Below, piece after piece: positions 1-34,373 of a stretch of 34,373 bases of DNA; position 1 is the first letter of the stretch; each line of letters starts with the position of its first letter. This DNA is from a virus: positions 1-34,373 of IMG/VR virus record IMGVR_UViG_3300050821_004902; one strand, given 5' to 3'. The position numbers and the translations under genes were made by a program. The notes under the pieces were generated by a model that was not told the origin of the DNA, did not search any database, and saw only the letters and a program-made list of their open reading frames with translations.

Positions 1-1407
1 CATTCCGCGCACCGCGTGATTCGCCGACTCGTGCGCCTGCACCACGCGCTCGGTGAAAAACAGGTTGCGGTCGATGTACTTCACCTTCACTTCGTTCAAC
101 GTTTCTTCCCAGGAGACGCGCGACATTTCAGGGGGCTCCAGGATCTCGTCCGGCGTCAGCTCGGGCAGGGTCGTCGGATCGTAGTCGGCGCGCACCAGAT
201 TCAGCGTCCACAGGCCGGTCGCCGGATCGGTAAACAGAACAGCGTCGATGTGGCGCAGGATCTCGGCGATCGTCGCGTCGGCGCTCGTCTCGGTGTCGGT
301 GATCGTGCTCATGCCCATCTGCTCGGTGTAGAGCGTGGCCGCGGCGGCGACGAAGCTCGCGGAATCAAACCGCGCGGTGGGGATGCCCAGGCCGAACACC
401 GGGTCAGTCATCCAGACCCAGATCATCCACGCCGGGTTCGCGTCGCCATTGATGTTGTGATCGTGCGTGCCCAGCGGATCGGGACAGCGCTGGATCACAA
501 AACTCATGTCGTTCAAACTGGTCTGGGTACCGAGATAGACCTGGCGCAACACGAAGTGGCAGATCCCGAGATAAGCCGGGGCCGGATTTGCGCCGGGCAA
601 GTGCGCGCTGAGGTACGCGCTCGGCAGCGAGGTCTGCAGCCCTCGGTAGAACGAAACACCGCCCGCGATGCCGCCGCCGCTGAGGTCCCCGCCGAACAGA
701 TTCTTGTTGTTCGTGTCGTTTGGGATATCGATGTCGATGTAGTCCTCGTGCCCCCCGGCCATGACCACGCTGGTCGTATAATTCACCGCTTTGCTGGTCG
801 CGAAGATGCCCGAGGGCACCACCGTATCGAAAATGAATTGGTCTCCGATCTGGAAGGGAGTCGTCGGCCCCTGCACGATCGTGAACCCGACTTGCCCGTT
901 CCCGTAGCGCACACCCACCGTTGCGTTGCCCAGGAAGCCTGAGATGGAACCCACCACGCTGAAGCTCGTGGGCGGATTGTTCGCCGTCAGGGTGAAAGTC
1001 TGCGTGCGTGCGTTCGAAGCGACGGAGACTCCCACCACCTGGCCGTCGCCCACGTGGACGCCCGCCTGGTTTTCGACGTGGCCCAAAGTGACCAGCCCGT
1101 CGACCGGGCCGTGGCAGATCACCAGCTGCATGCCCATCAGGTATTTGTAGCCAACGGTTTTTTTAGCGAGTCCGAGAATGCCGCCCTGTTTGACTTTCAG
1201 CGCCTTGAGGTCGCCGTACCATACGACGTTCGGTCCCTTCGCCAGCACCGTTCCGAAAATAACGGGGATCACGCGGCCCTCTTCCGCGGTGGGCGCTTGG
1301 AAGTCTCCGAGCGCGCTCGCTCTCCCAGCCGGAGATTTCGCGAGCAGCGCCGTGACCACGCTCGATGCGACCAGAAGAACAAGCTCGATGATCAGCCAGA
1401 AAACCAT
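1..1407 (-). CDS. Tail-tip/hub protein, J-like (3' part cut by window edge)
   Basis: An open frame of 469 codons runs from an ATG at 1407 to position 1 with no stop, so the C-terminal part lies outside the window. The start has a GAGG Shine-Dalgarno (SD) sequence and lies 7 nt after the stop of the BR0599 gene. The N-terminus is a hydrophobic helix (MVFWLIIELVLLVASSVV), followed by a segment containing GRVIPVIFGTVLAKGPNVVW, typical of phage tail-tip proteins that follow a DUF2163/NlpC-type hub gene (lambda J or GTA megatron position). Later segments (YLGICHFVLRQVYLG, DPVFGLGIP, LTPDEILEPPEMSR) fit a central tail protein that contacts the host envelope. The family call rests on position and motif resemblance; the receptor-binding part would be in the missing C-terminus. 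Confidence 0.8.
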   Translation of the reverse strand, partial: MVFWLIIELVLLVASSVVTALLAKSPAGRASALGDFQAPTAEEGRVIPVIFGTVLAKGPNVVWYGDLKALKVKQGGILGLAKKTVGYKYLMGMQLVICHGPVDGLVTLGHVENQAGVHVGDGQVVGVSVASNARTQTFTLTANNPPTSFSVVGSISGFLGNATVGVRYGNGQVGFTIVQGPTTPFQIGDQFIFDTVVPSGIFATSKAVNYTTSVVMAGGHEDYIDIDIPNDTNNKNLFGGDLSGGGIAGGVSFYRGLQTSLPSAYLSAHLPGANPAPAYLGICHFVLRQVYLGTQTSLNDMSFVIQRCPDPLGTHDHNINGDANPAWMIWVWMTDPVFGLGIPTARFDSASFVAAAATLYTEQMGMSTITDTETSADATIAEILRHIDAVLFTDPATGLWTLNLVRADYDPTTLPELTPDEILEPPEMSRVSWEETLNEVKVKYIDRNLFFTERVVQAHESANHAVRGM

Positions 1408-1414
1408 ACGCGCC

Positions 1415-2212
1415 TCAATTGAACGGATCTTTGAACGGATTCTTGACCGGCACCCACTGGAAGCCAATGAAGTTTTTGCCGTTCGCGAACTTCTGCACAC
1501 AGGTGTGATAGTCCCGCATGCAACCCGCGTAGAGATTTACCGCCATGCCCACCGCCACGTTGAACAGCGGCGCGAGCAGCGTCAGTGTCGTCCCGTTGTG
1601 CAGCAGGATCATCCGGCGCTGCTGCCCGATCTCGATATAGCCGGCCGTGAACCAGTTGTCGGGTTTCGATGCTGCTGCAGCAACGGTCACCACGTCGCCT
1701 GCCACGCTGATCGTGGCGATGGTGCCGCCCACGCGGAAAAGCGTTTTGTCGACGGTGCAGCCCAGATCGTAGAGAAAGTGATTGCAGGGAGACTGGAACT
1801 TCACAGCCGGAACGTTGTTCTTGAGAAAGTCGCTGTCGGGGATACAGTTCAACTCCCCGAAGTCGCCGAACCGGTTGATGGTGACGCGCCCGGTGAAATT
1901 CACCACCACGTCGGAGTCGCCGCCGTGCCCGCGGTAGATCACGAGAAACATCGGCGTCGTCGGAGAGAAAGCGACGAACTGCTGTGGCACCGGATTCTCT
2001 TTCGGCAACGTGACGCGCACCGTGCCGGCCTTCGCTTCTGAGGTCTGGTTCGTCGGGGTGCGCTTGATGACCTCGGGCAAGTAAGTGTGGCCCAGGTAGG
2101 TGATCGGCTGATCGCCGCTCGTGTAATACCACTGCTGATCGACGGTGATGAACGCGTACAACTCGAAGGGCTGGCTTCCGTAGGGGCTCGTCTCGATCGC
2201 GTCGTAGCTCAT
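1415..2212 (-). CDS. BR0599/DUF2163-type tail hub protein
   Basis: 265 aa. The C-terminal third carries the pattern of the phage BR0599 family: CNHFLYDLGC (about residue 145), then CMRDYHTCVQKFANGKNFIG and a closing proline/phenylalanine-rich end (VPVKNPFKDPFN). In gene transfer agents and siphoviruses this protein forms the tail hub between the distal tail protein and the tip protein. The paired cysteines suggest metal or Fe-S binding, as reported for GTA hubs; that is an inference here. The ATG overlaps the stop of the preceding small gene (ATGA), and the tip protein starts 7 nt downstream, so these are translated as one coupled tail-tip set. Confidence 0.85.
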   Translation of the reverse strand: MSYDAIETSPYGSQPFELYAFITVDQQWYYTSGDQPITYLGHTYLPEVIKRTPTNQTSEAKAGTVRVTLPKENPVPQQFVAFSPTTPMFLVIYRGHGGDSDVVVNFTGRVTINRFGDFGELNCIPDSDFLKNNVPAVKFQSPCNHFLYDLGCTVDKTLFRVGGTIATISVAGDVVTVAAAASKPDNWFTAGYIEIGQQRRMILLHNGTTLTLLAPLFNVAVGMAVNLYAGCMRDYHTCVQKFANGKNFIGFQWVPVKNPFKDPFN

Positions 2213-2373
2213 GCCGGAGACTCCGGGGGAACTCCCAAAATCTCCGCGATCGCTTCAAGCGCCATCGCCATACGCTTTCGCAAGGCTGCGTTTTCGAGGC
2301 GAAGTGTCTCTCTTGAAGGTGGTTGGTACTCCCTCCAGCCGTTCAGGGGGTCTTCATTCAGCGGGTAGTTCAT
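2209..2373 (-). CDS. Small tail-region protein, 54 aa
   Basis: A 54-aa gene lies exactly between the distal-tail-like gene and the BR0599 gene, with ATGA overlaps at both ends (2373-2370 and 2212-2209). The protein begins MNYPLNEDPLNGWREYQPPS and continues as a helix rich in Leu, Glu and Arg (RETLRLENAALRKRMAMALE), which looks like a short coiled coil. I recognise no family. The precise coupling on both sides is the main evidence that it is translated. It may be a tail-assembly helper or a small component of the tip complex. Confidence 0.65.
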   Translation of the reverse strand: MNYPLNEDPLNGWREYQPPSRETLRLENAALRKRMAMALEAIAEILGVPPESPA

Positions 2374-3002
2374 GCCGGGGTGTCTCCGGGGAGCGATTGA
2401 ATTTGCAGCGTCGCCTCCACCACGTTCGTGGTCTGCCACTTGAACTCGGGCGTCTCGTCGACTGCCAGGCGCGAGCACGGCAGCAACGAAATCAGAACAG
2501 CGCCGGGATTGATCAGGCTCTCCAGCGCATGCTCAAGGCCCAGCGTTTCTGTTCCCCCCGAAACCTCCGTGGCTGTGACCACGCGGTGATAGAGAATGTG
2601 AGAGCCATCGAGAATAATGGCGAGGTCGCGGCGCGCCACGCTCGGAAACTGGAACCGGGTGTAACCCGTGTTGGCGATGGAGATCGCGACCGCTCCCATA
2701 TCCGCCTGGGCAGCGAGCACCAGGTCGGCCTGCCAGGTCGGAAACCAGAATGGATTCAGCCTGCCTTTTCGATTCCGCAGGAACGTCCTAAAGTCGTCGA
2801 TCTCCCCGCGGTTCCTGAGCATGAAGGGCACTGACTTTGCTTCGAGGGTCGCCACGCCGGAGCGGTCGATCACGATGAGCGCGCCGGGGCCGGGGTCGAG
2901 CCGCTGCAGCGAGCGCCGGAACGCGGTGTCATTCGCGTGCGCCGCGTTCGGCTCCAGGTCGAGCACGTCCAGGCCGCGGTATTGAGTCGATGGGAAGGCC
3001 AT
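2370..3002 (-). CDS. Distal-tail-like minor tail protein
   Basis: 210 aa from the ATG at 3002, preceded by GGAG with 8 nt spacing; an in-frame GTG one codon upstream is less well placed. The segment FRTFLRNRKGRLNPFWFPTW (about residues 72-91) is typical of phage proteins occupying the distal tail (Dit/DUF2460-like) position upstream of BR0599 genes: an aromatic/Arg-rich loop in a beta-rich protein. It probably forms the ring joining the tail tube to the hub. The downstream gene starts inside its stop codon, consistent with stoichiometric tail-tip assembly. Assignment to DUF2460 itself is not certain; the positional role is more secure than the family. Confidence 0.7.
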   Translation of the reverse strand: MAFPSTQYRGLDVLDLEPNAAHANDTAFRRSLQRLDPGPGALIVIDRSGVATLEAKSVPFMLRNRGEIDDFRTFLRNRKGRLNPFWFPTWQADLVLAAQADMGAVAISIANTGYTRFQFPSVARRDLAIILDGSHILYHRVVTATEVSGGTETLGLEHALESLINPGAVLISLLPCSRLAVDETPEFKWQTTNVVEATLQIQSLPGDTPA

Positions 3003-3157
3003 CACCCGTTCTCCACACGATATCCACAGCCCACGATATGCCCATTAGAGCCGCTAGGAGCGATTGGGGGGTGCTGAGCCACCGCCCAGGCCCCAACTCT
3101 TCGCCTCAGACCGCCTGAGCGGGCCTCTTTTTCAGATTTTGAGGGCGGTCTGGACAT
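3002..3157 (-). CDS. Putative 51-aa protein filling a tail-module gap
   Basis: The 150-nt space between two minor tail genes holds a complete 51-codon frame. Its ATG at 3157 comes 1 nt after the stop of the 354-aa gene, with a GAGGTGG SD about 6 nt upstream. Its TGA overlaps the ATG of the distal-tail gene (TGATG). The protein (starting MSRPPSKSEKEARSGGLRRR) is basic and probably disordered, and no family is recognised. Against it: the same DNA contains a 9-bp inverted repeat that could be a transcription signal instead of coding sequence. Confidence 0.4.
   Translation of the reverse strand: MSRPPSKSEKEARSGGLRRRVGAWAVAQHPPIAPSGSNGHIVGCGYRVENG
3107..3152 (-). terminator. Inverted repeat after the 354-aa tail gene
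   Basis: CAGACCGCC at 3107-3115 pairs perfectly with GGCGGTCTG at 3144-3152, with a 28-nt loop. There is no U-run after the stem in the leftward direction. It may be a weak terminator or RNA-processing hairpin, or simply part of the putative 51-aa gene. Confidence 0.3.
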
Positions 3158-3158
3158 T

Positions 3159-4223
3159 TCAGACCACCTCGCAGTCGAACGTCAGATCCAGTTCTGCGAG
3201 CTGGCTGGTGGTGCGCGTGACGTCCTGGACGTCGGCGAGTCGTCCGCGGCGCACCGGGACGCAAAGCGAGTTTCCGTCCGCCGCCCAGCCGAGCACGATG
3301 CCGCTCGACAGCTGCACGCCGCCCGTGACCAGGGCAAGGATGTTGACCACCTCGTAAACGAACGCGTTGCGCCAGATCATCATCAGGCCCCCGGCTGCGA
3401 ACTCCCGGTGGGTCGTGTCCAGGTACAGCACGGTGTCGCCGGGCGACGCGGGAGCGACCAGGGGATGAGCGTCGGGCCAGAACGGAACGCCCTGCATCTG
3501 GCTCTGCCATGCCCACAGCAACGCGTCCAGCAGGCTCTTGCCGAGCCGATCCGGGGTCACGCGGAACTTCAGCTTCGTCCGCGGGATGGTGCGCAGCTGC
3601 ACGCGCTGCTCGCTGTCGGAATGGGACTTCAGGACGTCGGTCATCCAGATTTGCGGGTGCTCGGTGATGCCATCCGGTTCCCAGTTCGGCTCGATGCTCA
3701 TGATGGCGAGCCGGTCCCCGGTGACCTCGAGCGTCGTGCCGTCGATGCCGGGGAAAACGAAGTCGATGCTCTGCGCGATGACGGGATCGCCCTCGGTCGG
3801 ATAAACCACGTTCTGCAAAAGTTCCCCGAGCGGAGCAAACCGATAGGGAAGCGTTGGCGTGATCACGCGCACGGTGCCCGTGCCGGTGATGACCACGGCG
3901 GTAAAGAACTGCGCGACGTCGCGGAAAGAATTCCAGATGTCGATCACGATGGTGCGCTGCGTGAGCACCGGCCCCAGGGAAACGATGCGGGGCTTCATGA
4001 TCATGCGCTCGAACAGACACTCGCCGCCGAACATCTCTGCCATCGTTCCCCCGCGCGCCGTGCGCGGCGGGTCGGCTGGGCTGCCGAGCGCCCTCGCGCC
4101 ACTGAAGTCTGTGGAGCGAACCGACAGCGGCGCGAGCGCGGGCGTGGTCGCGTGATTGAACGCAAGGTGCGAAGCCTCCAGCTGCACCATCGGATTTTCG
4201 AGTTGGCCCACGAAGTCGGTCAT
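3159..4223 (-). CDS. Minor tail / virion structural protein, 354 aa
   Basis: 354 aa, start codon overlapping the stop of the preceding gene (ATGA at 4223-4220). Recognisable stretches are RTIPRTKLKFRVTPDRLGKS and a downstream WQSQMQGVPFWPDAHPL, a layout I associate with uncharacterised virion proteins between the tape measure and the tail hub in Mu/D3112- and YuA-like siphophages. It has no signal peptide or membrane segment. It is most likely part of the tail-tip complex or a collar above the hub. No enzymatic motif is visible; the call rests on location and composition. Confidence 0.65.
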   Translation of the reverse strand: MTDFVGQLENPMVQLEASHLAFNHATTPALAPLSVRSTDFSGARALGSPADPPRTARGGTMAEMFGGECLFERMIMKPRIVSLGPVLTQRTIVIDIWNSFRDVAQFFTAVVITGTGTVRVITPTLPYRFAPLGELLQNVVYPTEGDPVIAQSIDFVFPGIDGTTLEVTGDRLAIMSIEPNWEPDGITEHPQIWMTDVLKSHSDSEQRVQLRTIPRTKLKFRVTPDRLGKSLLDALLWAWQSQMQGVPFWPDAHPLVAPASPGDTVLYLDTTHREFAAGGLMMIWRNAFVYEVVNILALVTGGVQLSSGIVLGWAADGNSLCVPVRRGRLADVQDVTRTTSQLAELDLTFDCEVV

Positions 4224-5221
4224 GTTTTCAAAATTGCGAAGCCGGGAACCCCTGCTGGGGTTCCCGCAAAAACCATGTAGTTATCGCCCCCGATCGAATA
4301 CACCGTGCCCGATGAAAAATTCCCATAGGTCGCGGCGCTGGTTGCGAATATGCGGGGCAGCGTGCCGAGAAGCGAATAGCCTCCGCCGTCGCGGTGCGCA
4401 AAAATGTCTACGGGGATCAGGTTCGCCTGGGCGTTCAGGTTCGAAAAAGAACGCATCACCAGCTGGCGAGCAGAGGGCACGTCCTGCGGCGGATCAGTCG
4501 AGTCCGGAATGTTGCTGGTGCAGAACTTCCCATAGCTTGCCTCGTTAGTGTGGAAATTGGCGACCCAACCTCCCGTGTAGGAATCGACGTCGGCGCGCAC
4601 GAATCCATTTGCATCCGCACCGCCCTCGCCGTAGCAAGCGAACGGACATCCACAGGTAGAGAACAGCTGCTGGGTTGCGGATGGGGCTCCGGACACTCCG
4701 AAAAAGTAAGCGCCTCCAGTCCAGGTGCCGCCCGTCTTGTTCAGCGAAGGTCCCCATCCACACGTGCCGAACACCAGAGGGGTGACTTCCAAAACCACTA
4801 CGACGTCGTCGCCCGTTGCGAAAAAATGGTAGCGGGTGAACGGAGCCATGTTGTACGGCGATGGCAGGCTGAAGTTCGAGGTGTGCAGGCCCATCACGCC
4901 GAACGGGTAGTAAGTCCCGCTCTGCAAATATTGGGGAACGCCAGCCTGGTCGTACCAGCCCGCCGTGCTCACGCTGAAGCCCGTGCCCACATTCAGGCCC
5001 AGGCCGTTGCAAATTCCGCTGCCGAAGGGGGCTGGCCAGCATCCTGTCTCCCCGTGAATGGCGCGGAGATTCACATAGAGGCCGCTCTTGTGCAGGTGCG
5101 CGCGCCAGCCGAGTCCTTCCGCCGCGCTGTAGTCTGAGGTCCAGCCGAGTCCGGTGAGGAACGTCACCAGCTGCTGCAGCAGATCCATCTCGTCCGTGGG
5201 CACGCCCGTCTGATAGGCCAT
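4220..5221 (-). CDS. Virion structural protein, 333 aa (paralogue of next upstream gene)
   Basis: I place the start at the ATG at 5221 (MAYQTGVPTDEMDLLQQLVT), preceded by GAGAGAGGGG; the frame stays open further upstream but that part has no coding character. The protein opens with a short Leu-rich helix followed by Gly/Trp/Tyr-rich beta sequence (FFATGDDVVVVLEVTP, GGTWTGGAYFFGVSGAP), with several cysteines around CGCPFACYGEGG. Its neighbour at 5236-6423 has the same plan, suggesting duplication. Proteins of this type follow the tape measure gene in D3112/B3/YuA-like phages and are virion components of unknown detailed role, possibly side fibres or tip decorations. Confidence 0.65.
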   Translation of the reverse strand: MAYQTGVPTDEMDLLQQLVTFLTGLGWTSDYSAAEGLGWRAHLHKSGLYVNLRAIHGETGCWPAPFGSGICNGLGLNVGTGFSVSTAGWYDQAGVPQYLQSGTYYPFGVMGLHTSNFSLPSPYNMAPFTRYHFFATGDDVVVVLEVTPLVFGTCGWGPSLNKTGGTWTGGAYFFGVSGAPSATQQLFSTCGCPFACYGEGGADANGFVRADVDSYTGGWVANFHTNEASYGKFCTSNIPDSTDPPQDVPSARQLVMRSFSNLNAQANLIPVDIFAHRDGGGYSLLGTLPRIFATSAATYGNFSSGTVYSIGGDNYMVFAGTPAGVPGFAILKT

Positions 5222-5235
5222 CGAAGCCCCTCTCT

Positions 5236-6423
5236 CTAAGCCAACTTGACTGCGAAGTAGTCGGTCGTCGTCGTGCGGAAAGTGTCCTGCACCATCAGCC
5301 ACTGAATGCGCCCAACGGTGTTCGTGTTTTCGGAAACCTGGTTGTAGCCAGTGACGCCAGCGACGCCGTCCAACTCGCCGTAGGTATTTCTCTGATTGAC
5401 CGTGCCAGCCGCGCCATCGTCGTAAGTAAGCACGATCGGCATCATGAAATAGCTGCCGTCCAGGTTCGCGCGCAGATTGTTCATGTAACCGCAGTAGGGC
5501 CAGATCTTGCCCTGCCCGGCGCTGTTTAAACTGTTGTAGTCGAAACCCTTCCAGGTGCCATCCGGCGTGCGAAGCCTCATCTGCGCGTTGCCGTCCTGAG
5601 CAGAGTTGTTGCTCCACGCTTTAGGAAATGCGCTCATCTCTGCGCCGGTATAGCTCCAGCGCCAGCGCGGATCGTCGACCGGTGGCGCGTTATGGAAGAC
5701 CGCAGGTCCCCAGGACATGGAGCCGCCGATCGCGAGCGGGTAGGGATACTGAAGCGGGCTCGCATACGCATTGATGAAACCCAGGTAGACGCTCTGGTAA
5801 GTCGTGTTGACTTTCACAACGATCACCACGCGCCGCCCGTTCGCCGAAAACCAGAACGGCATGCTGCCCACGCGGAACAGGGCGACGTATTCTTCGGTGT
5901 TGCCGCTCGGCTGATGCCAGAAGTCCTGGCCGGAGTCGAAACCGAACGCGCCCATCAACTGCAGGTTGTCGTAGTCGCCGGCAGCGCTGGCGAATCGAAG
6001 GACGCCCACGATGATGTTCGCGAGGCCGTCATTGCCCGGCGCGCTCCAGATGTAGTTCTGTCCGGCGCTCCCACGGAGTGTCGTCCAGGGGAGCGTCATC
6101 ACAAACGAGATCGTGTCCGCGGCAACCCAGGCCGTGCCCCCGGCCACAATCGTGAAGTGCGCGACGGCGCAGGTGAACGGCGTGCCAACCGTAGCGGTGC
6201 CGAGCGCGCCAGAGGTGCTGCCGACCACCGTGAAGTGCGTCGCGTCGGTCGCAGTGCAGGTGATCGTCTCGTTTATCGTGCTGGCCGTCCCGATTAAGTT
6301 CGAAATCGTCCCGTTGCCGACGCCGGCATACTGCGGATCGAGCGCGTGGCCGAGATTCAGGAACGCATTCAGCTTGTCGACCAGGTCGCCGACGTCCGTC
6401 GCTGTTCCGATAAGACAACTCAT
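5236..6423 (-). CDS. Virion structural protein, 395 aa
   Basis: 395 aa, ATG at 6423 with AGGGGG immediately upstream, 6 nt after the tape measure stop. The N-terminus (DVGDLVDKLNAFLNLG) resembles that of the following gene product (DEMDLLQQLVTFLTGLG). Residues about 40-110 are Thr/Ala/Gly-rich with TIxx-type beta repeats, like an Ig-like or carbohydrate-binding insertion. The remainder is aromatic-rich (MPFWFSANGRRVVIVVKVNT, PYPLAIGGSMSW) as in uncharacterised virion proteins of Mu-like and YuA-like phages. It probably belongs to the tail tip or to fibres; no receptor-binding function can be shown. Confidence 0.65.
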   Translation of the reverse strand: MSCLIGTATDVGDLVDKLNAFLNLGHALDPQYAGVGNGTISNLIGTASTINETITCTATDATHFTVVGSTSGALGTATVGTPFTCAVAHFTIVAGGTAWVAADTISFVMTLPWTTLRGSAGQNYIWSAPGNDGLANIIVGVLRFASAAGDYDNLQLMGAFGFDSGQDFWHQPSGNTEEYVALFRVGSMPFWFSANGRRVVIVVKVNTTYQSVYLGFINAYASPLQYPYPLAIGGSMSWGPAVFHNAPPVDDPRWRWSYTGAEMSAFPKAWSNNSAQDGNAQMRLRTPDGTWKGFDYNSLNSAGQGKIWPYCGYMNNLRANLDGSYFMMPIVLTYDDGAAGTVNQRNTYGELDGVAGVTGYNQVSENTNTVGRIQWLMVQDTFRTTTTDYFAVKLA

Positions 6424-6429
6424 AGCCCC

Positions 6430-9081
6430 CTACTTTCCGAGCGCGGCGTTCGCCGCCTTGCGGTTGTCGCTGAGGTGCCGCACAATGACGCGTCCGAAGT
6501 TCGGGTGCGCCTCCAGGCTCTTGATCACCAGACCGTAGTCGAGGCCCACGGTGAGCGCCGCGCTTCCACTCTTCCCGCCCAGGACATAGCCTCCCGCGGC
6601 AACCTCGCCGCCCTGGGCAAAGCCCGGACCTCGCGATCGCGCCATGCGCGGAGTGAGCAGACCGGCGTTGAGAGTGTGCAGCAACTCGCGAATGCCGGGC
6701 TGCCTCACCACTGCGGCTTTGACCATGAACTCGCCGGTCGACGCCCAGATCGGAACGCTGTCGCTCGTGCCGGTACCGGGGCCGTGGATCTCACCGCCCC
6801 CGGCTTTCCCGCCCGCGCCCAGCAGTCCACTGAGGAACCCGCCGAAGCCGCCGCCCCCACCGCCGCTCTCCTCGCCGCCCAGCAACTTCGCCTGCAGCTT
6901 CGCCTGAATCATTTTCATCAGCAGCTGCTGGAACATTTGCGCCATGCTCGCCGTGATCGACATCGCCAGGCCGCGCATAGCGTCGCCGAAATTCTTTGCC
7001 TGGAAGATGCCCTTGGTGAAAAACGCGTTCAGGTCCTTCCCCAGGCTCTTGTTCAACTCCTCGCCCACGTCTTTGCTACTGGTCTTCACCTTGCGCAGTT
7101 GCGCGTCGGCCTCGTCCACCTTGACGCCGAACTCCTCGGTGGCTTTCACCAACGCCGGAAGGCCGCTCTGCGTCGCGATCTTTTGCATTTCCGCGTAGAG
7201 AGCCTGCAGCGCGGGCAGTTCTTCTTTGTCGAGCTTGATCAACTCGCGGTGCTTTTCCATCTGGGAGATCGCACCCGTCTCCGCCCGGTCGTCGATCTTT
7301 TTCCGCGCCTCTTCGAGATGGCGGAGACTCTCCTCGGCTTCCTTCTGCGCCTGCTTAAAGTCGGCCTGCGCCTTCATGACCTTGGTGAACTCCGCGACTT
7401 TGCCCTCGACATCCGCGGAGCCGAGTTGCAGTAGCTCCTTGCGGTACTTCTCGGCCTCGCGATCGATGGCGGCGATTTCGGCGGCGTGCCCCTTGCCCTG
7501 CGCCTCCGCGAGCTTGTCCTGAAAATGCAGAACCTCCTCGGCGAGCTTTTTGTACTCGTCGACTTGCTCGGTCACGAGCTTGGTCTGGATCTCGGTCGCC
7601 TTCAGGTCGGCGATCGCGGCCTTCGTCTTAAGTTCTGAAATTGATTTCTCGATCTCAACGCGCCGCGCGGGGTCCTTCGTGGTGCGGAGCAACTTCTCTT
7701 CCGCCGCGATCTCCGCTGCGATGCCTTGCTGCGTGGCTTCAGCCGCGGCCTTCTCGAGAGCCGCGCGGTGCTGGTAATAAGCGCCCACGGACTCCGCGCC
7801 CTGTTTCCAGCGCTCCTTCTCGTCCTCGAGCGCGAGCCGGTTGGTTTCCATGAACAGTTGCAGCTTCTCGGTAGCCTGGGCCTTCTCGAAGTCGAGATTG
7901 GCGCGCGCGAGCGCGGCCTTTGCGCGCGCGGTCATCTCGGATTCGGTGTTGTCCGGAACTTCCTTGTGCAGCCGGGTGGTGACATCCTGCACCTTGTCAG
8001 CGACCAGGTCGCCCAGCGCCTGGATCTCCGCGTCTGCGTTGCGTCCCGATTCTTGCCAGTCCTCTTTCAGCCCGGCCCACATCTCGGGCAAGCTCTTCAC
8101 CTTGCCGTTTTTCAACATCTCCTGCGCCATCGCGATCGGGCTCGCTTCCCAGATCACCTTCCCGACCGCAATCGCCTTGTCGCCCAGGGAGCGCAGCTGG
8201 ATCGCGACCGCTCCAATCCACAGGATGGCGGTCTTCATGGCCTCGCCCGCTTCGCGCCCTAGCTCTTTGAATGCGGACGCGCCGCCACCCGCGGTACTCG
8301 CGAGGCCCTCCGCGAGACTGGCCAGCGCGGGAGCGAACCCGGCAGTGAACTGCGTGGCGATTCCCTGGCCGGCCAGCTTCAGATCTCCCAGGGCCTCCTC
8401 GGCCTGGTGCGCGCTCTGGACCATGTCATCGGAAAGCAGAACACCCATGTCCTGCAGCTTCTGCCGCATCTTGTCGAATCCCTGGGAATTCAGCTGCTCG
8501 ATGACGGGGAGCAACTCCGCGCCGCTCTTGCCGAACAGCGCCGTCGCGATCGCGGTTCTCTTTCCGCCCGCTTCCATCTTGCCCAGGGCGTCGGTGATCT
8601 TCAGCAGTTTCTCTTCGGTCGTCAGACCTTTGAGCGCGTCGACGTTGCCGAACAGGCCCTTAATCGCGGCGCTCGCTTTCGTCGAACCAAGCTCCGCGTT
8701 CCCCATCGCCTTCGCAAACAGGGTCAGCCCCTTGTTCACCACCGCCTGGTCGACGTCGACGCGCTTGGCCGCGGCTGAGAACACCTGCAGCGTGCCCGCG
8801 GAGACGCCGGTCTTTTCGCCCAACTTCTCCATGCCCGCGGCGAACTCGATGGAATTCGCGACGGCCTCCTTGATCACGCTGAGAGCTTCGACCGCGGCTG
8901 TGTAGCCCAGGAATTCGAGCGCGAGCGAGTGTGCCGCGTCTTTCAGCTGGTTAAATCCGCTGGTTGCGTCGACCGCGCTCTGCTTCGCCTTCCCGGCTTC
9001 CTGCTGCACGCGCCGGAACGCGTTCACTACTTCCTGCTGCCCCTCGGCGCTTAAGCGAACGCGAACGTCTTTCGTTGGCAT
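6430..9081 (-). CDS. Tail tape measure protein
   Basis: 883 aa, the largest protein in the window, directly after the tail chaperone genes (1-nt gap), which is the standard position. It starts MPTKDVRVRLSAEGQQEVVN and shows the typical tape-measure order: a TP901-like N-terminal helical domain (VKGLF/GKSGAELLP-type repeats), hydrophobic segments (MKTAILWIGAVAIQL), a long Glu/Lys/Ala-rich coiled coil over roughly residues 390-620, and a Gly-rich C-terminus (GGGGGGFGGFLSGLLG) followed by a conserved end containing SVPIWASTGEFMVKAAVV. It sets tail length and is ejected with DNA. By the usual 0.15 nm per residue rule the tail would be about 130 nm, which is an estimate only. Confidence 0.95.
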   Translation of the reverse strand: MPTKDVRVRLSAEGQQEVVNAFRRVQQEAGKAKQSAVDATSGFNQLKDAAHSLALEFLGYTAAVEALSVIKEAVANSIEFAAGMEKLGEKTGVSAGTLQVFSAAAKRVDVDQAVVNKGLTLFAKAMGNAELGSTKASAAIKGLFGNVDALKGLTTEEKLLKITDALGKMEAGGKRTAIATALFGKSGAELLPVIEQLNSQGFDKMRQKLQDMGVLLSDDMVQSAHQAEEALGDLKLAGQGIATQFTAGFAPALASLAEGLASTAGGGASAFKELGREAGEAMKTAILWIGAVAIQLRSLGDKAIAVGKVIWEASPIAMAQEMLKNGKVKSLPEMWAGLKEDWQESGRNADAEIQALGDLVADKVQDVTTRLHKEVPDNTESEMTARAKAALARANLDFEKAQATEKLQLFMETNRLALEDEKERWKQGAESVGAYYQHRAALEKAAAEATQQGIAAEIAAEEKLLRTTKDPARRVEIEKSISELKTKAAIADLKATEIQTKLVTEQVDEYKKLAEEVLHFQDKLAEAQGKGHAAEIAAIDREAEKYRKELLQLGSADVEGKVAEFTKVMKAQADFKQAQKEAEESLRHLEEARKKIDDRAETGAISQMEKHRELIKLDKEELPALQALYAEMQKIATQSGLPALVKATEEFGVKVDEADAQLRKVKTSSKDVGEELNKSLGKDLNAFFTKGIFQAKNFGDAMRGLAMSITASMAQMFQQLLMKMIQAKLQAKLLGGEESGGGGGGFGGFLSGLLGAGGKAGGGEIHGPGTGTSDSVPIWASTGEFMVKAAVVRQPGIRELLHTLNAGLLTPRMARSRGPGFAQGGEVAAGGYVLGGKSGSAALTVGLDYGLVIKSLEAHPNFGRVIVRHLSDNRKAANAALGK

Positions 9082-9082
9082 C

Positions 9083-9747
9083 TCAGTCCTTCAAGATCGC
9101 GGGGGGCTCGGGCATCGGTTTGTCCGTGCGCCCGCCCGCGGCCAGAATTGCCCACAGCAAAACTTCTAACTCGAAGTCGTGGCGTGCTTCTCTGCGGAGC
9201 GCGTCGAGGTACGCGTAAAGAGCCTCTTCAAGTGAGCACCGAGCCATGCCCATGTAGCGGGTTGGATCGGGACCGGCGAGAGTGCGGATGAGATCGCCCC
9301 AAGGCTCGAACTTATCGGTGCGGTCTGTGGCCGGGGCGCTTCCGGTTCGTTTGTCGAAGCATCGTGCGAAACGGTGAATGAGAGCAGCCCGGCCTGAGAG
9401 AAACCCGCGAGCAGCGTGACCACCAGCTGGCGGATCTGCAGTTTGTCTTCTTGCGCCGTGAGCTTCCGAACGAAGCCCGCGGTCTCGACGCCAAGCTGCG
9501 GAACCCATTCCTCGTCCGCTTGGTCCGCGGGGATGATGAAAGCGCCGATGAGATCGAACGCGTGGCCGGAGCCGATCACCTGCGACATCAGGCGCACGGC
9601 AAAGTCGTCGTAGCTCTCGCCCTTTTGCTGCGCCGCGGTGTCGAGGCCGGCTTTCCCGAGCAGTTGCATGACGGTGAAGTCGTGCTCGACGGTGGAATTT
9701 TCTATTGCCCGGAACTTCCTTGTGCCAAGCTCGATGATCTCCGCCAT
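9083..9747 (-). CDS. Tail assembly chaperone GT fusion (-1 frameshift product)
   Basis: Translation starts at the ATG at 9747 (AGGAG about 10 nt upstream) and would shift to the -1 frame at the slippery heptamer GGGTTTC (minus strand, 9406-9400). It then continues to a TGA at 9083, giving a product of about 221 aa. The -1 frame carries plausible protein sequence (WGDLIRTLAGPDPTRYMGMA, YAYLDALRREARHDFELEVL) but lacks a well-placed start of its own: the ATG at 9508 has GAGGA directly abutting it. The arrangement equals lambda gpG-T between tail tube and tape measure genes. GT chaperones coat the tape measure protein during tail assembly and are absent from the mature virion. Confidence 0.8.
9166..9747 (-). 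CDS. Tail assembly chaperone G (unshifted product)
   Basis: 193 aa in the zero frame, starting MAEIIELGTRKFRAIENSTV. The first about 116 residues look like a globular chaperone domain shared with the frameshifted product. After the slippery site the zero frame stays open for another 77 codons and becomes Pro/Ser/Thr-rich and basic, unlike a conserved domain. In lambda the G protein stops soon after the slip site, so the long tail here is unusual and may have no function. No lysine- or metal-binding motif is visible. Confidence 0.75.
   Translation of the reverse strand: MAEIIELGTRKFRAIENSTVEHDFTVMQLLGKAGLDTAAQQKGESYDDFAVRLMSQVIGSGHAFDLIGAFIIPADQADEEWVPQLGVETAGFVRKLTAQEDKLQIRQLVVTLLAGFSQAGLLSFTVSHDASTNEPEAPRPQTAPISSSLGAISSALSPVPIQPATWAWLGAHLKRLFTRTSTRSAEKHATTSS
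9400..9406 (-). promoter_or_regulatory. Programmed -1 ribosomal frameshift heptamer
   Basis: The minus strand reads G GGT TTC in the zero frame of gene G, an exact X XXY YYZ slippery heptamer (slips to GGG TTT). It lies upstream of the point where the -1 frame becomes the better coding frame, and the G/T frames are related by exactly -1. No stable pseudoknot was worked out by eye. Confidence 0.8.
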
Positions 9748-9784
9748 CGTTGTATCGCTCCTCTGCTCATGGTGTTCTGGTTTT

Positions 9785-9943
9785 TTAGCTCGGAAAATGC
9801 GATGCCATTGGGATGATCTCGGCCAACACCCATGCGGCCAATCCACCGCACATCAGGTTGAACCTCGGATGCCCCACTCCGAAACCCGCGAGCAGGAACA
9901 AGACAAAAGCCAGGACTAACAAAATCCCACGGAAAACATTCAT
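9785..9943 (-). CDS. Small two-helix membrane protein, 52 aa
   Basis: 52 aa from the ATG at 9943 with GGAG 5 nt upstream. The sequence has two hydrophobic segments (FRGILLVLAFVLFLLAGFG and LMCGGLAAWVLAEII) separated by a short polar turn (HPRFN). Small proteins of this layout (ending roughly RxNLxxxGLAxWxLAxL) are frequent in phage and plasmid genomes and have no established function. It lies between the terminator of the major tail gene and the tail chaperones, outside any lysis cassette. It could be a holin-like or superinfection protein, but nothing supports that beyond size and topology. Confidence 0.7.
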   Translation of the reverse strand: MNVFRGILLVLAFVLFLLAGFGVGHPRFNLMCGGLAAWVLAEIIPMASHFPS

Positions 9944-9969
9944 GGTTGCTCCAGTGTTTCTGAAATTTA

Positions 9970-10003
9970 GAAATGCGGGCCGGTCGACTCCGGCCCGCAT
10001 TTC
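9970..10003 (-). terminator. Strong hairpin after the major tail protein gene
   Basis: GAAATGCGGGCCGG (9970-9983) pairs perfectly with 9990-10003, a 14-bp stem with a 6-nt loop, 15 nt after the stop of the major tail gene. It probably terminates transcription or stabilises the abundant tail-tube mRNA. The U-tract on the leftward side is short. Confidence 0.75.
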
Positions 10004-10017
10004 ACCGTTCCGAGTTA

Positions 10018-10830
10018 CTAGCTCGGGACGTATACAGAGGACGGCAACTGCCGGACTCGGTAGTACCGCTGGCCCTGGGGCTTCGTCGTGTCGACCTGGA
10101 CCTTGCCTTTCAGCGTCGCCTCGCCGAACACCTCGGCGATCAGCTGCAGGTTGCCTTCCGGCATCAGTTGAATGTTCCAGATATCGAGCAGGATCTGTAC
10201 GCCCGTGATCTGGTTGGCCGCGCTGCGATAGCGGAGTGCGCCATAGGTCTCGATGTTGCCGAGGCCGTACCACGCCTTCCCGCCCGCGATCGCCGGTATG
10301 CTGCCGTCCCACGTGGTGATCGCAGCCGCCGCGGCCCCAGAAGAAAGCAACTTCACCATGCCGGTCGGAAGATCAACGACGTAATCGGTGCCTGGGACAA
10401 GAGCCACAGAGCTCTGCTTCACGTCCGTGACGTGCGGGTTCATACCGCCCAGGTCATACCAGCGATCGAGCACCAGGGCCACGCCGCCGTTGATCACGCC
10501 CGCGGTAACTGTGGCATTGAGCACCTGCGTCCACGCCGCCGTGCTGCCCAGCATGGCGAGAGCGAAGTTCTCCGGGTCGAGCTCGGCCAGCTTCAGCGTG
10601 ACGTCGATGTCGGCGCTCACGATGACGTTCGCGTAGGTTCCGCGCGCGCCGTCCATGCTGGATTTCTTTTCCAGAGCTTTGACCACGGTGTTGATTTCGA
10701 GCGAGTCGACGTCGCCCAGGTGACGGTAGGAGCCGGTTGGCAGGAACGTGGTCGGGTCGAACCGATCGAGCCAAACCTCGCCCGCGCCGAGGTATAGATT
10801 CTGCGGATTTGGAGTCGGAGCCGATGGCAT
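10018..10830 (-). CDS. Major tail (tube) protein
   Basis: 270 aa, start MPSAPTPNPQNLYLGAGEVW with AGAGG upstream. The composition (beta-rich, VDSLEINTVVKALEKKSS, DIDVTLKLAELDPENFALAM) and the position between tail terminator and tail chaperones identify it as the tail-tube subunit. This gene is bracketed by a strong hairpin at its 3' side, as expected for a highly expressed structural gene. About residues 95-190 may form an inserted surface domain (GVALVLDRWYDLGGMN and the following Ala-rich part), seen in many tube proteins. It has no membrane segment or catalytic motif. Confidence 0.85.
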   Translation of the reverse strand: MPSAPTPNPQNLYLGAGEVWLDRFDPTTFLPTGSYRHLGDVDSLEINTVVKALEKKSSMDGARGTYANVIVSADIDVTLKLAELDPENFALAMLGSTAAWTQVLNATVTAGVINGGVALVLDRWYDLGGMNPHVTDVKQSSVALVPGTDYVVDLPTGMVKLLSSGAAAAAITTWDGSIPAIAGGKAWYGLGNIETYGALRYRSAANQITGVQILLDIWNIQLMPEGNLQLIAEVFGEATLKGKVQVDTTKPQGQRYYRVRQLPSSVYVPS

Positions 10831-10889
10831 TGGAAAACCTCTTTGTGGTGCTAGATTTGGAACACACGTTCTGACAAAACTTTATCCAC

Positions 10890-11348
10890 CTACGGACCCA
10901 TCCTGATCGTCGCGTCGTTCGCACTCGTGAGGTAGCGGATGGCGAAGTCGACAATCAGAACACCGTAAGTCGCGTCGCTCCCGGCTTCGTCCTCCCACTG
11001 GCTCTCCACTTCCTCGATGTTGATGGCCAGGCCGCCCAGGGAGCGGTCACCCATCAAGGTCCGGATCACCAGCACGCGGAGCGGATCGGTAGCAGGCGGA
11101 TCGCCCGCGGCCTCCATGCGAATCATCAGGTGCAACTCGCGGTCAGCGACTGGAGAGGTCCGCTTCATCTGCGTGGGATAGGTGACGCGCTCGACGCCCA
11201 TCTTCACGTTCACCGCGGGAAGCTCGGTCTGCTCAAACGGGCGCACGCGCTGGTTACAAACCAGAACGCCGGACAGTCCTGCTGCCAGGACCGTCTCGGC
11301 GTGCTCGGTGATCAACTGACCGATCGTTTTGGCTGGAGCAGGACTCAT
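10890..11348 (-). CDS. Tail terminator / tail completion protein
   Basis: 152 aa. The ATG overlaps the stop of the 60-aa gene (ATGA at 11348-11345). The C-terminal sequence INIEEVESQWEDEAGSDATY followed by a beta strand (GVLIVDFAIRYLT) is typical of gpU/tail-terminator-type proteins that cap the tail tube and join it to the head connector. The gene order connector, small protein, terminator, tube agrees with this. The 59-nt gap to the tube gene holds only that gene's ribosome site. Confidence 0.75.
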   Translation of the reverse strand: MSPAPAKTIGQLITEHAETVLAAGLSGVLVCNQRVRPFEQTELPAVNVKMGVERVTYPTQMKRTSPVADRELHLMIRMEAAGDPPATDPLRVLVIRTLMGDRSLGGLAINIEEVESQWEDEAGSDATYGVLIVDFAIRYLTSANDATIRMGP

Positions 11349-11527
11349 TTGTCGTCGGCGTCGTTGTCCTGCTTCGGCTTACTGGCCGAACCCTTGGGTT
11401 TTCTCTTCGTGTACGCGTCCTCCAGGTCCTTCATGCCGTCGTTCCCAGCACGCTGCTGGCTGGCGCGCTCTGCGCGTTGCGCCCGGTTAAAGGCTTGCGG
11501 CGCGATGCCGCGGCTGACCATCCTCAT
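11345..11527 (-). CDS. Small basic protein, 60 aa (head-tail region)
   Basis: 60 aa from the ATG at 11527 with a clear AGGAAGG 6 nt upstream. The protein is charged and probably disordered: it begins MRMVSRGIAPQAFNRAQRAE and ends in a Lys/Asp-rich tail (KPKQDNDADDK). Its stop overlaps the start of the tail terminator gene. I recognise no family. Small proteins occupy this place in many siphophages, but none with a known function matches. Confidence 0.65.
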   Translation of the reverse strand: MRMVSRGIAPQAFNRAQRAERASQQRAGNDGMKDLEDAYTKRKPKGSASKPKQDNDADDK

Positions 11528-11556
11528 AGTTGACCTTCCTACTTTCTCGAGAAGTG

Positions 11557-11871
11557 TTATGAAACTCGTAACAGCAACTGAGTGAGAGCACCGTCGCCCT
11601 CCATCAGGGCCTTCCACACTTCGTAGTTGACGCCGTCGACATTGCAGGTCTTGCCGCCCTCCAGAAAGCCGAACAGCGTCGTCTGCACGAACACCCGGAC
11701 CAGCCGCATCACCACTCCCGCCGCCGCGGGCGAGTCCAACTTCAACTCGTCCGATTCCAGACGCAGGCACGGGCCGGTCACGGGAGGCCCCACATCCGGT
11801 GTCGCCGTGATCACGTTGGGTGAGTCGGCGAGCATCGTCGGAATATCGTCGTCGTTCCAAAAGACAGACAC
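11557..11871 (-). CDS. Head-tail connector (joining) protein, 104 aa
   Basis: 104 aa with a GTG start at 11871, immediately after the TAG of the upstream gene (11874). The end of the protein (GVNYEVWKALMEGDGALTQL) resembles the C-terminal beta hairpin of small head-closure/stopper proteins, in which a short 'xYxVxxxxxxDGAxxxLxL' pattern recurs. It probably closes the portal-connector complex after packaging. The SD sequence is weak (AGGG far upstream), so translation may depend on coupling to the preceding gene. Confidence 0.65.
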   Translation of the reverse strand: MSVFWNDDDIPTMLADSPNVITATPDVGPPVTGPCLRLESDELKLDSPAAAGVVMRLVRVFVQTTLFGFLEGGKTCNVDGVNYEVWKALMEGDGALTQLLLRVS

Positions 11872-11873
11872 GG

Positions 11874-12341
11874 CTACGCTGCAGCCCTAACCTTCTTTTT
11901 CAGAATGGCCATGATCTGGTTCTTGTTCATGCCAGCGTCGACTGAAACGTTGTGCTGTTCCGCAAACTCGATCAGCTGAGCCTTGGTCATTCCGTCCAGA
12001 TCAACCCGTTGCTCCGATGGACGCGCGGACTCAGTCCCCGTGACAGCTGGCGTCGCTGGCGGCTTCGGGTAGTGGGCGACTCGTGCGACTCCGTCTGACG
12101 CCGGGGGAAGGACCCTCCCGTCATCGGCGATGGGTTCGCAGCTGGAGAGGTATTGCTTCGGGATCTCGCCCTGGAACTCCACCACCTGGCCCTTCTTGAA
12201 ATGGTTTTCAAGAGTGGCGCGGTAGTAGCCGCCCCCGAGCGGTTGCATGCAGTGCTTCCGGTCGACCGCCTCTTCGTCGGTGAGCCGCATCACGATGCCA
12301 GGCATGAGGATCAGAGCCTGCGCGGTGACAATTGCTTTCAT
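11874..12341 (-). CDS. HeH/SAP-like domain head protein, 155 aa
   Basis: 155 aa, ATG at 12341 with GAGAGGG 7 nt upstream. The N-terminal half contains an SH3-like beta segment (YRATLENHFKKGQVVEFQGE). After a Pro/Thr linker the C-terminus has a helix-extension-helix motif (DLDGMTKAQLIEFAEQHNVS ... MNKNQIMAILKKK), as in HeH/LEM or Rho-N-like domains often attached to small phage head or head-tail proteins. It sits just after the major capsid gene, the place of lambda FI-like and other head-completion proteins. The HeH domain suggests nucleic-acid contact, which is an inference. Confidence 0.7.
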   Translation of the reverse strand: MKAIVTAQALILMPGIVMRLTDEEAVDRKHCMQPLGGGYYRATLENHFKKGQVVEFQGEIPKQYLSSCEPIADDGRVLPPASDGVARVAHYPKPPATPAVTGTESARPSEQRVDLDGMTKAQLIEFAEQHNVSVDAGMNKNQIMAILKKKVRAAA

Positions 12342-12369
12342 GGCGTTTCCCTCTCTGAAAACAAGTTGT

Positions 12370-12408
12370 GGCGGCGCTCCGCGTTCCGGAAAACGCGAGA
12401 GCGCCGCC
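12370..12408 (-). terminator. Terminator after the major capsid gene
   Basis: A long hairpin: GGCGGCGCTC plus CGCGTT (12370-12385) pairs with AACGCG and GAGCGCCGCC (12392-12408) with one bulged A and a 6-nt loop. On the minus strand it is followed by a T-rich stretch (TTGTTTT), so it is a good intrinsic terminator or attenuator. Confidence 0.8.
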
Positions 12409-12427
12409 TTTCCGGGTGGTATGTCGT

Positions 12428-13372
12428 CTAGGCAAACGTGCTGAGCACGGCGCGCTGCCAGTACCCATAGCCCACGTTGCGGAGCGCGGTCACACCGTAC
12501 TGGTGCTTGCGCTCCTTGAACTCGAGCTCCGAACCTTCGGCGATAGCGTCGACGGTGATCGGCACTTCTTCCTGGCGAATCAGCGAGCGCGTCGCTGTGT
12601 CGGTGAGGAAGGTGTAGAACGCGTTCCCGAGCGAGAGCAGCCGGGCGTTGACCGCGAGGTCGAACCCATAGCCGCCCACGTTCACGATCGTGTTCGTGCG
12701 CGAGGTTCCGCCGTCGATGATGATGGGGTTCTTCAGAGCCGCGGCTGCCGGTTGAAACAGTTGCGGCCCTACCATCACCAGGAACGTGCGTGCATTTTCG
12801 TTGATCGGCTCGCCCTGGTCGTCCACGAACCCGGCCATTTGCTCGACGGCGGTGAGGATCGCCGTCTCCATCTCGCCCGCGGTCGGAATCGAGCCGGCCT
12901 TGGTGGGAGCGAGCTTGTTGGATTGATTCCCGGCAGGCCCGCTATCGGCGAGGTGGGCCGTGTCGAAAAAGAAAGCGCCGTCGTAGCAGATGCTGGTCGG
13001 CCCAGCAATGAGCAACGCGGTCAGCAGCTTCGCCCAGTGCGAATTCGCGCGAGTCGCCAGTTCCCGCACGCGGGCCATGATCTGCCCCGTCTTGTCGCGG
13101 CGCATGTCGTCCAGCAGGATCTCGAGCGTCGCCTCGTACGTTTTGTTGGCGATGGTCAGGCCGTTGACGCTGAAACCCTTGGCCTGGCGTCCACCGATCC
13201 ACTCGCGCATCGCGGGTGTCATGCCGAGCCATCGATAGGTCTCGGATTCTTGGTTGGACTCAAACAGGTTGGAAATTCCCGGTATCCACGTGTTCCCTAT
13301 GTCCTGTTCGAGCGCGGCGTAAAACTCGCCGATGATCGACCGGCTTCCCAGATCAGAAATTGTTCCTGGCAC
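12428..13372 (-). CDS. Major capsid protein, Mu gpT-like
   Basis: About 314 aa. The block SETYRWLGMTPAMREWIGGR, followed by NGLTIANKTYEATLEILLDD, is characteristic of the Mu-like major head subunit gpT family, and the protein continues with the usual FFFDTAH segment and a compact C-terminus. I prefer the GTG at 13372 because a GAGGTG SD lies 6 nt upstream; the frame is open to a GTG at 13423, but that one lies inside a hairpin. It forms the icosahedral shell around the nested scaffold and is flanked by the decoration protein gene and strong hairpins. Confidence 0.88.
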   Translation of the reverse strand: MPGTISDLGSRSIIGEFYAALEQDIGNTWIPGISNLFESNQESETYRWLGMTPAMREWIGGRQAKGFSVNGLTIANKTYEATLEILLDDMRRDKTGQIMARVRELATRANSHWAKLLTALLIAGPTSICYDGAFFFDTAHLADSGPAGNQSNKLAPTKAGSIPTAGEMETAILTAVEQMAGFVDDQGEPINENARTFLVMVGPQLFQPAAAALKNPIIIDGGTSRTNTIVNVGGYGFDLAVNARLLSLGNAFYTFLTDTATRSLIRQEEVPITVDAIAEGSELEFKERKHQYGVTALRNVGYGYWQRAVLSTFA

Positions 13373-13421
13373 GATATTCACCTCGTCTTCAAAATTTTTG
13401 GAGCGCCCTAACAGAACTTGC

Positions 13422-13449
13422 ACGCGGCCCCGGTCGCCCAGGGCCGCGT
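13422..13449 (-). terminator. Hairpin between decoration and capsid genes
   Basis: ACGCGGCCC (13422-13430) pairs perfectly with GGGCCGCGT (13441-13449) around a 10-nt loop, just after the decoration gene stop. There is no clear U-run on the minus strand, so partial termination, mRNA processing or stabilisation are all possible. Confidence 0.55.
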
Positions 13450-13460
13450 TCCGAAACCGA

Positions 13461-14300
13461 CTACGACAGCGTGACGCCCAGGTTCTCGATCACATTCCAG
13501 GTCCCGCCCTGAGCCTCCAGGAGCACGTTGTTCCCGACCGCTGCGGCATACGTGGCGATGTGAAGCGCCCCGTTGAGTCCGCTGGCGGGAGTCGTGACCG
13601 TGTGAGCGAAGGCAGTGTTGGACGTGATACGAATGCGCTTTCCGTCGTCCGTCCCAGCCGTGGGCAGAGCCAAGGTCATGACGGCAACGCCGGCCTTGGT
13701 GATCAGCACATCGGTGAAGGGCGCGGTCGGGAGAGCAATTGCTCCGCTTGCGGCGTAAAGCACGGGCGCGGTGACCTGCTCGGCCATATCCGAAAGCAGA
13801 TCGGCGGCGAACGCGTTGTACTCCACCACGCAACGGGTGAGGGAGTTGGTGACCGCGTCCTGGGTGAACTCAGCGATGCGGCCCACGACGTACATTGCGC
13901 CGGAGCCGGGCTTGGTGACCGAGAACGTGTCGCTGGTCGAGCAATAGACCAGCTGCCCGATCTTGGTCGGCGAACCCGCAACCCAGAGCACCACTTTGCC
14001 CTTGTCGTTGACTCGAACGCGGAGCGCACCCGCGAGGCCGGAGCCCGGCGCATCGCCCACGAACTGAACTGCGCCCACGCGGTTGTCGCGGCGCTTGATG
14101 GCGAAACCCACAAATGTGCCCGCGCCAGCAGCCGTCTCCGGAGTGTTGGCGTAGCCCGTGGTGACGCCGTCGACGATGACCGGCGACCCTTGGAAGATGC
14201 AGACAGCGGCATCGATGGGGTACTCAACTACGTTTCCAAGCTCGTAGTTTCTGACGCAATCGGCGGTCAGCGCGCCCTGTACTGGATTGTCCTGCGCCAT
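13461..14300 (-). CDS. Capsid decoration / stabilisation protein
   Basis: 279 aa, ATG at 14300 with GGAGC 7 nt upstream. The position between protease/scaffold and major capsid genes is that of lambda gpD and DUF2190-type decoration proteins. The first half (VVEYPIDAAVCIFQGSPVIV, GTFVGFAIKRRDNRVGAVQF) reads as beta-barrel sequence with Gly/Val alternation as in such proteins; the second half (from about residue 190) looks like an added beta-sandwich domain. It probably binds the outer capsid surface at three-fold or quasi-three-fold positions. The length is well above the 110 aa of gpD. Confidence 0.7.
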   Translation of the reverse strand: MAQDNPVQGALTADCVRNYELGNVVEYPIDAAVCIFQGSPVIVDGVTTGYANTPETAAGAGTFVGFAIKRRDNRVGAVQFVGDAPGSGLAGALRVRVNDKGKVVLWVAGSPTKIGQLVYCSTSDTFSVTKPGSGAMYVVGRIAEFTQDAVTNSLTRCVVEYNAFAADLLSDMAEQVTAPVLYAASGAIALPTAPFTDVLITKAGVAVMTLALPTAGTDDGKRIRITSNTAFAHTVTTPASGLNGALHIATYAAAVGNNVLLEAQGGTWNVIENLGVTLS

Positions 14301-14333
14301 TGCTTTTGCTCCTGTTCTGAATTTGTGAAGCGC

Positions 14334-14356
14334 GGGCCTGAGCAGAGCTCAGGCCC
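14334..14356 (-). terminator. Perfect 10-bp hairpin after the protease/scaffold gene
   Basis: GGGCCTGAGC (14334-14343), loop AGA, GCTCAGGCCC (14347-14356). It lies in the 74-nt gap between protease/scaffold and decoration genes. No U-tract follows on the minus strand, so it may act as a processing or stabilising element. Confidence 0.6.
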
Positions 14357-14374
14357 TTGGTGCTGAACCGCCGA

Positions 14375-14854
14375 CTACGCCGGTTTCTTATTGAGAATCC
14401 GAACCCGCCCTGACGCCTCTGCTTTGCAGAACGCGACATACGCGGTCTCGCTGGTGAACTCGTTATGGAGCTTCGGGTTCTTCTGCCAGTTGGCTTTCGC
14501 TACGGCAGTGACCTGCTCCGCTGACATCGACGCATCGACCTTCTGCGTGGTGGCCGACGTGTCCTCGGTGGTCGAATGCACCACCGGCCTGCCCGCGTCG
14601 TCCTTCAGGTCCTTGGCGATGCCGCCCAGCTTTTTCTTTTCGGCTGCGAGGATCTGAATTGCGGCTTGCTCGCCCGTGGTTTTGCCGTCGAATTTCAGCT
14701 TGGCTACCAGTTCCTCGTGACCCGGCATCCCATTGCCCTGCTCTTCCACGGCCTGAATTCGTGCGCGTTCCGCCTTGCAGCCTTCCTCGAAGCTCTGCTT
14801 GCGCATGGCCTCAACGTCGGCTGGCAGGACGGTGGTTGGTGCATTCGTTTCCAT
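14375..14854 (-). CDS. Nested scaffold protein, in-frame internal start
   Basis: Inside the protease gene, codon 299 is an ATG (METNAPTTVLPADVEAMRKQ) with an AAGGAAGGA SD 6 nt upstream, the best ribosome site in the gene. The resulting 159-aa protein is acidic/basic, helical and ends with a compact basic segment, as scaffold proteins do to bind the capsid subunit. The arrangement mirrors lambda C and Nu3. The S49 domain ends just before this start, with a short linker. Independent expression is inferred from the SD and the family precedent. Confidence 0.75.
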   Translation of the reverse strand: METNAPTTVLPADVEAMRKQSFEEGCKAERARIQAVEEQGNGMPGHEELVAKLKFDGKTTGEQAAIQILAAEKKKLGGIAKDLKDDAGRPVVHSTTEDTSATTQKVDASMSAEQVTAVAKANWQKNPKLHNEFTSETAYVAFCKAEASGRVRILNKKPA

Positions 14855-15748
14855 AGTCAGTCCTTCCTTTGTCAGCGCCGCGGCGCTGCGAGTTTTTGGA
14901 AATAACAATTGGTGCCGGTCGTCTTTCAACTGCTGTAGGGCCTGCATGGTCGTCCTCTTGCCGTCCACCAGGCCCACATCGATAGCCTTCTGGCCGATAA
15001 AAATTCGGCCGTCCGCCATCTCCGACAAAACTTTTTCAGCGCTCACTCCGCGGTTGCGCGCGACGTCGTCAACCAGCACCGTGTAGATCTGGTCGACCTG
15101 GTCCTGGATCTCGGCCCGGCCCTCCGCAGAGAGCGGCTCGTGCTCGCTCGCGATGCGTTTGTATTTGCCGGCTGAAATTTCCGTCACCTTCACGCCGCGG
15201 TTCGCTTCCGCCTTCGAGAGGTCGGTGTGCGATGCGACCACTCCGATCGAACCCACCTGCGCGGTGCCGCTGCTGATGTACAACTCGTCGGCAGAGGAGC
15301 CGATCCAGTACGCGGCGCTGGCCATCATGCCCTCGCACACCGCGACGATGGGCTTCTTCCCGCGCGCCTCGAAAATCTGATTGCAGAACTCCTGCGTGCC
15401 ACTGACCTCGCCACCAGGCGAATCGATCACCAGCAGGATCGAATGGATCAGCGGGTCCTCCATTGCCATCGAGAAGTCGCGCTGCAGCAACTGCGTCGAC
15501 GTGCCGCCGCTGATCGCGGCCATCATGTTCATCCGCTTCGCGAGCACGCCCTCGATCGCGAGAATGCCGACGCCGTCCACCACATCGAGTGCGCGGTACT
15601 GCTTGTCGAGCGGCCTGCCCAGCTGCGCCTCTACCGCGGCGATATCCACCTTGTCGCCATGCGCGTGGCGTTCATAGAGGTCGCGGATCTCCGCGTACTT
15701 TTCAGGAGCGATCGCCCAGGGGGAATTCAGAACGTCGATGATGTTCAT
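14375..15748 (-). CDS. Head maturation protease, peptidase S49 family, with C-terminal scaffold domain
   Basis: 457 aa. Residues about 55-290 form an S49 (SppA/lambda gpC-type) serine peptidase: a strand and turn (ILLVIDSPGGEVSGT, 104-118), the nucleophile region GMMASAAYWIGSSAD (Ser144) and the catalytic-lysine region SAGKYKRI (Lys195). Residues 299-457 are Lys/Glu/Ala-rich and helical, as in a scaffold, and are also made from an internal start. The ATG overlaps the portal stop (ATGA). The protease matures the procapsid and removes the scaffold, as in lambda C/Nu3. Confidence 0.92.
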   Translation of the reverse strand: MNIIDVLNSPWAIAPEKYAEIRDLYERHAHGDKVDIAAVEAQLGRPLDKQYRALDVVDGVGILAIEGVLAKRMNMMAAISGGTSTQLLQRDFSMAMEDPLIHSILLVIDSPGGEVSGTQEFCNQIFEARGKKPIVAVCEGMMASAAYWIGSSADELYISSGTAQVGSIGVVASHTDLSKAEANRGVKVTEISAGKYKRIASEHEPLSAEGRAEIQDQVDQIYTVLVDDVARNRGVSAEKVLSEMADGRIFIGQKAIDVGLVDGKRTTMQALQQLKDDRHQLLFPKTRSAAALTKEGLTMETNAPTTVLPADVEAMRKQSFEEGCKAERARIQAVEEQGNGMPGHEELVAKLKFDGKTTGEQAAIQILAAEKKKLGGIAKDLKDDAGRPVVHSTTEDTSATTQKVDASMSAEQVTAVAKANWQKNPKLHNEFTSETAYVAFCKAEASGRVRILNKKPA

Positions 15749-17874
15749 TTTTTGCGCTCGTCCTCTCCGTCGCCTTCGTTCTCGTCCTCTACCTCTTCCT
15801 GATCGGAATCATCGTCTTTTTCAGACGGTGAACCTTCGCCGGGATCGCTCGGAGCACCCTTGGCCTTTTTTCTTTTGCGGGGCGCGACACTGTCAGTCCC
15901 TTCATCGCCTTTCTTCTCCTTGGGGCCGGGGTTTTGCAGATCGTCGATCGTGCCGTCCGCTACCGGAGCAGCACTCGCGGATGCGGCCTTGCCAGGGGCA
16001 GCTGTGGGGGTATTCGCTGGTTTCGCTGCTCCCTGGCCCGGCTTCTGCGGGGCGGGTTTTGATGGCGCTGGCGAAACACCGCCGCCGCCTGGTTGCCCGG
16101 CAGGAACTGGTTTCTGTCCTGGTTCCCCCTGGGAATCGGGGATCGTTTGCTCTGCAGTGGTGATCGTTTCGCGCTGCATCGGCGGACCCACCTGCGTCGT
16201 GCTGGTGATGAGGCCGGCCTTCACCGCGGCATCGCGTTCTTTCGTCTGCTGCCGCATGTTGTCGGACCAGATCCCGCCATTCAGCTGCATCGTCTCCTGC
16301 GCGAGCGTCGACACCCGGATCTCGAGTCGCTTCTGCGCGGCTTCCACTTCCTTGACCGGGTCGATCTGCATCGGCTGTTCGCCCAGCCACTGCGCCTGCA
16401 GGTAGGCGGCGCGGATCATCGGTTTCGAGAAGTAGCCCGGCGCTTTGATTCGACCGGTGGCCACCGCCTCGTCCATCCACGCCTCGTAGATCGGCTGACA
16501 GAAACCCTGGGCAACCCAGGAGCGTCTGTTCCGAAAAAAGCGCCACGCGTCGAGCAGCGCCGCGCGGCTCGCCGAGTAACTCGCGGTGAAGTGCTTGATC
16601 AGAACCTCGAAGGGCAACCCTAAAGCGATGCCGATCTGCCGGAGAATCGACTGCACGAACAGGTCGTAGCCTGTGTTGGGCCGGTTCGGATTCACCGTGG
16701 TGACGTCCTCACCAGGGCCAAGCTCGATGATCGCGCCGGAGGCCAGGCCCACTTCGTCGTTCGAAGCCGCCCCGCCAGAGCCGGATGAGCCGGTACCGTT
16801 GACCATCGAGGGGAACTGTGGGCTCACGTCCTCGCTCTCTTCCGTTTTGATGAACACGGTCAGCATGGCTGCGACCACCGCGGCCATCACTTCGGCCTCG
16901 GTGTAGCGGTCCAGCTGCTTGATCGTTTCGATTACGGGAGTGAGGTACGGAATGCCGCGGGTTTGCCCAGGGCGCGTCTTGTCGTAAAGGTGGATCACGT
17001 TCCGGCGTTTCGTTTTTGTGCCGAACGCTGGGTACTTGTCCCAGATCAGCGCCTGCGCGCGGTCGATCGAGCCGGGGTGCCGCCGCATCAAGTGGTAGGC
17101 GATCGGCGCGCCGTACTCGTCCATCTCCACGCCGCCCGTGAAGGTAACGGTGTTGCGCTGAAAAAACGGGTTAACCAGGCGATCGGCCTCGATCAGCTGC
17201 AACCGGAGCGTGTAGGGCGTGCGCTCGGCGGGGCCATCCATCGGCATCAGACAAATCACGTCGCCGCTCTCGAGCGCGGAGCGGAACGCCAGATTTTGCA
17301 GGCCGTAGAAATCGTGGGTGCGCGTGACGTCACAGTCGCTCGACTCCGACCACAGCCGGAACTCGCGTTCTGTTTTTGACATCCAATCGGACGCCGCGTC
17401 CTCGTCCATGCCCAGGGTCTCGGCCTCGATCTGGCTCTGCAGCTGCAGGCCGGTGCCGATGACGTTCTGGCAGACGGTGCCGATCGCGCCGGTCGCGAGG
17501 GGGGCGTTCCGAATCAGATCGCGGGAGCGATCGCGCAAAAGTGGAAGGTCAAAAATTATGTCGGAGTCGGCGCTGTTGACGCGGAGCCGCCACTGCTGCG
17601 TCTGACGGCGATTGGTGCGAGCGCCGGTGTAGCCTCCAGGATAGCTACCGCCCTGCCCTCCGAACCAACCGCCGCCCATGAACCCGCCAAGGCCGCTCCA
17701 GCCGCCCATCGCGAGCATCGCCTTCGACTTCATGCGCTGCACGCCGCGCTCGGGAGAGATCGTCGCAATGATACGGTCGAGCAGGTTGGGTTTGATCTCT
17801 TCGCGGATCGCCGCGAGCGCGCCGCCCGCGGTCAGCCGAGGCACCTCGCGGAAATTCATGCTGGGGCTGCTCAT
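15745..17874 (-). CDS. Portal protein, lambda gpB family
   Basis: 709 aa. Lambda-type portal signatures include RDRSRDLIRNAPLATGAIGT, NVIGTGLQLQS, a long wing and stem region, and the conserved FEVLIKHFTASYSASRAALL. It forms the dodecameric ring through which DNA is packaged by the terminase. After about residue 575 the protein has an unusual low-complexity tail: Gly/Pro/Ala stretches (AGQPGGGG, KPAPQKPGQ), a basic patch (PRKRKKAKG) and a very acidic end (KDDDSDQEEVEDENEGDGED). The portal is normally about 530 aa, so this tail adds about 130-140 aa. Its ATG overlaps the stop of the gpW-like gene. Confidence 0.92.
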   Translation of the reverse strand: MSSPSMNFREVPRLTAGGALAAIREEIKPNLLDRIIATISPERGVQRMKSKAMLAMGGWSGLGGFMGGGWFGGQGGSYPGGYTGARTNRRQTQQWRLRVNSADSDIIFDLPLLRDRSRDLIRNAPLATGAIGTVCQNVIGTGLQLQSQIEAETLGMDEDAASDWMSKTEREFRLWSESSDCDVTRTHDFYGLQNLAFRSALESGDVICLMPMDGPAERTPYTLRLQLIEADRLVNPFFQRNTVTFTGGVEMDEYGAPIAYHLMRRHPGSIDRAQALIWDKYPAFGTKTKRRNVIHLYDKTRPGQTRGIPYLTPVIETIKQLDRYTEAEVMAAVVAAMLTVFIKTEESEDVSPQFPSMVNGTGSSGSGGAASNDEVGLASGAIIELGPGEDVTTVNPNRPNTGYDLFVQSILRQIGIALGLPFEVLIKHFTASYSASRAALLDAWRFFRNRRSWVAQGFCQPIYEAWMDEAVATGRIKAPGYFSKPMIRAAYLQAQWLGEQPMQIDPVKEVEAAQKRLEIRVSTLAQETMQLNGGIWSDNMRQQTKERDAAVKAGLITSTTQVGPPMQRETITTAEQTIPDSQGEPGQKPVPAGQPGGGGVSPAPSKPAPQKPGQGAAKPANTPTAAPGKAASASAAPVADGTIDDLQNPGPKEKKGDEGTDSVAPRKRKKAKGAPSDPGEGSPSEKDDDSDQEEVEDENEGDGEDERKK

Positions 17875-18107
17875 GGGAGAGGCACCGCCCCGCGAATGCG
17901 AATGCCGCCACGCGCGGCGCGTGCGCGGAGAACGCCGATGCGCTTGTCCAGGTACTCAAGGGTCGACTGGATTTCCTTTTGATTGGCGCGAGTGAGGGAA
18001 CGACCGCCGATGGAGTATGCCTGCCCAGCAGCAACCTTGATCTCGGCATCACTCCACAATTCGTAGCGACGCAAGGCTTCTGTGAGCGGGTCGGCGTAAG
18101 GGGGCAT
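17871..18107 (-). CDS. gpW-like head-tail joining protein, 78 aa
   Basis: 78 aa with the pattern of small phage connector proteins of the gpW/DUF6148 type: a central AGQAYSIGGRSLTRANQKEI motif followed by an amphipathic helix (STLEYLDKRIGVL). In lambda gpW lies between the large terminase and the portal, as here, and is added to the portal after packaging. The C-terminus is basic. The ATG at 18107 has a poor SD (GGGGCG), and its stop overlaps the portal start. Confidence 0.8.
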   Translation of the reverse strand: MPPYADPLTEALRRYELWSDAEIKVAAGQAYSIGGRSLTRANQKEIQSTLEYLDKRIGVLRARAARGGIRIRGAVPLP

Positions 18108-18179
18108 CGCCCCGAGGATGCACGCTTTAAGAAGTACTGAACAGACGCAATTGCAATTTGCGGGGCAAACGGCGAGTGC

Positions 18180-20084
18180 TTACTGCACTCCGCGGCTGCG
18201 GAATTTCCGCTTCCGGTCGGGAGCGAGCGACGTCAGGCTTTGCTTCGTGCGGTTGATGGCCTGGGCGAGAAAGCCCAGGTCGCGATAGGTGACGGGATCA
18301 CAGACGTTCTGCAAACAGAACAGCGCGGCGTAGCAGTACACAGTGAGGTCGAGCGCCTCGTTCCGGTTGTAGGTTTTGACGTAGACCGCCTTCCGGGTCC
18401 GGGTGCGCTTGTCCCGGACGGTGATCTTCTTCTCGCCCACCAGCTGCTCGAAAAACTCCTCGGTGACCCGCTCATGGAAGTGAATGAAGCCGGGGCCGGG
18501 CTGCGGGATCTTCAACCGCGAGAACACGCGGTCCTTCGCGGCATAGGTCGCGATCGTGAACAGCCGGACGCCGTGTTTTTTCGCCGTCGCCTCAGCGACC
18601 AGGCCGGGCTTGCTGAGGTAATCAACGCCCTTGATCGCATACACGCGGCGGCGCGCGCCCTGGCGCGGGAGCACGAAGTCGTAGACGGAGTCAGCCTGGT
18701 TGCCGGAGTCGACGAAGGTGATCGCGGGCGTGAGCATCGCGCCGCTCTGGTGCTGGCGCTGCTCCAGCAGAAAATCATCGGCCTGGTCCCACGTGCTCTC
18801 GAGTCCCGGATCGTCCCAGATGATGCGGTGCTCGATCAGCCAAGCCTCTTCCCCCGCGCCGAACCCCATGAGTAAACATTCCAGCCGGTTCGCTTGCACG
18901 TCGATCGCACCGACAAGCACCGCGCAATTCGCGGGCACCGCCGCGGCGTAGGGCTCCTGGCGCTTCAGCAGCGCGTTCGCGTTGAAGGTCTCGCCCTGCT
19001 CTTCCCAGGTTTCGCCCAGGCGGAGATTGATGAACGCTTTCAGCTTCTCCGGATTTTCCTGCGCCTCCGTCCACTCGATCGCCAGTTCAGACCAGACGTC
19101 GTTCCGCCACGCGGCATACAGCGCGTTGATGTAGAACCCAACGATGCTGCGCCGCTCGGGGAATTTCGCAACCCACTTCCCACCGGCCAGCATGCTGCGC
19201 TTGTAGCGCTCCTCGATGCCCTTCCGACAGCCGCGGCAGAGGAAACGAACGGAATCCGGAACAGGGTCCCCGTCTGCGTTCTTCTCCCAGATCAGCAGGT
19301 ACTCGCCCGTGTCCGGATCGCGCCAGAGCAGCGGCTGCATCTCCCCACAGAACGGGCAGGGCACGTGGAACATCTGCTGGCTGCTGCGTTCGAAGTCGCG
19401 ATCGACGCGGCTGAGGCCCTTGGGCTTTGCTGGCGTCGAACCTTTCAGGATCTTGGCGTCGGGATAGGTGTCGGTGCGGCGCGTCGCGATTTCAATCGGG
19501 TCGCCTTCACCGTCGACGTCCTCGGGATACGCATCCATCTCGTCGAGCAGCACGATCGGGACCGGATCGCCGCGCAAGCCCTTGCCGGACTGCGCCCCGG
19601 TGAGCTTCAGGAACCCGCCGTCAAACTCTTTCAGCAGCTGCGTGTTGCCGCCCTTGCGGGAGACGTTCTCGCGCACCTTGGCGCGGAGCGACGGGCACGC
19701 CTCGATCATCGGAGCGATACGCTTCCGCGAATAGCCCTTGGCGTCGCCTTCCGCGGGCTGCACCAGCAGCATCGGGCGCGGGTCGTGGTCGATGAAGTAC
19801 CCCACGATGTTATTCAGAACACCGTCCGACCAGCCGATCTGCGTGCTTTTTTTGCAGACGATCTCGCGCACCTCGGGATCTAGGAGCGCGTCCATCATGG
19901 CGTCTTGGTAGGGTTCGGAAACCCAGCGACCAGGCCGGTTGCTGGTGCCCTTCGGAAGGATGCGGTTCTCAGCGGCCCACTGGCTGATTTTTAGGAACGC
20001 CGGAGCGTTGAAGTGCTCGCTTATCTTTTGATCCGACTCCCACAGCGCCGTCTGTTGTTCCGGCAGTAGAGTTACGGTCGCCAT
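18180..20084 (-). CDS. terL: Terminase large subunit, GpA family
   Basis: 634 aa, the usual length for GpA-type packaging motors. The ATPase has a Walker A-like segment (CKKSTQIGWSD, about 77-87), Walker B (IVLLDEMDAY, 177-186), and a coupling motif (KGSTPAK). A zinc-ribbon pair CPFCG (243-247) and CRGC (283-286) interrupts the motor domain as in lambda gpA relatives. The nuclease domain shows acidic residues in GAIDVQANRLE (392-402) and FVDSGNQADSVYD (457-469). It cuts the concatemer at cos or pac and drives DNA into the prohead. The start overlaps the small terminase by 116 nt. Confidence 0.95.
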   Translation of the reverse strand: MATVTLLPEQQTALWESDQKISEHFNAPAFLKISQWAAENRILPKGTSNRPGRWVSEPYQDAMMDALLDPEVREIVCKKSTQIGWSDGVLNNIVGYFIDHDPRPMLLVQPAEGDAKGYSRKRIAPMIEACPSLRAKVRENVSRKGGNTQLLKEFDGGFLKLTGAQSGKGLRGDPVPIVLLDEMDAYPEDVDGEGDPIEIATRRTDTYPDAKILKGSTPAKPKGLSRVDRDFERSSQQMFHVPCPFCGEMQPLLWRDPDTGEYLLIWEKNADGDPVPDSVRFLCRGCRKGIEERYKRSMLAGGKWVAKFPERRSIVGFYINALYAAWRNDVWSELAIEWTEAQENPEKLKAFINLRLGETWEEQGETFNANALLKRQEPYAAAVPANCAVLVGAIDVQANRLECLLMGFGAGEEAWLIEHRIIWDDPGLESTWDQADDFLLEQRQHQSGAMLTPAITFVDSGNQADSVYDFVLPRQGARRRVYAIKGVDYLSKPGLVAEATAKKHGVRLFTIATYAAKDRVFSRLKIPQPGPGFIHFHERVTEEFFEQLVGEKKITVRDKRTRTRKAVYVKTYNRNEALDLTVYCYAALFCLQNVCDPVTYRDLGFLAQAINRTKQSLTSLAPDRKRKFRSRGVQ

Positions 20085-20550
20085 TCCCCTCCTTGCTGAG
20101 AATCGACAGCATGTCGCGACACTCGCGATCGATCACATCCTGAATGCCGCGCCGGTCGAGGCCCACCAGCATGCCCGAAAGACGCGAGGGGAGCGCGAGC
20201 ACGCGCTGGCGGATCGTGATCACCCATCCGAGCAGCAACTTCTCGTAGGCCGCGATGGGGATGATCTTTCCGCGGCGCTCCAGCAGATCCAGTTCGCTGA
20301 GGTCGGCCTGGGCCTTCAGGAGCCGGTGCCGCTCGACGCGAAGGTTCACGCCGCTGAGCTTCTCTTCCTCCGTGATGCCGCTGCGGTTCATCTGCGCGTG
20401 CAGATAACGGACGTACCAGGCCAAGCACCGCCCGACGTCGTACTGGCCGCGGGCTTCGTGCGGCATCCCCTTTGCGACCAGGCCCGCGATGGACTTGGGC
20501 TGCACATCCATCACTCGCGCGAGGTCCTCGTAGGAAACCAGTTGCGGCAT
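19969..20550 (-). CDS. terS: Terminase small subunit, Nu1-like
   Basis: 193 aa, preceded by GGAGAGG. The N-terminal 50 residues form a helix-turn-helix (LVSYEDLARVMDVQPKSIAG LVAKGMPH-type start) used by small terminases to recognise the packaging site. The middle is a long helical segment (EEKLSGVNLRVERHRLLKAQ) that drives oligomerisation, and a second helical block follows (LPSRLSGMLVGLD). The C-terminal 35 residues overlap the start of the large subunit in another frame, a normal arrangement for coupled terminase pairs. Family placement (Nu1/DUF1441) is by resemblance. Confidence 0.85.
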   Translation of the reverse strand: MPQLVSYEDLARVMDVQPKSIAGLVAKGMPHEARGQYDVGRCLAWYVRYLHAQMNRSGITEEEKLSGVNLRVERHRLLKAQADLSELDLLERRGKIIPIAAYEKLLLGWVITIRQRVLALPSRLSGMLVGLDRRGIQDVIDRECRDMLSILSKEGNGDRNSTAGTTDGAVGVGSKDKRALQRSGVPKNQPVGR

Positions 20551-20589
20551 GCGTCACGACACCTCTCCAAGGAGCGCCATGACTGAAAG

Positions 20590-20778
20590 TTACTCCTTCC
20601 CGCGTTTCTTCTTCGGCGGGTCGGTGATCGAGAGGGAGATGTTCACGGAGACGGTGGTCTCCACTTTCACGCTGAACCCCGACGACTCCAGCGCGCGCTT
20701 GATTCTCAGAACACGGTCGGACGTCATCGCGACGTCGTACAGATTGATCGGGTCGATGGGCGTCTGTTCGTCGCTCAT
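20590..20778 (-). CDS. Small protein, 62 aa, upstream of terminase
   Basis: 62 aa whose ATG overlaps the stop of the 235-aa gene (ATGA at 20778-20775). It starts MSDEQTPIDPINLYDVAMTS and has an amphipathic stretch then Val/Ser-rich beta sequence (VKVETTVSVNISLSI) and a very basic end (PPKKKRGKE). No family is recognised. It could be a small DNA-binding or packaging-associated protein; the position next to terS is the only clue. The 39-nt gap to terS contains only its SD. Confidence 0.6.
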   Translation of the reverse strand: MSDEQTPIDPINLYDVAMTSDRVLRIKRALESSGFSVKVETTVSVNISLSITDPPKKKRGKE

Positions 20779-21482
20779 GCGGCCTCCTGCGGGAGCAACG
20801 GTGCGACTCCAGCCAAATGCATCCGAGCGGCGGCGATGCCTTCAGGCCCGTCGAGTGCAGCTGATTCCATCAGCGATGGCAACCCGCCCTCGATCGAGGC
20901 CAAGACCTCGGCGCGCGTCGCCGCGCGGCCCTCGCAATACCAGAACACTTCCTCGGGATCGCCCACCTTGACCAGGAACCCGTCCGCTCCCGATTCTTTC
21001 GGGGCCGGAACGATGCGATAGCTGCGCGTCACCCAAACCAGAGCGACGCCGGGGTTGCGGCGGAGCATGATGCCTGGCGCGGGCTCATACTTTTCCGGTA
21101 GATCGTTCTCGCGGCGCACCACTGCGGGCTTCACCAGGAACGGACAGCCGCGCGCGGAGAACGTCGCGCAGTCCAGGTGCGACGGCGGCTCGGACGAAAT
21201 CCGGTTGATGGCGCACATCGGGCCGATCACGAACGCCATGTAGCGGCCCAGCATCGCGCCGCACACCCAGCAGCGCTTCTGCTTGATCGCGATGTAGCGC
21301 TTGCGGGAGTCCACCACGCGGAAGTCAGAATGGTCGACGGCGAGATCCGGGGGCTTCTCGCAAGGGGAGCCGTCCGGGTGAAACCACTGCACAAACCACG
21401 GGACGGGAAACCCGCGCGCGTCGACCGGGAGATTCCGCATGCGGACGGGCAGCGGTGGAAGGTTCGGGTGAAGGGTGTTCAT
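20775..21482 (-). CDS. Cys-containing phage-conserved protein of unknown function, 235 aa
   Basis: 235 aa from the ATG at 21482 with AGGAGG 5 nt upstream. The middle of the protein has a strongly patterned block: CWVCGAMLGRYMAFVIGPMC, then HLDCATFSARGCPFL, about residues 70-115, i.e. at least five Cys plus His in a spacing that suggests zinc binding. I have seen this block in uncharacterised proteins of phages and plasmids from Gram-negative bacteria, without known function. N- and C-terminal parts are less distinctive; the C-terminus includes VFWYCEGRAATRAEVLASIE. It lies just upstream of the terminase genes, so it may affect packaging or late transcription. Confidence 0.8.
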   Translation of the reverse strand: MNTLHPNLPPLPVRMRNLPVDARGFPVPWFVQWFHPDGSPCEKPPDLAVDHSDFRVVDSRKRYIAIKQKRCWVCGAMLGRYMAFVIGPMCAINRISSEPPSHLDCATFSARGCPFLVKPAVVRRENDLPEKYEPAPGIMLRRNPGVALVWVTRSYRIVPAPKESGADGFLVKVGDPEEVFWYCEGRAATRAEVLASIEGGLPSLMESAALDGPEGIAAARMHLAGVAPLLPQEAA

Positions 21483-21763
21483 GAGTGCCTCCTGTGGTCT
21501 TGTAGGAATGCCGTCTCTAACTTCTTGTTGGTCACAGCGATCGCGGGCTTGGGCAATGGGCCGACCGTGGCCACGATTCGCTGCGCTCGCATGATGCACT
21601 CCTGGCAGAAAATCTCAACGTTCTTGCCCTTGTCGACCGTCGACCAGCCCAGGAGCTCGGCGACGGCGTCGGTCTCGTCGCGGCGCTTGTGATGGCCGGT
21701 AAGCTCGATCTTCGCGCCGCACTCCCCGGCGCACTCCAGAGTGTGTGTATAGAGCAGGCTCAT
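21479..21763 (-). CDS. Small zinc-ribbon-like protein, 94 aa
   Basis: 94 aa from the ATG at 21763, which overlaps the stop of the methyltransferase gene (ATGA), and whose own stop overlaps the next gene's start region. It has two Cys pairs (ECAGEC near the N-terminus and FCQECI about residue 55) separated by a polar helix, like a zinc ribbon or treble clef. The C-terminal 25 residues are basic. No known family; possibly a regulator or a cofactor for the adjacent methyltransferase. Confidence 0.7.
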   Translation of the reverse strand: MSLLYTHTLECAGECGAKIELTGHHKRRDETDAVAELLGWSTVDKGKNVEIFCQECIMRAQRIVATVGPLPKPAIAVTNKKLETAFLQDHRRHS

Positions 21764-23088
21764 TTGCGTTTTGCCTTTCTGCCGGTGTGAAGTTCCCAGC
21801 GGCGCACGATGACGTCGGCGTACTTCGGCTCGATCTCGATCGTCCGGCACTTGCGCCCGGACTTCTCGCACGCCATCAACGTCGAACCGGAGCCGCCGAA
21901 CGGATCGAGCACCAGCTGGCCGGGCTCGCTGCTGTTATTCAGGAACCGGCTCACCAGAGCGATCGGCTTCATGGTGGGGTGTTCCGCATTTGCGGACGGT
22001 TTGTCGCAGTAGAGCACGCTGGTGGGAAGCTCCGACACCTGAAGCTCGGCCCCGCGGAAGATCAGCAGGCGATCGCCGATCAGAATCTTCCACGCGCCGT
22101 CCGCGGTGCGCTCCACCGTCGTGTCCGGCCCCAGATCCTGCACCGTCGTCTGCTTGCGACCGCCGTAAAACTTGTGGGACCCGGTCGGTTTCCAGCCGTA
22201 CAGCACCGGCTCGTGCTGCCACTGGTAATCGGAACGCCCCATCACCAACGAATTCTTCCTCCAGATCAGGCACCCGGCGAGCTTGAACCCCGCCTCACGG
22301 AACGTGCGGCGGAAGTTCAAGCCCTCGGTGTCCGCGTGCGCGACGTAGATGGACGCGCCCCCTCTGGCACAGCGGAACATTTGCTCGAACGCGCGGAGCA
22401 GGAACCCGCGGAACGCCTGGTCCTTCTGGTCGTCGCCCTTAATCGTGCCCGCGCTGCCCTCATAGGCCACGTTGTACGGCGGATCGGTGAAAATCAGGTC
22501 GGCGCGCTCGTCTCCCATCAACTTGTCGAGGTCCTGGCCCTTGGTTGCGTCGCCGCAAAGCAGCCGGTGGTCGCCCAGGGTGATCAGATCGCCCAGTTTC
22601 GTTTCCGGAACAGCCGGAGCCGGGGGCACTACGTCCTCGTCGGCCTCCGGTACCAGGGAATCAGCGCTGAGGATGGCCAGCACCTCGTCCGTCTCGAACC
22701 CGGTAGGGATCAGGTCGAAGTTCGCGGCCCGTAGCAGCTTCAATTCAGACGCGAGCAGGGGCTTCACCCAGGTCGCCTCTTCGCCGGTGCGGTTGTCGGC
22801 CAGCCGGTAGGCCCGCTCCTCGTCCGGCGTGAGGTTATCAGCCACGCGCACCGGGGCCTCGGACATCCCCAGGCGGAGCGCAGCGCCGCGGCGCGTGTGA
22901 CCGGCGAGGATAACCCCCTTTTTATTCACCACGATGGGCTGCTGCCAGCCGAACGTGCGGAGCGAGGCCATCACCTTGTCGATCGCCGCCTCGTTGTCAC
23001 GGGGGTTGTTCTGGTAGGGGATGATCTTCTCGAGGGGCCAGACTTCAACCTTCCATGTTTCGGCCTTCTTCGCTGCTACTGTTACCAT
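21760..23088 (-). CDS. DNA methyltransferase with N-terminal ParB/Srx-like domain
   Basis: 442 aa, AGGAGAG 8 nt upstream of the ATG at 23088. Residues about 15-100 are ParB-like (IIPYQNNPRDN, then VILAGHTRRGAALRLG). The catalytic domain has DPPY at 202-205 (N6-adenine or N4-cytosine amino-methylation) and the SAM-binding DPFGGSGSTL at 395-404; the order DPPY before the SAM motif is that of beta-class enzymes. Target recognition probably lies between these (about 215-385). No endonuclease is adjacent, so it is an orphan phage methyltransferase, which could protect phage DNA or alter host expression. Specificity cannot be read from sequence. Confidence 0.93.
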   Translation of the reverse strand: MVTVAAKKAETWKVEVWPLEKIIPYQNNPRDNEAAIDKVMASLRTFGWQQPIVVNKKGVILAGHTRRGAALRLGMSEAPVRVADNLTPDEERAYRLADNRTGEEATWVKPLLASELKLLRAANFDLIPTGFETDEVLAILSADSLVPEADEDVVPPAPAVPETKLGDLITLGDHRLLCGDATKGQDLDKLMGDERADLIFTDPPYNVAYEGSAGTIKGDDQKDQAFRGFLLRAFEQMFRCARGGASIYVAHADTEGLNFRRTFREAGFKLAGCLIWRKNSLVMGRSDYQWQHEPVLYGWKPTGSHKFYGGRKQTTVQDLGPDTTVERTADGAWKILIGDRLLIFRGAELQVSELPTSVLYCDKPSANAEHPTMKPIALVSRFLNNSSEPGQLVLDPFGGSGSTLMACEKSGRKCRTIEIEPKYADVIVRRWELHTGRKAKRK

Positions 23089-23108
23089 TTTCAGAACTCT
23101 CCTTATTA

Positions 23109-23291
23109 TTAGGGCCTCTGCCCGGCCTTGATAGGGAACGGGGTCAGCAATCCGCAGCTGCAGCGAGCGACAATGAAGTTCCCAGCCCTCTCGACCACGG
23201 TGGTCTTCGGTAGGCGCTTATCGCAGTGGAAGCACCTCGGCTGACCATCGACGTCGAAATCCGCGAGGGTGAAGTGGCGGCGGCGGATCAT
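23109..23291 (-). CDS. Small zinc-ribbon protein, 60 aa
   Basis: 60 aa (start MIRRRHFTLADFDVDGQPRC), ATG overlapping the stop of the 93-aa gene (ATGA at 23291-23288). CFHC at about residue 20 and CSCG about 25 residues later form a likely four-Cys zinc ribbon, with a Thr/Val strand between. It is basic and could bind DNA or RNA. It lies directly upstream of the methyltransferase, 20 nt from its start; a controller role is possible but not shown. Confidence 0.7.
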   Translation of the reverse strand: MIRRRHFTLADFDVDGQPRCFHCDKRLPKTTVVERAGNFIVARCSCGLLTPFPIKAGQRP

Positions 23292-23569
23292 TCGCGGAAA
23301 TGTCCCCATTCTCGTTCGAGCGCGATTTGCTCTGCCTTCGTGTTGGCATCCTCGGCCTCGCGAGTGGCCGCTTTGTTTTTCCATACCTCTCCGACTGGCC
23401 GGTAGCCCCCGACCAGAACCGTGCCGCGAGTCTCGGTCTCATCCCAGACGATCGCCACGTCGCGGCTGAGCAGGTGCTTCGACACTTCTCGCACAAGTTG
23501 CTGATCGTTGTCGCAGTCGACCGTCCGCCGAACGTTGTCTCTGCCCACGTTCACCAATTCGTAGAGCAT
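23288..23569 (-). CDS. Unknown protein, 93 aa
   Basis: 93 aa, with a strong GGAGGAAAGG sequence upstream of the ATG at 23569 and a run of eight T residues just before that. The protein starts MLYELVNVGRDNVRRTVDCD, with a beta-rich middle (DETETRGTVLVGGYRPVGEV) and a helical, Glu/Lys/Ala-rich C-terminus (EAEDANTKAEQIALEREWG). No family recognised. It is the first gene after a 250-bp non-coding stretch, so it probably heads the transcript that covers the methyltransferase. Confidence 0.7.
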   Translation of the reverse strand: MLYELVNVGRDNVRRTVDCDNDQQLVREVSKHLLSRDVAIVWDETETRGTVLVGGYRPVGEVWKNKAATREAEDANTKAEQIALEREWGHFRE

Positions 23570-23820
23570 TCCTTTCCTCCATGCAAAAAAAACTGACTAT
23601 GTCTGGTGAGGGGTCGCGGTCGCCGTCACCTGCGACGCCGCCCGCCCCGCCAAAGGACCCTGAGAATACACAAGCGACCCATACCTAGAGAACCCGCGCG
23701 GGCTCGGGGGGCCGAGCACAGCACACACACACACAGTGCGTCCACACACACACCCGGATGGTGCGAGCGCTGCCCTTAGAGCAACGTCGCCATACAACAC
23801 GCGCACCACAGGGAGGGGGT
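23570..23820 (-). other. 250-bp intergenic region: hairpins, CA-repeat, T8 tract
   Basis: This stretch holds CCCGCGCGGG (23693-23702) merging into GCTCGG/CCGAGC (23702-23717) with a GGGG loop, a CA dinucleotide run (23717-23753, interrupted), a GGTGA/TCACC stem near 23605-23632, and a T8 tract on the minus strand at 23585-23592. I see no consensus promoter. A 75-codon frame starting at 23824 overlaps the Xre stop in ATGA fashion, but much of it is simple repeat, so I do not call it a gene. The region probably separates two transcription units and may carry regulatory sites for the Xre regulator. Confidence 0.5.
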
Positions 23821-24096
23821 TCATGCTGCTGCGACCGCGGCCTTTCTCTTGCGGGGTTCCACGCTGGCATCGAGGGCCTCGTACCGCTTCAGGAACTCAG
23901 AGCCGGACTTGAAACCGAACGCATCCGCGAGCGAGATCAGCTGTGGCAGGTTTAAGCGCGCTTCGCCGTTCTCAATTGCGAAACAGCGCGCGAGGGTCAT
24001 ATCGGCCTTCTTGGCGAGTTGCCTGAGGGACAGACCTCTTGCCTCTCTGGTCTTACGAACGTAATCGGCGAACTTCAGTTTGGAGAATCTACGCAT
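23821..24096 (-). CDS. Xre-family HTH transcriptional regulator, 91 aa
   Basis: Residues about 5-70 form a Cro/Xre-type helix-turn-helix (YVRKTREARGLSLRQLAKKA DMTLARCFAIENGEA-type order, then LPQLISLADAFG), followed by a linker and basic tail (EPRKRKAAVAAA). I prefer the ATG at 24096, which is coupled to the stop of the DUF6166 gene at 24089; a GTG at 24111 has GGAG only 1 nt away. It could be a phage regulator or a controller for the downstream methyltransferase unit. It is not obviously the lysogeny repressor, since it lacks a C-terminal peptidase or dimerisation domain. Confidence 0.85.
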   Translation of the reverse strand: MRRFSKLKFADYVRKTREARGLSLRQLAKKADMTLARCFAIENGEARLNLPQLISLADAFGFKSGSEFLKRYEALDASVEPRKRKAAVAAA

Positions 24097-24442
24097 ATTG
24101 TTTCTGTTCACGCTCCTTTTCTATTTTCAGAACAGCATCCATGACTTGAGCCGCCGTCAGATCCCAGCCCTTTTCCCTGGGCAGCTTCGAGATAACGGCC
24201 CACTTGAAAGCCTGATGGAGTTGAACGGCTCGTTCATCGTCGCCCAGGCTATCCGCGAGGATCGCTAGAGCTAATTGCGCAGGGCCTGAGCCGCCATAGC
24301 CCCACTCAAAACCAGTTGGTGAGTGATTCCACAAGTCGAGCCGCGGTGGGAGTTTTCTGCCATCGCCCTCGTCATCTTCGAAGCTCACCCACACGATGCA
24401 TCCGTTCCCGGTTCGCAGTCCGGAATAGACTTTTTTGCTCAT
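24089..24442 (-). CDS. DUF6166-type protein, 117 aa
   Basis: 117 aa. The segment NHSPTGFEWGYGGSGPAQLA (about residues 44-63) followed by LAILADSLGDDE is a hallmark of the DUF6166 proteins found on phages, plasmids and conjugative elements; function unknown. The start at 24442 (MSKKVYSGLRTGNGCIVWVS) agrees with the family N-terminus and overlaps the upstream stop (ATGA). The C-terminus is helical (WDLTAAQVMDAVLKIEKERE). Confidence 0.85.
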   Translation of the reverse strand: MSKKVYSGLRTGNGCIVWVSFEDDEGDGRKLPPRLDLWNHSPTGFEWGYGGSGPAQLALAILADSLGDDERAVQLHQAFKWAVISKLPREKGWDLTAAQVMDAVLKIEKEREQKQYA

Positions 24443-24684
24443 TGCTTTTGGGCCTCTCTCGCCCTGTGCCGTTCGTCTTGGCAGTGCAGGACCTGCATTC
24501 TCCAGTCGATAAACCAATCGAGAGAACAATCAGCAGACGCGAGGATCGCGATGATGTTCGGGTCCCATTCGTCGAATGGGAAGTGCTCACACTTCCACGA
24601 AAACAGAACACCGTCCGGGTGCTTGTAGACCACCAGGAGCTTCGAGTGCGGAGCAACTTCGAGATTGCAGTTCGTGCATCTCAT
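24439..24684 (-). CDS. Small Cys-containing protein, 81 aa
   Basis: 81 aa, overlapping both neighbours by ATGA. MRCTNCNLEV at the N-terminus gives a CxxC pair; further Cys residues occur in WKCEHF and ADCSLDW, and HCQDERHR near the end. It may be a small zinc-binding protein. The middle contains a hydrophobic core (IIAILASADCSLDWFIDW). No known family. Confidence 0.65.
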   Translation of the reverse strand: MRCTNCNLEVAPHSKLLVVYKHPDGVLFSWKCEHFPFDEWDPNIIAILASADCSLDWFIDWRMQVLHCQDERHRAREAQKQ

Positions 24685-24983
24685 GCCCTTTTTTCCTCTT
24701 CGTGAAACCGTAGATCGTGATCGAACGGTTCATCGCGGAGCGCGTGGATTGGAGCGCGCATTTTGCCGGTCGGCCATCCCATGCAGACCTCGGTGATCTC
24801 TGCGTTCGACTCCAGGCAGTCGTCGCAGATAACTGACAGCGCGCCATTCATCGGCAGATTGCACGCGACGCATCCCCAGCCGCTCCCAGGGACGGGCGCG
24901 GGCTTTGTGTGCATGATCAGGTTCCGCACGTTCTCCGTGCCCTGGCACGCGCAACACTTCCCGAGGTCGATATCCTTGTTCAT
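24681..24983 (-). CDS. Cys-rich zinc-finger-like protein, 100 aa
   Basis: 100 aa; ATGA overlaps with both neighbours. Three Cys groups are visible: KCCACQG (about residue 10), GCVACNLP (about residue 37) and VICDDCLES (about residue 52), spaced like a double zinc ribbon. The acidic C-terminus (RDEPFDHDLRFHEEEKRA) ends the protein. Similar short proteins are frequent in phage early regions and have no assigned role. Confidence 0.7.
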   Translation of the reverse strand: MNKDIDLGKCCACQGTENVRNLIMHTKPAPVPGSGWGCVACNLPMNGALSVICDDCLESNAEITEVCMGWPTGKMRAPIHALRDEPFDHDLRFHEEEKRA

Positions 24984-25192
24984 GCCGTCTCCAGGTAGTT
25001 GTCGAGATACCTACCGAGCTCGTACTTCGCGATGAGCGCTTCCATCGCCGGTATGAGAAGCGCGAGGTTCGTAGGGTCGGCCCGAACGACCGCATCCGCA
25101 AACGCGCAGAGGAAACCGCCGTGCTGGCCGCGGCCCTGCGAAACCTCCGTGAAGATGTGACGCATCTGCGACGTATTGTACGTTGAACACAT
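24980..25192 (-). CDS. Small protein, 70 aa
   Basis: 70 aa. After MCSTYNTSQMRHIFTEVSQ the sequence is mainly one helical domain (CAFADAVVRADPTNLALLIP AMEALIAKYEL-type). ATG at 25192 follows a short intergenic space with direct repeats and a candidate promoter. Its stop overlaps the next gene. Function unknown; the helical 'ADPTNLALL...LIAKYEL' layout recurs in small phage proteins that I cannot name. Confidence 0.65.
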   Translation of the reverse strand: MCSTYNTSQMRHIFTEVSQGRGQHGGFLCAFADAVVRADPTNLALLIPAMEALIAKYELGRYLDNYLETA

Positions 25193-25197
25193 GATCC

Positions 25198-25230
25198 GTT
25201 CCGTTTACCACACTTCTGTTCCGTTTTCAA
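25198..25230 (-). promoter_or_regulatory. Direct repeats with candidate leftward promoter
   Basis: GTTCCGTTT occurs at 25198-25206 and 25218-25226, exactly 20 bp (two helical turns) apart. On the minus strand TTGAAA (25230-25225) and TAAACG (25207-25202) are spaced by 17 bp with TG one base before the -10. It would drive the 25192-23821 gene block. This is by-eye evidence. Confidence 0.35.
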
Positions 25231-25231
25231 G

Positions 25232-25897
25232 TCAGCGCGACTTATAGGCCCGGTCGAACTCGCGATCGAACACCTCGTTAAACACGCGCTCCGCGATGCC
25301 CAGGAAGTCGTAGCGCCGCTTCAGGGCGGGACGCTGGATGAACAGATACATCGCGCGGATCACGTCGCCGGTTTTCTGGAACAGGCCGCGGGGCGTCGTG
25401 CCATGCTTGACGTTGGGGAGCGTGAACAGCCCACCGTCCTGCTCGGTGACCAGCTGCGTCGTGCCGTCTTTCAGCACCCGCGGGTGCAGGTTGATCTTCG
25501 ACAGCTGCAGCGCCGCGACCACGGGATCTGAGAACGACGGACGCGCGGCCCCACCCGTCACCGGCACACCTACGCTCTTGCCGGCCACGGGCTCTTTGAA
25601 TCCGCCCTCGACAAACTGGTCGAGCAGGGTACGGTTCTTGTGGTCGATGCCCATCTCGCCGTACACCTGCTGCGGCCCGATGCCCTTGAACACCTTGGCG
25701 AACGTGAAGATCTTGATCAGCCGATACATGAAATCGTTCTTGCGGATGGTGAAGCGCCGGTCAAGCTCGGCGCGTTCCTCGCGCTGGATCTCCTGCATGG
25801 TGCGGTTGATGGCGGTCGCAGTTGAGTACGCGAGCCGTTTCGATTCCAGTAACGTCTTGGCCTCAAGGCCGCGGATGTCGATATCGAACTTGATCAT
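25232..25897 (-). CDS. Virion-type (tail/head-tail) protein located in the early region, 221 aa
   Basis: The true start is the ATG at 25897 (ATGA overlap with the Fis-like gene). The order SKRLAYSTATAINRTMQEIQ, RRFTIRKNDFMYRLIKI, VPVTGGAARPSFSDPVVAAL, GLFQKTGDVIRAMYLFIQRP and a final FDREFDRAYKSR resembles uncharacterised phage structural proteins normally encoded among head-tail genes. Here it lies in the middle of the early genes, next to a Fis-like regulator. It may be a structural protein displaced by recombination, a pseudo-virion factor used early, or a protein with a different job; the sequence cannot decide. Reading frame and length look intact. Confidence 0.6.
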   Translation of the reverse strand: MIKFDIDIRGLEAKTLLESKRLAYSTATAINRTMQEIQREERAELDRRFTIRKNDFMYRLIKIFTFAKVFKGIGPQQVYGEMGIDHKNRTLLDQFVEGGFKEPVAGKSVGVPVTGGAARPSFSDPVVAALQLSKINLHPRVLKDGTTQLVTEQDGGLFTLPNVKHGTTPRGLFQKTGDVIRAMYLFIQRPALKRRYDFLGIAERVFNEVFDREFDRAYKSR

Positions 25898-26154
25898 TTG
25901 GCGCGCTCTTTTCTGCTGTGCCTTTCGAGATAGCCGTCCTGCACTCTCTCGGACCAGCCCCAATCCTTGATGCGGGCCACTAGACTATTGCGGTGAATTT
26001 CCAGTTCGTCTGCAGCCTGCGATTGATTGAAATCGTTCCTCTCGAGTGTCCACCAGATATACCACTGCTCGAATTGCGTGACCGCCATCGTAAGGCCAAC
26101 ACCGCGCGTCACCGTCAAGTTGTCGGCAGAGCGCCGCGGCGCAATGGTCGTCAC
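25894..26154 (-). CDS. Fis-type HTH DNA-binding protein, 86 aa
   Basis: Residues about 37-67 (LERNDFNQSQAADELEIHRN SLVARIKDWGW) match the C-terminal helix-turn-helix of Fis/NtrC: 'G-N-x-x-x-A-A-x-x-L-x-I-x-R-N-x-L-x-x-x-I'. The rest is short. An internal ATG at 26088 would give a 64-aa version starting MAVTQFEQWYIWW, near the typical size of a small Fis-like protein. The gene overlaps both neighbours by ATGA. It is a plausible late-gene or copy-number regulator; no partner ATPase domain is present. Confidence 0.8.
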   Translation of the reverse strand: MTTIAPRRSADNLTVTRGVGLTMAVTQFEQWYIWWTLERNDFNQSQAADELEIHRNSLVARIKDWGWSERVQDGYLERHSRKERAK

Positions 26155-26396
26155 GGGTTGACCTCGCGCTTCATACGTTCGAACCAGTTCGCGATCCGGT
26201 GCGCCTCTCCGGATAAGAAGTGCTGCAGCCGCTCGTTCTCCAGCGCGCCCAGCTTCGCGGCGTAAGGATGGTTCTGAATCCGGAACAGGAAATCACCGCA
26301 CGTCACGTGCAGGCAGTTGCCGAGCACCGTCATCTGCACGGGCTCAACTTTCACAGGTGTAACCGGGTGTCGAACTTCGACCTCGCGCCTGATCAT
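26151..26396 (-). CDS. Unknown protein, 81 aa
   Basis: 81 aa from ATG 26396 (ATGA overlap with the next gene upstream), starting MIRREVEVRHPVTPVKVEPV. It has a small beta-rich core (QMTVLGNCLHVTCGDFLFRI) and a helical C-terminus (ALENERLQHFLSGEAHRIAN). No family recognised. The gene is part of the coupled string that leads into the Fis-like regulator. Confidence 0.6.
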   Translation of the reverse strand: MIRREVEVRHPVTPVKVEPVQMTVLGNCLHVTCGDFLFRIQNHPYAAKLGALENERLQHFLSGEAHRIANWFERMKREVNP

Positions 26397-26614
26397 GGTT
26401 TCCTCCTGAACTGCAGGACGTCGGGGCAGCTGGCCCAGTGCGCCTCCCACAACGCGCCCTCGCTGCCTGCGACCATTGAGAACGGCATCCGCTTCCCATT
26501 CGGCGTGTGGTACCAGCGAAGCAGCGCGGAGCACGTCTTCCCCGTGCAGCGGGCCTCGAAGCGAAACTCATAGCCGCCCTGCACCAGTTCTGCATCTGTG
26601 GCTGGGAATTTCAT
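26393..26614 (-). CDS. Small Cys/His protein, 73 aa
   Basis: 73 aa starting MKFPATDAELVQGGYEFRFE (ATG at 26614 overlapping the previous stop). CTGKTC is followed by WYHTPNGKRMPFSMV and then HWASCPDVLQFRR, so C-x4-C and H-x3-C pairs with a 'TPNGKxMP' turn; this pattern is common in small phage zinc-finger proteins. Role unknown. Confidence 0.7.
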   Translation of the reverse strand: MKFPATDAELVQGGYEFRFEARCTGKTCSALLRWYHTPNGKRMPFSMVAGSEGALWEAHWASCPDVLQFRRKP

Positions 26615-26808
26615 CCGGCCCGCCTCAGCTTCAGCGCCTCGATACATCGCTTGCAGGTGACAGCGGATTTCAGCAGCGTCCAGCGCTCACGGCGAAGGTT
26701 CAACGCCCTGGGCCGCGCTGCGCAAAGGGGAGACACCGCACCGTCGCTCCGGATCTTGTCCGCGAAGTGGTACGGTTTGTGATCGTGGTAGGGATCGTCT
26801 CGGCTCAT
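26611..26808 (-). CDS. Small basic Cys/His protein, 65 aa
   Basis: 65 aa beginning MSRDDPYHDHKPYHFADKIR, ATG at 26808 overlapping the stop of the previous gene. It contains a His cluster (HDHKPYHF), SPLCAARP and a final VTCKRCIEALKL, i.e. a probable zinc site, with a very basic middle (RALNLRRERWTLLK). The VTCKRC ending recurs in small phage proteins of unknown role. Confidence 0.65.
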   Translation of the reverse strand: MSRDDPYHDHKPYHFADKIRSDGAVSPLCAARPRALNLRRERWTLLKSAVTCKRCIEALKLRRAG

Positions 26809-26963
26809 TTCGCCCTCCTCAGCGCGTTCCTGCTGGTGACCGCGCGGAACCCGTCCTCGAATTCCACCAGGCAACTGTTCATCGCGCCGCGCACCAGGAC
26901 AGCGCAGCGCTGGCCCTTGCGCCCCATCCGGTTCCACGCGTAGCGGTACGGGAATGCATTCAC
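26805..26963 (-). CDS. Small protein, 52 aa, GTG start
   Basis: I start this gene at the GTG at 26963, which overlaps the stop of the hidden 49-aa gene (GTGA) and has GGGAGG about 8 nt upstream. The frame is open much further upstream (to 27161), but that part overlaps two other genes. The sequence NRMGRKGQRCAVLVRGAMNS then CLVEFEDGFRAVTSRNALRR matches small phage proteins with a 'GxKGxxCxVLxRG...NSxLVEFEDG' pattern. It may form an SH3-like barrel. Function unknown. Confidence 0.7.
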   Translation of the reverse strand: MNAFPYRYAWNRMGRKGQRCAVLVRGAMNSCLVEFEDGFRAVTSRNALRRAK

Positions 26964-27109
26964 CAGATGAACCTCCCGCATATGCGACAGCGGTATTTTC
27001 GGAACGGCTTCTTGCTTCCGATGCCCACGTGATTTCTCAACTCCCTGCAGCACGCATTTCTCCGCAACTCTTTCGTCGGGTCCGGCCACTTCAACACGCG
27101 CCGCCTCAT
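26960..27109 (-). CDS. Hidden small zinc-binding protein, 49 aa
   Basis: A 49-codon frame missed by simple length cut-offs. Its ATG (27109) overlaps the preceding stop (ATGA), and its TGA (26962-26960) overlaps the next GTG start (GTGA). The product starts MRRRVLKWPDPTKELRRNAC and has a CC pair and a CRIC motif near the end (KYRCRICGRFIW). It is basic and probably binds zinc. Perfect coupling at both ends is the key argument. Confidence 0.65.
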   Translation of the reverse strand: MRRRVLKWPDPTKELRRNACCRELRNHVGIGSKKPFRKYRCRICGRFIW

Positions 27110-27324
27110 GCGACGCGCCTCGATTGCACGAACACCCGGTACCCTTCCAGGCGCTCGACATCTGCCGAGCGCGGCGGCTTCACGTGATCGCCGGCATCGT
27201 CCAGCGGATCAGCGAAGTCACGCTCGAACGAGACGCGCGCGGCGTCGTCGACCAGGTTGTTCGTGCTCCAGGCCCGATGGGCTTTCGCCTTTGCGATCGC
27301 GCGTTGGTACTCGTCTGCGTTCAT
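27106..27324 (-). CDS. Small protein, 72 aa
   Basis: 72 aa from ATG 27324 (ATGA overlap with the DUF1376-like gene). It begins MNADEYQRAIAKAKAHRAWS and is helical and charged, with an acidic middle (FERDFADPLDDAGDHVKPPR). No family recognised. It belongs to the coupled early gene string. Confidence 0.6.
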   Translation of the reverse strand: MNADEYQRAIAKAKAHRAWSTNNLVDDAARVSFERDFADPLDDAGDHVKPPRSADVERLEGYRVFVQSRRVA

Positions 27325-28226
27325 GCGATTTCGCCTTTGGGGTTGATGTTGGTTTTGGTGTTGCCCTTTCGGTTTTGCCACTCGCGGAGCTTTTGCTTTT
27401 GCTCTTGCCTTCGTCTCTCCAACTCACTCGTCGTCGGTTGGTCGAACACGGACTCCGCCTTTTTTTTTAGAGATTCCAGGCTCGATGTTTCGTGCGGAAC
27501 GCTTTCCACAATTTCCACTGTTTCCACAGGGCTTACTACGGTTGAAATATGAACAGAATCTTCCACATGCACCGGCCCCTCTGGCTTCTGGCTCTCTGGC
27601 TTTCTGGCTTTCTGAGCAGTGCGAACGGCACTGCCATTTGCACTGCGATCGGCAGGACTTCTGGCAGAAGTCTCCTCGCTGCAATCGCTTGCGTCGGACC
27701 CGAGCGGGAGCACCTGCTGCGGCTCTCGATCGAGGCCTTTTTCCTTCACCCACTGATCTAACTCTCGGCACGTCCTGCAGTTAGGATTGCTCACCGCCCC
27801 CGCGCCGCATTCTGGGCACACGTCGGGCGGGTGAACCGGTCGCGTGCGAGCGGCGCTGCGACTTGCACTGCCGTTTGCACTGCTGTTGGCAGAGCCAGTC
27901 GCAGGAGCGCGCCCGCGATAACGCTTTTCCGCATTCTGCCGGGCGAGGTCGCTCTTCGCTTTTTCCTTCTCCATCCGCTTCGAAAAAAGGCGATCGCCTC
28001 GAAGCTCGAAAAACGGCTGGCAATACGGCAGGGAGTTGGTGACGCGGTGCAGGGGCACGCGGGTCTTGCGCGAGATCTCCTCCGGCGCGGCGGGGCAGGA
28101 ACCCTCGATGCAGCAGACGCACCACATCTTGATCGAAAGCAGCATCGCGGCGTCGGGGGTGTTGTCGACGTCGGGATCGGTGAGAAAGTCGCGCGCCCAG
28201 AATTTAAACCAGGGGTTCTCCGCCAT
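27321..28226 (-). CDS. DUF1376-like replication-initiation-type protein, 301 aa
   Basis: The start (MAENPWFKFWARDFLTDPDV) and the block MLLSIKMWCVCCIEGSCPA up to RLFSKRMEKEKAKSDLARQN correspond to DUF1376 proteins, whose N-terminal winged-helix-like domain is common in phage replication O-type initiators. After residue 110 it becomes low-complexity (ANSSANGSASRSAARTRP), then a probable zinc site (CPECGAGAVSNPNCRTC) and a second low-complexity stretch (RSANGSAVRTAQKARKPESQ), finally a helical, Gln/Lys-rich tail. The start overlaps the preceding stop (TGATG). Probably recruits the host helicase or binds origin DNA; a helicase partner is not visible here. Confidence 0.75.
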   Translation of the reverse strand: MAENPWFKFWARDFLTDPDVDNTPDAAMLLSIKMWCVCCIEGSCPAAPEEISRKTRVPLHRVTNSLPYCQPFFELRGDRLFSKRMEKEKAKSDLARQNAEKRYRGRAPATGSANSSANGSASRSAARTRPVHPPDVCPECGAGAVSNPNCRTCRELDQWVKEKGLDREPQQVLPLGSDASDCSEETSARSPADRSANGSAVRTAQKARKPESQKPEGPVHVEDSVHISTVVSPVETVEIVESVPHETSSLESLKKKAESVFDQPTTSELERRRQEQKQKLREWQNRKGNTKTNINPKGEIA

Positions 28227-28483
28227 CACCTCACCAGCCGCATCTGGCGGAGATCCGCCTGCAGTCGTCCCTTGAGCACAAGCTCGCTGAGCACATCCTC
28301 GAAGTCGTCGACCGTCGCATCGACCGTTCCTCCGAAGGGACCGCTCGCGGATTCGAACTCAACCCAGCGCTGCGGGATGGTGTTGTAGTTGACGCCGCTC
28401 TCCGGGCGCACCAGGCCCTCGGCGTCGGCGTGATGTTCCAGAAACCGCAACAGGCTCGCGGCTCGGTCGGTCAGGTCGGGCAT
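28226..28483 (-). CDS. Unknown protein, 85 aa
   Basis: 85 aa with an ideal AGGAGGAC ahead of the ATG at 28483. It begins MPDLTDRAASLLRFLEHHAD and contains SASGPFGGTVDATVDDFEDV, then a final VLKGRLQADLRQMRLVR. The layout (helix, short polar middle, helix) suggests a small winged-helix-like or coiled-coil protein. Function unknown. Confidence 0.65.
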   Translation of the reverse strand: MPDLTDRAASLLRFLEHHADAEGLVRPESGVNYNTIPQRWVEFESASGPFGGTVDATVDDFEDVLSELVLKGRLQADLRQMRLVR

Positions 28484-28509
28484 TCTTGTCCTCCTTGTGA
28501 AGAAACGGA

Positions 28510-29016
28510 TTAGGCTGCGGATATTCGTTGTGCCCTCCGATTCGCAGCGTTAATGGCTCGGCGAGTGTTCTGTTGCTGCTCCGACCGCGTGGCCCATCGG
28601 CAGTTGCCCGGCTCGTAGTTGCCGTCAGTCTCGCGACGGTCGAGCGTCGTTCCTTCCGGGCGCGGACCCATGTCGGCATAGAACGCCTCGAAGGATTGCA
28701 GCCAGCGATCGCAGACCTTGATCCCTCGTCCGCCGTAGTACTCGTAGTGAGCCTTGTGGGGGTTTGTGCAGCGCTCGATCATTGCCCGCCATGACGCGTA
28801 CTCTCGACTCTCACTCATCCCGTGCGTCTTGGCGCGTTGACATCCACAGCCGGTGGACTTTCCCAGGCGCAACGAAACTGCTAAAACGCTGCGCTCGATA
28901 CCACAGTCACATTTGCAATTCCAGAACGCCCCGTTGCGCGGGTCCATGCGATCAAACCCAATCACGTTCCAACTTCCGAAACGTGTGCCCGTAAGATCAA
29001 CTCGCGGCCTGCCCAT
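28510..29016 (-). CDS. HNH-type homing endonuclease-like protein, 168 aa
   Basis: 168 aa with the phage-typical order: LTGTRFGSWNVIGF, CKCDCG, a STGCGCQ pair, then MIERCTNPHKAHYEYYGGRG, KVCDRWLQSFEAFYADMGPR and finally TLDRRETDGNYEPGNCRWAT. This belongs to a family of phage zinc-ribbon/HNH-like proteins related to free-standing homing endonucleases. It follows the DUF1064 gene directly (ATG 1 nt after its stop, GAGG upstream). Unknown target; most such genes are selfish insertions. Confidence 0.85.
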   Translation of the reverse strand: MGRPRVDLTGTRFGSWNVIGFDRMDPRNGAFWNCKCDCGIERSVLAVSLRLGKSTGCGCQRAKTHGMSESREYASWRAMIERCTNPHKAHYEYYGGRGIKVCDRWLQSFEAFYADMGPRPEGTTLDRRETDGNYEPGNCRWATRSEQQQNTRRAINAANRRAQRISAA

Positions 29017-29367
29017 TCAGACCTCCTCGACTTGCCAGGCTCCGCGCTGCTTGCGGGCTAAATAAAACGTGAACATGGGGAACATCTGCGCCGCGGCGAT
29101 GATCTTCACCCGCCCGTCATCGCGCATGAAGCCTTTGGTCTCGTAAAACCAGATCAACCCGCCTTCGCTCCCCTGCACCATGAAGTCGGGTGTGTAGCGC
29201 AGATCCGGGCCGAGCTTCAGGGTCATTGCTTCGAAATGCACGCACGTGAGCTCGCCCGCGTGCCTTCGCAATTCCAGTCGCTCGAAAAACTCCGCTTCCA
29301 ATTTGTTCATCTCACCGGCGCGGTGATGTCCGACTCTGCCGCGCGCGTGCGGTGAGAAGCGAGCCAT
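29017..29367 (-). CDS. DUF1064 PD-(D/E)XK-like nuclease, 116 aa
   Basis: 116 aa from the ATG at 29367, overlapping the previous stop (TGATG). LRYTPDFMV (about residues 55-63) and a downstream WFYETKGFMRDDGRVKI give a PD...(E)xK active-site pattern, with a preceding EAEFFERLELRR helix containing Glu, as in DUF1064 proteins of phages. These are thought to be Holliday-junction or structure-specific nucleases. Its place near ERF fits a recombination module. Confidence 0.85.
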   Translation of the reverse strand: MARFSPHARGRVGHHRAGEMNKLEAEFFERLELRRHAGELTCVHFEAMTLKLGPDLRYTPDFMVQGSEGGLIWFYETKGFMRDDGRVKIIAAAQMFPMFTFYLARKQRGAWQVEEV

Positions 29368-29699
29368 CAGCACGCCTCCCAAACTCTGGCCTTGCGGCCC
29401 GTCGCCAACGTCTCGCACCTGCCGCTGAACTTCACCAGGCGGAGCGTGACCAGTTCGCTGCGACGCGTTCTGATTCCAGAGGGCGAGAGATTCAAGTGGG
29501 CCGGGTCCTCGATCACGCGGAGCGCCAGGCGCTCGTCGGTCATGGGGCCGAACTTCCGGAACAGGCCCAGGACGTACTGCTGCGACTCGCGGATGCCGCG
29601 CACGCTGGCAGCTGCAGCCTTGCTCGTGCTGGGATCGGTGCGCCGCGCGTGAGCGCGGGGCTCGTTGGTGAACAGGCCGATCTGGGCGTCTGAGTTCAT
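29367..29699 (-). CDS. Winged-helix phage protein, 110 aa
   Basis: 110 aa. RTDPSTSKAAAASVRGIRES and LSPSGIRTRRSELVTLRLVK are typical of a winged-helix protein present in very many phages and prophages, with the HTH between them. The N-terminus is polar (MNSDAQIGLFTNEPRAHARR). Its role is unknown; the fold suggests DNA binding. The ATG overlaps the stop of the doubtful 83-aa gene and its own stop overlaps the DUF1064 start. Confidence 0.85.
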   Translation of the reverse strand: MNSDAQIGLFTNEPRAHARRTDPSTSKAAAASVRGIRESQQYVLGLFRKFGPMTDERLALRVIEDPAHLNLSPSGIRTRRSELVTLRLVKFSGRCETLATGRKARVWEAC

Positions 29700-29947
29700 G
29701 AAAGAAACCGAAGGTCGGGAGAATCGCGAGCACCGGGGCCGTACTGTTTGGGATCTGGCAACCCGTCAGGAACGTGCTCTCCGTGTGCTTCATTGACCGG
29801 GCCGCGACTGCTGAGCGCGTCAGGAAAAACACTCAGACAGTCGCGACCGGACAATGGCTCTGGCGATTCTCCACGACCTCCTCCATTGCGGGTCAGCCGT
29901 GCTCCCGCAATTCCTTCCCCGATGGGAGCGGTTAGCGCGCCCGCCAT
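29696..29947 (-). CDS. Doubtful 83-aa frame
   Basis: A frame of 83 codons (start MAGALTAPIGEGIAGARLTR, ATG at 29947) overlaps the membrane-protein gene by 16 nt and the winged-helix gene by ATGA. It is Gly/Pro/Arg-rich without recognisable domain. There is no SD, but coupled overlap could supply ribosomes. Listed as a low-confidence CDS because the otherwise empty 230-nt stretch holds nothing else that I can see. Confidence 0.3.
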   Translation of the reverse strand: MAGALTAPIGEGIAGARLTRNGGGRGESPEPLSGRDCLSVFPDALSSRGPVNEAHGEHVPDGLPDPKQYGPGARDSPDLRFLS

Positions 29948-30219
29948 CGGGTATCGCCGTGGTTCCCTCGAACTACAGACGCGATGGCAACGGCACGCCT
30001 GCAGTCGCCCACGACAATCCTCAAAACTGAGTACTTCACAAACCCCGGCACACGGAGCGCGCGCGCCGCGGAGCCGAGAGCGATGCCGATGATGAAGCCC
30101 AGCAGGAACGCTGCGAACATCGCCTTGACGTCCCACATGCGCAGCGATCGCGACGGCTGGCTGGGCCAGCCCGCGATCGCGCGCCGCTTGGTCACCACGT
30201 GTCCGCGATAGAACTCCAT
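29932..30219 (-). CDS. Small membrane protein, 95 aa
   Basis: 95 aa from the ATG at 30219 (overlapping the ERF gene stop as TGATG). The N-terminal part is basic (MEFYRGHVVTKRRAIAGWPS), then a transmembrane segment with GxxxG-like spacing (MFAAFLLGFIIGIALGSAAR) and a basic C-terminus. No signal peptide; probably an inner-membrane single-pass protein. No family recognised. Confidence 0.65.
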   Translation of the reverse strand: MEFYRGHVVTKRRAIAGWPSQPSRSLRMWDVKAMFAAFLLGFIIGIALGSAARALRVPGFVKYSVLRIVVGDCRRAVAIASVVRGNHGDTRWRAR

Positions 30220-31211
30220 CAGTGCCTCCCGAATAGATCCGCGGCGCTCGGCTGTGACGGCGGAGCCTCCAACTCTCGCTCCAAGGCATCGCCGGGCATA
30301 TCGTGTGTTACGGGTACGCTTCCTGCGCGTTCCTGCGGCGCTGCAGCGGCGCGGGCAGGCTCTTGGGCCTTGACGCCGGGCTGCGCTGCCGTCGCCGCCT
30401 GGGGGCTCCGGGGCGCGGCTGCTGTTGACGTTTGAGGGGTGGTCGGCGGAGCCGCGAGCAATTTCTGCAGCACGGGGCACGGCAGGCCGTCCGGACCCTT
30501 CCCCATGTCGGCCTCGAACTCGATGAGCTTTCCCGTGATACCCGCGAGCTTCAACTCGACGTCGGTCTTCCGCACCCAGAAGCGCGCGCCCTTGACGAAC
30601 AGCCAGCTGCCGTCCTGGTGCGCCTCGATCTTCTGCAGGATGCCGGTGATTTTCTTGGGCCACACGTTCTCGACGCGCGCGGGCTGCTGCCGTTCCGAGC
30701 GCGAAGCGCTGCGCGCGCGGGAGCCTTCCTCGGTGCCGGTGTCGCGGTCGTTGTCCGCGCCGTCATCCGGGATCTGGAACTGCGTCGCGAGGAAACTCTT
30801 CATCGCCGCGGTCGCAGCCTTCGCCAGATTCTTGTCGCCCGAATCGGTGCCGACGCCCGGCCACGGGATCGATTCCTCGTAGCCGGTCTCAGCGTCCATG
30901 AACACGGCGTCGTACCAGACCGTTACCTCGCGCTGCAGGTTGTTGTTGCGGCTTTGGTATTCGCGCCAGTGCAACTCGGGATCGGGAAGCCACTTCAGGA
31001 ACACGCCGTTCCGGGCCAGCACCTTCCTGGTCGCAGCGACGATGTCGCTGGCGCGAACGTAGTCATAGCCCTGCTCTTTGTTGCGCCCGCTTTTTGGAAC
31101 AGGCTCAATCTCGCCCAGGACCTTCACGAGCTTCGCGGCCAGCCGCGCCTTGAGGGTGCGGATGCCGAAGTCAGAGTCCTCCGACACGCTTGGTGTGATC
31201 GCAGTCGACAT
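30219..31211 (-). CDS. ERF-family single-strand annealing protein with C-terminal extension
   Basis: 330 aa. Residues about 20-150 match the ERF superfamily: KLVKVLGEIEPVPKSGRNKE, DYVRASDIVAATRKVLARNG and GDKNLAKAATAAMKSFLATQ in the expected order. ERF proteins anneal complementary single strands in phage recombination. A second compact segment (about 185-255, KKITGILQKIEAHQDGSWLF to ITGKLIEFEADM) is beta-rich and might be an OB-like domain. The C-terminus is Ala/Pro/Gln-rich and ends DLFGRH. Partners nearby: the coiled-coil gene upstream and DUF1064 downstream. Confidence 0.9.
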   Translation of the reverse strand: MSTAITPSVSEDSDFGIRTLKARLAAKLVKVLGEIEPVPKSGRNKEQGYDYVRASDIVAATRKVLARNGVFLKWLPDPELHWREYQSRNNNLQREVTVWYDAVFMDAETGYEESIPWPGVGTDSGDKNLAKAATAAMKSFLATQFQIPDDGADNDRDTGTEEGSRARSASRSERQQPARVENVWPKKITGILQKIEAHQDGSWLFVKGARFWVRKTDVELKLAGITGKLIEFEADMGKGPDGLPCPVLQKLLAAPPTTPQTSTAAAPRSPQAATAAQPGVKAQEPARAAAAPQERAGSVPVTHDMPGDALERELEAPPSQPSAADLFGRH

Positions 31212-31774
31212 CAGTTCACCGGTGCTTTCTCAGCGTCGGTGGTGGTGGCCGGCTGCGTTTTATCTTTCCCCTTGCCTTTGAACTCGGCGAGAGTTTCGGC
31301 CGCTTTTTTGCCTCTGGCCTCCGGGTTCTCATCGTCGAACAGATTCTCCTGGCGCTCCTCTTCGGCCATCGCCTCCGTCGCCAGCACCGTTCCGGTTTTG
31401 GGATGCAGGACGGATTTCTGCCCGACCTTCGGCTCGTTGTATTTGACCGGGCACTCCACCTCGGTCATCTGATACCCCAGGTTGATCTGCTGCGCGAGCT
31501 TGGTGATCGAAGCGCGGTGGGCTTTGATGTCGGCGTTGTACTGCGACAGTTCCTCGGCCTTATCGTTCTCCGCGTTGTGAAGGTTCTCGACCGCCTGGGC
31601 CAGCTGGTCGCTGAGCACGGCTTTCTCCTCGAGCGTGAGATCCACGCGGAGTTGCCGCTTCACGTGCGTGGGACGGTGCTTCAGTCCCTCGAGGGCCTGG
31701 GCCTCAGCCCCGGCCTCTGCCAGTACGCTGTCAGGCGGTAAGCTGGAATTCTTCTTGCTCTTGCTCTTTGCCAT
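31211..31774 (-). CDS. Coiled-coil protein next to ERF, 187 aa
   Basis: 187 aa, AAGGAG upstream of the ATG at 31774. The sequence RPTHVKRQLRVDLTLEEKAV introduces a helical coiled coil (DQLAQAVENLHNAENDKAEE, SITKLAQQINLGYQMTEVEC), followed by VKYNEPKVGQKSVLHPKTGT. This family is often placed beside recombination proteins in phage genomes and has no settled function. The stop overlaps the ERF start (TGATG). It probably assists ERF-dependent recombination or replication. Confidence 0.75.
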   Translation of the reverse strand: MAKSKSKKNSSLPPDSVLAEAGAEAQALEGLKHRPTHVKRQLRVDLTLEEKAVLSDQLAQAVENLHNAENDKAEELSQYNADIKAHRASITKLAQQINLGYQMTEVECPVKYNEPKVGQKSVLHPKTGTVLATEAMAEEERQENLFDDENPEARGKKAAETLAEFKGKGKDKTQPATTTDAEKAPVN

Positions 31775-32066
31775 TGTTGATCTCCTTCGCTTTGGGATCG
31801 CATACACAAATTCGGAACGGTTGATTGGGGAAGGGCTCGACGAAGCCCACGCAAAAGCAGAAACAGTATTTGCACTCACAGCACGTGGGAGCCTGCACCG
31901 GGATCTCGTGCGACTTGCCGCTGCTGGCTCCGGTTTTCGCGTAGGAGTAAGTCCGCGGTGGCAGGTGACTCCCGCGCTTGCACCCGCACCGACCGCACGG
32001 GTCCTCGGGAGTCCCACGTGACATGAGAAGCCGCTGCGCCTCGCGAAATTGCTCCGCGGTGATCAT
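31731..32066 (-). CDS. Cys-rich protein, 111 aa
   Basis: 111 aa from ATG 32066, running 44 nt into the next gene in another frame. CGRCGCKRG (about residue 25) and a later cluster TCCECKYCFCFCVGFVEPFP with ICVCDPKA contribute about 11 Cys, enough for two or three metal sites. The rest is polar. No known family. The SD is weak and expression may depend on coupling with the preceding gene. Confidence 0.7.
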   Translation of the reverse strand: MITAEQFREAQRLLMSRGTPEDPCGRCGCKRGSHLPPRTYSYAKTGASSGKSHEIPVQAPTCCECKYCFCFCVGFVEPFPNQPFRICVCDPKAKEINNGKEQEQEEFQLTA

Positions 32067-32068
32067 GA

Positions 32069-32272
32069 TCAGTAGGGTTTCTTTCCTTTCCGCGTCGCCG
32101 GGGGTTGAGGTCCCCGCTTTCTGTCGCTGTGCTGCTTCTTCACGTAAGGACAGGCCACACCGTCCTCGCAAAAAACGCAGGTCGGAATGCCGAGCACCAG
32201 GCGCTCGGTGTAGCAGGTGTGCCCCATGTTCCTGCACATAGCGCACGGCATCCCTTTGGGGTGGTCGCTCAC
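32069..32272 (-). CDS. Small Cys-rich protein, 67 aa (GTG start)
   Basis: The best start is the GTG at 32272, GTGA-overlapping the previous stop, with GGAG 5 nt upstream. GMPCAMCRNMGHTCYTE and TCVFCEDGVACPY make a likely zinc-binding core in the first 42 residues. The C-terminus is basic (KRGPQPPATRKGKKPY). Function unknown. Confidence 0.7.
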   Translation of the reverse strand: MSDHPKGMPCAMCRNMGHTCYTERLVLGIPTCVFCEDGVACPYVKKQHSDRKRGPQPPATRKGKKPY

Positions 32273-32493
32273 ACCTGCTCCGGCCAGTTCCAACTGCGCC
32301 CGGCTGCGCCTTGCACCACGCTGGTCTCGTATTCCAATGCGTGGGGCGGGTTGCCGTCCTGAAACACTTGCAAGTTCACCGTGGTCGGGCTGTGAACCTT
32401 CACCACGATGGCCGGGAGCTTTACCCCTCCGGCTTTTTGAAAATGCACGATGCGCCCGATGCTCGGTACGCGTGTGGCGTGTGCTTCACCCAT
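32269..32493 (-). CDS. Small phage protein of SH3/OB-like type, 74 aa
   Basis: 74 aa with AGGAGG 7 nt before the ATG at 32493. SIGRIVHFQKAGGVKLPAIV, then VNLQVFQDGNPPHALEYE and a closing GRSWNWPE are recognisable features of a family of short phage proteins with predicted beta-barrel, function unknown. The stop overlaps the GTG of the next gene. Confidence 0.75.
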   Translation of the reverse strand: MGEAHATRVPSIGRIVHFQKAGGVKLPAIVVKVHSPTTVNLQVFQDGNPPHALEYETSVVQGAAGRSWNWPEQV

Positions 32494-32508
32494 CTAATTG
32501 CCTCCTTT

Positions 32509-33168
32509 TCAGGCTGCCCGCTTCGGGGGTGTCGGTTTGGGTTTCGGTTTCGGAACAGCCCGGTCATTTCGCCGCCGCCTGGGAGATGTAGGGCTCCCTT
32601 TGCGGAACGGAACGACCGGGCCTGTTTCTAGGCTGCGTTGAAGTCGACGTAATATGCTTTGCCCACTTCGAACGCGGCCTCCGCGGGCGGGTTGTCGACG
32701 ACCAACGTGATCGATCCGGACGGCGTGCTCTTTGCGTACTTCTCGTCGTCCTTGGCGTTGGGGTCGTACTGCGGAGTCAGCACTATATCGCTGCCCCCGC
32801 CCTGCCGCGGTTTCTTCGTGGTGACTGTGAACTTCGCTCTCACCATTTCCCGTATTTCCTTTCTGGTCGCTCGGGTTTGCGTTCCGGTATTCTGAGCGCT
32901 CCTCACCCACGGGGCCGAAGATGTCCTCGTAAGTGAGCGGCGTTCCGTCCGGGAGCCGTTGACGGTTTGAGTTACAGATCAGCTGGATCGCGCGCTCGGG
33001 CGAGAGCGGACGCCCACGCTTCCAATTGCGCACCGTCATTTCAGAACAGACCAGAGATCGCGCGACGGTCGCGGTGCCCAGGTGATTGATCCAGGCGAGC
33101 AGGCGGGCGGTGGGGATGAGCGGAGGGCGCGGCCATGTGCGCCAGTAGGGCTTGGCTTTGCTCTTCAC
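32509..33168 (-). CDS. YdaS/Cro-like HTH protein with long overlapping tail
   Basis: Start: GTG at 33168 (AGAGGGGG 5 nt upstream), overlapping the stop of the 34-aa membrane gene. Residues about 20-68 form a helix-turn-helix (TARLLAWINHLGTATVARSL, VCSEMTVRNWKRGRPLSPER), then LTYEDIFGPVGEE. The next in-frame stop is only at 32509, so the product would be 219 aa, with residues 107-219 overlapping another gene. That tail is Arg-rich and looks like shadow translation. The HTH part is the real protein; the tail may be translated by default. It is a candidate Cro-type or antirepressor regulator, being near the integrase end. Confidence 0.65.
   Translation of the reverse strand: MKSKAKPYWRTWPRPPLIPTARLLAWINHLGTATVARSLVCSEMTVRNWKRGRPLSPERAIQLICNSNRQRLPDGTPLTYEDIFGPVGEERSEYRNANPSDQKGNTGNGESEVHSHHEETAAGRGQRYSADSAVRPQRQGRREVRKEHAVRIDHVGRRQPARGGRVRSGQSILRRLQRSLETGPVVPFRKGSPTSPRRRRNDRAVPKPKPKPTPPKRAA
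32558..32621 (-). terminator. Nested hairpins in the gap before the 74-aa gene
   Basis: GCCCGGTC (32558-32565) pairs with GACCGGGC (32614-32621), and within the loop GGGAG (32581-32585) pairs with CTCCC (32594-32598). No U-run follows. Probably an attenuator or processing element in the 134-nt gap; the gap otherwise contains only the tail of the HTH frame. Confidence 0.35.
32628..32846 (-). CDS. Small phage-conserved protein, 72 aa
   Basis: 72 aa from ATG 32846 with AAGG about 11 nt upstream. MVRAKFTVTTKKPRQGGGSD, then YAKSTPSGSITLVVDNPPAE and a final VGKAYYVDFNAA match a family of short beta-rich phage proteins in early regions ('TPSGxIxLxVxNPxAxxxFxxGKxYYVDF'). Function unknown. It lies completely within the C-terminal half of the HTH frame, in another frame. 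Confidence 0.8.
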   Translation of the reverse strand: MVRAKFTVTTKKPRQGGGSDIVLTPQYDPNAKDDEKYAKSTPSGSITLVVDNPPAEAAFEVGKAYYVDFNAA

Positions 33169-33269
33169 CAGCGCCCCCTCTTCCGCGGCCAGAACTCCCA
33201 CGCGAGCGCGGCAAACACCGCAATCCAGAACGCCGCTAGGACGGCGTAGGCGATGATTCGTGGGTTCAT
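33165..33269 (-). CDS. Hidden small membrane protein, 34 aa
   Basis: A 34-codon frame (MNPRIIAYAVLAAFWIAVFA then ALAWEFWPRKRGRW). ATG at 33269 overlaps the stop of the 59-aa frame (ATGA), and the TGA overlaps the GTG of the HTH gene (GTGA). It is a single transmembrane helix with a basic end. The double coupling and clear hydrophobic segment support it. Confidence 0.65.
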   Translation of the reverse strand: MNPRIIAYAVLAAFWIAVFAALAWEFWPRKRGRW

Positions 33270-33445
33270 GAGCGGCACCGCCTCCGCTGGATCTCAGCGA
33301 GTCGTTGCAGGAGCCGGTCACGTTGTCTGAGCTTTGAATACAGCCGCCACTTCCAAAAGGCGAGACGGAACAGTTCGAGAACGTATTGGAAGTAGAGCTT
33401 CAGAACGGCTCCATCGCGCGCCCCAGGCAGGACGCATCTGGACAC
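33266..33445 (-). CDS. Putative 59-aa basic amphipathic protein
   Basis: Frame of 59 codons from a GTG at 33445 (AGGCGG about 8 nt upstream) to the TGA overlapping the next ATG. The product (…LKLYFQYVLELFRLAFWKWR… then QRLAEIQRRRCRS) is a long amphipathic, Arg-rich helix. Start and expression are uncertain; the coupling with the following gene is the best evidence. It would be the first gene after the candidate early promoter. Confidence 0.5.
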   Translation of the reverse strand: MSRCVLPGARDGAVLKLYFQYVLELFRLAFWKWRLYSKLRQRDRLLQRLAEIQRRRCRS

Positions 33446-33465
33446 AACTTGAGCCGCCTAAGATG

Positions 33466-33494
33466 AATAACTTACAGGTAGGGTGTTCTGTAAA
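33466..33494 (-). promoter_or_regulatory. Candidate leftward early promoter
   Basis: On the minus strand TTTACA (33494-33489, 5/6 match to TTGACA), 17-bp spacer, GTTATT (33471-33466, 3/6 match to TATAAT). It lies just upstream of the first early gene. Only by-eye evidence; the -10 is weak. Confidence 0.4.
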
Positions 33495-33502
33495 TGACAG
33501 AA
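33486..33502. promoter_or_regulatory. Palindrome overlapping the candidate -35 (operator?)
   Basis: TTCTGT (33486-33491) and ACAGAA (33497-33502) are perfect inverted half-sites around a 5-bp centre and cover the candidate -35 element. A repressor of this size class would occlude the promoter. No repressor can be assigned. Confidence 0.45.
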
Positions 33503-33530
33503 ACCAAACGGAGTCACGCTGCCTGTTTGG

Positions 33531-33561
33531 TCAGAAATTTAATCGCCTGATTAAATTCTGA
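33531..33561 (-). terminator. AT-rich hairpin 3' of the integrase
   Basis: TCAGAAATTTAATC (33531-33544) pairs with GATTAAATTCTGA (33549-33561) with a single bulged A and a 4-nt loop. It lies 11 nt after the integrase stop and could be its terminator or a recombinase-arm/attachment element. A 7-bp repeat ACCAAAC/GTTTGGT spans 33503-33531 next to it. Confidence 0.5.
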
Positions 33562-33572
33562 CGAGTTAAACC

Positions 33573-34373
33573 CTAAGCGAGTGAACTACTTGCAAAATTG
33601 CCGGACACAACTGGACGCAACTCCGACCCTGCTGGCTTGCGGGAATCACCCGCAAAGTCGAGGGCCATCTGCCCGTCGTCCGGCTTGCGGGGCGAACCGC
33701 AGACCGCCGTGCCGAGCTTGTCCATTGCGTCCACTTCATCGCTTCCCAGAACGTGAGTGTAAACCCTCATGGCCAGAGCGCCGCCGTCCTGATGACGGAG
33801 CGCACTGCCCACGACTCTCGGGGAAGCGCCACAGCCGCCGCTCGCGCGGTCCTGCCCCAACACACTAGCCGCCGTGTGCCGGAGCGCGTGCAAGCTGCGA
33901 CCATCGCGCGCGATCTCCAACCGTTCCAGAATCGGGTACAGGATATCGCACCGCAGAAAATTCAGCGCGATGATCTTCCCACCGCGCTCGCCGGGGAACA
34001 GCAAGCCCAGAGGGTTCGCCTTCCACGTCGTGCGCAGATACTCCTGGAGTTTGGCTGCGACCTCGGGAGCCAACCGTTTCACTTCCGGGTTGTTCCCCTT
34101 CACGGTGGTGAGCGTGTCCGGCCCGTAGGCCGCGCCGGAGCTACTCTCGACGTTCACCGTACCGTTTCCGAAATCGAAGTCGCTCACCCGCAAGGCCAGC
34201 ACCTCCCCTGGGCGCAATGCGAGAGCGCACTGCGTGAGGAAGATCAGACCGTAAAAAGGCCCAGCCGCTTCGATAATCAGCAGGGTCTCTTCGAGGGTGA
34301 AAAACTTCGGCTTCTTGGATTTGCGCGCCTGGGGCAGGATGAGATCGGCGCGATTGAACACGGTCGGATACTC
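33573..34373 (-). CDS. int: Tyrosine integrase (5' end beyond window)
   Basis: Open from the right edge (34373) to a TAG at 33573; the N-terminal arm/core-binding part is outside the window. Catalytic-domain features: first Arg in LRPGEVLALRVSDF, box II HALRHTAASVL, a His in ALRHQD and the nucleophile Tyr in MRVYTHVLGS. Between box II and GASPRVV there are about nine residues (GQDRASGGC) where I expect three. Tyrosine recombinases of this class integrate phage DNA at a bacterial attachment site. The gene reads in the same direction as the early genes; its attachment site may lie beyond the window or in the adjacent intergenic region. Confidence 0.92.
   Translation of the reverse strand, partial: EYPTVFNRADLILPQARKSKKPKFFTLEETLLIIEAAGPFYGLIFLTQCALALRPGEVLALRVSDFDFGNGTVNVESSSGAAYGPDTLTTVKGNNPEVKRLAPEVAAKLQEYLRTTWKANPLGLLFPGERGGKIIALNFLRCDILYPILERLEIARDGRSLHALRHTAASVLGQDRASGGCGASPRVVGSALRHQDGGALAMRVYTHVLGSDEVDAMDKLGTAVCGSPRKPDDGQMALDFAGDSRKPAGSELRPVVSGNFASSSLA

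Follow-up and report, generated by a model that had tools for sequence, protein, structure and literature searches.

The early region of this phage raises the question of whether its small, Cys-rich genes act together as one set, or whether they are separate genes that happen to share a region. An earlier note had proposed the former, describing at least ten tightly coupled small genes with Cys/His patterns as an undescribed group of host-takeover or transcription-modulating factors. The window analysed here is the whole of IMG/VR record IMGVR_UViG_3300050821_004902, a linear stretch of 34,373 bases with no near DNA relatives among 50,697 phage records. A 44.9 kb phage, G001 (L041, L056 and L062), is collinear with it at protein identities of 50-92%.

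The window is a temperate tailed phage. Its genes lie on the minus strand and lead from the integrase through the early region to the terminase and structural genes, with a tyrosine integrase at the contig end (33573..34361) and a GpA-type terminase large subunit at 18180..20084; the label 'early' for the small-gene region is inferred from gene content. In particular, the region after the integrase encodes an Erf-type single-strand annealing protein (30219..31211, minus strand), an HNH endonuclease, a Holliday junction resolvase-like protein (29017-29367; phrog_190 match, E = 2.3e-10), an HTH protein and a DNA methylase (N6_N4_Mtase; 21760..23088, minus strand) with a ParB_N-like N-terminus. 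The HNH gene (28510-29016; phrog_374 match, E = 8.6e-62) is missing from G001, so it may be a mobile insertion. Further, a gene at 25232-25930 matches a 'minor tail protein' family (phrog_1924, E = 6.6e-14) but lies in the early region, well away from the structural genes, and has the same placement in G001 and in locus L005. The 92-aa product of 32628-32906 aligns to the C-terminal part of the 284-residue family phrog_6978, and may therefore be a detached domain.

Ten small coding genes and their Cys motifs

All ten genes lie on the minus strand, each is open from start to stop, and their composition is that of coding DNA, with GC3 values of 0.70-0.82 like those of this phage's other genes. 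The longest, g235 (20775-21482, 235 aa), has a single, treble-clef-like C71-C74-H102-C105 site and a C-terminal beta/helix part. Its neighbour g94 (21479..21763, 94 aa) carries a zinc-ribbon-like CxxxC ... CxxC pattern; g60 (23109..23291, 60 aa) has CxxC ... CxC; g81 (24439..24684, 81 aa) has CxxC-x25-C-x-H and two more Cys; g100 (24681..24983, 100 aa) has CCxC and CxxC-x11-CxxC; and g49 (26960..27109, 49 aa) has CC ... H ... CxxC. Toward the integrase, g111 (31731..32066, 111 aa) contains 11 Cys (CxxCxC ... CCxCxxCxCxC), and g67 (32069..32272, 67 aa), located between g74 and g111, contains CxxC-x5-C ... CxFCEDGVACP. The weaker cases are g73 (26393..26614, 73 aa; C-x4-C ... H-x3-C), which has three Cys and no CxxC, and g65 (26611..26808, 65 aa; H ... 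C ... CxxC), which lies between g52 and g73 and has just three Cys. The tight coupling reported for these genes is borne out, as most neighbours share 4-bp overlaps (for example, 20775-20778, 21479-21482, 24681-24684, 26393-26396, 26611-26614, 26805-26808, 26960-26963 and 27106-27109).

The window contains 23 small early genes (defined as those of at most 120 aa), eight of which encode CxxC, with 13 motifs in total. Shuffling within each protein yielded a mean of 3.0 motifs and a maximum of 10 in 5000 trials, and pooled shuffling a mean of 1.8 and a maximum of 8; the excess over shuffling is real. The small early genes hold 60 Cys in 1925 aa, compared to 60 in 6213 aa, with two CxxC motifs, in the structural half. 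Elsewhere, CxxC is found in 5 of 18 small early genes in lambda, 4 of 19 in phiC31, 3 of 37 in Bxb1 and none of 8 in BcepC6B. The window's 8 of 23 differs from these four phages pooled at p = 0.04, where the four were hand-chosen and their annotated small early genes were counted. This pattern is common, and the window lies toward its upper end, with a CxxC density that is nothing out of the ordinary for a temperate phage. A metallothionein-like zinc store was also considered and rejected: the proteins have few Cys each, at finger-like spacings.

Conservation of the Cys residues and the g235 and g100 families

Searches of Pfam, PHROGs and NCBIfam gave weak or sub-threshold matches at most, including a phrog_5984 match spanning 21 residues of g73, and no description of these families was found in the literature; as had been suspected, the genes are essentially undescribed. 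A profile search of solved structures reached best E values of only 0.3-0.9 (MYND zinc fingers, for g100). When the nine genes other than g235 were used as one joint tblastn query, phages returned only weak g73 matches (a Geobacillus phage, E = 0.08) and plasmids returned none. Used as the sole query against viral contigs, g111 had no match, and its relative was later located in G001.

Eight of the ten genes yielded relatives, with none for g60 or g65 and a single one for g94. Across pairwise alignments that are not independent of one another, 41 of 42 Cys in the ten are kept, compared to 29 of 38 in other genes (Fisher p = 0.005) and to 469 of 667 other residues of the ten. Cys is a residue that is generally conserved. 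In particular, g94 keeps 4/4 Cys in its L004 relative, g73 3/3, g49 4/4 and g111 10/11 in G001, and g81 keeps 5/5 at 81-84% identity in two relatives, with a dN/dS of about 0.10. Five other viral contigs share the CxFCEDGVACP motif of g67 and have a second Cys/His finger after it. Pairwise dN/dS ratios of 0.10-0.40 for g81, g100, g73, g49, g94 and g235 place the small genes with a close relative under purifying selection. The Cys/His clusters suited to metal binding are conserved in most of the ten, in agreement with the earlier note. Homologues without the Cys, which it had named as evidence to the contrary, were found for g235 alone (loci L016 and L029); the other small genes with relatives keep nearly all of theirs.

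From sequence comparison, g235 is a new and widespread family, absent from the family databases searched and carried on phages, plasmids and chromosomes, with relatives at 15 viral loci, in ten bacterial genomes of several phyla, in 37 plasmid records and in four Rhizobium phage records. In an alignment of 30 sequences, C71, C74, H102 and C105 are common to all except L016 and L029, with C74 replaced by His in one further sequence and C90 variable elsewhere among the relatives. L016 and L029 appear to represent a single Brevirhabdus lineage sampled twice. In them, the ligands C, C, H and C change together to D, T, R and T, and the rest of the protein is retained, including the adjacent Cys of MC and CPF. 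Their joint loss identifies the four as a single site, and also shows that the protein can do without it.

The AlphaFold2 model of g235 is confident (pLDDT 88, pTM 0.86) and positions C71 and C74 in a loop preceding a strand, and H102 and C105 at the start of helix 103-112, a predicted ligand layout that fits a treble clef and marks a candidate metal site. Compared to solved and viral predicted structures, the model has no significant match: Foldseek returned nothing at E ≤ 0.001, and the VIA-align rows, at Z ≤ 4.0, are scattered across long helices and unrelated proteins, below a meaningful level; such an absence of matches is no proof of a new fold. An HNH endonuclease was considered for its CxxC and HxxC, and g235 has no HNH match in Pfam or PHROGs. 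Outside close kin, g235 has no conserved neighbour, and the neighbours of its plasmid copies match no Pfam family. On the Pseudomonas aeruginosa plasmid pPALA50 (L033, 2651-6498), a gene for a 1106-aa protein with no Pfam family has its end overlapped by a g235 relative. One tentative and rather doubtful reading is that g235 is a new fold of mobile elements generally, found in phages, plasmids and prophages of many phyla, with a metal-site half that can be discarded as a unit and an unmatched beta/helix half. If so, its core of RGxPVPxF, FxxGPM, PP, CPF, RNPG and GR would be a binding or catalytic surface that serves a common mobile-element function.

Similarly, g100 is a new and widespread family absent from the family databases searched; of its 12 viral loci, one lies in G001. 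Nine residues (C10, C11, C13, C38, C41, C53, C56, H89 and H94) are invariant in 13 sequences, and in some other phages g100 is joined to additional Cys domains. One such domain, CRxCGCTDxxxCPxGCYWVExDLCSxC, has no Pfam family and follows g100 in one phage and precedes it in another (L044, 3782-4396, and L049, on a contig shared with L002). The ligand layout and predicted secondary structure of g100 fit a treble clef, with no significant match to a solved fold; for its model, Foldseek returned nothing at E ≤ 0.001, and the VIA-align rows (Z ≤ 3.0) consist largely of small ribosomal proteins, plus one ZZ zinc domain, and are below a meaningful level. What had been a list of ten zinc-like ORFs yields two defined, conserved families, g235 and g100, with named candidate ligands.

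Exchange of single genes between related phages

The proposal that the genes form one set of takeover factors is not supported as it was stated, since their joint occurrence is confined to three close kin: apart from L004, L005 and G001, loci identified via g235, g100 and g67 contain none of the other small genes. Within the stretch compared, G001 keeps g81, g100, g73, g49 and g111, and g235, g94, g60, g65 and g67 are absent. Compared to the other early genes, of which 16 of 21 are kept in G001, the 5 of 10 kept here do not point to significantly greater lability, this being a single comparison.

The window and G001 differ by exactly one gene at g65 and again at g67, with ATGA/GTGA junctions. 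In G001, g52 overlaps g73 and g74 overlaps g111 directly, through 4-bp junctions like those of the window's extra gene. Exchange occurs at stop/start overlaps, and translational coupling is thereby preserved. At the position of g60, G001 has a PF24623 'phage zinc finger' protein (L041, 7743-8084; E = 4.5e-8) and another CxxC protein. L005 likewise has other Cys-rich genes in the region that corresponds to the g60 slot, among them one for a DUF6283 (PF19800) protein, and its g235-p62 pair is located elsewhere. The slots are refilled by different Cys-rich genes, and the ten are unrelated, singly exchanged accessory genes, in which related phages differ one at a time where coupled stop and start codons meet.

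Candidate roles and comparison with known systems

The best explanation, to which a probability of roughly 0.6 is assigned, is that these genes are interchangeable, stand-alone metal-binding cassettes, with zinc the most likely metal, and that each encodes what is probably a small metal-stabilised adaptor. About ten mutually unrelated genes would each supply a treble-clef- or ribbon-like domain, and would be gained, lost and swapped as one-gene cassettes between related phages. Each protein would work alone: a small, metal-stabilised fold would bind a single host partner, either a protein or a nucleic acid, and adjust it in early infection, as lambda Orf73 does with host RNA polymerase. The adaptor role is drawn by analogy, because neither model had an informative match in the fold searches.

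It is possible, if doubtful, that the genes instead encode accessory recombination or replication proteins like those of the lambda nin genes, which would bind DNA or aid the Erf, resolvase-like and HNH proteins. Those three proteins are their neighbours and CxxC is also found in lambda ninD, ninE and ninF; however, neither sequence nor fold comparison linked them to a DNA-binding family, and the small genes swap independently of the recombination genes. An anti-defence role, where each cassette blocks one host defence, is unlikely: it would explain turnover at defined slots and would suit the finding of g235 on both phages and plasmids, but the turnover is not significantly above that of other early genes. 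The lambda ral gene is likewise a small CxxC gene, and Ral alleviates restriction. There was no PADLOC match, which carries little weight since PADLOC lists defence and not anti-defence. Either role may apply to single members.

A coherent module whose members jointly act on host RNA polymerase or nucleases is improbable. The genes are clustered in one coupled region, and action on RNA polymerase is documented for individual phage zinc proteins, lambda Orf73 among them (PMC9239242), but the ten do not travel together beyond close kin, half of them are missing from a collinear phage, and none matches a transcription-factor family. A chance or gene-calling artefact is hardly credible, even with four of the ten under 70 aa and two having no relative, given the coding statistics, purifying selection, conserved Cys and motif excess, which refute it for g235, g100, g81, g73, g49, g94, g111 and g67, the evidence for g60 and g65 being their coding signal.

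The reading as interchangeable cassettes can be set against several known systems. The TraR finger is reported as CxxC-17-CxxC (PMC9239242), unlike the CxxC-x11-CxxC of g100, and TraR/DksA (PF01258) has no Pfam match in the ten at E values up to 10 for nine of them and 0.01 for g235; the late activators Ogr/Delta (PF04606) also have no Pfam match in the ten. PF24623 (Phage_zn_bind_8), a putative DNA-binding phage zinc finger, is the same kind of small phage zinc protein and has a member in the g60 slot of G001, although it matches none of the ten window proteins. DUF6283 is a Cys-rich small phage protein of the same region in L005, absent among the ten. The lambda nin region together with ral has a similar density of CxxC small genes in its early region; no sequence relation was found, and functions differ where known. 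Orf73 of lambda is a TraR-like C4 zinc-finger protein of the early left arm that inhibits host promoters via RNA polymerase and raises phage yield (PMC9239242). Like it, the proteins described here are small and Cys-rich, with putative C4 zinc fingers, and are encoded amid small ORFs in the early region of a temperate phage, and it serves as a precedent for their mode of action only. If the adaptor reading is true, phages would possess a pool of small, metal-stabilised binders that can stand in for one another.
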